DNA from: Bryoerythrophyllum caledonicum | Taxonomy: Eukaryota > Streptophyta > Bryopsida > Pottiales > Pottiaceae | Assembly (NCBI GenBank): GCA_963971425.1 | Contig: OZ020514.1 | Location: 12,963,218 to 13,027,217 of the forward strand | Length of the DNA stretch: 64,000 nucleotides | Direction: 5' to 3' | In this document: positions 1 through 64,000 of the stretch, in pieces | Numbering within the stretch: the stretch's first letter is position 1 | Layout of the letters: each line of letters starts with the position of its first letter | Notes under the pieces: generated by a model | Seen by the model: only the letters and a program-made list of their open reading frames with translations | Database searches by the model: none | Told to the model about the DNA's origin: nothing | Program-made: the position numbers and the translations under genes

Positions 1-2
1 AT

Positions 3-46
3 GCATTGGGAACGCATTGGGAACGCATTGGGAACACATTGGGAAC
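3..46. repeat. 11-bp tandem repeat
   Basis: Four head-to-tail copies of GCATTGGGAAC; the last begins with A instead of G. The array may continue beyond the window edge. Confidence 0.9.
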
Positions 47-696
47 ATTGTGGTAATAATATGGTTAAAAAGGTAAATGAGAAGAGGGTAACCATATGGT
101 TTGGTTTGGAACCACATCGGATTAAACCCTAAACTGATGTGGGCATGAGGAGCCAAACCCAAACATTTAGGGACCATATGTGGGAGATGAAGCCCCATAT
201 GGTCGTCATGTGCGTCGGCCTATGGAGGAGAAACCAACGTGGTCACGCAAGAAGATTTCCCACAGCAAACGCGGCGCGAGTGGCGCGACGCTGGGACGCG
301 AGCGAAGCCGAGGCGAGGCGGGGCTAGGCGGGTGGCCCTTCAAAGCGGCAACTCGCATCCCGGTCCCATCGCCACGCCTCCGTCAAGTCATTTCCTGCAC
401 GCAAACAGATTCCTCTCCCTGCTTGCCTCGGATTCCTTGTGTTTCGTCACCTCACCAATCTCACATTCCAGCTCTCTTCAGTCTTTTCCTTGATTGCCAA
501 TTTTTGCTTTCGCTGGTGCGTTTTACTTACAATCGGTTGGACGCAATTTTGAGGTTCGGATTGGATTTTGACATAAAAGCCCTAATCTGGGAGAGCTCTG
601 TGAGGAATCTGAGGACTGGGGTTGTGTGTGTGGGAGAGGAGAAATGGGGGATTGCGGTTTCGGAGGATTAGGGGAGAGGCGAATTGAGTGAGTGAG
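47..696 (+). other. Upstream and 5' leader region of the carrier gene
   Basis: No coding similarity is recognised. The stretch becomes GC-rich near 270-340 and T-rich near 480-560, as expected of plant promoter and leader sequence. No clear TATA box is visible. In-frame GTG at 688 precedes the real ATG at 697. Confidence 0.4.
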
Positions 697-1656
697 ATGG
701 CCAAGAAGGGCAACGGTGCAGTGGTTTTGGTTGCCGCGCGCGATGACAGGCGGAGCAAGTTGATCACGGCGGCAGCGGGCGCGGGCGCGGGGATGCTAGC
801 GGCGACGTTCGTGTGCCCGCTGGACGTGGTGAAGACGCGGCTGCAGGTGAACCGGATGGGGTACCAGAACATCAACGGCACCATGGTCCTGGGCCACCTG
901 GGCAAGATCTTCCGCGAGGAGGGCATCCGGGGGCTCTATTGCGGCTTCTCGTCCACCATGGTGGCGCTTCTCGTCAACTGGGCGGTCTACTTCACGGTCT
1001 ACGAGCAGCTCAAAACCGTGCTGCAGAAGCGCGGCGGGAACGGCGCGCATCTGTCGGTGGGAGCCAACATGCTCGCCTCGGCCGGCGCGGGCGCCACCAC
1101 CATCCTTGTCACGAACCCCCTCTGGGTCGTGAAGACTCGCATCCAGACGCAGTCGCTGCGGACGGACATCGTCCCCTACCAGGGCGTGATGTCCGCTCTG
1201 CGGCGGATCTTCCGTGAGGAGGGCGCGCGTGGGCTCTACAGCGGCGTGGTGCCCGCGCTCGCGGGAATCTCCCACGTTGCCATCCAGTTCCCCTTGTTCG
1301 AGTTCCTCAAGCAGCAGCTCGCGGCGCGCGAGCGCACCAGCGTCGAGAAGCTCCCCGTGGGGCAGGTGGCCATGGCCACGTCGGCCGCGAAAGTGATCGC
1401 GTCCACCATCACGTACCCGCACGAGGTGGTGCGCTCGCGTCTGCAAGAGCAGGGCCTGGCCAAGCTGGAGCAGCTGCGATACTCCGGCGTCGTGGATTGT
1501 GTCAAGAAGATCTCCGTTCACGAGGGCTTGGGCGGATTCTACCGCGGCTACGCTACCAATCTCATGCGCACCACGCCCGCGGCCGTCATCACTTTTACCA
1601 GCTTCGAAATGATCCTCAGGCAGCTCAAAATTCTCTTCCCTCCCAAGGGGAATTAG
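697..1656 (+). CDS. NDT: Mitochondrial carrier family protein, NAD+ transporter (NDT) type
   Basis: 319-residue membrane carrier with three homologous repeats, each with a PxDxxxxRxQ-type signature: [10 protein letters not shown] near residue 40, [11 protein letters not shown] near 145 and [11 protein letters not shown] near 245. Length and motifs match the solute carrier 25 family of six-helix inner-membrane carriers. The W in the second signature and the [16 protein letters not shown]-terminus match plant NDT1/NDT2 (NAD+ import into plastid or mitochondrion) and the related folate/FAD carriers. The ATG at 697 is chosen because the upstream in-frame GTG is not a plausible plant start. The gene is uninterrupted, has GC-rich third positions unlike the surrounding DNA, and ends in TAG. 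Substrate assignment is by family resemblance only; a folate or FAD carrier is the main alternative. Confidence 0.9.
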
Positions 1657-2804
1657 GTGTTTCTGCTCACTTCCAATCAGCTGCCAATGATTTGACCCTG
1701 CTGTTTATTTTTTGAATTAATTGGAATGATCCAGGTTTCAGAGATAGAGAAAGAGGAGTGGAAACTGGATTAGGAAACATTTGAAGTTTAAAAGAGCAGA
1801 ATTTAGTTTATGGCAAGGTAATGGTAGGGCTGCTCACTAAGAACAGGTTTCTGTAGGCAAGGTAAACCGCCTTCTTGACCACTGCAGGTGTGAGATTACA
1901 TTTTTGTCAGTGTAGAGCTCGGATTCGTGCGCATCATCTGCAATTACTTTGGCGACACTCTATTGTAGAGATGTCAATTGGACTTTCCAGGTATTGTCTT
2001 CTGGTTCTACTCGTGCAGTCATATTTGCTGCCTTTCACATGCTACTTGCTAACCCTAAATTCGCTTTTTTCACCTTTAAGTTCTCCCCCTGAATTCAGAG
2101 AAAGAAAAGGTCTCTACGAACTGATGTGGCTAACAGTAATCTCAATTTTGTCTACGCATTGTATTGACTCCTTGTGTAGTATTTCGCAGTTCCTTGTAAA
2201 CTAGCTGTAGCAGTGTCAGCAATGCATTGGTCATAACGGACACTGTTGATTGAACAATGAATTTCATCAAACCACATCCTGCCCCGTACCTTAACTTCAA
2301 CGGCTTGCTTCGCAATCCTCGTCAACGACGACATGAATGGAGGTGACTCCGCTAAATGCTGAACGAGCGGCAATGATTCAACACCAGTCAATTAAATTGT
2401 ATGCGAAAACTTGGGACGACTTCTGACAAACAAACAAGATGTCTTATTGTTTGGTCCAAAAATTTCTCATAGTTCATCAGACACTAAATTTCAGACATAC
2501 AGTACCTGTGCAACGCTCGACCGGGGTCAATAAGGAGATCTGCTCATTTTGAGGATTGATTCAACTAACTGGAAGACCCTAGAAGTAACGACTGACAAAA
2601 TCAACGTCAATTTCATAATCAGTAACGTCGACGTAGCAAATCTCCTCAAAGAAAATTTATCCAACTTTGGATCATATCATCAATTCACAAATAAATTTTC
2701 CTTTTCATATTACAGTCATGAACCAGAAGTAGCAATGATCATATCGTCGCATCTACAGCCTAACAGCATCATCGCCGCAAGGAACTGAACATTCTCTCGA
2801 TAAG
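1657..2804. other. Intergenic region, no gene seen
   Basis: 3' flank of the carrier gene. Short ORFs on both strands show no recognisable domain. T-rich and A-rich tracts are present but no element boundary is visible. Confidence 0.5.
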
Positions 2805-3480
2805 AACACAACCATCACTACATCCCCCAACTACACAAATCAACTGCAATCACACACTGATGACACTCCACCTTAACTACACAAAGAAGCAAGCAGCCAA
2901 TTCACTGAAATGTTGATCACTTTTCACTCCGTTGCACTTACGTACAAAAAGAGGCCGAGGCGTGAGTTCCTGAAAATATTCTTGCTGCAAGAAGGAGCTA
3001 TCATGCAATCATCCTCTGAATACGAACACAACCATCATATCAGTTGCAATCAGAAGTACGAAAACAAGTGATGACACTTTACTCTTACTACGCAAATAAG
3101 CAATCAGCCACTTCTGAAATTATTATCACTGCTCATTTCGTTGCAATTAAGTACAAAAGCGGCGCAGACGTAAGTCTCATTCCAAGCAGTCCTGCTACAA
3201 TTAACAACGAGCTAGCAACCCTAAGCTTTCCACTCTACAAAAGGTGCAACACACGCTCTCAACACGAACACAATCATCACTACAAACCCTAACTAAACAT
3301 CACACACTGATGACAATCCATCTTTACTCCACAAAGAAGAAATCAGCCAATTCCCTGCGATGTTAATCACCATTTCACTTCGATGCAATTACATACAACA
3401 AGCGGCCGAGACATGAACTCCTTCCAAGCGGTCCTGAAAATGTTCCTGCTGCACTAACAAGGAGCTCAACTAATTCTACT
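2805..3480. repeat. Three tandem copies of a 215-240 bp repeat
   Basis: Copies begin at about 2805, 3025 and 3267, each with AACACAA(C/T)CATCA. Shared blocks include TGATGACA, CACAAAGAAG/GCAAATAAGC, CAGCCAATTC and GCGGC(C/G)GAG. Copies are diverged and carry indels. The array lies just 3' of PHF5A on its transcription axis. Confidence 0.8.
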
Positions 3481-3551
3481 AAGTGTGCCATCCTGACACA
3501 GCTCGGATTGCCGAACCTGGTATGAAGGAGAATTACAACCGCGGAGGAGCG

Positions 3552-3884
3552 CTATCGTTTCTTGAACCCGTACTTCTTGCGCTCGTAGAAGAGGTCCGTC
3601 TTGGCGCTGCCGAGGTTCACGATCTTCGGGCACCCGTCACGGTCCTTCTCCTGTTGCGTGCACTCCTTGCAGTAGTACGCGTCCGAGATTCCCAACCCGC
3701 CGCAGATCACACAGCGCCCCTGGTACGACCCGTAGTTGCACTCGTCGCACACCCGGACCAGCGTGCACGGCCGCACATACGAGTCGCAGATCACGCACTT
3801 CCCGTCGCACTTCTCGCACAGCCGCCCGATGGCGATGCCGGGCTGCTTCCTGCACATAATCAAATCCGGATGATGCTTCGCCAT
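3552..3884 (-). CDS. PHF5A: PHF5A/Rds3, U2 snRNP SF3b subunit
   Basis: Complete 110-residue protein, the usual length of this almost invariant family. Cysteines are arranged in CxxC pairs throughout ([29 protein letters not shown]), which form the zinc-binding knot of PHF5A, and the C-terminus ends in the family's [14 protein letters not shown]5A is part of SF3b in the U2 snRNP and helps bind the branch-point adenosine in the nucleus. Start ATG at 3882-3884 and stop TAG are unambiguous, and there is no intron. It is transcribed toward the carrier gene; a tandem repeat array follows its 3' end. The copia element begins about 275 bp upstream of the start codon, so the promoter must lie in that short interval. 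Confidence 0.97.
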
Positions 3885-4158
3885 GGCAACTACTGATCTT
3901 CCTCGTGCTCTTCACCTAGCTTTCTGCGAGGAAACTATAAAAGCTGCTCTGATGGAGTTGTGGAGGGTTTGCTCTTTAACAACCTGCCGTGAGGCGGTGG
4001 TGCGTCTTCTCCACGAAACTCCGAGCTTCGACGTGAGCTCCTGCGCTCGAAACCCTGAACCCTAACCATGTGTGCTTCGTCTCTGTCGCGACGATGCCCC
4101 AAAACCGCTACTGTGTCTGAAACCCGTCACTCTCTGCAACTGTACTTACGTGGATATG

Positions 4159-4446
4159 TGTTAAGATGGAGCTATATACCGTAAGGAAATAGAGCTACAG
4201 ACTCTGGGGAAACTAAAATATAAGAGAGAGAGAGCAAATAACATAAATATATTTGTAATATATTGGCTATGGAGAAGTGTCTTCAACTCGGTGGGAGAGT
4301 TGCCTTATATACTTTCCTCCCACCATAGTAGGTAAAGTAAACTACAAGCTTACTTTACTTTGAGTGGATATAGAAACATAAGTTCCTTTTACCTTACGCG
4401 GATATAGAAACTACTTATCGTTTCTAAGTTGACTTCTACTTTAACA
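4159..4446 (-). repeat. Copia 3' LTR
   Basis: 288 bp, TGTTA...TAACA. Closely matches the other LTR at 8760-9055; a short duplication (AGAAAGTTAGAAAC) makes the other copy longer. Confidence 0.95.
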
Positions 4447-4539
4447 CTCCTCCTCGATCTGGAGTTTCCTCATTAAAAACTATTTTCATGGCAAAAACCT
4501 AAAGTAGGAAAAATCCATAGATCTAGAAAAGAGTATAAC

Positions 4540-5082
4540 TTATCGAGGATTTAACTCATGAAGCAACCTCATCCCAGCCTCCTGTACCAACCTTCTATGT
4601 GTATAGGCTGGGAGAACTTTAGTCAACATATCAGCTATAGTATGGGCTGAATCAATCTTCTTTACCTCAATTTGTCCACCTAGTATAAGATCTTGAGTGA
4701 ATCCAAATATCTGAGGGCAGATATGTTTGACTCGGTCAGTTTTGATGAAACGGGCTCCTACTTGTGCAACGCATGCATCATTGTCTTTAAAGATGATAGT
4801 TGGTTTGTTGTCTTGGATAAGCCCACATTGCTCCATGATTACCTTGTGCATGTTACGTAGCCAAACTGCCTCCCTAGTTGCTTCATGAAATGCAATCAGC
4901 TCCGAATGGTTGGCAAAAGTGGCCGTGACGGTTTTCTTCACAAATTTCCATGAGATTGGTGCGTTGTTTTTGAGGAAGATGTAGCCGGTCTCAGACTTTC
5001 CATAATCTTTATCAGACTTGAAACCAACATCAGAATACCCAGTGATTTCTGGGGTTCCATCTTTGGTGTGGTGTAGCCCCAA
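4540..5082 (-). pseudogene. Copia RNase H domain
   Basis: About 180 residues of the copia-type RNase H: GYSDVGF and the SDKDYGKSETGYIF block, then ISWKFVKKTVT, SELIAFHEATREAVWL and a C-terminal IADMLTKVLP. The order and motifs match the polyprotein's last domain (normally GYSDADWAGD and SSTEAEY). First catalytic residue is retained; the STEAEY block is altered to NHSELIAF. The segment is disconnected by a stop from the RT fragment at 5128-5496. Confidence 0.9.
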
Positions 5083-5127
5083 GTCTTCTGTGCCTGTGAG
5101 GTATCGGAGTAGATGTTTTACTCCATT

Positions 5128-5951
5128 CTAGTGACACACTCCGGAGTTTTGGCTATGCCTGGCAAGTACACTTACTGCAAAGGAAATATCCGGGTGCATA
5201 TATGTAGACAAGTACAAAAGAGCTCCTACGGCTGCAAGGTATCTGTTCTGGTCATAGAACTCTACCTCCTCCTCCTCCCAAGGACGGTAGGGATGATCAA
5301 GTGTTCTACTTCGCCCCATCATGGGGACAAAGAATGGACTAGCTTGGTCCATATTGAATCTTTTCAACAAGGTTTGAGTATAAGTGCTTTGATGGAGAAA
5401 AATACTTCCATCAGGCAAATAAGCCACTTGGAGTCCTAGGCAGAAAGTAATCTTGCCTTGCAACTTCATCTCAAATTGGGTCTTGAGTAAGCTCATAGCA
5501 TGCTTACAAGTGTCTGGGGTGCCTACGAGGTTAGGTCATCCACATACACTACAATAATAACAAAACCGGTAGCCTCCTTCAAAGTGAAGAGACAACATAG
5601 AGACTCATCATGTTGGAACTTGTGATGAAGCAAGAAGTCACGTAAGTGCTTACACCACATCCTATCGGCTTGTTTGAGACCATAGTGAGCTTTCTGGAGT
5701 TTGAGTCTAGAATAGGTTCCCTAAGTATTCTCTCGAGGGGTCTCCGAGAGGAAATTAGGTGGAGGTCTAATGTGTATAGTAGCATCTAGTGGACCATAAA
5801 GATAGGCAGTAAAAACATCAAGGAATTGAGTATCTAAAGAGTATTGTATAGCCATACCTAACAAATAGCGAAACGCGCCTGAGTCCATAACAGGGGAGTA
5901 GGTGAAGTTATAATCCACTACGGGTCTTTGAGTGAATCCCTGGGCTACCAA
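5128..5951 (-). pseudogene. Copia reverse transcriptase core, broken
   Basis: The 5721-5951 part holds VAQGFTQ, the TYSPV motif and an altered LDVFTAYLYG (normally LDVNNAFLHG). A VYVDDL-like block lies near 5530-5550 in another frame. The 5128-5496 part holds FEMK, the FCLGLQV block, the HQSTYTQTLLKRF motif and the LLYLSTYMHPDISFAV connection region. Frameshifts separate the pieces, so no RT can be made. Confidence 0.88.
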
Positions 5952-5958
5952 CCGGACT

Positions 5959-6522
5959 TTATACCGAACAACATGCCCTTGAGCATTTTGTTTTTTTAGT
6001 AAATATGAGTTTGAAACCTACAGGCTTAGAAGGGAGGTTAGTGACTAAGGGACCAAAGACACTATGCTTCCTAAGGGAAGAATACTCAGCTTTCAAAGCT
6101 TCTAACCATTGGGGCCAGTCAGAACTTGCTTTGGCTTCATCTAGTGTCACAGGATCAGAACCAGAGGTAGTAATCCGCGTGGCAAAGGTGAGCACAAAGT
6201 TAGATTCAACTGGGGTACAAATGAAGGATTGATCAGAGTCAGGAGGAGACAAGAGATCACTATGAAGACTGAGAGGGTTGGTCCGGGGCACTTTGGCGGA
6301 AGGTAGGACTGGGTCAATGCTACGTTTCTGAGGCTTAATAGTGACCGGTGAAGGACCAATATTAGGAAGTGGATTGCTAGTCACCCTAGGGGTATTGCTA
6401 AAACCATCAAGTAATTTTTCAACAACGGACTTGAGCTCTAGAAGCTTAGAAACTTCTGAACCAACAAGGGTAGTTCGGGGATCAGGGTTTAGAGTGAAGG
6501 TCTCTGGAGTCCAGAACTCCAA
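5959..6522 (-). pseudogene. Copia integrase C-terminus to RT N-terminus
   Basis: Low-complexity Pro/Ser-rich linker followed by DWPQWLEALKAEYSSL, the plant copia RT entry motif (usually W..A...E...L..N.TW.LV). It ends in a frameshift just before the KYKARLVAQG-like block that continues at 5951. Confidence 0.85.
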
Positions 6523-6646
6523 ACCGGGACTAGACTTAGGAGCTGCTATGGAAGGAAACTGAGTTTCCTCAAATAGGCAGTTTTGAAATCGGGCACTTTG
6601 AAGAGTACCGATTGAGGGAATGACATAACCAATGATATTGGGGGAA

Positions 6647-7279
6647 TCAAAACCTACATATATACCTTCTAGACGGTGAATACCTACCTTCTTCCTCTGG
6701 GGCTAGAAGGAAGTTTGGCATGTATAATAAGGGGTCGTTAATAAGCTGAATCTTCTTGATGAAAGCTTCAGCTAGACCAATTTGAGAATGCTCATAAGGA
6801 ACGAAATAAGTCAAGGTAATACCCAATGCTACACAATATTCCTCAAACTTATGAGAACTAAACTCCATTCTTAGACTTTTCACAGGACTATCAGGATAAT
6901 GAGTACGGAACTTAATTAGCATGGCTAATAGCTTTGCAAAAACCATGTTTCTAATACTCAAGAGTGTGACTTCAAAGTGCGTCCGAGAAGTATCAACAAG
7001 GACTATAAAGTACCTGAAGGGTCCTGATGGAGGATTGATAGGTCCGCAGACATCACCTTGCAGTCTTTGAAGTCTTAATGGAAGCTCCGTTGGTAGTTTC
7101 CACCGTGATGGCCTCTGGATGAGCTTTCCTTGAGAGCAAGCAGCACAATCACCCACCTTGTTGGCATCACTCAGGCAGACTTCATGTCCTATGAGTATTG
7201 GTAGAATGCGCCGAAACATCGTGGTCCCGGGGTGTTCAAACCTACCATCCCAAACTCCAACTTTGGTTGGAGAAATCAC
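6647..7279 (-). pseudogene. Copia integrase fragment
   Basis: Contains the end of the HHCC zinc finger (CAACSQGKL), the core start GDVCGPI with its catalytic Asp, and GLAEAFIKKIQLI with the catalytic Glu region. The second Asp motif, normally RTDNGGEF, reads RMEFSS, so the DDE triad is incomplete. The C-terminal half is missing or frameshifted. Confidence 0.85.
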
Positions 7280-7389
7280 AGAGAAAATAATCCCTTGGGA
7301 TGTTTACTTGTGGATGGACTGTCATCAGCGATACTTGAAATCTTCAGTCCATATAAGCCATTGGCTCCCGCATATGTGGTGGCAAGACA

Positions 7390-8683
7390 CTATGTCCCTT
7401 GCCTAAGCTCTAAGGCTTCTTCACCATCCTTTATTGTAGTGTGGAGGTAGATCCCATTAGCTCTGAGATCCCGGTAACTGATCTGACTCCGGGGAGCATT
7501 GGGAGAGTACATCGCATGTGTACACTTAAGAGGGGTCCCCCCAGGCAACACTATGGTTGCCTGGCCCTCACGAAATTGTAAATTCCGTCTTCCAGCAATT
7601 GTGATAACATCACAGGTTTGCCAGGCTTCAACTTTGCTGGAAAATTTGAAGTACTTCGGATCTCGCAAGATCGTATGAGTGGTGGCGCTGTCCAACAATG
7701 CAACATCACAGTGTACCTTGGACTCATCCTTGTACACCATATAATTTTTGGGATCTACACTATCAAGAGATGAAGCATCAAGTGTATGAGTTTTCCTATC
7801 CCTGGACTTAAGCTGTTGCAACTCCTGATACAATTTTACACAGTATTCTGAAGTTCTACAATCCTTAGCTAAATGTCCAGTTCTACCACATTTAAGGCAA
7901 TCACGAGTCTCACGCTGTGACTTAGACTTATCAGTCTTAGAATATCCAAAGTTAGGTTTTCCAGATGACTTATCTTTGGATTTTGAGGAAGACTGCTGAG
8001 GCTGCTTTGATTGCGGCTTCCCCTTGCTACGTGGTTTTCGTGCCGCCATCTCCACTGAGTGTGTCTCCTTCATCGGCTTGGACTCGGCATTCTTCAATAG
8101 AAAGAGTGATCGCTTCTCAGCAAGCAAGAGTTGAGACATTAACTTGGAATGAGACGTAAATTTCATGTTGTAGTATTGTTGAGGTAAAATAGCAGAAACA
8201 TGAGGAAACGTAGATAGAGTCTTATCTATGAGTTCTTGCTCTTCAATCTTCTCTCCACAAAGTCGTAGCTCAGTTGTGATGCGATGAAGCTCCACGTTGA
8301 AAGTCAAGAGGTCAGGGAAGTCCATCACCCTAAGAATCCATTCACTCCGAGCTTGAGGGAGAAAGATAGTCTTCTCATGATGGAACCTGGCCTCCAGTTG
8401 TTGCCACAAGTTGTATGGGTTGTCTACTTGGATGTACTGCTGGCGGAGGGAGATGTCTAAGTGCCTCAACAAGATGAGGAGTGCCTTCCACATTGAAGGT
8501 GATGGGAGATTCTCCGGTGTCTCTGACTGCAAAATGCCCTCCAACTGCTCCGCGGAAAAAAAATGCCTTCACATAGATGCTCCATTGCATGTAGTTGCTT
8601 CCATGTGCCTCCAGAGCTTCAAATAAGAGAGGTTGCTCACGTTCCTTGTTGTCCTTGGCCCTCTTTGGTGCAGGTGCAGCCAT
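7390..8683 (-). pseudogene. Copia gag and protease, one frameshift
   Basis: Starts at MAAPAPKRAK (8683) and shifts frame near 8455. It contains the copia gag helical domain (LWQQLEARF...LLTFNVELHRI), a Lys/Ser-rich stretch, the zinc knuckle CLKCGRTGHLAKDC, and the aspartic protease active site LLDSATTHTIL (DSxxTxH variant). It runs into the start of integrase (ISYRDLRANGIYL). Gag and protease are the best preserved parts of this element. Confidence 0.92.
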
Positions 8684-8759
8684 GATAAGAAGTAAAGTAA
8701 AATAGGATCAAGGAAGAGAGCAACAAGGATGTAAAATATAGAGCTTCGTGCTGATAACA

Positions 8760-9055
8760 TGTTATGATGGAGCTATATACCGTAAGGAAATAGAGCTATA
8801 GACTCTGGGGAAACCAAAATATAAGAGAGAGAGTGCAAATAACATAAATATATTTGTAATATATTGGCTATGGAGAAGTGTCTTCAACTCGGTGGGAGAG
8901 TTGCCTTATATACTTTCCTCCCACCATAGAAGGTAAAGTAAACTATAAGCTTACTTTATTTTGAGTGGATATAGAAACATAAGTTCCTTTTACCTTATGC
9001 AGATATAGAAAGTTAGAAACTACTGATCGTTTCTAAGTTGACTTTTACTTTAACA
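8760..9055 (-). repeat. Copia 5' LTR
   Basis: 296 bp, TGTTA...TAACA. The internal sequence adjacent to it on the minus strand begins TCAGCACGAAGCTC after the LTR end, the position of a primer-binding site; I cannot assign the tRNA. Confidence 0.95.
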
Positions 9056-9375
9056 ATATGGAAGTATTTTGGCGGTTTGTTGTTTGCTTCTGTTGCACCT
9101 TTAATTCTATTAGTGTGGGCTTTTAAGTGGCAGGGATGCTTGAATAGGGAAGCCCTAACTACTGTAGTATCCTACATAAAGAGTTTGAAAATATTAATTT
9201 ACTAGTAGATCCCTTGTTGTGTTGGACGAACTAGGGGCAATTCCTAATTAAATAAACATATGTAATGACAAAAAACAAATGTGTCCATTACATATACGGT
9301 AGTTTCATCGAAATAAATGGAATATGTATAAATCATGATTTTAGAATTGTATGTGTAGCATTTTTGGCGTCATAC

Positions 9376-9416
9376 CTTAAACCCTAAACCCTAAACCTTG
9401 AATCCAAACCCTAAAC
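9376..9416. repeat. Interstitial CCCTAAA telomere-type repeats
   Basis: Three and a half units of CCCTAAA, one interrupted by TTGAATC. The unit is the Arabidopsis-type plant telomere repeat. Confidence 0.75.
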
Positions 9417-9599
9417 GTAAAAGTATTTTACCATCAATAGATTCTCTATTACAAGCTCAATTCTAATGAAATGACACATTCAAAGGATTCCTCCAAAGGG
9501 CACATATGAAGGATTATTGAAATGGCACATTCAAATCAAGGGTACATCCAAAGTAAAGTGGGGTGACACCCAAATTGGCGCCTTGTGCAATTCTACGGA

Positions 9600-10150
9600 T
9601 AGTGTCCACACTGCTGCCAACTTTCACACCCTCCCAAGGGCTGAAAAATTGTTATATTACCATGATATTTTTAGAAAAAAAATCACCTCTATGTTGAGAA
9701 CATGTATACCAAATTTCAAGGCCATGAGATTTATACAAAAAAAAATATTCAAGATTTATCAACAAGGGGTAGCTGTCAGAAATGTTTCACGGGTGCCAAC
9801 TTTGACACCCTCCTAAGGATTGAAGAATTTTTTTCCCATAGAATTTTGGGAGTGGAAACATCTTTATGTAAATTATACGTGTGAAAAAAATTCAAGTCCA
9901 AAAGACCCACAAAAAAAATGATATTCCAAAACTACCAACAACTGTAGTTGTAAAAAACAAAGGGGAAAATCGTTTCACAGCTTCCAACTTTGACAGCCTC
10001 CCTAGGGCTGAGAATTTTTTATTTCAGGATGAAATTTTGTCCACAAGAACATTGTTATGTTAATAACACGAGTGCAAAATTTCAAGGCCAAAAGATACAC
10101 ATAAAAATAGTTATTCAAAATCTACCAACATATGTAATCACAATAACCAA
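9600..10150 (+). repeat. Three degenerate tandem units of about 180 bp
   Basis: Recurring blocks GCCAACTTT(C/G)ACACCCTCC, AGGGCTGA, AATTTCAAGGCCA and ATTCAAGATTTATCAACA appear near 9614, 9792 and 9980. Spacing is 177-188 bp, the size class of a satellite monomer. Confidence 0.7.
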
Positions 10151-10189
10151 TGTGGTTATGCTTAATGGACTTAGTAATGTGATTAGGTG

Positions 10190-13100
10190 ACTCATTTTGT
10201 ATAAAATTTCTTGATGTTGTTAATGAGAGTTTAGGGTTTTGTTAGTCTAATAAAAGAAAGTCCAACATATTTCAAATAGCAATTTCAAATGAAAATTGTG
10301 GACATATTATAGATATGAGTGACGGAGGGGGTACTCAAGTTCAAATTGCAGACACTACTAGTGTTTCCATCAAAGAGTTTAGAGGTTGGTGAAAAAATTA
10401 AGAGAAGATGGAACTTACAAGCGCAAATTTTGTGGTGGAAGTCACACTACAAAACTTACTGATAGTGATGTGCGTAATAATTTGCGTTACTCAAAATATA
10501 ATCGCCATGGGTTAATATTACAAATTGCTAAATGTACCCTATTCCAGTGTGTGGATGTACCATTCAAAGGTTCTTATGTAGAAGTAGCATTTCCAGTCAA
10601 ATTGCAGTCAATTTTTTTTTTGACACTTTGTCACACATATCAAAGATAGGCTTTTGCTCAAAAGTATTGATGACACGATGAAAGGATATCAAAACTTTCT
10701 TCATTAACTAACACATATTAGCATACTTTTAGTTATGATCGACACGAGTTACATTGAGATCATAATCATCAACCACTACCACTGACGTCCTTGCAGTCCG
10801 GTTGGGGCGTCAAAATGCCCAAGGTCATGTTTATAAGCTGGAGCTCCCTTGGCTCACGAGGACCCAGTTCTTGATACGGAAGTAATTGCATGATGGTAAT
10901 CCAACAGACACTAACCGAAAGAAAACAAATCGGTGCATCCCCTTGAGTGTTTTTAACATCCAAAAACATCCAAGAAGTGACTCGTGTATCGTTCTAGGGA
11001 TTACGGTGAAGTTAGACAATATTTAGGACAATCCAGTCATTCTCTCTTATCTTTTTTTCCTCTTATTCTTTTCATAATCAACCACAATCCTATCACATGC
11101 CTCTTCTAGTTAACCGGATTGCACGTCGTCCTTTCCCGTTTCCGGTGATGGCTTCCGGATCCAGAAGAATCAACCCACAATGATTCAGCTCTAGTTTTTC
11201 CTCGTGATATTAGCTATCGGAGGACATGTCCTACTAGGAGACGGTCGGTGTTCAAAACTCTCCTCTCTTAGATTTCACTGGCAAAAGATTCCACTACCAG
11301 TCTTAATTACTCTTAAACACAAAAACACACATGCACCAGGGTGGTATCTACTTTCTCACAACTGTAGAGACGCTGCCGGATAGTTGGTCACGTAGGAAGT
11401 ATTCCAACTATTCGCTTACTACAATGACAACCTTCCATGAGAATCCGGGTCCGTTTATGACCAGCTAATGCTTTCACCCTCTTTCTAGAATCCTTAAAGG
11501 AACCCGGATCCGTAACCTCTCCTTTCCACAACTATTTGGACACTCATCCATTAGCTAATGGGGTGCTATTGTGTTTGAGTTACATAAGTACATGTACAAA
11601 CAGAAGTTGGAAGGTATCAATATTAAAGACACAAACTTGACATAAAACATGGTAGCACATCTTTACAATTGTAGAGAAATCCGCCAGGCAGTTGGTGCTT
11701 CCTAAACCCTTCCTAACATTGGGATAACAAAATCCGGATTCTGGATACGGTTGAGACCACTCGAGTCTTCCAATCCATTTGCGGAAATCCAAGTGGAAAC
11801 CGGGTCTGTAATCTTCTTCTAGTACCCTAAGAACTAGATGAACTCACGAATCCCTAACAAACTTGCAACAAACAACTAAGTACCTCGCCTAGGGGAGCAA
11901 AAGAGGGAAACCACGATATGCATCGTAGGTCTCCCTTCCCACGATGCCACCTAAGGGCTTAAAACAACCCTTTGCCAGCCACAACCAATTGCCACTATCG
12001 GTCAGATCCAGAAATCTTGGATTAGATCCACAAATCATGAAGCCGTTCCTGGCAGCCAACCCTAGTCTACCGATTCAACTCAGCCACTTAATTCTACCAC
12101 AACCCTAACTTCTATGGCTAGTTTCTTGGGACACCTAATCAACATCTCGATCGTGATCTTCGTCCTTGTGTCTTAGACCTTCCTCCTCCGACTGACCCGA
12201 TTCTCCGCCCACCAAAGTCTCCACTTGTAGTGATCTCGTCCCACCGGCACCTCAACGACGCTAGAATGCGAGCGGTGAGCTGTGAGCGGAGAGCAGTGAG
12301 CAGTGAGCCCTTTTTTAGTATTGAATATACAAAAATGAGAATATTTCTAAAATAAGATTCAATTTTTACTAATAATAGTATTTTTGTGAACCTATAACCG
12401 TGGACTACAAAAAACTTTCAATGACATTAAAGTTCTACATGGCCTCTTATTGGATTGAACTTCCAGGCATTTGAAAAAATATAAGGTTAGATTTGGCACC
12501 TACTTCAATAGCAAAATTCCTCTCCTCTTTTTAAACATATGATTTTTTTAGATGAAAAATAACATGGATGTACAAAGTTATAGATGAACAAATTTCGTAG
12601 ATGAACAAGTTTAGGATTGAATAGAGTGCAGGGATGTGCTTCATTCAAATGTTGAAGACAAATTACGGATATGAATAGTACATATGGAGTACTATTCATT
12701 CATGTAGTTGCGTTTTTTTACTGCTACTAAATCCTTCCATCCATGAAAAAAAAAACAAAATACTTTACAAAATAGCCCTCGAGGGATTATGGTGACTTGG
12801 AAGCCAAAGTGCCCATATAGAGTAATATTCATTCTTGTAGTTCCATTTTTTTAGCCAATTTAATCATTTTGTTCTTCACACAAAAGAAAAGAGTAAACTT
12901 TACAAAAACGCAATGGAGGGATTATGGGCACCTTGGTACCAAAGTGCCAAGGTAGCGCTCCAATTTGCTATGTAGATTGGAGCATATATTAAAAACAAGG
13001 AAGTAATTTTCTCGTATTATAAGAAAACTACATTCTCAGAGATTGCTATTGCGAAGCAGCAACTGTATTTCATCGAAGCTGAGACTGGGAGCGTGTATGA

Positions 13101-13240
13101 ACGTGTCGTCTTCACAGTTTTCCTTGAAAATGTATTGAAACACATAATACAAATGCTTGTAGTTTGTCCATGCTTTGCGCTTGCTTAGAGCACCACTACT
13201 CATGCTAATAAAATAATCACACGTGCAGGAGGGAAAGTCA
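10190..13240. other. Spacer with no recognised gene
   Basis: A short ORF at 10386-10649 (+) holds KFCGGSH, faintly like a BED finger, but too weak to call. Diverged duplicates are visible at about 11340-11520 and 11640-11820 (CTGTAGAGA, CAGTTGGT, AATCCGG blocks). Another tandem pair of about 135 bp lies at 12681-12947. A GTGAGC-rich run is at 12273-12310. Confidence 0.5.
12681..12947. repeat. Tandem duplication, unit about 135 bp
   Basis: Both units contain CATAT(G/A)GAGTA, TATTCATTC(A/T)TGTAGTT, ACTTTACAAAA and GAGGGATTATGG, and both end in CCAAAGTG. Confidence 0.75.
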
Positions 13241-13249
13241 GAAAGAGAA

Positions 13250-16144
13250 ATGAGATATGTCGTCTCGTCCGGAACAATACCCGATTAAAGTACAATGACT
13301 CTTCCATAGCCGGGATATGGAATTGGCATCACATTCTTCATACTGGCCTTCACGTTTCGGGCTGATTCCCACTTGTTACGATGGTCTACGGTTGGAGCTC
13401 CTTTCTACCGCTCGATAGTCCTGCCATATCGCTTGGTTGGATGGGCAACACCATTGAAGGGACTTGGATTGTCATTGTTTGCAACCGCTGCTGTGGGAGA
13501 AGCTTTGAAGAGACGTCGGGGAGACATGTCAGAATTCTTTGATTGTAGTTGAAAGTCGGCGTCTTCTAGTAATAGGATCTCGCCCTTCGTGAGATTAGTG
13601 CCCCGCGCAACAGGCCAAACAGATGGAAGTAGGGGCCAATTCCAAATCTAGCTACACTTGCTGCGGTAAACGCATCTCGTAATGTCATCGGCACATAACC
13701 AAAAGTCGAAATTTATCATGGCCCTTGTCCCATACTCGATCATGCGGCTGATGCAAGTTGGTGCCGGAGTACCCTTCTTCTTATCTTTGAGGACAAAAGC
13801 AACACACTTCTTCTTGTGCCCTGATTGAATGCCATGGCATTTCTTCCCGACCTTCTTGCATCATGCAATGTGCCATTGTTTTGGATTGCATTTGTTCTCC
13901 AAGACTGAGGTGGCAAGAGGAAAATCGGATGGCCTAACTTCAGTGGGAGTAATCTTGACAGATGATGTCCCAGCTTCAATGCGGGCTTATGTTAAATGGG
14001 TCTAAACACGGGGGTGGAAAAAGTTGACTTTGTCGTGACGATGGGAGTTCACTTCAGGACCAGGTGGAAGATCAAGTTGTCGTTTACTTGAACCTAAAAC
14101 CTCTTCACCTTTGAGGTGGGGAACTATGGTGGTAAACCTCTTCGCCCCGAGGAGCTTGTTGATTGTTATAGCAATTTTTGACCGGGTCATTTAACCGTCT
14201 CGTAGCTCGAAGCCGAAGCTCATAAAGGTGGGGCCCAGTGCCGGAAGCGTGACCACGTAAGAACGCCCAGTAGTTGGTGGATTGCATCATTGCTCGTATC
14301 ATGTCGTCGGACGTGGCAATCTTGAAGCAAGTGCCTCTCTTGCCGGACATCTGTAGCCACTTGTTGTGCCCGGTCTCTGCAAGGTTGCAGGACGACATTT
14401 CCGCCAACTGCTCCATGTCCAATTTCTACAGTTCATGCAATAGGATTAGAGGTTAGGATTTACGGATTCCAAAGCAAACATAAATGGTAGATAGGGCTAT
14501 GATCTCAAATATCAATAAGTATAATTTAGGGTTTGGGATTTAGAAGTGTACTATGTTTATGAAGCCACCCCATTGGCAATAGCGAAAGTGCCAGAATCCA
14601 AGCCAGTCATCGAGTTCCCTTATCATTTCTTCAGAAGCTGCACGAGATGACAACCACAAACCTTTGATGCCGAGGTACAATTCTTCCGCCTCTTGAGATG
14701 TCTTGGCATCTTTGTATTGTCTGCAAAGTCTAACATGCTGATCTCGGAATTCAGGCCGAATAAGTTTATTTGAGTGTCTATTCAGGGTGTAATCCAATGA
14801 AGTAGACAAGATCTCTCTCTGTCAGCCATCATCACAGTGGGGTCATTGGTTCCGTAAACAATGCAAACAACATTCCAGTTTGCATGGGCGTTGTCCACCA
14901 TGAATCCTTTGAAGTCAGGGTTTAGGATGCCGTGACGTGCCACCACGCTGTTCAGGGACATCCACTTTTGTTTATGCGATTCAGCATCTTTGCTTTGCAT
15001 GTCACAAACAACAATGGTCATCACACGACAATATTCTGTGTTGTTACCATAGCAAGCCATTGTGGTCCAACCCTTGACACACTTGACGTGATCAAACATG
15101 ATCTAGGAGTTCTAGAGGTCTCCTTCGGGCTGCATATGTTTGACGAGGTCGACACCACTGCCCGGTCCTTCTTCAGACATCTTAAACAGATACACCTTCT
15201 CCTTCCCTTGCCCTAGGACGACGCTATCTTGGATGTATGGGTATGGACTTTTCAACTCTAACTTAATGTTGTTGTCAAGAGGTCCTCCATTTGCAGTTGG
15301 ACGCATGGTCAAGATAGCATTTCTGATATTAGGTGAACTAAGTATCCTAAACCTTTCCATAACCTTGACAAGAGAGTCACCTCGGAGCGATCCTGGGGTG
15401 CCCTCTTGGTCAAGTGCAAAGATCTCAGACGAAAGAAACTCTTTACTAGCAGCTAGAGCAATGGAGAATTCTTGGCCGTAGGGGTTGTAAGCACTTTGTT
15501 TCCTACTCACTCTCTGGCTCTTTTGATAGATTCCCGGTATGTGCCTTAGCACTGGGATGTTGATGTGTTTCCACATGAATACATGCTCTACCTAGTCCAT
15601 TTTTATTGACAACATAATACATCCAGCAAGGACATGTGTCAAGAGAAGATGGATGGGACTTACAGATCTGGCACACGAGGATAGAATTTGGAGGTGCCTC
15701 GTTTCCTATTGGAAAGACATATTGGGAAATTCCTTCCCACTCCATTTCTTTTCGGGAGCGAGTGCGTCGTATCCGAGGGCAAGCGTTGTTCATGCATTGG
15801 AGATGGCCAACATAGCTAGAACATCTGAAGGTGAGACCAAAATCATTGACAATGTTAGAGGTGAAATTTTTTGTCCCTACATGTCCATCGTATCGTTTGT
15901 CTATGCCTTCCATTTGACGAGCTATGGATGGAGAAGCAGAATTAGTAAGCGAGAGGAACTCAATGAGGACATCACCATTGAAATCTTCAGGGGGATACTT
16001 AACCTTTTCGTATCGAAGTGTATCTAACTTAAGATCATTCTTCCCTCTAGGCCTACTTTGCAATTTCCTTAGGCAGTCTAAAATAGAGAAAGTATCTACT
16101 TTAGGCAATAGAGGAGGTCGTGAATTCAAGAAAGGGAGGCTCAA
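13250..16144 (-). pseudogene. MULE-like transposase relic
   Basis: Read from 16144 downward: an N-terminal part with Cys-rich segments (CSSYVGHLQCMNNACPRIRR, CQICKSHPSSLDTC), consistent with a DNA-binding finger; a middle part FDHVKCVKGWTTMA, VMTIVVCDMQ and FKGFMVDNAHANW, where the two Asp sit like MULE DDE-domain residues; then GLWLSSRAASEE...WLGFWHFRYCQWGGF; then ETGHNKWLQMSGKRG; and a C-terminal Cys/His knuckle in another frame near 13840 (KCHGIQSGHKKKC). Frameshifts lie near 15540 and 14800; in-frame stops lie near 15110, 13865 and 13290. I recall similar proteins from seedless-plant genomes but cannot give a family name with certainty. No terminal repeats were found. Confidence 0.6.
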
Positions 16145-17640
16145 AATGGACTAAGAACCACTTTCAAGTAGCTCTAGCATTGTTTATGTAATTGGTGAGA
16201 CGAAGGAGTACTCAAGTCATGCTCTAAGGAGGACCTCATCATTGGACGGCTCACTGAGAATGACGATTTCACGATTGGAGGACTCAAGCTTCACATGAGA
16301 TGCAAAGGCAGAATTGACTGTGGATTTTTCTGATTCAAGAGTATGGAAAGAGGAGGTCAGAAATGAGATCACCAAACACTCTGAACTTTCGAGCCGGGAG
16401 TCTCTAGGTAAGTTTGGAATCCTTAACCTCTTTTCTTTGCAATATAGTTGCAACAACATGGACTCTCTAGGCATCATAAACTTCTTGCTCAATCTAGAAA
16501 GACTCTAACGAGATTGAAACGGTGATTGACCATCGACTCCGAGACCCAGACAACTCCATCAGCATCTCGTGGAAGACAGAGGGGAAGCGTGCCATTCAGA
16601 TGACAAAGGCTAGCCATTGCCATGATGCGATTTGAAGCAAGGAATTTTTTTGAATGACAGAGTGTGACTAAGGTCTTGTACCAAATGATTAAGCTAATTA
16701 GGGAAGGCTAGTGACTAGCATGGGCGATTAGATCTTAGGAGAATTCAAAACGGTGTTAATAGGTTGTTTCAAACAATAAAGGTAAATAAAGATTTGAGAA
16801 GCGGCTGATTCTTGGCGGTCTGACAATCTGATAGGAATTTAATTAAGACAAGTAAATCCTGAAATTGATTAGGCGGCCGTCAGTTGCATATTTTGGATTT
16901 TGTCTATGAATTTGATAAATACGGAAGTTTTAGATGCAGAATCCGATTAAGCTAGGATTAAAATGGCGGCTGTTCATGTTGATGTTTTTTAAATCATGGT
17001 GGACGGCTATTCATATATTATAGAGAACAAGTCTAGCATGGCAGGGGGTAAAATCTAGTGGACTGTGTTAGTGGACTGGAAGGGTTGCAAAATGTACAAC
17101 TACTCTAATGAAGGCTGTACATTCAAAGCCATAGATGTAGTGTTTGAGATCGAAAGGGATGCAAGAGGAGCCAAAAAAGAGGTGTAGGAAACGTGGGCTT
17201 AGATTCTCAACACCGAGACACTAGAGTATTCTAGGATGTCGAGGCAATCAAAGGTTAGTAGGACGGATTCAAAGGGCACTTCGTTGAGTGCTGCATTTGA
17301 TGAGGCACTTTTAGAGGACACAAGAGAGGAGGTTGGGTCAGGATATGAGTGTGGGGGAAGAAATACGCTGACATAGTTATCCAAAGATGAGGAACTATTA
17401 TCTCAATGTGGAGTCGATCGAGAAGGCGACGATTTGCTTAAAACATCAAGTAATTGGAAAAGTTTGCAAGAGTGTTAGAATCTCAAGAACCTCAACAAGA
17501 GCGTGAAGCTAGAGTTGTCAACTGCTACCCAAGCCAGCGAGCAGTTGAGGTAATTTGTGCCAAAATTGCTAAACCCTAAACCAAGGTTTCTAATCCTAAC
17601 CTCGTCCTCCAACTCGTTTTGATCGCCCTCTCCAAACAAT
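16145..17640. other. No gene seen
   Basis: Short minus-strand ORFs (16217-16492, 17199-17384) may be upstream pieces of the transposase relic but show no motif. The rest is moderately AT-rich spacer. Confidence 0.4.
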
Positions 17641-17645
17641 GTTGG

Positions 17646-18460
17646 TCGCCTTTTAGAATTCATCCTCATCGCCCTCGTATTGTGCTGGTCGCCTTGCCTT
17701 TTCTTCCTGATGGTGCTCATGATGATGGTGCTCGTGTTGACGTGCTCGTGCTGATGGTCCTCGTCGCCTTTTAGAATTCTTCCTCGTCGCCTTCATGTTG
17801 TGGTGGTCGCCTTGTCTTTTCTTCCTAATAGTGCTCGTCATGATGGTGCTCGTGTTGATGGTCTAGGTCGCCTAGGTGTGGTCGCCTTCCTCTGGTCATG
17901 TTGGTCTTGTCTTGCTGGTTTTCATCGTGTTGATGGTGCTCCTGATGGTGGTGCTCGTGTTGAGTTGCTTATCGGAACTACTGTCTGTGGTAGGTTGCAA
18001 GATCCTTAGGAGGCCGAGTGGGGGCCTCGACACAGAGGTGCCTCTAAGCTCCTTCTTTTTGACTTGTAATCTTGCTCATTCATGAGATGGTGCTGGATGC
18101 CTTGGTCGTTTCATGCTGCTATTGTCTTGGTCCTTACCCTCGTGTTGATAATACTGATTGCTTTTCTTTGGTCATGCTCGTCTTGTCTTGCTAGTCTTCC
18201 TCTTGCTTATGGTGCTCATGTTCATGTAGTTGGTCGCCTTCCTCTGGTCATGCTCTAAGTTACAAGATCCCTTGTCTAGTGCATGCTCTAAGTTACAAGA
18301 TTCCTTGGTGGCCAGAATAGGGGCCTTGGCACCGAGGTGCGTCTAAGCTTTTTTTTTAAAAATTTGTAATCTCGCTCATTCTTGAGATGGTGCTGGTCGC
18401 CTTGGTTGTTTCATGCTGGTCTTGTCTTGCTAGTCTTCGTTGTGTTGATGGTGGGGTGAT
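17646..18460 (+). repeat. Degenerate TCGCC/GGTGCTCGTGTTGATGG repeat block
   Basis: Two 118-bp tandem units begin TCGCCTTTTAGAATTC at 17646 and 17764. Further on, a segment at about 17995-18133 (CAAGATCC...GGGGCCT...GAGGTGC) recurs at about 18292-18430. Short ORFs here are by-products of the repetition. Confidence 0.75.
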
Positions 18461-19572
18461 CGCTCACTACGCTTGTACGATTTTCTGTCCCGGGCACGAT
18501 TCAGGGCATGGTAGAAGTTTGGACTCATTTTTAGAATTTTTTTTTTTTTTTTTGAAGAATTTTTTTGAAGGTATAGTCCTACATCTTGCATATATTGAAG
18601 ATTAAGAATCAAAATATTGATTGCATCGAAATAAACCCTTAAAATAAGTTCAAACATAAATGTTTGTATTGTCCTAATGCAGGGTTCACATATTTGTACT
18701 CATTATTTGAATTTAAAGATAGCATTTTTATGTTTTAAAGAGTTGTATATAATCCTCTACTCTTTTGCTATTATACCCCACTATTTGATTAGATTAATTG
18801 ACAACCAATTGACCAGAAATGTAAGAAATTTGATATCATTGGAAAGTCCCAAAACATGAGTGTAATGTTCTTTTTTTCTAATTTAAAAAAAAAAACTAGA
18901 TACGAGGACTATTTGTGTAGAGGGGCCAACAATTTTTTTTGACAAAACCACAAATATTCCTCTTGATTACCTACAACAGAGATTTTACTCCCCATTTTGC
19001 CTAAGTTTTTTCAAAATCCATAGAGATTCTTCTTTGTTCCTAGTTGTACTCAATTCATATAGTTCATAATTGTTGTACAGTTTGGACCAATGACAACTTT
19101 CCGCGTGGCTTCTTTCGGATCTGCAGCACATGTCAATGTTATCAAATGGTGCCTTTTCAACAGGAATCTCTCGCAATTGACTAAAATTTGAAAGACAACA
19201 AAATTCCTTTTCTCAAGGAGAAGGATGAGTGGTACGCATGATGGTGCACTCGTCCTTCACCTTGTACCTTCTCAAATTCTTGGAGTTGCTCTGTTTTGGA
19301 GCTTGAACCGGTGTGTGTATACAACCTTCGCAGGTGAGCTTGCATTTGATTCACGTTGTATGTTTCTTTGTATATTTCTTGTGTGCTCTCTTCAGTGTTT
19401 CTATGTACGTCTACTTGACTAGGCGTAGGATTTTGATTATAAGTTATAGAGGTTGTAATGCAGCTTGGAGTGTTTCAAGCAAGTATGCTTGATGTACTTT
19501 ATGTAGCAAAGTATACTACAAATAGTACTATTCAGTACAAATAATCCATCTTTTGTTTCTCATTTCATTTCA
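18461..19572. other. AT-rich spacer, probable leader and intron of the next gene
   Basis: Homopolymer T and A tracts at 18535 and 18883. A polypyrimidine tract ending TTCATTTCAG at 19572 looks like the 3' splice site before the RING-H2 family gene. No coding exon recognised. Confidence 0.4.
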
Positions 19573-19582
19573 GTACCGTCCC

Positions 19583-22157
19583 ATGGACTTAAGGTCCATG
19601 TCGGATTTTGAAGGAGAGAAGTGACTGGTCCAGAGCAAGACCTTCTCCAGAGAAGATGACCCCTCTAGTTACTTCTCCAGAGAAGATGAACGTATTAGTA
19701 CCTATGACTACGATGATGATCTCCCTGGGTCTCCGCATGCTACACCACAAGAAAAAGGCCGTGTTGATCACAAGGTAAAAAAGAGTGCTTTAGACAAGGA
19801 ACTTGAGAAGTTGGCGTTGTTGGAGACCCATCTTCCTCCGTGCGCGGTCACGAAAGAAGAATTTGAGACAAAATTCGAACTCCCCAACAAAGGCAGAAAT
19901 CCACACAAGTTGCAACCTCCGGTTGAAATCCAAGATAAGGAGGTAACTGATGTTTTTGAGCTACCAAATGGAAGAAAGGGGAGAGCTGGTTATTTTTCGG
20001 GAGATTATAAGGACGACAAAGTCTTAACCCACATTGCTGGGATTTTTCCCCTAGTGTATTTAAGAGATCTACCTAAATCCAAGATTATAGCTAAGCCATT
20101 TGCTAGGGGTATTGTCATGGAGGTGTCAAAGAAGAAACTTGTGATTTGGGCGGAGTTTGCTGCAACCTCTAACAAAAACCAAAGGAGCAAATGGTTGAAG
20201 AAGGTGAAGTTATCTTTAAGGGCTTTAGGACAGCTCACAAGTACCAGCGAAGAGGAACTTCACATGCTTGAGGGGTTGATGGCTTGTTTCATGATCCTAT
20301 TGCAAGGTCTTTTGTAGTTCCAAAGGGTCCTTTGGTTGTAAAAAAAAGGGAGATCCACATAGGTGTCAAGTGTGGCCCAGAGAAGGAGAAGATTTTACAA
20401 GACCTGACGGACCTGATTAAATTGGTGGGATTGCAGCTTCACACCGTGATAGGGGAGTATGTCTCAATCAACAAGAAGAAAGCTGAATTGGCAAATAATG
20501 TGTCTCAAGAAGAAGGGATCCTCTGCCGAATCGAAGAAAAAGGTGAGAGGATGCAGAAGTTACATGGCGTACATGGTGTACAAACTGTACAAGATGTACA
20601 AAATAGTTCTAAGGAGGAGGTATACCAAGAGATGCTCAAGGACGCCAAGGTGGATTATGAAGGTGTTGTTTTAGAGCTAAAGGAATGTAATGTGAGGTAT
20701 GAAGAGCTACTAACTAGGCAAACTTGTTTGAGGAGGCAATTTGATGCGATGTTGTTCCAACTTACTCATATGAAGAGAGGAGAAGTTGGAATTGCTATGA
20801 GGCCTACTCCCTATTGCTCCTTGTTTGAATCTAAGGCAACATTGGAGTCTGACCAGATTACTGGGCAATCTTGTGCACATTGCCTCAACCATTTCCCTTT
20901 CAAGGACATTGTAGTTAGCAGCTGTGGACATTTATACCATCCATGGTGCGCAGGGATTTGGTTTAGAGTAGTTAGCACATGTGCACATGTAAGTTGTGGA
21001 ACAATAGTGCATCCATCTTGGTTTAGTAGTTTTGGATTTGGACAACTACATATCGCTCTTCAACATCTTGCACAGACTCTGGAGTTGGACAAGGAACAAC
21101 ACAGTCTTCTAGCCACCTTGACATCAACTATATTGAAATCATATCTTGGCATCGGTATGTTCTAAACCCAGTGTTTTATTTTTCTTCGAGATCTAGTTGA
21201 ATGTTTTAAGTATATTATGTGTACATGATTTATAAGAACAGTACCATTTGAATGATGTGTACCTCATTGTATGCATAGTATAAATTGTATATCTTTGTAT
21301 GTAATTGACTGTTCTCAAGGGAGCCTTAACTAATGGCTGTTGTCTTATTGTAAATTGCAGATCCTGATAAGATTTATCAAGATCAATTGGCGCAATCCAC
21401 AGTGTATACATGGACTGAAAGCGCGGGTGGAACAACTATCATGGACAATGTTGGTTTAGGGATTAGCTTCAGTGGGAGCGGTGGAACGCAGAGCCTAGGT
21501 AACAATAGCACAGTGAGGAGTGATGGACATAGGGTTCAAATTCCAAGACAACCAATTCGCACACAATTATAATCAGGTCTTCCATGTATTGATGAAGTAG
21601 ACTCCCCTGACAAAACAAAGGTGGGTGTAGTTGACACAGAGAAGGTTGATGTTGGCATCAAAGCCAAGGCGGATGTCTGCGACAAAATAGAGGTGGATGT
21701 TGGCGACAAGACAAAGTTGGATTTTGGTGACAAAACAAAGGTGGATGTTGGCGACCAAAGAGAAGGAGCTACAACCATAGAGCTTATTGGGGTGGACCTT
21801 GGAGTAGCGTCTACAAATGTTATTGTCAAAATGGAGCTTGAACAACGAATCAAAAAGTTAAGAGAAGAAGCAGCAGAATTTGAAAGAGTTCAAAAGCTGA
21901 GACAAGAAGCTGTGGTATTGGAACGTCTCAAAAAAATGAGAGAAGAGGCTGTTGAATTGGAATTAGAAACTAAACCATCAAAACTAACAGTGGTGCCTCG
22001 GGTAGTGATAAAGGTGCCAACCCCTCTTCTCCTATCTGTGATTGATGCTATTGTTGCAACCAAATGAAAGACTAAAAGGGAGCTTGTTGTTGAAGCTAAG
22101 TCTGTAGAGGAAGCAAATAAGAGAAACAAACAATTCAAAAAGAATCGACGTGGGTAG
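19583..22157 (+). pseudogene. RING-H2/coiled-coil family, copy 1
   Basis: Unrecognised family, present twice in this window. Exon 1 follows a splice acceptor at 19572, starts at ATG 19583 and ends at donor GTATGT (21155); exon 2 runs 21361-22157 after TTGCAG, with matching phase. The protein has an acidic Ser-rich N-terminus (SREDD repeats), a conserved block THLPPCAVTKEEF...YFSGDYKDD, a coiled coil, and a RING-H2-like finger near 20872-21010: CAHC, then SSCGHLYHPWCA, then CAHVSC and HPSWF. The C-terminus has about 10-residue KVDVGDKTK repeats, a second coiled coil and a basic tail. Lesions: TGA at 19622, a one-base shift near 20275, TAA at 21570 and TGA at 22065. RING-H2 proteins are often ubiquitin ligases, but no function is claimed here. 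Confidence 0.65.
21632..21765 (+). repeat. 30-bp tandem repeat in copy 1
   Basis: Four to five copies of a unit encoding approximately VDVGDKTK(V/L). Copies differ at several bases, so the array is not recent. Confidence 0.75.
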
Positions 22158-22214
22158 GATAATTCTTGTGGGATGTAGTTTGGGTTGTAGGAAGTGGAGT
22201 ACTTTGTGTTGGAT

Positions 22215-23105
22215 TGTTAACCGGAGATTTAGGCTTATTATAAGGTCCCAGTAGTAATTTTTCGAAGTTATTAAGTAGTTATGGTTAAAAAGTAAACCAG
22301 TGGATGAAACTGTCCTGAATGACAGTGGATGAAACTGTCCTGAATGACAATGGATGAACTGTCTATACTTTGGATGAAACTATCCGGACCTGGATGTCAT
22401 CCATCCGGACATCTTTCATCCATTAGGGCAGGTTAGGGTTTGGAGGGGATAGAGAGCCGCCCTCTTGGGTTTGGAGGCTCATTCCATTCTCTTCTCTTCT
22501 TTGGGTATGTGTGTGTGGAGCTCTGGGGGTGTTAGAGCTAGAGTGTAGAAGTGTGGTTAGAGAGTTAGGATCTGAAGCTAATGTGTGGATCTGTAGTTGT
22601 AGTGAGTATGGGAGACGTTTGTGAAGGCTTGAGGAAGAAAAGCATGAATTGGATACTACTTCTTGTGTGTTTGTGTTAGTGTTGTCAATGTGTGAGTAGA
22701 TCTTGTTGTTAGAAGAGTATTTGGATGCAACTTGATTGTGGGTATTGTAGATCTGGCCTAAGTACACTAGATCTGGTATAGATCTAGCTCGATCTACTAA
22801 ACCTTGACCAAATCTAATGTGTTAGAGTTAGAAACAAGTCTGGATCTGTTGTGGGTATGATCTGATTTGCTGTAATTGAGTGCGGAAACTTCAAATCTGT
22901 GTGTTAAACGTAAGAAAAACCACAGAAACAAAGTCCCAACAAACCCTGAATTCAGATCTAGATTCAGATCTAGGTCGATTCTAAGGTTTTAGACTCAGTA
23001 AAAGTCCTATTCCGGACTGTCGTCTACTGTCCTGAAACGTCAGTTTGATGGAGCGTAGAAAAGATTGTCTTTCACCTAATCTTTGGGTGAAATCCCCCTT
23101 TAACA
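22215..23105 (+). repeat. Gypsy 5' LTR
   Basis: 891 bp. Carries three near-identical GGATGAAACTGTCC blocks at its start. Differs from the 3' LTR at about 16 places, all before about 22560; the remaining 545 bp look identical. Confidence 0.95.
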
Positions 23106-23829
23106 TTGGCGACCATGCATAAGTTCGAATCAGGTGGCTTTTGTGACCCGCAACGCAAGACTGCAGCCTTCTGGAGGGAAGTAGGCGGTGGGTGATCAAG
23201 CAGCTGCGAACAAGACAGACAAATAGAGAGACAGATAGACAAAGAGACAGATACACAGACAAACAAATAGACAGACAAAGAGAGAGACAGACTGACTGAC
23301 AGACAGACAGACAGACAACCACAAACAGACAGACAGACAGACTGACAGTCAAACAGCCACAGACATACGTCGACCGGCAGATATCCACGCGCTACCCTGC
23401 TCAAGTGACATCCAGCAGCGACCAGGTGATACCCTGCAGCAGAAGACCACAGAGACCGTGGTGAGACCCTACAGCAGAAGACCAGCCAAGATCCGGTGAT
23501 ACCCTGCAGTAGAGGACCACAGAGACCTTGGTGAGACCTTGCAACAGAAGACCAGCTGAGACCCGGCGATACCCGGTTGGAGTGAAGTCCAACACAGCAA
23601 CGTGGAGATACCCTGCAGCCGGGACGACCCACAAGAGCTCATGAAGATACCCTGTAGCAATGCAAATCCACAGAAATCATGGAGAAACCCTGTTCAAGTG
23701 ACGTCCGGCGGATACCTTGACGAGGTTCTGCAGTACAGTCCAGTCCAGAAATGGACACGATTGTTCCAACACTAGTGACGCCTCTACATTCTCTGTAGCA
23801 ACCCCACAAGATTGACCAAGTGAAGGTGG
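23106..23829 (+). repeat. Gypsy leader: primer site, (GACA)n and 70-bp tandem repeats
   Basis: Directly after the LTR comes TTGGCGACCATGCATAAG, the primer-binding-site position (begins TGG, as for a tRNA CCA end; the tRNA is not identified). A GACA-type microsatellite covers about 23214-23365. A 70-bp unit (GTGATACCCTGCAG...) starts at 23426, 23496 and 23566, with decayed copies after it. Confidence 0.85.
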
Positions 23830-25112
23830 ATGGGGTCAAGGACGAACACAGAGTTCAAGAGTGAGGCGCAGCTCCCATTGGAACGATCCATTGCGAACTT
23901 TGACCATTACGTGGGCAACCGCAGCCACCAGGGCTTTGAGGAGGAAGAAGCCTTCTACACGGCCCCAAACAGCCCTTCCAGTTGTGACCATCTCACACTT
24001 GAAGAATTTCAGCGGGGCATCCTACGACATCTGGAGTGTCCAGACTCATATCACCCCAATCAGAGTCTTCCCAGACCTACCCCACGATACAAGGAGACGT
24101 CCAAGATTACGGTCCAGGAACTCGAGTTGCACAACTCCCGTAGACTACCTTTGGACTCTCCACCAGCAGATCCTGTGTCTGCATCTACACCTCAGCAGCA
24201 GAACCGTCGTGCCCCCAACGCCACTGCCTATGACACCCGGACCCCTGTAGTGACTCGGGTACTGGCATTGGAACCTTGGAGCAGTGGTCTAGGCGACGAT
24301 ACTCTGGAGGCGCCAATGTGCAGCCAACACATGACCAACTCTGGATCAGAGGACTGATCCTACGACAAAAGGGGGATAGTCCATTGAAACTGAGGTAAGT
24401 TACAGACCCAAACATTTCACAGTTCTGCAACAATGAGATGAAATGGGGATGTTGTTTGGATGATTGTCATCTGTGGATGTTAAACAAATACCAGTAACTG
24501 AACGTAGACAGTAACAGGACGTTAACAGAAAATCTGGACAATTATTGGCTATATCAGTAAGGAATCCAAATAAAACTAGACATGACCAGGATGTAACCTA
24601 AGATATGTATTACCATCTGGACATTCACAAAAATTAAGATGAAAACATAACAACCATAAACAGGGAAGAACAAACAACAAAAACAACAAATGTGTATGGT
24701 GGGAAGAAAAACAAGAGACGGAAACCTAAATCAGTTGAGAACAATTAGGGCAGAATTGGAACCTAAGACTCAAACTTGAAATTAGGTAAGAAGAAAGGGT
24801 GTAGCTGGAAATCAGAATCCGGACATCCAGTGGGAAATGAACAAAAGAGGAAGCAGTGGTTGGACTAGTGTTATTCCAGGAAGAATGTTGGCAAAGAATA
24901 TTTGAAGGCGAAACAAATGATCTACACCCGAGAAAGGACCTAACCTGAATGACGTGCATGTACTACTGACTACTGGTATGAGTGAGGTGATCAGGGTGTA
25001 GAAATAGGACAGTGGCAAAGACCAGACCAAGTGCAGGTGACAAAGGCAGTACCGGAGGAGGTAACTGACTGGAGGACCACACATTGGAGTACTGGAGAAG
25101 CACACTACTAGA
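23830..25112 (+). other. Gypsy leader with a short ORF, function unclear
   Basis: An ORF at 23830-24357 (176 codons, Pro/Ser/Thr-rich) ends at a TGA. It has no recognised domain and may be a remnant of an upstream gag extension. The 24360-25112 stretch holds no ORF of note on the plus strand. Confidence 0.4.
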
Positions 25113-27560
25113 GTGATACAACCGAGAAGTCATGCATACGGTGGCAGTACCTGCTACAGGATGGAGGGAGACCATGAAGGTCTTGACATGGAACTCGCAG
25201 CAAGATTCCAAGCACAGCAAGAGAGGAGACAAATTCTACCAAGGATTCAGGAGCTGAAAGTAGAGGCGGAGGACACTACAGGGTACCGGAACCCAAGCTC
25301 AGAGGAAAGTACGGCGAACCGGAGACATCCAGTAGACATGGAGGTGATTGGCGAGAATTCATCACAGGGGGCATACGAATTGCCCCCGAGAAGACCAAAC
25401 GGACTCGGAGATCCACAAGAGCTCCCGATCCGGACAAGGCAGGACAACAGAGAAGCAGAGGGAGCACTAGAGATGAACCGGAGGGAGTTTGCAGTCCATG
25501 AAGGCATACTCCACCACCGATGGGAGCCGGTTTAGACGAATGTCAGCATGTTGGTCAATGATCCAGACCCAGAGGAGAGGATGGATCCCCGGACATGGGA
25601 AAGACCGCCAACCCCAAGGTATGAAGCTCAAACTCCTGACAATCTCCGTGCTAGTTTGGATGAGATGAGCCAGAGGTTGAAATAGGGATACCTTCAGAGA
25701 TATGGTCCAGAGATGGGACGTCCAGGATCAGACCACTACATGGGCGATCAAGGATTACCACCAGTACGAAGGACACCAACAGTCCACTTCAAGGAGGAGG
25801 AGGACTTCGCCCATGATCCAGAGTTCATTTCTGAACAAAGGCGCATGCTAGATGAGTTTAAGGCTCTACAGAGGGCGGAGAAGGAGGCAAGACGCCAAAG
25901 GACACAAGGAGGCCCAATCTAACCGCACCGAAGAGAGTGGGGCTACCAGACAAGAGCTGGACTTGAACTCCCGGAAGCCATGAGGTTACTACAAGAGCAG
26001 ACCCAATGGCAAGAGGCAGAGAAGACATGGCAGGACGAGCAACGACACTTGGAGGACTAGAGGGCTGCACACATTCAAAGGCGGAAGGACGAGGCCCAAC
26101 AACAGACTTTCCAGTAGTGGGAAGCGTGGCAGAGTGCAGCGGAGCCATCAACGGTAGCACCACAACCAGACCCGTTGGGAAGATTGAGACATTTCCCAGA
26201 GACCGGCCCTACAGAGCGGCTGGGAGACTCATCCCGACAACCAGGCCCGGAGGAATGGGGATACATGGACTGGCGGCCTTCCAGGACAATGGGAGCCATG
26301 CCAACGCCCAGACCGGACGGCAGGGGAGCAGGTCCAAGAGGTCCAGTCCATCCAACCGGAACATTACCAAGGGCACCAGAAGTGGTGCATTACATGGAGC
26401 AGCCGTATGCGGGTCCGTATCCTACGGTCTATCCACCTGAGGTCGCTACATCAGGGCCTAGATCTAGGGCTTCGGAGTTTGTACGTATGGGCCCACTCCC
26501 GGGTTTGGCTCCGAAACCAAGGTCCAATTATCCACCAGCAGTAGACGACAGACCGCTGCCGCCTGGAGAGACCACCTATAGAGGACCCATTCGAACATAT
26601 CCTCCACCAGATTACTCAACTGGACCCCCAGCACGAGCTCCAATTTGGCAAACCGCAGCACCCCTGGCGGTAGTACTGAACAGGAAACCCCTAACGTACA
26701 CTAAGAACAAGGAGGGGAGTAATCCAGATGCTCACATACTCCAGCTCGAGAGGACCTTGTGGCATAATGGAGAAATCGACGAACAAGTGATCATCAACTT
26801 GTTTGGGACCACGTTGGGAGACAAAGTTGGAGCGTGGTATGAGACATATCTCGAGAATTACCTGTACTGCTCATGGGCTGACATCAAGGCGGCATTCTGG
26901 AAACGCTACCGGAGCCAAACTACTGATGAAGCCGTATACAGGGAACTGAAGTCCTTCGCACAGCAGGTGGGAGAAAAAGTCCAGGATTATTATGACCGGT
27001 TCATGACATTGATGAAATGTCTGCAGTCGGATCCAGGAGAGGGCTTCCGGATCACTAACTTCAGAGCGGGACTCTTGGAGTACATCAAGTTAACCACCAG
27101 CATTGCTCCAGCCTGGACTTTGATAGAGTTGCTGGATGCAGCACTTTGATGCGAGGAGAACTGTTTGGACCTGAATGGTAAAACAACAGGCATCGAGATC
27201 CAAAGAAACGTCTCCAGTGGCAAGGGAGGAGGCACTACGAGTAAGGCGGCCACTCCAGGAGTGCCCAAGAAATTTTGCACCCGCTGCAAACGTGCAGGAC
27301 ACCTGGAGCCCGATTGCTGGTTCAATCCAGATAATCCACAAAGACTGTCTTGAAAAAACACGGAGGGAGCATCAGTGAATGTAAATGAAGTCCGGATCCA
27401 GCCTGAATCGAACCTAGGCACACAACAGAATTCTTCTGGAAGCTACTCAAGACCGGTGTATTCGCGCGCTGGAGGTGGAGACTCCAATTATAACAGGCCA
27501 GAGGTTTGCCACTTATGCGGTCAACCGGGACACCGGAGATACAACTGTCCAATGATGTAA
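25113..27560 (+). pseudogene. Gypsy gag
   Basis: One frame is open over about 2.4 kb apart from seven internal stops: TAG at 25533, 25683, 26058 and 26115, TAA at 25920, TGA at 27147 and 27351. The N-terminal part is Glu/Arg/Gln-rich and Pro-rich. The retrotransposon gag (capsid) domain lies at about 26700-27140 (LERTLWHNGEIDEQ, VGAWYETYL, WADIKAAFWKRYR, YDRFMTLM). Two zinc knuckles follow, CTRCKRAGHLEPDC and CHLCGQPGHRRYNC. Gag ends at TAA 27558 while pol continues in the +1 frame, which could be natural gag-pol frameshifting. Confidence 0.88.
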
Positions 27561-27588
27561 GAAGGAGTGGGAAGAGTTTCTTGCCGCG

Positions 27589-29091
27589 ATGGCTAAGAGC
27601 AAGGCTCATCTAGCTCACCACGTGAGCAACGTAGAGATCCAATTACTGGAGGAAGAAGATCCAGTTGCAGTAGCCAGCTTGACGAGAGCTCAGCGTGTCA
27701 AGGCGGGTGTAGCAGCACCAGACAAGGAGGACCAAACACCTGAACCTCGGAGCGTGTGGACTCAGGCAGATTGGAAAGAAGAAGAAAGATTGAGAAATGC
27801 GATGATGGATACCATCAAGGAAATACAAGAGGAGGAGCAGGCTGATCAAGGCACAACTTCTATTCAGCCTACTCCAGACCCAGACAAGGAAGTTGTACCT
27901 TTCTCTTCTGAAGACTGGTTGGATTTTCCAGACTCTGATGTTCTGGAAGGTCGAGTCTACCCCAAGGAGGCCACACCGAGCGAACCACCTAAGTCAAGAA
28001 GCCCAACAAATATCATTCCAGGAGTTAGGAGGAAGATATTACAGAGTCCAGTGACGGTGACTCTCGGACAACTACTACACATGGCCCCCAACCTCAGTGA
28101 CTTTATGAGGACTCACTTGTTCCCCTCTCTAGAACCACGGGCAACTCCAGAGAAGAGTACCACGCCGACCATCGACCCCAATACCTCCAAGGTACCGAGT
28201 CCAGTCTCCAGTGCTGCGATAGATGTAGACCGGAATTTACCGGTACTACGCGTACAAATTGGTACTGGCACTTTGGAAAATGTTCTGTTGGATGGAGGCT
28301 CTGGAGTTAATCTCATCAGAGAAGAGGAGCGGAAGCGTTTGGGTCTCAGAGACCCACAATCTGCACCGTACAGATTACGTGTGGCAGACCAAACGGTAGT
28401 GGAACCGGTGGGCCTTATACGGAATGTCAAGATTCTTATTCATGGTATTCCATACATGATTAGTCTTACGGTCATCAAGAACAAGGAGGTTAATAAAGCT
28501 TACAGTATGTTGCTGGGAAGACTGTGGCTGATTGATGCCAAAGTCCAACATGATTGGGGCAACAACCTTGTAACCATTCATGGAGGTGGCACAGTAAAGA
28601 CCATTACAGTCAACGAGCGCACAGGCCCCAGACCTAAGCTGCCAAAGGTCGTAGTCGCTTATAGCTTTGAAGTTGGGCTGACAGAAGAAGAGGAGACCCG
28701 ATGGCTGGATACAGAACCAGACGTCTTGGTTGTTGGAACCATAACCTTACGTAGTTTTGGTGTAGGTCCAGATTCGAACCCCGTCCCAGATACTCCGCTA
28801 GTACAAGAGTCAGCGCCAGACGCACAGACTTCTGCAGAGGACCAGAAGAGTCCACATGCCACGTATCCGGAGCACTTCTATACATTCATGGAAGGTGACA
28901 TCGATGTAGACGAAACTCCCGTGCGGATCAAGGTCTAGGACATGCAGGTGGCGGCCTGGACACTTCCTGAGTCAGAACAACTGCGGAAGGTCAATGTGGG
29001 GACAGAAGAGGAACCACAGTATTTGCGGATAAATGATGATCTGGACCCGGAATTGGCCGCACAAGCAGAGACACCACTACGGGAGTATTAG
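27589..29091 (+). pseudogene. Gypsy pol: protease region
   Basis: An acidic linker leads to a retropepsin-like domain: VLLDGGSGVNLI (about 28283-28318) is the aspartic protease active site in the DGGSGVN form typical of plant Tat/Athila elements, followed by LLGRLWLIDA about 70 residues on. The frame is closed by TAG at 28936 and again at 29089, each one C-to-T change from CAG. Confidence 0.88.
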
Positions 29092-30378
29092 GATGTCTTT
29101 GCATGGACATACAAGGATTTGAAGGGGATCCCTCTTTCAATCGCCCAGCATCGGATTGAGTTGGAGAAAGACATACCTCCAGCCCATCAGGCTAGATACA
29201 GGATGAATCCAAACTATGCCAGCATTGTCAAGCGTGATCTGGACAAGTTGCTCCAGGCTGGATTCATCGCACGAGTGGAGGATGCTACATGGCTATTACC
29301 CATAGTCATTGTGCCCAAGAAGAACAGGAAGTTACGCATATGCATAGACTTCCGGAAGCTGAATGCAACAACCAAAAAAGATCCGTATCCATTACCTTTT
29401 ACAAAGGAAGTTCTGGATACTATGGCAGGTCATGAGATGTACTCGTTCCTCGACGGATACTTTGGATATCATCAGATCCAAATTGCCCCAGAGGATCGAT
29501 ACAGGACAACCTTTGTTACAAACAAGAGAGCTTTCGTCTGGATAGTCATGCCATTTGGACTCAAGAACGCTCCGCCCACATACTAGAGGGCAGTGAACAA
29601 AACATTTCGCGAGTATATTGATGACTTCATGAAGCTGTTCCTAGACGACTTCAGCGTCTACAGTGATATATTCACTCACCTAGAGAAGCTTCGGCTGTGC
29701 TTTATCAAGTGTTGGGAGTACGGCATTAGTCTGAACGCGGAGAAATGTGCACTACTGGTGTACTCCGGTATTATATTAGGCCACGTCGTGTCAACAGAAG
29801 GCAAATTTCTAGATCCGAAGAAGATTGAGGTCATTGCCAACATATCAAGACCGACAAAACCTAGAGACGTCTAGTTGTTTAACGGCTTTGCCCAGTTCAA
29901 CAGGTGCTATATCCGGTCCTATGTACACATCATGGAACCCATTACCAAGCTCATGCGCCAAACTGAAGAGTTCATTTGGACTGATCAATGCGAGAAGGCT
30001 TGGCTGGACATCAAGGAGAGGTACCAGAATGCCCCGATTCTCATTGTACCACACTGGGATCTGGAGTTCCACATACATACAGATGCCTCCAACATTGTTG
30101 TGGGTGTCATGCTGGCCCAGAATCCTACTGGAAAATGTGACCAGCCAATCTCCTATGCTTCTCGACTGTTGAATTCAGCTGAGAAGAACTACACTACAAC
30201 TAAACGGGAAGCTCTGGCGATGGTGTATGCTCTGAGTAAGTACCGACACTATTTATTGGGCAACAAAATTGTCTTTTATGTAGACCACATGGCTTTAGTG
30301 TACCTGGTCACAGGTATCCGGGCGAATCGTATGGTGGCTCTTACTTTTCCAGGAGTACGATTTCACTGTGGTTTATAA
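29092..30378 (+). pseudogene. Gypsy pol: reverse transcriptase and RNase H
   Basis: RT motifs in order: ARYRMNPNYA, VIVPKKNRKLRICIDFRKLN, PLPFTKEVLD, MPFGLKNAPPTY and FLDDFSVYSD with both catalytic Asp present. RNase H follows with HTDASNIVVGVMLAQ, KNYTTTKREALAMVYAL and FYVDHMALVYL. Premature TAG codons sit at 29584 and 29872, at positions where the family normally has Gln. A frameshift near 30330 moves the continuation into another frame. Confidence 0.92.
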
Positions 30379-31691
30379 ACCAGGCAAGACCCATAGGATT
30401 GCGGATGCGTTGTCCAGATTATCCAATGGTGAACCTCCCACTGAAGTAGAAGATCAAACTGGAGATGCAGGTCTGTTCTATGTGAACCTAGAATGGTTAC
30501 AGGATGTGACAGACTACCTCCGTACAGGCCATTTGCAACCTCAATTGACTAAGGAAGAACAACGGAAGCTCATCCTCAAATCCCTCCCCTTCACGCTCAT
30601 CTCTGGAGTGCTGCACAAGAGGGGGCAGGATCTGGTTATCCGTCGGGTACTGGACCCCGGTCAAGCCGAACTGGTGATGCGGGAATTACACATGGGGGTT
30701 GGAGGCGGCCATTTTTCACAAGACATTACAGGACGAAAAATTTTGGATGCTCGATACTGGTGGCCAGCCATACACAGAGACGTATCGGAGTATCTGATGG
30801 ACCATTTCGTCCGGGGTTGTCCAGACCCACTTTATCAATGAAGCAATCGAGTATCTGGTGGACCATTTCCTCCTCCAGCACCGAACTTCTACAACATACT
30901 ATCCACAAGGAAATGGTCAAGCGGAATCGACCAACAAGGTGATCGGCCAGCTCCTCACAAAGTTGGTGAATGAGAAGCGCACGGACTGGGACGAACATCT
31001 CCATACCGTATTGTTTTCCTACAGAACAGCATACAAGGTGTCTACTGGACATACACCATTCCAGCTGGTGTATGGCTTACATCCGATAATGCCCACGGAG
31101 TACCTGATCCCAACCCGGACATCGGAAGGATCTCTAGACTATACAGCTAGACGGGTCTTGGCAGCTCGGATTGTAGATCTGGAGCAAGTGGACACTTACC
31201 GGACAGTGGCCCAGGAGTAGGTTGGCAACCGGCAGTGGGACCGAGCGCTTTGGAGTCAGCAACATTACAAGCAGAAAGACTTCCAGATTGGAGATCACGT
31301 TTTATGGTATCCAAAGGGCCACAAGGAGCACACCGGTAAATTCAAGAGCAGGTGGTTTGGGCCTTACCGGATCCAATACAGGTTACCGAACAACACAACT
31401 CTTTTGGTGAAGGTGGACAACTTTGAGCCAAACCCAATTTTGGTCAACATCAACAAGCTCAAGCTCTATCGGTTCTATGAGACCAACCAGGCTCTTCCAG
31501 TCATTTCAGATGACTCAATCCAGGGACGGATTGAGCAGCAAAAGGGGGATAGTGGTCCTAAAGACCAAGTTCAAAGACTCTGACTTCCCCAAGAAGTCGA
31601 GATACTGCGAGAGTTACAACAAACCAGATGGTGCGAATGGCTCAGACAGTCCAAACGGAGTGGCTTAGAAGGGGTACTTCAGATGATCTAA
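30368..31691 (+). pseudogene. Gypsy pol: integrase with core deletion
   Basis: Starts with YKPGKTHRIADALSR and the zinc-finger histidines (LHMGVGGGHFS). At about 30836 the reading jumps from the finger's Cys region straight to the late core (FINEAIEYLVDHF, YYPQGNGQAES), so most of the DDE core is absent, including the first two catalytic Asp. The C-terminal domain (GDHVLWYPKGH, KFKSRWFGPYRI) is present. TAG at 31218 and TGA at 31581 interrupt it; the frame ends at TAA 31689. No chromodomain is seen. Confidence 0.9.
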
Positions 31692-32605
31692 TGTCATCAG
31701 GACACAGGGGTTCAGACAATTGGAAGTTGCCTGAACATAGTTGTTCAAAGAAGGCAAAATTGTCTGAACATGGTGGTCAAAACGATCAGATGAACCAGGA
31801 GGGACTAGGATGTGTGGAGTTTGCGGAAGCAGAGTCTGAAGAGGACCTGGGAAACACAGGAAACCCGGGCGAGTACTAGAAAGTGGTACTAAGGAATCAC
31901 GGCAACTGGAAAAGTCTAGTGTTTACTTCAACACTGGCAAAAACCAATCAGTAGGGTACTAGTCAACTGGAGTTGGAAAACCCCAAATTAGGGAGTTACG
32001 TGGGAGAAGAGTGCAAGTCCAGCCACAACCAAAAGCAGCAAGAGAAGAAAGAATGGAGAGGAGAAGTGGAGGAGAAACGTTGGGGATTAATATTGGGCTG
32101 CAATACGGTGGAAGTGGTGGAGAACGAGGATGGACAGGGAAGCAAAAAAAGGTCTAGACCGAACGGAAACATTACTACTAAGGTACAATCCCTTTGTATG
32201 ATGAATTGTTCACCCCAATTAGTTGAAGATAGTGGAGAAGCGCAAGTTCCATCAATAGTGGAGGAAATATGCTCACAAGACCAAAAGATGTCCAGATTGG
32301 ATGAACACTGGAGGATGATAGAAAGTTCATCCCGTTGGATGAAGAATTTTCGTTCCCACTGAATATATCTAACATGGAGGAAGACCAAGAACAGAAGCTA
32401 ATTTCATTCGGAAGGGATGGAAATTGGTGGACAATACAAGCCACTGGAAATAATGAGTCCGTACAGAAAACACCCAAAACAAATGATGACTGGAGGACAA
32501 AGCATGCGTTTTCTGAAGCGGACAAATTTTTTTGGGTGGAATAGTTTTCATCCATCCAGGATGAAGACCTGATGCAGTACTGCGGATTAAGGATACAGAG
32601 AGTAG
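31692..32605 (+). other. Gypsy internal non-coding gap
   Basis: About 0.9 kb between pol and the extra ORF. Short ORFs on both strands show no domain. Such gaps before a third ORF are common in Athila/Tat-type elements. Confidence 0.5.
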
Positions 32606-35600
32606 AACGGGCGCACAAGGAAAGGGTCCAAGTGTTGGGAACCAAGATGGGTTGGTGAGAAGAGAGAACAAATTGAGGGAACGGCGAGAGCTACTAGGAT
32701 TTCAGCGGCCGAAGAGGCTCTAACGACCCTGGCAACTACAACAGCGGAAACGGTTACACGAAAGCGAGCAACGGAAGGGTCACAGGAGAGCACAACTAAG
32801 CAAATTTTGCAAGAGAGAGCAGCAATAGGAGATACACGGGAGCGAGCAGCTGCAATTTTGCAAAGAGGAGCACCGTCCAGATCTCTCGAATCCGGACAGC
32901 CCATTCCAGTAACCATACCTCTGGAGACCAACCCCGACATACTCGCGCCTGATCCAGGATGTTTAACGCCATATCGAGTCCAATCTATAGAGTCTGTGAC
33001 ATTTCTGATGACTCCTCCGGGGAGAGGAGCCCCTCCCGAACTAATTGTACTTCCAAGAGAAGATCCAGAGCATCAGCTACTTTTGCTACCAACCGAACTC
33101 CCTGAAGAGATACCTCGAACTGTAGGGATGTCCAACCTGGTTGCGTTACAGGAAAACTTGGCATCTAGTAGCACGGGACCTCGGGAAAGTATTCCTGGAC
33201 TATCAAACACCAGAGACCAAGTTCCAGTCCGGCGAAAAGTCACTCAGCAGGATGCCAGAGTCCCCAGACGGATGCACATTCCTCGGCAGGTAAACCGTAG
33301 ATTGAACCTCCAGTTTTTACCATTACGATTTTGGAGGAATTGGCCGGATATTCAGGATGATGCTTGGGCTGGATCGGTGGGACTTGGTGTGTTCTATGAG
33401 TACACATGGTCTCCACCTCGGGAGGAGTTGGTGCGAGATTTTGTGGAACGATTCATCCACGAGAGACCCGAGGTACTAACTCCACAGTCACTAATACAGG
33501 CAGTGGTCAGGGGCATCCCAGTCAACATTACTTATCAGGTGGTTCAGGAGGCCCTGGGTTTGGAAGGCATTCAGACGTTAATTGTTTCCAGGAGCGCCAA
33601 GAATACACACCGACTGTATCAAAGACATTTCAAGCTCACACCCAAGCATTTTTCTACCGATGGTATTCTTATAGCAGGATTTTCAGAGTTATACCAGTCT
33701 CGCATCCAGGCCTTGGTGGAGGTTCTGTGAGTGAAAAAACGGTCTTCACACACCAGTAATGACCTCATGGCTCATCTATACACTGCGGTGGAATCTAAGG
33801 GTGGTAACCACGACTGGACACCACTAGTGGTCTCTCGACTGCGGCGGATGTTAATCCGAGTATATCTCGAGGGGATGTCTGAGATTCCAGGTGCGGCGTT
33901 AATCAACGCTTTACTCAGGGGTTGGTTTCCACATGACGAGGAGTACAGTGACGCAGATGTCCAGGTTGGCCACGAAAATCCATCGCATGGCGCACCCTTA
34001 GATTTGCATGAGAGTGATGGTTCTCGAGGTCGGACTGTGGGAAACCCAATTCCTCTCACACCATCTCCAGAGGGACCACCTCCTCCAACAACCGCACCTC
34101 CAGGCCGATGGTCCATAAGGAACCAATCTAGGAAGAGGAGTCCCCCACAGAGCCCCATCCAAACCCGAAAGAAGACCAGACATGCTGAGCTTACAGGAAC
34201 TCCCCAGACACTTGCAGCCAGTACAGCAGAGGACCTCGATTCTTCAGAGCTTCGACAGATAGAGCAAGGTGCGGTCACCTCCAGTCAAAGACAGCTTTCA
34301 CCAGCAGCTACCACGATGGGAGTAGACTTTTCCAGCCCATTATCCAGAGTTCCAAAGAGGTTGCGGAAACTAGTCCAGATCCATCTGGAGACGGACAAGG
34401 AGTCTCCACCACAATACAGACCAAGCACTTCTGCGGTTCCACAGGAGCAACCACGTATCGTACCGAAGAAGGCAGTTCTTGAGGAGTTACCCTTCGTTCA
34501 GGACTCCCAACCAACAGGCCAATCCTCCGAGGTTCCTCCCACAACTAGGGCGTTAGAACAGACGATCCCCCAGGTCCAGCAGCACACACGAGAAGTTGCA
34601 GCTGGATTTCGGAAGGCACTGCGGTATCTGGACCTCAGTACCAAGACGCCATCCAGGACACAGGAACTCCAAGGCCAGTTGGAATGAACGCAGCCAACTC
34701 GAATTCAACTACTCGAGGATCAGGCTCAACTCCAGGGAACAATTTAGGCACTCCAGACTCAACTACAGATCACTTCTCGAGCCTTAGTAGACAAAGGAAA
34801 GGAGTTGGACACTGCGAGATTGGAGATGTCCAGATTTGATCCCGCGATCGTCGCAGCAGCTCATGTCAAGAGGGTGGAGCTGGAGACTCAGATGAGTGCT
34901 CGACTTCGAGCATTTGACCAGTTGGTGGTAGATAACCATCAGCTTCTTCGTTGACTGGAGTTAGTAGAAGAGCGTCAAACGATCTCCAATCGCGGGATAA
35001 CCAAACCTCTCCTTGCTATTTCACGACGTCAACTACTCAGTGAGGTGGGTGCTTACCAGACAGATCTGGATCGTTTGAATAAGTATCTCCTCAAGTTTGT
35101 AGATGCTTACCCCGAGTTTGTTTACTGCTCCGATGAGGAGTTGGACGAACCTCCAGAGCAGGAGGCCAATCCAACTCTAGAGGGTGGTACATCTGGAAGT
35201 GTTCAAGACACTTCTGCACTTGCCTCCGACACTGAGACTGGATGGTAGGCCACTCCCCAGTCCAAGGCACGTGCTGCCAGGACGGTGACCCTTCCTTGGG
35301 ACCGGACGATTCCTCCCCCAACTCCAGATTTTCAGCCTTAGACTACTCCATTCTGGGGAGCAGCTTATCCTTTCCAGGGTGGCTCCAGTTCAGGACCCAT
35401 TCAGGGTCAGGCGGGGATTTCTTCTGGATCTCCAGACGTTCAAGGCGGTAGAGGACCACCAGGGTTCAACATGGCTACTATGGAGCATTACGCTCGAGCA
35501 GGAGGCTACGGAGGCCCGTTTCCTTATCCACCTTCGGGGCACTATCCGTTTAATGGAGTACCTGGACATTATGGTATGGGTTCTAGTACAGGAGGACATG

Positions 35601-35995
35601 CACCACAATATCAGCAATATTATCCGATGGCTCCTCCAGTCACTTTTCCAGGGCCAGTCTAGACGCCTATTCCGCCTCCAAGGGTTGAATTGACGAAGAC
35701 ACTCGACCCGAAGACAGTTTCAGGACCCGAATCGATCAAGCTGAAGGTAAAGGCATCCAGTTCTGGACATGATTTGCAGGCAGCAATCAGTTCAGAGCCT
35801 AGAATCGGTTTGACAAGCGCTGAAGATCTTCCCCGCAAGGTAGTTCTTCCTTCAAGTGGCTAGAGATGTCCAATAGAGTTTCAGAGGTGACTGGGTACTC
35901 TAGATATAAGTGACCAGTATTTTGTGTCTAGAGTTATGTTTCTGTCCAACACCACGTGAACATCTGAGGGCAGATGTTGTTCAAAAGGGGGATAA
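32606..35995 (+). pseudogene. Long extra ORF between pol and the 3' LTR
   Basis: A single frame stays open for about 1,130 codons apart from ten internal stops: TGA at 33728, 34685, 34952, 35888 and 35957, TAG at 34745, 35246, 35339, 35660 and 35861. All ten are one C-to-T change from CGA or CAG. The N-terminal third has a folded-looking block (LPLRFWRNWP, REELVRDFVERF, VVRGIPVNITYQVVQEALGLE) resembling the putative plant transposon domain found in Tat/Athila-type elements. The middle is Pro/Ser-rich, then a Gln-rich coiled coil, then a Gly/Tyr/Pro-rich tail. The terminal TAA touches the first base of the 3' LTR, so the polypurine tract AAAAGGGGGAT is also coding. It occupies the env-like position, but no signal peptide or membrane segment is visible. 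Confidence 0.75.
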
Positions 35996-36885
35996 TGTTA
36001 ACCGGAATTTTAGGCTTATTATAAGGTCCCAGTAGTAATTTTCGAAGTTATTAAGTAGTTATGGTTAAAAAGTAAATTAGAGGATGAAACTGTCCTGAAT
36101 GACAGTGGATGAAACTGTCCTGAACGACAGTGGATGAACTGTCTATACTTTGGATGAAACTATCCGGACCTGGATGTCATCCATCCGGACATCTTTCATC
36201 CATTAGGGCAGGTTAGGGCTTGGAGGGGGTAGAGAGCCGCCCTCTTGGGTTTGGAGGCTCATTCCATTCTCTTTTCTTCTCTGGATATGTGTATGTGGAG
36301 CTCTGGGGTTGTTAGAGCTAGAGTGTAGAAGTATGGTTAGAGAGTTAGGATCTGAAGCTAATGTGTGGATCTGTAGTTGTAGTGAGTATGGGAGACGTTT
36401 GTGAAGGCTTGAGGAAGAAAAGCATGAATTGGATACTACTTCTTGTGTGTTTGTGTTAGTGTTGTCAATGTGTGAGTAGATCTTGTTGTTAGAAGAGTAT
36501 TTGGATGCAACTTGATTGTGGGTATTGTAGATCTGGCCTAAGTACACTAGATCTGGTATAGATCTAGCTCGATCTACTAAACCTTGACCAAATCTAATGT
36601 GTTAGAGTTAGAAACAAGTCTGGATCTGTTGTGGGTATGATCTGATTTGCTGTAATTGAGTGCGGAAACTTCAAATCTGTGTGTTAAACGTAAGAAAAAC
36701 CACAGAAACAAAGTCCCAACAAACCCTGAATTCAGATCTAGATTCAGATCTAGGTCGATTCTAAGGTTTTAGACTCAGTAAAAGTCCTATTCCGGACTGT
36801 CGTCTACTGTCCTGAAACGTCAGTTTGATGGAGCGTAGAAAAGATTGTCTTTCACCTAATCTTTGGGTGAAATCCCCCTTTAACA
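35996..36885 (+). repeat. Gypsy 3' LTR
   Basis: 890 bp, TGTTA...TAACA, followed by the target duplication TGGAT. Preceded by a purine-rich tract (35983-35992), the plus-strand primer. Confidence 0.95.
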
Positions 36886-37089
36886 TGGATGCCACACCTA
36901 TTCTAGAGATGGAGACATAATCTTTTACAATTTATAAACTCTCTATATACTTTTATATTGAGCCTTGGATGTATTGCATGTATTGTCTATCTTGTATCGC
37001 ATGAATTTTTTGGGACAATTTGTATCCGTGGTACACTATGTACCACTCCTACAGTGTGTACCTTTGATACATATTGTATAGGAGAGTGG

Positions 37090-37480
37090 AAAACCACATT
37101 GCCACACCTTTCGCCATTATCCCATATCAAATGGCAGTAGAGCGACGGGCTACTATATAAGTGAGCTTGGCTACTATATAAGTGAGGCCGGTTCTTTCAA
37201 ATTACCATGTGAGTCTTTGGATGATCTGGTCGGGTCGGCTACGGATGTCGATTAAGGTGGAATTGAAGGTTGTCGTGGCCGCTCTTGGCGCTCGTGCCGG
37301 GTCTTTAAGTCCCTACCTGAACCGGACTTCCACTTGTGTTTGGTCTGTTATACCACACTTTCCTAATCGTGTTCTAACCACCTGTTGTGCTGTCACCGTG
37401 GTCATCGTGTTTGCGCACACTTTTTTATTAGTATTATGTTTTACTTTGCAAAATTGTGATTTTTTTAAGCTTAATGATTA
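37090..37480 (+). repeat. Dispersed repeat with TATATAAG motif, copy A
   Basis: Contains GCCATTATCCCA, GCGACGGGCTACTATATAAG and, further on, GTCGTGGC and GGCGCTCGTGCCGG. The same blocks in the same order recur in reverse orientation at about 63690-63930. Confidence 0.75.
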
Positions 37481-38099
37481 TTGTAAGAGACATTATATTA
37501 TTAAAATTTAAGTTGAGGTTTATTAATATATACTTTACAGTAACGAGTTGAACCCCAAATTAATTTTTTTTTAAGTTCACTTTGTAACATATAATATATT
37601 TTTTGTACATATTATTTATTTTCACCTTCTTCCATTATTTTATTGTGAGCACATTGATTGCAATAAAAAAAATCATTACAATAATCAATATTATGTTGAT
37701 GTTTGTAAATATATTTATAAATATATAAGAAATGTTTGACCCATTTCAATATCGTTTTAGAACTTTGCAATATTTTTCTATGTATTATCGAACTCTCGGG
37801 TACTTTAAGTTTAAGTACAAACTCAAATCCTAAAAGTAGAGATAAAAGTAAGTGCCTCATCTTGTCACGTCCTACGGCACAAATCACCTAGTTATCACAT
37901 GATATCCCTAGCAGCTTTTATTATCTAGAGAGAAGAAGAAGAAGAAGAAACAAAGAATAAAAAATAAAATAAAGATAGATCAAATATTGAATGCCCTTTG
38001 TATACTATATAAAATAAAATTATTATAGTAAATGCCCCCGCAAAAAAACACCATGGTCTCCATCCTCTTAACTTTTTCTTCAATCATCTTCTTCCAAGT

Positions 38100-38815
38100 G
38101 GCAATATGGTGTTATACCTACTTGATACTCCTAGCTTTTTTACTGAATACTAGTGGACCCCTCGTTGTCTCCAACGGGGCAATGATAATCCTCAAAAAAG
38201 TAAACATATGCCCATTATTTAGATACCCGAATCACTTTTACTTTATATAAGGATACCCTGGGGTATTGCCACGTGGCGCCGTTTGAGATGCCTATGTATC
38301 GGTCCGAGTATCAGCCCTTAAACATTTATTATATGTAGTAGATCAATATAGATATATTTCTATCTCTCTGTATAATTAAAGGCCTACAAGTATCACCTAG
38401 GTATCATGCCATATGATGCGGCCACATATCGCATTTTTTCTCTTTTTCCTTTTACCTTTACTTTTATAATTTTAGTTGAACTTCTCAAACTTACATTACT
38501 CGTTAGAGACAACAAGTCAGTCTACTGGTATATATATGTACATATCTACTATATATTATAAAATCAAGGCTAATAACCATACCAATACCTAGGCATCCCG
38601 AAATGCGCCCCGTGGCAATATCTGGGGCACTTTTACTTTATACACGTAGAAAATCCGGGTATCTAAGTAATGAACATATGTTAACATTATTGAAGATTAT
38701 CATTGGCCCGTTGGGAACAATGGAGGGTCCACTAGTATTCTGTTAAAGGGCTAGGAGTATCAACTAGGTATAACGCCATAGGATGCAGCGACATGTGGAA
38801 TTTACTTTTATTATT
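38100..38815. repeat. Imperfect inverted repeat, arms about 220 bp
   Basis: Left arm about 38100-38310, right arm about 38590-38815. The arms share GATACTCCTAGC, GAATACTAGTGGACC, CAATGATAATC, ACATATG and CTTAGATACCCG-type blocks in opposite orientation, with a spacer of about 280 bp. Confidence 0.75.
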
Positions 38816-40750
38816 ATTATTATTTGTAACTATGATTTTACAATTTTAGTCACCTTACCTAAACTTTCACTACCCGTTGGGAACAAGGGTCGATATACTA
38901 GTACAAAATAAAATAAACACATTCAAACTACGGATAATGTGCAGATATGAACTATATAAAAGATTTTATACTTTCCCTTCATACTTCTTATACTTTATCC
39001 ATTTTATTTTGATTCAATTTAAACTGTAAAAGCAATGATTTTTTACATCTGAATAGTACAAAGCCTCAAACATGTGACACATGGCGATACGCGTTAATTA
39101 CTTAGATATCCATTATTTATTTAGTTATCAAAGACTAGACTTGGATATCCATTGTGGCATTCCAATATGACTTTGAATTTGACCACTGTGTATCAAAGGG
39201 GTAATTGTTAAAATACATATAAGAAAAAGTTGATATGTCTTTACTATGTATAATCATTAAAAGGATACAATAACAACTAATTTCACCTTTTTGTCTTGCA
39301 TTATGCAACGTGTTTCCTTTGTCATACCTTCTTTAATCTCTATTACATTGAATACATCAAAACTTCACGAAAGGTAAACTTCACAAAATTTGTAATTCAC
39401 GATTTATTTTTTTGAGAATTTAATATGTTATAGAATGATAATCTAAATGGTCAACAAGAAGGTTTACACCACATATTGTTGTAGACAATATAAAAGTGAA
39501 AAATATGAAGATCTATAGGTCTTACACGTAGAAACGATGAAGTTTTTTCCCCGCTTGCCCGAAATGTGTAAAAATATTTGACTTTAGTTGAAATGTTTTT
39601 TTACACTAAGGACAAGAATTTTTTTTACATCTTCAAAGAAGACAACATTCTCTACATGTATGGAAAATCTCAATGTCAATAGAAACTTCTAGCAAAATTT
39701 TGGAGCTGCTAGAGTTCGAATTTCTAACTTTGAATGGTACTAACTTTCAAACCATGAATCTAAAATAAATATTTAAAAAATAAAACCAAAAAATAAAATA
39801 AAAATAAAAATATATATATCTCCATGGAGCTCTTATCAAGAACAATCCAATATAAGAGTTTCAGATTTTTTTTAAAATATTTTTTTCTTTTCAAACCTAC
39901 CCAAAATCCAAAACGTACGCCCCATGTACACTTAGGCTCTAAGGAGTTAACTAGGTGAAATTGTTATAATTCTATTTAATATATTTGCCAATTTACTTTG
40001 CAATATTATTCCTTTCATATATATTTCATTGAATAGATTAAAATTCAATATGTACATGTACATGTATTCATACAAATTCATATATGTACGTGTATTCATA
40101 CAAATTTATATATACACACATAAGAAATGCTACATATGTGCTAAAGCATCTTATGGTGTTTATCAGAATGTTTTTTAAAATTGTTACAATAGAGCAACGA
40201 ACCTTCTTCTTTGTTCCATATAAATTTGTATCAACAACCATTGAAGGTAGTATACATGTTGTATAGAAAAGAATAGTTATTCATTTTAATCAATTATGAA
40301 ATGTATATAAACTAATAAATAAAAGAAGTATCTACATGAAAATTTACTTAAATAAAATATTTTATATCTTCATGTATTTAAAGACTTTTAAAAATCGGAA
40401 ACAATATCACACTTCTAAATTTGTAAGGTTCCTCCATATAGTGCTACGAGTAAGGAAACAATTTTTGCTAATATAATATAGTCGTAGCAAAATTAAGACT
40501 GATGCATATCTTGTATTCAATCTATATACAATGTTTATGTGCATTATTGTTATTTTCTTCGCACAATTTTTCTACAAATTTTTTTTAAGGCGTTAGGTAT
40601 TATGAAAGATACGCTTGATTTTTTTGTGTAACTATTTATTATTACACATGAATGTTTTGTACAATGATATGCCATTTATCATGCTTAACTTTCCTCCCTT
40701 GTATGACATCACTTCTTTATTCCATCAATTCAATTCATCATTCCGACCTT

Positions 40751-40920
40751 AATACCACAATACCCTGACATCATTTGTAAGGTTCCAAATGCAACCGGTT
40801 GGTCCGGTTGCCCGCCATTACCTCCAAACTCTGGAAGAATCGTTTACTGCTGATGCTAGGTCCAATGATATGCCGGTTGCATTTGGAACCTTACAAATGA
40901 TGTCAGGGTATTGTGGTATT
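40751..40920. repeat. Perfect 48-bp inverted repeat, 74-nt loop
   Basis: Arms 40751-40798 and 40873-40920 are complementary at all 48 positions. Transcribed from either strand this gives a long perfect hairpin. Flanks share ACCTT on both sides with a small offset, so similarity extends slightly outward. Confidence 0.95.
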
Positions 40921-43542
40921 CTGAAGGTCCAGTTTTGTTTCAGAGGTGTGTGTTGGAGAGTTGTAGGAGATTGTGAAGGCCAATGGAAGATAGATATGGA
41001 GAGTTAGCTCAAGGGCGATTTGGAAGCTAGAACTATGGTAAGCATTGACACGATCCGTCTTTCACTTTCAATTTTTTTTTACTTGGCTTGAAGTGCGGTG
41101 TTTTCTAGTTTTGTGTGTTAGAAACTTCAATTGTTTTAGAGCTAGAATGTCGCTTGAGAGAGCAATACTCAGAGTCCTTTCTGAACTAGTCTGAGCTGAA
41201 ATCAATCCATGTTTAGTCTGCCATTTTTGGGGTTTAGATTTAGGAGGTTTAGGGTCGATGTGGTGTCAATCTCTTTGGTGGGACAAAACTCCACCAATAT
41301 TTTCTCTTTGTGAAGCTAAAATGTGTTTGTTTTGTGCATTCCCTTTTTATACAAATTGTACAGTTTGTACAGTTTGAACAGTTCCTACAGATGTAATAAA
41401 TTGGCGCAGACTTTGGAATGTTTACAAATTGGTGTTGTTTACTATCTTGTCCTCTTGCTATTTGATGTTGATCTTGCTGTGTGGCTGCATACAGTTTAGG
41501 GGTCTCGTCATTGTCGTCATCGCGGAATGACGCAGTTTCGAGGCTGTAGTGCTCGGCAACTAATGGACGGGGTGCCAATTCTTCACGGGGTATTGGGTGA
41601 ACATGCGCAGGAAGGAGTAGAGCCTCGTCACCAATGGGAAGGGGTGGAAAAAATTCCACGACACTAATCACTCCTCCAACTGAAATGATGGAGGCTTTTC
41701 TGATGGAGAATGAGGATGCGCCCAACGAAGGAGAAGAGCATGAAGGTAAAGAGGAGAAAGAAGATTCTTCAAAGGAAGAAGGTTTTGAAGAGGGAGAAAA
41801 TTCTGAAGAGGGAGAAGATTCTGAGGACGAAGATAAGTCTGAGGGTGCTGAGGAGGACGACACGTCCGAGGCTGCTGAGGAGGAAGGAGAACCGATGTTG
41901 GAGGAGGACGTTGATGAAGAGTTCCGAAAGCTATCGGAGCCACCTCCATTGCTGACGAGGGACTTCTTCACCAAGAAGTATGGCTTTGTAGATGACGGAG
42001 CGAATCCGATGAAGGTGACGAAGTAGAATGAAGTTGTATTTGATGACAACCATTTTCGGTAAACCAGTTGGCAAAGATGGGCGCAATGGATACTACTGGA
42101 AAACTGTGAAGCACCGGAAGATCCGCAGAAGATTGGAAGAACTCCTCCCGGCCTTGTATCAGAGGGATGTGGTGCCACACCTACTCCCTCACAAGATGGC
42201 AGGAGCAATTGTTCCTGAAGACAAATGAGCAATGGTTAACATGGCAGCGTATGGGGAAGCCACAAACAAAACCAAGCGTACCTCAAGCACCAAAAATCTT
42301 CTACAACTCAACATGCTGAAGCGGGCCTCCACTTGAGCGGCTCAAACTGATTGGAGGAAGATCCATATGGATCCAAAGGAGCTCCATTTGGAGGTGTGCG
42401 AAGGCGGTTGGAGCTCTATAGCTAGACAAATTCTCGATGGGGAGGAGTGCCAGACCAGGTTAATTCTAAAACTTGCTATCTATTTGATTGGCCATCCTCT
42501 TTGTCTTTATTGTATTGTTCATGTCTTAATTGTACAAAATTGTGGCATATGTACAGTTTTGTACAAGAGTGTACTCATAAGTATGTGGATGACCACAAAT
42601 ATGATTACATTGGGAGAGTTTTTCAGTTGGAGAAATTGGAGTTAGAGGCTGCGGTTCATATTCAGCAGCAAGTTGCGAAGGCGAAGGAAGAACGAAGGAC
42701 TGAATGTGAGTATGAAACTAGAGTTTTGACTAAGTTTAAGAGATTGCAGGATGTACCAGTTCCAGATGAAGAGGTGGCAGCAAGGAATAATGCTTTGAAG
42801 GATTTGATGAAGATCTCAAGTGTTGAGGTGAGAAGGTTAACGGCAGCTGGTGTCGAGTTACAGAGGGACCTAGAACATCACAATGACCGAGTTGCGAGGA
42901 AGCGGTTGGAATTGGGAGCTCTTGAAGCTGAGAATACCCAACGTGGGCGTGCTCTCGGTGGCCTTCACATGAGGCCCATGCCCATGGTGTATACTTTCGT
43001 AAGGGGACCTTCTACCTCAGTGGGTTCTCTTGATATTTCAAATTGCGTGCTTTGTGCCTTTCCTTTCTCAAACCTAGAGATTGTGGTTTCTAGTTGTCGA
43101 CATCTTTACCATCCATGGTGTGCCCTAGTGAATTTTTCCAACTCAGCCAAGGGTTGTGGTCATGGTTGCTCCACGGTTCAACCCAAGGAGTGGACTATAA
43201 GTTTTGATTGGAGGGGCGTGCCAGGTTGGAGGCAAACTCGCAGTGGGGGCAAGGATTTTGTGACATTGATGGGTGAAATGGCTCCATTGGTCAGTACAAT
43301 AGTAGCAGCTCGAAGTGAAGATGCTCAAGCTAGAGAGGCATATTCAACCGCATCAGGTGATTTCATTGTCCACGGTTTTTTGTACAATTTGGACAATTTT
43401 TGTACCGTAGGAAGGTATCTTATTGTTCTAGTCCTACATGTTTGTATATTTTTGTGTTGCTTAGAGTTTTGTGTTACAGTCCTTTATTTTGTTTAAAAAT
43501 ATATGTACTTCTATCCATATAGATTTGTATGTTTGTTATTTG

Positions 43543-43878
43543 CACTAGTACAAAACAGGGAAAAAAAAACCGCACTCGAAAGTTCGGAGTTGCGGTTCGT
43601 TTGACCACGCTGTCGCACTATTCCTAAATCGGGCTGTCCCGGGATTTTTGGCTATAACTCCCTCATTTTTGGGAGTTTTTGGACGTGTAATGTACCGTTG
43701 GAAGCGCATTTTTAAGACGCTTTCAACGGTATATTACACGTCCAAAAACTCCCAAAAATGAGGGAGTTATGGCCAAAAACCCCGGGACAGCCCGATTTAG
43801 GAATAGTGCGACAGCGTGGTCAAACGAACCGCAACTCCGAATCGAGTGCGGTTTTTTTTTCCCTGTTTTGTACTAGTG
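43543..43878. mobile_element. CACTA-type MITE, foldback
   Basis: 336 bp. The ends are CACTAGTACAAAACAGGG and its exact reverse complement, flanked by the 3-bp duplication TTG (43540-43542, 43879-43881), as for CACTA/En-Spm elements. The whole body is a near-perfect palindrome with about 165-bp arms, differing at only a few positions. No ORF. A homologous site without the insertion is present at about 57400-57480. Confidence 0.93.
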
Positions 43879-43952
43879 TTGGTTTGGACTTATGGTACAG
43901 AGAGCTCTAACCGTTTGTATATCTATGTGCTAGTTTGTATTTGTATGCTTTC

Positions 43953-46670
43953 GAGTCAAGAGATGGCCTACTGAGAGCTCCGTAATTTTTGGTAAGGGCT
44001 GCTGCAAAGAGTTAGTCTCATAACTGTGGTCTAGGGCAGCAAGAGTTGCTGGGCTTGCTCTTACCCCACCTTAACCTTAGATCTGGACTTGTTGCTTGCT
44101 TGGGGAGAGGCGTGTTATGTTGGAAAGGGGTTTTTGTCCTTAGATCTACTTGTGGACACACACAGAAGAGCACTGAGAGCCGATCTGAAGAGTTGGGGGC
44201 TCGATTGATAGGCAGAGAGTTCACTCGGGTGCTGATCTGTAGTGACGAGGCCTAAGTGCTAGAGGGAAGCTGATCTGAAGAGCTGGGAGCTTGCCTGCTG
44301 GGAAGAGAGATCACTCGGGTGTTGATCTGCAGTGAGGAGGCCTGAGAGCTAGAAAGGTGATTACCGGAGAGCTGATCTACAGAGCTGGAGCTCGAGTGTT
44401 GGAGAGGAGGTTACCTGCTGAACATCTCCGTGCAAACCTGTAGTGCTGGTTCTAGTGCACTAGATCGATAGATCTAGTATCCACCCAGAGTGTGTCACAC
44501 AAGCTAGATCTAAATGACATGGGATAGCTCACGCCCATAGCACACACACAATTCTTTCAGCAGCCCAGATCCAGAAGCCACACATCACACAATCTGGAAA
44601 AAGACGATTCAAGCACACAGAAGACTCAAGATCTAGACGAGAGTGACATAGCGACGTCACCATCATACACAACATCAACTACCACAGCAATAAGTATCTC
44701 TCACCTCTATATTAGATTAGTTCATTTTTTGCCATATGTTGTGCTCGCATACCAATATACTAGATACCTAGTAAAAAGTATACATAAATTCCAAGTAGGG
44801 ACACCCAGGCACAGTAAGTTCAGTACAAATTCTACATGTAATCCACAGCTCAGACTAAAGCACAAAACACACCTGCCGAAGGGCAGTAGCAACCTCCTGA
44901 AATCACAGAAGAGACATTGTGTAAGATCACTGCTATACCTAAAACTTAGTACAATAGGTAAAACCCTAATTAGTAACTCAAACACAAATAAGAATAGACA
45001 TGTAAACCCAACCAAAACTAGAACAACAGCACGCACTAGATTCAGTACCAAAAACATAATACACAACTGCACCTCACAAAAACACTACCCAGAAAAGAGC
45101 CACTATGCTAACACCTACAGATCACAAGACAACGGAGAGACAAGAACGCAAGTGATTCAGGAGAGTCAGCAGCTGAAGCGACGACCACCAACACACAAGA
45201 CAACTCAACAAGAAAGCCACAGACACATCACGACAAAGACAACATCCAGCACCAGGAGGACTGCACCGTACCTCACAAGAGAAGGAATCTTCCCAGAACT
45301 GTCTCTACCCTGTTGAGAGACCCCTGCAGACTGGAATCGCCTGCCACATCACACGACTCAAGAACAGCAAGAGGACATAGAAACGAGCACAAGAGTAGCA
45401 GTACATCAAGATGCGCCCACAAACTCAGCAACACACAAGGTCGCAGAACTAGCTCTACCTGGGAAGAGAATAGAGACGAAGAAATTCAAGTTGCCAGGAG
45501 CGCCAAAGAGCCAAACAACACTCCGCACCAGCACGTACACCTCCCCTGGGAAACGAGCACCGACGCAAAACGCCAATTTTTGAGGTGTGACGGGGAGCCA
45601 GAAACCCGGAGAAGAAATCGCCCCTACGCCGAACCTGCCTCGACACCACCAGGCGACCACCGCAGGCCGAAGTACTCTACTACATTCCATCTCCACCTAT
45701 CAACAAACAAGACCCAGTCCCAACAAGACTCAAGAGCAACAAGCAACCACAAACATGAGCACAAGAGAAGCGACACAACCTGGAGGAACACTCAAGACCC
45801 ACAAAGACGCCCCCCCAGTATAGAGGACAGAAAAGAAGACCTGCAAGCGCCGAAGTACGCCCTGAAGATAAGTCGACGTCGCCCTCCTCAAGACGTAAGT
45901 AGTGAAGCAGGACCCCCAGCAACGAGGTGTGCCAAGAAGCCACGAAACATGCAGAACCAGATCAGGAACCTCCCCTCCGGGGAGAGCGCCGTTGTGCTGC
46001 AGACCAAACCCTGAGAAGTGGAGCGGAGCCAAGCTCCAGACAAGCTCAAAAGAGACGCCTTCACGTAGAGCCGGACAGAGACGCCGAGCACAGGTTACCA
46101 ATAAGGAACGCGGAGTCACAGAGAAGACGCCTTCACAAGGAACCGGGCAGAGATGCCGAGCACCGAATTCCATCAGGGGACGTAGAGCCACAGCAAAGAC
46201 ATCCTCACGAGGAGCCGAGCAGAGACACCACGCATAGAATCCCAACGGGAGACGCAGAGCCTAGCACCGAACGAACACAAAGTAGACACCCGCCCGGAAA
46301 GACATGCAGCGACACTGAACCGCGAACACCTAGAGGAGACGAAGAGCCAAGCACCAAGAGAACACAGGAAAGACGCCATTACAAGAAGAAGAACAGAGAC
46401 CCTGAACTCTGGACACAGGAAGGAGACGAGGAGCCAAGCACAGCTCGGAACAGACACCCCACTGGAGAGACGAGAAGCGCCATAGGATCCCGAACACTGG
46501 GGTGCACCGAGGCACCAGCAAATCTGCAACGGGCAAAAGCGAAAGCAACGGAGACAACTCAGAGACTACGAGCCGTACACTCTAACCCTGTCTACGCATA
46601 CTGTGAAAATTCATCGTGCATGTGTTGCTCTAGCCCGTACTACAGAACTAACCTCCCTGTATTAGTGGAC
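43953..46670 (+). other. LINE 5' region with tandem monomers
   Basis: About 90-bp monomers at roughly 44178-44268 and 44269-44356, with a partial third copy, share CTGATCTGAAGAGCTGGGAGC, CACTCGGGTG and GAGGCCT(A/G)AG blocks. At 46010-46490 a second repeat encodes variants of RDxEHRIPxGDxEP in an open frame leading into ORF1. Whether this upstream frame (from about 45927) is translated is unknown. Confidence 0.65.
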
Positions 46671-48306
46671 ATGGCAGAAGGTACAAAAAGGACCCTAAAC
46701 ATGGACATGGAGATGGAGTCCCCCGTACAGAGCCCCACCCAAGCTCAGAGCTCAAAGGCAACTAGGAAAAGAGAAGAAATACCCAGCACCAGCAAGAAAA
46801 GCAAGGCTTCCACAACGGAAAAAGGTAAGTCCATACAAACACCCGAACTAACCAAGTTTAAGTTCTGGATGGGGTTCCAGGCAATGGAGGCATTGGCAGT
46901 GGAGAATGGAGATGAGGAGCTCTTCAGGGAAGAAACGACACTTGACATAATGGCTAGAGGCGTGAAGAAAGGAGAAGCGGAAGAGGTAAGTAATGCAAGA
47001 ATAACATTCCCTAGAATCCCACAAAATCTCTACCCCATGTCTAAGAAAGGAACAGATGGGCAACATTACAACCTAACACAAATCCCTTTTGATATCAAGA
47101 CCCATGTAAAATTTTGGATTATCATTTAGCTGCCATGTAGCCATCCACTTTGAGCTCCCTAAAAACCCAATTATGCATGATGAGATTAAAAAGATGACCC
47201 TTGCTAGACTCAAAAAGATGAATATTGCTCTTGGAAAGAACATGGTGGACCCTCTTTTAATCCAATGTTTAAGTATCAAACATGGTGGGACTAAAGGAGT
47301 ATGGGCTGGAAATATTAAAATCCATCTACTTAAATCCAAACTAGACGGCTTGATGCTCCCAAAAGGCATTAGACCATTTATCCTTAATATTGATGATGAA
47401 TTTGTTGTTGGCAAAGTATGCAAATCCTACCTCGGGATTGCAAAAGGTACTAACCTTTCTGTGAAGGTCAAAAGTGATAGCCTAATGGATTTTTCAGCCC
47501 AAACTCTCTTCAAGGAAATCCTTGAGAGTAGTTTTCACCGAGGACATGACTATGAAGTCTACCGTATCCAAAAAGGACATGGAGATGCCCACGCATTTAT
47601 TATCTCCACAACGCCTCTCCAAACAAAGAAGATACTTGCTCACCGTATCACCGTGAGAGACGAAGTGATACAAGCAAGACAAGTGGGGGACACCAAAGGA
47701 CCCAATGGTGTGGTGGAATCCAAAGCAAGGAAAGAAGCTCTAACCCTTACCCTCTCACCACTCCCTATCCATCTTGATGTCATGTATACAACACACGAAA
47801 TTTATAAGATAATGGAAGGAGCCAATGTGAGGAATATCTACTTCCACGAAGAAGAGGCTAACCATCACAATGGCAATGCAAATGTACTTTGTGCTAACCC
47901 CATTGTCTATCGGACCTTTGTGCACAAAACCTTCGTTATGAATGGGAACTATGTGGATTTTGTCCCACATCGAAGAAGCTTGGAAGGAGACAACCGCCCC
48001 ACGGAGGAACAAGTTAAAAGCTTTGGCTTTGATGACATTAACAAGGCTATTGTCAACACCATCACCACCTTCAAAATGCAAGACAAGAACGAGACTCTCA
48101 CCAAGAAGGACATGGTGGAAATCTTGGAGGAGAACAACAAGAAGATTAGAAGAGAAACTCGAGAGTACACCAACAAAATGCACAACGAGCTCAAGGGAGA
48201 GATGGAGAACCTCCAAGATGCCCTAATAGGAGTACTCAAAAGCATGTCGGCTATCACGGGGAAGAAAAACTTGACAATTGAAGACAAAGAACCATCAAAC
48301 ATGTAG
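46671..48306 (+). pseudogene. LINE ORF1
   Basis: Probable start ATGGCAGAAGG at 46671. It has an acidic/Ser-rich N-terminus with KRKxE-type basic patches, a globular region with the pattern VAIHFELPKNPIMHDEIKK, and a C-terminal coiled coil (LTKKDMVEILEENNKKIRRE). ORF1 proteins of LINEs bind RNA; no diagnostic RRM or zinc knuckle is visible, so the role rests on position. The frame changes by one base between 47110 and 47127. A strong donor-like GAG/GTAAGT at 46986 might point to an intron, but the acceptors available do not restore frame. Ends in TAG at 48304. Confidence 0.65.
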
Positions 48307-49880
48307 TGGTACAAGACTACAAGGCAAACACGTACTTAGATGCAGTGTATCATACATATAAAATACGGTATAGTACTATATACTGGATACCAAGGAGCGT
48401 ACACAGATCTGAAAATACACTAGAATACCCGTATAAATACAGAAAACCAAAAAATATATTAGACCGTACACCGGAAAAAATGGAAATACCAAAAACAAGT
48501 TTTTTTTATATATATACGATACTCAAAATTAATACAGTACAAAAATAAAAAACTATACTAAAGACAATACGGAAAAAGAAAGAGGGAATTACATACATAC
48601 TAAATACACAGTATAAATATCGTACACAAAAACATAAAAACACAGTATACACAAAAATACGTGCTATATATGAAAATATATACATAAAACACAAATACAT
48701 AAACAAACAAAAGACAAACAAAAATACATGTACACAACAACACAAAAACAAAGTTTACATATGCTCACAAAAAACAAAAAATATATATACACACCCATAC
48801 ATAGACACAAAGACACATACACAAAATAGACAACTACATACAAAAAACATACTCACAAAAAAGACGACTACATATAAAAAACACACACACGCAAAATTAC
48901 ATTAAAAAGAACACACAAAAATCTATCTTCTCATAAACACCCAAAATCCAAAAAAAAACCAACACACCCAAACACACACAAAACCCAACTCACATACACA
49001 AACAAACAAAATCTACATTAAAAAATACACAAATACACACAACATCAACTACACACACCAATACACTAAACATAAAACCATATACAAAAACACATACACA
49101 AACTTAAACCCATTAACACACCAAAAAACCAAAAAAGAACCAAGCAAAAAGGACCATACATATCCAAAAATACACATAAAAGTATACATACGAATAAGCA
49201 AAAACAAAATCAACACCATATCCACAAAAAAAAATACAATCCCACACACACACCAAAAAACAAAAACGCCCAATACAAACTATAAATCAACTAAACATAC
49301 ATACACCACAAAAACAACTACAAACAAAAAAACCCCAACAAATAACAACACACACACACCTCCAAACAAACATAAACCCAAAAAAATCACACAAAAAACA
49401 AACAACCTAAAACACGAAACTAAAGACATAAAATCACTATTACTCCTAAAAAAAAAGAGACATAAAAATTGACCTTCATATACATACAAATATGAGTATA
49501 AACACCAGTATAAACAATAAAATTTATACTAACACAAACAACAAAACAAATACTAAAATAAATCCCAACATACATAATAACACAACTACATATAAACAAG
49601 AACTAAACACCCCCTCAAATACCAACATAAACACATATACAAATATTCTTACATACCCCACACACTCATGGCCAAACACGAACACAAAAATATACAAACA
49701 AACATACACACACCAATACACCACTAAGAACACAAAAACACCTATGCAAATTAATACATGGACACAAAAGAAAATTATTATTATTAGTGTAACAAATACA
49801 ACCACACCCATCATAAAAATGAACAACAAAAAAAATCATCATATCCAATATACCAAAAACCCGCCTCCCCCCAACAATAA
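48307..49880 (+). other. LINE inter-ORF spacer, almost G-free
   Basis: About 1.6 kb made almost wholly of A, C and T on the plus strand, with many ACACAAA- and ATACA-type runs. The ORF at 49492-49899 is low complexity (Asn/Thr/Lys) and probably a composition artefact. Confidence 0.8.
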
Positions 49881-52800
49881 AACTCTAATAATACAATAAA
49901 ACTCCAAAAATCCATACGAAAAACGAAAATATTAAAACCTATCACTAAACATACATATCACAAACTCCTTCTACTCCTAGGAGGAGACATAGAAACAAAC
50001 CCAGGACCTATGCCTAACATACTAAAAAGACACCCTACATCACATAAGAAAAATGCCAAAATATACTTCATACCTAATACCATAAAATTACAACCAGAAT
50101 ATGAACACATCGCAAAATCCTTTGCACCTTTTTTAAAAAACACCCATACATTACACTATACACTCAACACTACACACCCAAACATTGCCCAATACATACA
50201 ACAAAGAAATATGCACCCACCACCCCACATTCTATATGCACTAATAATCACTACTCATCCAAACACAGATGAATGTAACCATCTCCTAAATCCACAAAAT
50301 TTGAACACAATTACATGGATCAATACACTACTACAAACTTTACTAAACTTACAAAACCCACCAGAACGACACATTCACACTCCACACCCTTACACTAAAT
50401 TCCTGGTAGACAACCAAAATATTATAAACCATGAGAATTCAATACATAAAAGACTAAACGACTTCTTACATAGTCAAGACATACTAGCCTCAAATGATTC
50501 AATAAAACTAAAATTCCGTTACCTACCTAACAACCTCATAAATGAATCACTTAAATAACTAGACCCTATACCAGAACACACCCACCCACCCCCACCTCTT
50601 CCCTACATCCTTCCTCAAAATCAAAACATAAGATCAAACCAAGAAAAATCATACATAATCACACGGAATGCCTCCTCACTAAACAGTGCCCTTCCTAGCT
50701 TACAAAATTTAGTCACAAACACAGACACACCACCGGCCCTCATAGTTATACAAGAAACAAAACTAACCGCCACAAAATCTACAAAATACATACAAAATAT
50801 ATTTCAAAACTATAAACTCATCTTTAACAATACACATGCACTTTCAAGATGCATGCAACAACGGAGATCATACACACGAGGCCGGGGTGGCCTCCTTACA
50901 TTAATACACAAAAAATATACATTCCCAGGCAACATCAACAAAATCCCTACCCCAATGCCCATACCACCATACATTCAAATAATTAAAATCACTAATCACC
51001 CACTACAACCATGGTTAATCTTTCACATGTATATGCCATCCCATCCCGAAGATACTAGATTTCTCTTAGACATACAAAACACCATTACATCCCAAATTAA
51101 TAATAATCCCAATCATACATACCTATTATGTGGAGACTTCAATAGAGACATAGCGCTAATTGGCCGTCAAAATGGAAACCATCACACCCCCCCTCAAAAC
51201 ATTGATTATCAATGGCGTCGCTTCACAGAAAACTTAAACTTCACTTACATCAATATCGATACACAATTCTCTAGACAAGGTGGCTATAATTATAGGGATT
51301 GGAATCTAATAGATGGATTTTATATAAATACAAACAACAATACACAATGCACCTCCACAACAAACAAAGATATTATTCTCAACTCGGACCACTCACCCGT
51401 ACAATTGCACATTCCAAATAACATACTAATTAGTAGAACTCCTATAATCCTAAACAAAGACAATATACGCATACTCAACCCCATCCCAAAAACCAACATA
51501 GAAAAATTCAACACAAAATTCTTCGAAGAAAACTCCGTACAAATAGACTCCCTCACAAACACTCTTGAAGATAATAATCAACTAACACAAACACAGTGGC
51601 AAGAAGCATGCCATACTCTAGACAAACTCATCAATAAAATCTCTGATACACTAGAACAAACTTGTAGAGCACACCCAATACCTCAAATGACAAATAGAAC
51701 TTCTCAACAAGGCGGGTACCTACCCCGCAAACTCTCTAAAACTTGGAAACAACACTTAACCACATACCATACCATACGCAAAACCAATAGAATTGTAAAA
51801 AACAATCCTCAATGGCGTAACCACCCCATATACAATGAACTACTAAATATACAACTCATCCAAATCCCTACCGCGCCGCCTCCGGACCTTCCCCACGATA
51901 TATGGATAAAAGACATCGCGCTAATTGCAAAAAATGCCAACATACAAGCCCGAAAAGTAATCACAAAATTCAACAAAGAAAACATTAAAAAAGCCATCTC
52001 AAAATATAGACAACTATACGAAATCAGCCCCAAAAAAATTAACAAAAAAGTCTTTAAAAACCTTGAATCCCCGCCGATGGACTGAATCATAGATCAATAC
52101 AATAATATTTTAACTAGCCCCGAAGACATTGCAAATGAAATATTCAACCAACAAACAAAAATCAATAGACCAACAGTACCAACATGTAATTACCAACCAC
52201 AAGATACAATAGAATGTACAAGTGCAATACGCCAATACCCATGGCATGACCTGGACGGATATACCCTTGACAAATGGGGCGAACCAGAAATTCCACTTCA
52301 TAAATACCTCAACAGAGCCACATATGACACATGCCTTCAAAATCTTGGTAATAACAAAGCCCCAGGCCCAGACCGCATACCAAACTCAATACTCAAAAAC
52401 ATGCCTCCAAGATTTCATAAACTACTATTCATATTCTTCTCTCACTGCTATAAACAAAAACAAATACCAAACTCATGGAAATCGAGTACAACAATTTTAT
52501 TATACAAAAAAGGCGGCCCGTCCATGCTACCCAACCATAGGCCAATTGCACTAGCTAACACAGTATATAAACTCTTTACCAGTACATTCACCTCCATACT
52601 ATCCTCATACGGCAAAAAATTCAAAATCCTACATGATAGTCAAGAAGGATTTAGAGCAGAGAGAAGTACCGCACGACAAATACAAACTATAATAGCCGCA
52701 CTAGAAGACGCAAAATTTACAAACCAAGATATATACATAGTATACGTGGACTTCAAAAATGCCTTTGGCTCAATTGACCACGCCCGACTTCTAGCAACAA

Positions 52801-55800
52801 TGACAGACCTTGGCTACCCAAAAGAGGCAACTATACTTGTTGGAAACATCTACTCTCAATCATCTACTTGCTACACCAGGGAACACTTTGGTAAAACAAA
52901 ACCTATACCCATCCAAAGAGGAACTATACAAGGGGACACCCTCAGCCCATGCCTATTCATTATATTTTTAGAACCACTACTCAGATGGCTAGAAAGAGGC
53001 AATAACGGATATACTTTTGGCACATCACAAGTCATAATAAACTCCGCCGCATACTCGGATGACCTAGCCACCATAACTAACAAAATCAAATCAAACCAAA
53101 TACAACTCAATAAAATTGATAGATATTGTAAATGGGCTGGCATGGATGTGGGAGTCCCAAAATGTGCCGCTACCGGATGCCCAAACAAATCTAAATTGAA
53201 CCCTACCACTTTCAAAGCCCTAATGCAAACCTCTAACATCAACTACCGCAAGCAACCAATCCCTATACCATACCAAAATGAACCATACACATACCTAGGT
53301 ATAAATCTTGTTCCCTCACTAAAATGGAAAATCCAAATTCACACTACAACCACAAAGCTCATCAAACAATGCAAAGAACTAACAACATGTCCAGCCACCA
53401 GGAAACAAAAAATTAAAATGGTTGATACCATACTACGCCCAAGTGTGGCATACAGTTGTTATGGTGTACCATACTCTATGCCAGCCATCAAAAAACTTGA
53501 TCAAAAAATAATCGCCATACAAAAAACCATATGTGGAGTACCAAAATGTATGTCAAATGCAATAACACAACTCCCACATAACCTATTTGGACTTGAAGCT
53601 TTCTCCCTAAAAAATGCATATCTCCGATGTATTGGCGAACAACTACAAAATGCCTTAAACGATAAAGGTAGACTTGGAAAAATTTATAATGGGTTAACTC
53701 ATTACATACTTGCCCAATATGGTGGCGCTGAAAACATACCCAGAATTTAAAAAGCCGACTGTATAAGGTCACCAATAACACAAACATTCTTCTTATTAAA
53801 ACATATAGCTAAAGTCCACCTTAAAAGCACACTCCCAAACTTCCTCAGTAACCCTACAACACTTGAAATACTATGGCGGCAAGAAACACTGAACCACAAC
53901 ACACTCAATGCTCAACTCTCCCAAAAGCTTCTACAAAAACTCCTCTCAAAAAATATTTTTGAACTAACCCAAATTACTCTACCTAACGGCACACACATCA
54001 TGAACTATGAAGACTTCAAAATCTACCACTTCACTCCAACTAAACTAATAAAAAGTGCCCTAAATGTTGCTAAGCAAATATTTTGCCACCCAACATGCCC
54101 CACCACATGTCATACTAATTGTAACATACACCCATACTTGCAAATACTTAAGGATCCATTCATTACCCCCAACAATAGCATCATCCCAAGAAATATTCTC
54201 ACACCAATCAATCCCCCTAATCCCCCACATACATACCATCCCCGCCCCCCAACATACATCCCCAAAAACCCTACCACATATCCCATTAATAATATCATAC
54301 GCCATAAACATATCCAACACATAGACACAAATAACATACAAAACACCTACACAAAATATTTATGCCAATGGTAATACAATGATAACACATACAATAAATG
54401 GCTCCACCAAAGAGACCTATTTCCAAGACACGACACCAATACCTCCACACTCAACACCCAAAAATTAAAACAATACTACCAAAAAACCCAAAACAAAACA
54501 TACTTAGAAATCATCCAAGCCACCACCTACAAGAACAACTTTCAGACTCAAGATCTGTAACACCACCCATAATTATTCCACTCTTAAACATTTACACAAC
54601 AGAATGCAACCCCGTAAAAGATATCCATACACCCTCAAACACAATTATAATAGATAACGATCAAGCACATCTATATGAAGAAAATGGCCGACACTTACAC
54701 TCCATCCCCACTACTCGACTCAAATGGTTATGGAATCAATACAATACAAAATTACAAACCCCCACAAATATTGAACCAACGACCCAATCCTTTGAAACCG
54801 AACTAATCTGGTTATACCAAAGGTATAAATACCGAATACCAAAAACTGACCCCCTAAAAAATGCACAATACACAATACCCACTTCCATTTTAGACTCATT
54901 AATCTCATCCTTTAACATCGAACAATCATATTTTTCTTCCCCGGTCACATGTTCTACTAAACTAAAAAAATTCTACTCACCTTATGAAAGAGACAAAATA
55001 TTCGGATCCCTAGGAAAGGCCTTTGACTATAAATGGATCGGCAATGGTATAGCTCACCCCCACAACGAGAAAGATATGGAACAAACAATACATTGGGCTC
55101 GACTTGCCGCCAAACATGATCCAAATAACACAAATACAATCATCATCACACCGAACAACAATTGGTACCAAAACAACAACTCACACTCAAACCCATTTTA
55201 AGATTCCCATATCATTACATTATTTGAAGTAGATACAATACCATACGAAGAACCTACTATTCCACCCGAGCTAAGAAAACCCCGAATCGAGCCATCCACA
55301 TTACAAATACTATGCGTCCATCATCAAAATCAAACCCTTGGCTCCCTCGAACAAATTGCGGAACTCAACTCCATAACAGACAATCTAGACATACAGCGAC
55401 CATACACAAAATTGGCCCCACCAACACCCACACAAACCCCTGTAAACAAAAGTAAAAACTGGTCAAAACTAAATTATGTCAACAACACAATAAACTACTC
55501 CGTTATACCTCCCCCTCTTCCAGACTACCCCACTCATACCACACCAAAATTTAATCCCGCACACAGCTATTACAGTGATGGCTCCTTTAAACCACCCGAA
55601 CAAATTAGCCTGGGCTCCTGGCGCAGAGAAAAAGCTGGCTATGGCATATATAACTCTACGAAGGAAATTAAACTAGCCAAAAGACTCCATGGACTACAAA
55701 ATATCCTCAGAGCAGAACTCATGGCCATTCACAAAACACTACAAATCATCACAACAAAATACAATAATGAACCCGCACATATATTCACCGATTGTATAAA

Positions 55801-57026
55801 TGCATTTTACCTACTAAACACTCAAATAACACACCCTACCCTTCATAATAGCCACCCCGATCAAATTATACTAACATCAATGGTCCAAATGTTACAAAAT
55901 CGTACACAAATCACAACCCTCCATAAAGTGAGAGCCCATGCCAACATTGATGGGCAACGAACAAGCAGACAAATTAGCAAAAGAAGGCCGAGAAAAATCA
56001 CACAAAAATGCCAAAGACCCACACGAGCATGCCCATGCTACCCCATACTACTTTCAAAAAGAAGAATGGCCTTCCAAAGAAGATACCCCTGACAAAGGCC
56101 CAATTAGATTTTTGGGCAAATATCTCAAAAAACAAGACCTATACCTTGATACAATCTCAGAAAATATTCCTAACATAGAAAAATGGACTAACAATAACGA
56201 CATAGACAATGAACTCTCTACAAACTTTTGGGAAAACCCCAGCATCTCAGACTCGCAAATAACATGCCTCATCAAATTCCGTACTGGTCAGTATATGGGA
56301 AACGCTTGCAAACAACTCTTCTTTGGAATAGAAAGATTCCCATCCATAACATGCCCCATATGCCCCTCAACGGACCCCGACACATGGCTTCATGTTCTAC
56401 TCAAATGCCAAAACCATCACATACATTCTCTTATTGTTAAAAGACATAATAAAGCGGTATGGGAAATCCGAAAACTAATCACCTCCTACAATAAATCGAG
56501 ATGTTTTATTCTAATGAACGCAGGCACTTTCAACAACAAACCACAAGAAAATACGGTCCCCGCTTGGCTACTCCCATGCTCATGTATGACCCAAAGATGT
56601 CATTGCAACGCTCGGCTGAAACCAGACATTCTTTGTGTTAAAGGTTTACTATATAACGACCCACCACCCGATAACATCAACCAAGATTACACCATTCAAT
56701 TCATTGAATTCACATATTGCAACGATAGATTTTCCCCGGAAACAATCCAAAATAAATTTGATAAATACCAACCCCTTATTAACGACATCATGGCTCTCGG
56801 GTGGAATGTGGACCCCCTTATTGTACTAACATCTGGCGCTCGTGCTACCTCCTTTATCCCCTCTATGAATAATCTTGAAAATGTCTTCAAAATTCCCATT
56901 GAAACAATTAAAACCACCTTTAAAAACATTAACACCATTGCTATTCAACATGCCATGTCCATTCTTCTGCATAAACGCAAAATCGAAAACAACCAAGCCC
57001 TCCCCGATACACAAGACCCCCCTTAA
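49881..57026 (+). pseudogene. LINE ORF2: 2A, APE, RT, methyltransferase-like, RNase H, RLE
   Basis: About 2,380 codons. LLLLLGGDIETNPGP lies at 49965-50009. APE endonuclease about 50650-51420: TRN, QETKL, YMPSHPED, CGDFNRD, LIDGFY and SDHSPV are all present. RT about 52480-53190: RPIAL, YVDFKNAFGSID, RGTIQGDTLSPCLF and AYSDDLA, catalytic Asp intact. Methyltransferase-like segment about 54930-55160. RNase H about 55560-56020: YYSDGSF, LRAELMAI, IFTDCINAF and GNEQADKLA. Finger CPICPSTDPDTWLHVLLKC at about 56350, RHNKAV, then KPDILCVKG and IQFIEFTYCND...KFDKY about 56620-56770, a PD-(D/E)XK pattern. Lesions: TAA at 50556, 53748, 54372 and 55199, TGA at 52083, and frameshifts near 54555 and 55945. 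No in-frame ATG precedes the 2A motif. True stop TAA at 57024. Confidence 0.82.
49965..50009 (+). other. 2A-like ribosome-skipping motif
   Basis: Encodes LLLLLGGDIETNPGP in frame with ORF2; the D-I/V-E-x-N-P-G/P core is complete, with Met as the second residue after the skip point. Similar motifs occur at ORF2 N-termini of trypanosome and metazoan LINEs. Confidence 0.85.
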
Positions 57027-57338
57027 ACTCTTCCCCCACCTTGATTTATCTTGACTTGTTGGTCTTAAGGTTTGTGATTGCTTGCTTGATCGGTAGTTGG
57101 TTAGTTGCTTTGTTTGAGATAGGTTGGTCGGTTGGTTGGTCTGTGGTTCTTTGGCTACTTGTCACATAGTGTCTACCCTCGAGAGAGGGGAGTAGTTCCA
57201 GCTTACATTTCCTTGTCCAGTGGGCATGGTCTTAGTAAGTGGAACGAATAGACACTTTATTCACGCCGGCCTCCTTCGAAGACCGGCGTTCTTCTTCTGA
57301 GACCGGCGTTCTTCTTCTTCTTCTTCTTCTTCTTCTTC
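57027..57338 (+). other. LINE 3' UTR with GC-rich hairpin and (TTC)n tail
   Basis: T-rich UTR followed by a short inverted pair CCGGCC...GACCGG (about 57265-57287), then GTTCTTCTTCTGAGACCGGC and (TTC)n. Related tails occur at about 62615-62725 (minus) and 63150-63262 (plus). Confidence 0.75.
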
Positions 57339-57349
57339 TGTATGCTTTC

Positions 57350-57835
57350 AATTCCAAGTACCTCTTGGACTTACAATTTTAGGTGTACACTGGTTTCTAC
57401 CGTTTGTACTTGTATTCAAATGGATTTGTATGTTTTGTTGTTTGATTTGTACTTATGGTACTGAGAGCTCTAACCGTTTCTATATTTGTGTGCTAGTTTG
57501 TACTTCTTAGCTTTCATGACCGAGTATCTCTAGGACTTACAATTGTAGTTGTTCATTGGTTTAATTTGTTAGTACTTAAATTTAGATGGATTTCTATGTT
57601 TCTTATATGGTTTGGACTTATGGTACTGAGACCTCGAATCGTTTGTATTAGTTAGATTAGTTGTACTTTATTTGTTATTTATTTGTATTGGTTTGTACTG
57701 ATTTGTACTATCTTGCAATCCGTATTACCAATTTTTGTATCAACTAGGTTTGGATTTGAATGTTATTTGGTTTTCAATTATAATACCGAGTGTTGTAACC
57801 TTGGTGTTCTTTATTATCCTTGTGCCAATCTGTAG
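57350..57835 (+). repeat. Tandem TTGTAC-rich intron units
   Basis: Two units of about 150-165 bp (57351-57515, 57516-57660) share GGACTTACAATT, ATGGATTT, CTTATGGTACTGAGA and TCGTTTGTAT/CCGTTTCTAT. A third unit at about 43400-43950 was split by the MITE and bounded by the LINE. All lie in the last intron of copy 2. Confidence 0.75.
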
Positions 57836-58281
57836 GAATCCACATCTCTAAGTTGGATAAACAGGTGGAAGAAGAGCTTGAAAGTGAGCCTGTAGCACTT
57901 GCCGATGCAGAGGCTCATTGTTTGGAGCTGGTGGAGCGGATTGCGGATGTGGAGCCTCCGCGTGTACAACTCGTGGAGTCGGACGCAAATGTGGAGCTAG
58001 TGGAGCCTCTTACGGATGCAAGAGCCTCAACGTGGGTAGTTGGTGGTTGCTTTGGATCCTAACCCATATGATATTGAAGCGCCGGTGGAGTCGTTGGAGC
58101 AAAGGAGAAGTAAGAGACAAAGGTGTACATTAAACAAGGAAACGGAGACATGAGTAGAAGGCCCGAAGAAGAAGCAAGGGGAATCTTCAAAGAAGAAGAA
58201 AGAATCCAAGCCACGGCCGAAAGTGAGAAAATGAGTTTTTTATCTATTCGGTTAGTATAATTTTCGGCAGCTACTTCAAGT

Positions 58282-58320
58282 TTGCAATGGCTCTCTATTT
58301 GGTCGGGAGAGTCATTGCAA
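58282..58320 (+). other. Hairpin after copy 2
   Basis: TTGCAATGGCTCTC pairs with GAGAGTCATTGCAA over 14 positions (one G-U in RNA) around an 11-nt loop. It lies about 50 bp 3' of the copy 2 stop. Confidence 0.75.
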
Positions 58321-58477
58321 CCTTAGTATGAATTTGAATTTGCAACGTGAATTTGAATTCTTAGGATGACTACGGTGTATATCTCTTTGGTTAGACTCTA
58401 ATGTAAGAAACTTACGAGTTTTTGAGGTTGCATTTTTTTTGCATTTTTGTCCATAGAAACAACTATGTTTTAATGCA

Positions 58478-59666
58478 ATGGACTTATCCAACGGACTCGA
58501 AGGTGTTCCAGTGTCGGTGTGCTTGGATAGCACAAAGGTCCATGAGTTACAAGGATTTACTTACATTTGTCACTCCTAGATGTCTACCATTGCAACCCAA
58601 GTACTTAATGTGAAAATGGAATCCTCAAATTCTTGCCATGATTGCAATTATAGTAGGTGTGTTGGACGACATGGGTGCACTTGTGGGATGAAAAATCTCA
58701 ACCAAACACCATATACAAGCCGAGGTTGACTCCAAAGTATCCTTCTTGACCAACCTGTAAGTGTACAATTTTTCTTCCTAAGTACCTTGTTGTACACTTT
58801 GTATTAAATTTTCTGCTTTGTACAAGATTTGTACAGCATGTATATTTATTGATTGATTAAAGCCTTGGGCATGATTTGATGGAGGAGATATTGTTGTGCG
58901 GTGAAGGTTGTTCCAGGGAGCCGAACGAGGTTGTTTGTCCTGGCCACAGAAACAGGCTTTCTTTGCAGGAATGCACTAGGTCATGCACTTGTCCGCGTTC
59001 ATGTGGAAATTGAGTGGTCCAAAATGGATCACTTATTGCAATACAAGTGTTTTGGTCTGGGGATAAAGTGTGGGGTCTAAGATCTAAGAATTGTATTTCT
59101 AAGGGTAGTTTTGTGTTTGAGTATGTAGGGGAGATTGTGACAGATGCTGTGTTGATGCATTGGAGGGCCTCAGGAAGACTAGGGAAGTCAGACGCATACA
59201 CTATGACGCTCAATGCCAAGTGGAAAAAGGAAGAGTATCTGGATAATGTTACATTTTGCATTGACGCCACAAAATTCTCGAATGCCACAAGGTTTTTGAA
59301 TCATAGGTATTTTCTTCGAACCCCAAAATGTATATAGATGATTGTTTTGAAATTTTGTTGGAAAACTATGATTTGTAGTTTGATTTTGGTTTTGAATTTG
59401 TGTGTGCCTGTTTTTTCTACGAATGTAAAGATGCAAACCTTATAGATGTCCCAGTTAATTTCAACAATAGTGACATGCGATTATACCACGTAGCCTTCTT
59501 TGCACGAGTCAATATTCCGGCTTGGGAGAAATTGACTTGGGATTACGGCTGTTGCTTTTATAGATCAGAGGTTAACGAGGTAGATGTTGTATTTCCTTTT
59601 CATTGTAAGTGTGGTAGCACTCACTGTCGGGACACAGTAATTGACGATCCACCATTCAACTCGTAG
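58478..59666 (+). pseudogene. SUVR-type SET-domain histone methyltransferase, decayed
   Basis: Three segments. 58478-58756: DLSNGLEGVPV, GFTYI and a pre-SET Cys cluster (SCHDCNYSRC...CTCG, TPYTSRG). 58863-59306: CPGHRN, CTCPRSCGN, VVQNGSLIAIQVFWSGDKVWGLRSK in part, FVFEYVGEIVTDA, FCIDATKFSNATRFLNH. 59423-59666: CKDANLID, HVAFFARVNI, LTWDYG and post-SET CKCGSTHC. This matches the plant SUVR1/2/4 clade (histone H3K9 methyltransferases), including the NHRCxDANLI form. Lesions: TAG at 58577, TGA at 58727 and 59011, a phase mismatch at the first intron, and GA where the acceptor AG is expected at 59421-59422. No WIYLD N-terminus was found; this may be a truncated copy. Confidence 0.8.
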
Positions 59667-60204
59667 TCAACATTTCTAATTTTGAGTGAAATAATCCTAC
59701 ATGTTGTGATGGAAGATCAAATTCCATAACATGTTGCATCATTTCAACTAGACCAAATAAACAATTATATAATTTCAATTTTATTGGACCTCACAAACAA
59801 TTCAACATTTACTATTTTATTTGACTTTGCCAAAAATTTGGGAATTCCATAATTATGTAGTTTTTAGTATGTTGTGATGTTTTTTCAACTGAAATATAGG
59901 TATTACATGTATGACATGTTGTACATATTGTATGAAATTGGTACTGACCCCATGAAAAAAACACAGAAAGGTAGGATATTTGTAAACTATAAAAAATACT
60001 TAAACGTCTGAGATTGTCTCATTGGCAAATTGGCAACCTAATTACATACATACTTTAATGCCAAGTGTTCAAATATGTAACTCAAAGTATCCATGGTTAC
60101 ATTTATAAGACTTTCTTTTACACAAAAGGATTAACACTGCAAAGAATTAGATTATATAATAGAAACTAGCATTCCCTTCTTTGAATCAAGATTGTCAAGC
60201 TCTT
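59667..60204. other. AT-rich spacer, no gene seen
   Basis: No recognisable coding or RNA feature. It separates the convergent SET pseudogene and the minus-strand gene. Confidence 0.4.
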
Positions 60205-61977
60205 CTATATCCATGTTACAAAAGAATCTTTCCATAACAGCATAGCCTTGCGCATGCCTTCATCACAACCAGGATACTTCTGAACCATCCATGTGTCATA
60301 ACTTGTGTGGTGACCGCCCACTACAAGGCAAGGAAGAGAATAATCAACAAACACATATGTTCAAAAGATGTGCACACAAAACCTAGTGATGTAAATGGAA
60401 GTTAGTACGCAAAAATGTGCAAGTTAATACTCCAAAAATTATAGTACTTTTCACCTAGGTACTAACCTACCAACGGTTAATCAATAGTTTCAATAGTGGC
60501 AACACCGGCTATAGGTAAACTATTCAGTACATAGCCAACCATTAAAACGCTTTCACTAAACCTAGTTCAACTGTAGAACAAAGTGTAACATCATAGAAGA
60601 AGCAACAAGATCTATATACAATCATTACAAACAAGTACAAACTAGTACGCACTAGTAAGAATCAGCACAAACTAGTACAATTTATGGCAATTCAATTGCA
60701 AACGGTCAAAATAGTTGTCCAAGGTATAAATACAATACGCTATTTTTCTAATCACGTAGGAGCACAATACAATAATTACAAACTGGTACAAACAATACGA
60801 ACAATATATAATTTCACGTACGAAAAGTTTATCACCCGACAAAGACAAGTACAATCATTGCAGTTAGTACAAACGATTCAAAGAATAAAATTGACTTCCA
60901 GTACTAACCCGTAAACACTCCCAATTTGTATGCGTTCTACTTGGTTTCCACATTACTATCATAAGAAACTGCAACAAACAATCCAAATAGTATAATCACT
61001 TTGATTACAAACGTATCATCACCCCAGTTTGTGTATGTTCTACTTGTTTTCACTATATACAAATACTTCTAACCAATGCTATAAATGATCTTTGTACTTT
61101 CATATGTACAATCCTATAGATACAAAAATACGAAGAAGATCAAGTTACCACGGTACTATTTTCCAGATCGTACAGTCTCAAAGTAATAGAATCTTCAGTT
61201 GTACTCCTGCCATAGAACACATAGTAAATACCCTGTACACAAAGGTACTCTTTGTACAAAATGGAGAGAACTAGCTGTAATTTATACAATTTTTTGTAAC
61301 AATTGTCTAGCTTTCTACACAGACTCTAATAGTATTTATCTCCAAGACAAGGAAGACGACAAAGAATCCACCAACGGAGAAATACAATACGAAATAGGAC
61401 TTACCCACTTTGCAATATGCAAAATGAAAATTTTCATCAGCGCTTCCCGTTTTCGACGCTACATTGAATTGAACTTGAAAGGCACTAAAGCTTCTTCCAT
61501 CTTGCAATTCCTATGTAAATTCCACTATGAGATAAAGCACAAACTAGCTACATATTGATATTACAATGGAAGTTACAAAATCCAACATATTGTACAACTT
61601 TTGTACTCACCATAAAATTTTGCAATCTCTTTCTCAGAATGAAAATAAAATTGGAAAAATTGCAAAGACAAACCTTCACGTCCTGTGATTAGCCGATTCA
61701 CATGTGGTGTAGAAGATTGATGTTGAATTTTTGCATCTTCTATAACAACATGCCCAAACAATGCCTCACTACTCCTAATAGCTCGACTAGGAGAGTTGTC
61801 CACAGTGTTACAAAGTCCAAGATAGAAGGCAACGTCGCCAAGCTTTGATTCACGGGTTTCAGAAACATATCCATCGGATGCCATATCCACAAATACAGAA
61901 TGAGCGAAGCACAATGGGAAGTAAGCAATGATGAATTTTTGAACAAGTCTAGGATTTTGGAATCGAAGGTTTGACAT
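60205..61977 (-). CDS. Unrecognised multi-exon gene, partial model
   Basis: Exon evidence, minus strand: 61611-61977 (MSNLRFQNPRL...EKEIAKFY, donor GTGAGT), about 61405-61500 (DGRSFSAFQVQFNVASKTG, donor GTAAGT), 61149-61232 (GIYYVFYGRSTTEDSITLRL, acceptor TGTACAG), and 60205-60320 (GGHHTSYDTWMVQKYPGCDE, acceptor TTGTAG, stop TAG). Two similar candidate exons near 61035-61075 and 60925-60975 both encode K(T/P)SRT(Y/H)TNW. Phase between exons 1 and 2 is consistent; between exons 2 and 3 it needs the donor shifted four bases. The peptides look like real protein, but I do not recognise a domain. It could also be a decaying gene. Introns are rich in GTACAA. Confidence 0.5.
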
Positions 61978-62109
61978 TGCCACAAAACACAAACTAGAAC
62001 AAAAACACATATTACAAGAAAATTATAAGCTAAGTTTCTGTGGAGCTCTTGGGGGTATCTCAATGAGAACCAAGGTCCAAAAGAATAGAAAGTGACGAGA
62101 AACATCTAC

Positions 62110-62620
62110 GTTTGTGCGAAAAATTGACAAAAAGGATTCATGTCAGATAAGCCTTTGTGATACCCTCCTGATACCATGTGACACTCCCGTGATACTTCAT
62201 AACATACCCGGGTTGTCATACCCCTAATTTACACAAGCACTTCAATACTCCATAATATACCCAGGCTGTGATGTAACCCCATCATATACTTGGGCCGTGA
62301 ATAACCTATGACATGCACCCGTGATTCTCTGGGTCACCTAGGTGTATATTATATAAAGTAAAAATATTCAAGTAAAAGTATATATCCTTCCAAAAACATA
62401 GATAATATGCATGCTATAAATGTAAAATACTTAAATGTTTTCAATACCATAGAAACTTGCTGGTATATTATCAAAATAAACAATTATATTTTCACAAAGT
62501 AGATAAAATAAAAGTTTAAAGTAAAATTTTGAAAATATTTTTATTTCCTTATTTTATATGATGCTTTTATTTTTAATAGATACTTTGAAAGAAAGTATAA
62601 AACCAATGTAAGTAGTAGTA
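62110..62620. other. AT-rich region with degenerate short repeats
   Basis: 62160-62345 holds decayed repeats of GTGATAC...CATA(A)CATACCC(G/A)GG(T/C)TGT(C/G)AT. The remainder is AT-rich with no gene seen. Confidence 0.45.
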
Positions 62621-62725
62621 AGAACTTCGGCCTTCAGAAAAGGTCGGCGTGAATGAAGTGTTTGTTTGTTCCTCACACTATATCAATGTCCAAAAGACAA
62701 AGAAAACTGGATGGGAACTACTGCC
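62615..62725 (-). repeat. LINE-family 3' tail, reverse orientation
   Basis: Reverse complement reads GGGGCAGTAGTTCC, then TGTCTTTTGG, AACACTTCATTCACGCCG and a CTTTTCTGAAGG hairpin-like segment, matching the 3' end of the LINE at about 57190-57290. No coding sequence attached. Confidence 0.75.
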
Positions 62726-63149
62726 CCCCAAAAAAATCAATGTACAAGAATAGCGTTAATATGAGTATGAAAAAGAAAACCATGAAAGTGATAAAGGAGA
62801 AAGCATAAAATAAAAGCCTAAAAGTAAAAGCATGAGATCTTCCTAAATTGTAAATAAGCTTGACAATTGGGACACACGCATGCATGGAAACCAATTCTAT
62901 TATTAATATAGATAATAGATAATAGATAACTATGCGGTATGTTATCTACCAATACATCATGAAAAAGGAAGCAAGGACACATGGCGTTGACATTTTGAAT
63001 TTTATTTTTAAAATATTAGTTAACTTACGTAATATTACATTATCCGTTGGAGACAACGGTCGGTATACTTTAATGAAATATGTTATAAATGTGTTCACCA
63101 TGTACGAGTATATTTCATTTTTGAAGTAAGTTATGTTGTCTATCATCCA
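62726..63149. other. AT-rich spacer, no gene seen
   Basis: Contains ATAGATAAT microsatellite-like sequence near 62915 and the block TATCCGTTGGAGACAACGG near 63043, also found in variant form at 38.1-38.9 kb. Confidence 0.4.
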
Positions 63150-63262
63150 AAAGGGGAAATACTTCTGTTCTAGTAATACTTTGGCTCGTGGGCATCAACA
63201 TAGTGGTGGAACAAATATACATTTTATTCATGCTGGCCTCTTTAAGGGACCGGAGTTGTTCT
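63150..63262 (+). repeat. LINE-family 3' tail, forward orientation
   Basis: Shares GTGGGCAT, GTGGAAC(A/G)AAT, TTTATTCA(T/C)GC(T/C)GGCCTC, GGACCGG and a short TTCTTCTTC tail with the LINE 3' end. Confidence 0.75.
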
Positions 63263-63689
63263 TCTTCTTACGACCCAAAACAATGGGAAACAAAATAAGA
63301 AAATATTGCAAAGTTCTAAAATAAAATAGAATGGGTGTAACATTATGTATGGCCTTATCAAATTTTTTACAAACATCGACATAATAAAAAATACCGGAAT
63401 GTATTTTCTGTTGCAATAAATGGGCCCATAACAAAAAAATTGAAAAAGACAAGAAAGATATATTACATGTTAAAAAGATAACTTAAAAAAAGGTAATATG
63501 GGGATTCACATTCGTTATGGACTGTGAAATATACATCTAAAAATATTTCCGTACATTTCAAATAATGAACTATATCTTAGTGTATTTAAGAAACTTACAT
63601 TAAAAAAACAATACAGAAACTTACATCCCAAAGTATAGGAGGATAGGAATAAAAATAAAATAGAAATGTTGTTCTAAGGTGTGAAGAAG
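63263..63689. other. AT-rich spacer, no gene seen
   Basis: No recognisable feature. Confidence 0.4.
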
Positions 63690-63930
63690 AGACGATGGCC
63701 ACTTTATTGTACAGTCAGGGAAACTAGCACGGTGATGGCTACTGGTTTTGGAGGGAAATTGAGAGTCCGGCACGAGTGCCAAGAAGGCTGCCACAACAAC
63801 AATCAAATCCAACTTGAATCAACGTAGTAATTTGAAAGTTTTATATACCGTCCTCCCTTATATAGTAGCCCGTCGCGCGTCTTGCATTTGTTTTGGGATA
63901 ATGGCCGAAGGCGAGACAATGTCTCTTGCT
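63690..63930 (-). repeat. Dispersed repeat with TATATAAG motif, copy B
   Basis: Reverse complement carries GCCATTATCCCA, GCGACGGGCTACTATATAAG, a TTTCAAATTAC block and GGCACTCGTGCCGG, in the order seen at 37090-37480. The shared TATATAAG beside CGACGGGCTAC suggests a promoter-bearing element end. Confidence 0.75.
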
Positions 63931-64000
63931 ACACTTCCAATTTCGTACCAAGCGTACAATTTGAAGTAGGGAGACAAATTGTTCTAAGTGATGTGGTAAC

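Follow-up and report, generated by a model that had tools for sequence, protein, structure and literature searches.

Within the window, by which we mean the whole 64,000-nucleotide stretch of Bryoerythrophyllum caledonicum contig OZ020514.1 that was analysed, we identified a 13.4-kb element that is very probably a Dualen/RandI-type LINE, decayed but of full length, whose insertion went by target-primed reverse transcription, the mechanism established for LINEs. The Dualen/RandI elements of Chlamydomonas carry both LINE endonuclease types, and the element described here likewise combines an apurinic endonuclease-like (APE) domain and a restriction-like endonuclease (RLE) in one protein with a reverse transcriptase (RT) and an RNase H. 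The features of the element are as follows, by window position.

43942 to 43952, no strand: 5' copy of the 11-bp target-site duplication TGTATGCTTTC, exact repeat
43953 to 57338, plus strand: whole LINE element, 13.4 kb, delimited by the target-site duplication and an empty-site paralogue
44178 to 44353, plus strand: two repeats of 90 bp in the 5' part of the element
45927 to 48306, plus strand: ORF1, in two frames with the change near 47110-47129, and with 24-codon repeats at 46053-46268
48307 to 49964, plus strand: low-complexity, G-poor stretch from ORF1 to the 2A motif
49965 to 50009, plus strand: 2A-like motif LLLLLGGDIETNPGP, directly 5' of ORF2
50010 to 50555, plus strand: ORF2 N-terminal region, without a Pfam match
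50649 to 51479, plus strand: APE-type endonuclease domain (Pfam PF03372, 4e-5, just below the Pfam cut-off; motifs)
52086 to 53747, plus strand: reverse transcriptase (RVT_1, 1.6e-26; trees)
54638 to 55400, plus strand: CAPAM/PCIF1-like methyltransferase fold (PF12237, 2.7e-13; model of the relative P0245)
55550 to 56020, plus strand: RNase H (PF00075, 2.8e-6; catalytic positions), with a frame change near 55953
56352 to 56408, plus strand: zinc finger CPIC...H...C
56439 to 57023, plus strand: R2-type restriction-like endonuclease (model, fold matches, homologues)
57309 to 57338, plus strand: (TTC)n 3' tail
57339 to 57349, no strand: 3' copy of the target-site duplication TGTATGCTTTC, exact repeat

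The domain order was 2A, N-terminal region, APE, RT, CAPAM-like fold, RNase H, zinc finger, and RLE. The 11-bp duplication, which had been claimed in a preliminary description of this DNA, was present at both element ends as an exact match, whereas 3000 random placements, allowed equal slack, gave exact repeats of 8 bp at most. The DNA flanking the element is itself repeated, and the flanks, once joined, aligned across the junction to an uninterrupted copy of the flanking repeat at approximately 57431-57614. Since the duplication surrounds the whole element and an uninterrupted paralogue exists, a single insertion event covers the 13.4 kb. The earlier term "full-length" holds for the extent of the element but not for its coding capacity: ORF2 is broken by five stops (50556, 52083, 53748, 54372, and 55199) and two frame changes (near 54520-54535 and near 55953), and the copy is dead despite its full length. 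No Pfam family was found above the cut-off in the scanned pieces of ORF1 (46602-47126 and 47110-48303), and Rfam, tRNA, and NCBIfam scans found nothing. The ORF2 strand contains 10.8% G and 27.3% C; the G-poor coding strand extends over 49000-57000, with a GC skew reaching -0.75 at 49-50 kb.

Several other features were observed in the window. A near-perfect palindrome at 43543-43878 (arms of 124 and 37 nt, 97-100% complementary) ends 74 bp 5' of the element and is perhaps a foldback element. An open mitochondrial-carrier gene at 688-1653 presumably resembles land-plant NAD+ carriers. The LTR element at 22215-36886, with 892-bp direct repeats that are 98.2% identical, RVT_1 at 29092-29583, and Integrase_H2C2 at 30299-30838, is one that we take to be a young gypsy-like element, and the older LTR element at 4159-9055 on the minus strand, with 290-bp direct repeats that are 93.6% identical and a zinc-knuckle ORF at 7393-8568, is presumably copia-like. 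Elements of these two classes suit a plant nuclear genome but others as well. Judged from the window alone, a land-plant host is likely; an alga or another eukaryote as host, for which Dualen would be within its ordinary range and for which the named green-algal relatives speak, is improbable. Two ORFs (20272-21162 and 42426-43493) share a similar RING-like motif, SSCxHLYHPWC, with weak RING matches, and possibly belong to a local gene family or are part of a repeat.

Both endonucleases proposed in the preliminary description were recovered. Every quoted APE motif was located (ITRN at 50658, IQETKL at 50748, CGDFN at 51129, and NSDH at 51381), and a sequence search of the PDB with the APE piece gave a weak match to exonuclease III (0.017). 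At the other end of the protein, the zinc finger was followed by KRHNKAV at 56439, KPDI at 56619, FIEFTYCND at 56700, and NKFDKY at 56751, again as described earlier. Profile searches of ORF2 with the scores listed above agreed for RT, RNase H, and, just below the cut-off, APE, and homologues of the RLE were found. A structural match of the C terminus to PD-(D/E)XK nucleases had been set beforehand as a test, and by predicted structure the C terminus is an R2-type RLE with this fold; a PDB sequence search with the C-terminal piece gave no match. In a 25-row RLE alignment, C84, H115, P174, and D175 were invariant, and C87, H97, C102, R114, and E202 were conserved in at least 90% of the rows. 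Most aligned rows also had a Lys after the Glu in the RLE helix, which is a candidate catalytic Lys. The zinc finger and nuclease fold are shared with the R2 endonuclease, whereas the RT of the window groups apart from R2. R2 is not known to carry an APE, an RNase H, or a CAPAM-like domain; in the element, the RNase H lies between RT and RLE.

By sequence, the RT was closest to R2 (4e-31), with L1 next, and among the best 120 of 328 matches P0134 had the highest RT identity (85%, with 61% of the piece covered). In a careful tree of 47 rows, hand-picked from a larger set of 107, the window fell inside a clade of 31 rows, supported by a bootstrap of 100 and an SH-aLRT of 96, that also held Haematococcus, Parachlorella, Nannochloris, and other proteins; the quick 107-row tree, which omitted short RT pieces and all except 11 of 120 close relatives, concurred. 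Forcing the 8-row subclade of the window together with R2 was rejected (p 2.7e-5), as was forcing it together with L1 and four other rows (p 0.004), although the latter value needs some caution because L1 is a long branch. The RT thus lies outside the R2-type and APE-only clades and among other dual-endonuclease elements, in a tree without rows labelled Dualen, CRE, RTE, or Jockey. The placement outside an L1/APE-type clade that the earlier interpretation needs was therefore obtained against L1 and four rows in a tree with no Jockey row. With APE and RLE in one element and the RT apart from the L1/APE-type rows (none being labelled Dualen, RTE, Jockey, or CRE), the earlier Dualen/RandI assignment stands; the kinship rests on the architecture and on the three named green algae, the tree having no row named Dualen.

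The same data bear on two other readings. If the element were an ordinary LINE of the plant L1 or RTE type, an APE would be expected too, and L1 and RTE are the only land-plant LINEs given in the relevant passages of a review (PMC9033089), but the resemblance of the C terminus to an RLE would then be due to chance, which is rejected by the RLE homologues, the model with its fold matches, and the RT placement. We regard this reading as highly improbable. Equally hard to credit is a composite in which an APE-type LINE and an independent element of the RLE type lie side by side. The copy is indeed broken into several frames, as such a composite could be, but a single duplication brackets the whole element, and in 44 of 72 Dualen-type proteins (35 without 2A and 9 with 2A) APE, RT, CAPAM-like domain, RNase H, and RLE follow in this order in one protein. 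These 72 proteins were picked by rank (P0001-P0070, P0083, and P0084), and the training sequences of the domain profiles came from the same pool; among 25 other proteins, the APE profile matched 16 and the RLE profile 10. Many relatives have APE, RT, RNase H, and RLE in the same linear order, so the arrangement reflects neither chance nor nested insertion. No confirmed relative was found in the viral and prokaryote-genome contigs scanned. A fragment 52% identical to the C-terminal half of the element is labelled as an archaeal MAG protein (P0232, Candidatus Nitrosocosmicus) and is probably eukaryotic contamination of the MAG.

The preliminary inventory of domains had included no CAPAM-like domain, RNase H, or 2A motif, and all three were found here. 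PF12237 is described as a CAPAM-like methyltransferase, not a WW domain, in PMC7641849. The match (residues 116-254 of the piece from 54398) is unaffected by the first ~45 residues of that piece, which are out of frame owing to the change near 54520-54535 and act as noise in searches for relatives. The methyltransferase fold is retained, as judged from PF12237 and from a structural model built on the relative P0245 rather than on the window copy. In PDB searches, the CAPAM piece gave one unrelated match at 0.54, a 5-row profile gave none for CAPAM, and a 13-row profile reached CAPAM (6irx) weakly, with an E value of 0.24. The domain was present in 58 of 58 long-tailed Dualen-type proteins, and the Haematococcus elements carried it as a held-out control, in which the training stretches had been cut with the same profile. 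In the open-licence literature searched, among the matches listed, we found no published report of this domain in Dualen; the founding description lies outside that scope, so that absence from print is unproven. Because the Haematococcus elements have it, the domain has most likely been overlooked in Dualen rather than being absent.

Where CAPAM has NPPF, the element has AHPH (55052-55063) in its presumed catalytic loop, a position set by family alignment and a near-constant offset, not by residue-exact superposition. An exact NPPF-like motif occurred in 0 of 80 rows, namely, the window and the 79 of 93 proteins with a stretch of >200 aa. Human PCIF1 is usually inactivated by changing N553 and F556 (PMC10544176), and an F-to-H change in Drosophila accompanies the absence of m6Am (PMC9479742). 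These observations argue against a live adenosine N6-methyltransferase with an altered catalytic loop that marks the element's own RNA or cDNA. The retained fold and the presence of the domain in every long-tailed protein speak for such an enzyme, and the motif is approached in some relatives (HPPF in P0015 and P0031, CPPF in P0023, and NPEY in several), but we consider it unlikely. Compared with CAPAM/PCIF1, the domain shares the fold but also differs in sitting inside a retrotransposon protein. Most likely, it has lost methyl transfer and would now provide the particle with RNA or cap binding; as a separate point, that it binds RNA, perhaps the cap, is suggested here only tentatively.

The preliminary description had ORF2 opening with the APE domain, whereas in fact a 2A-like motif and approximately 180 residues precede it. 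LLLLLGGDIETNPGP, with the (V/I)ExNPGP motif of 2A/StopGo, was the sole 2A-type motif when all six frames across the window were considered. The pattern [D/G]xExNPGP occurred in 10 of 249 proteins, all of which belong to the Dualen-type set of 72. Odon 2013 is said to have described 2A-bearing LINEs of animals, and, as there, a Leu-rich run followed by GDIExNPGP lies close to the ORF2 start; in contrast, the putative 2A found here belongs to an element that has an APE as well as an RLE. A 2026 survey, in the part concerned with plant viruses, found no natural use of 2A-type motifs by them (PMC12846837).

The element resembles Dualen/RandI also in its RT, which lies between those of RLE-type and APE-type LINEs, and in its simple-repeat 3' end; Chlamydomonas SINEs paired with RandI are described in PMC3747384, in part of its text, as ending in (ATT)n or (CTTT)n. 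It differs in its probable land-plant host, its separate ORF1, and its CAPAM-like domain, which is not described for Dualen in the open-licence literature searched. A cysteine protease domain reportedly belongs to the 2005 description of Dualen, whereas no protease domain was matched by Pfam in the pieces of ORF2 scanned, the N-terminal part of which is degraded. Since a cysteine protease was found in some relatives only, it is hardly defining for Dualen. Precomputed Pfam annotation gives different protease domains, Ulp1 (PF02902), OTU (PF02338), and Josephin (PF02099), among the Dualen-type relatives P0004, P0030, and the Haematococcus rows, which suggests that this part may have been swapped among them.

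In an intact relative, the ribosome would skip at the 2A motif and release the ORF2 protein. APE and RLE might divide the two target nicks between them, which we rate at somewhat below even chances. The RT would begin at the (TTC)n-bearing end of the RNA, the template would be cleared by RNase H, and the CAPAM-like domain, having most likely lost methyl transfer, would be an RNA- or cap-binding component of the particle. As a tentative and rather doubtful extension, Dualen-type LINEs as a group may have captured a CAPAM domain, now catalytically dead, with which they recognise the cap at the 5' end of their own RNA; this would select full-length transcripts and allow the 5' end of the insertion to be completed with the help of the second endonuclease, in a lineage that is also present in land plants and was overlooked there.

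In the passages concerned, a survey places Dualen/RandI under green algae (PMC4438587), relatives of Chlamydomonas contain it (PMC8226300), LINE/Dualen is annotated in cryptophytes (PMC12747079), and Dualen serves as evidence for APE replacing RLE during LINE evolution (PMC4640811). A land-plant member would extend this known range, because the passages of the plant review cited above name only L1 and RTE. In the sister lineage P0071, P0075, P0076, and P0077, which has APE, RT, RNase H, and RLE, a CAPAM-like domain was not confidently recognised; this absence is uncertain because P0071 gave a weak signal when 7 sequences were searched (E 0.003). With such a dual-endonuclease sister group, the order in which the domains were gained can be tested. 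If the CAPAM-like domain is common to the clade, it would be a new LINE component tying retrotransposition to mRNA-cap biology.
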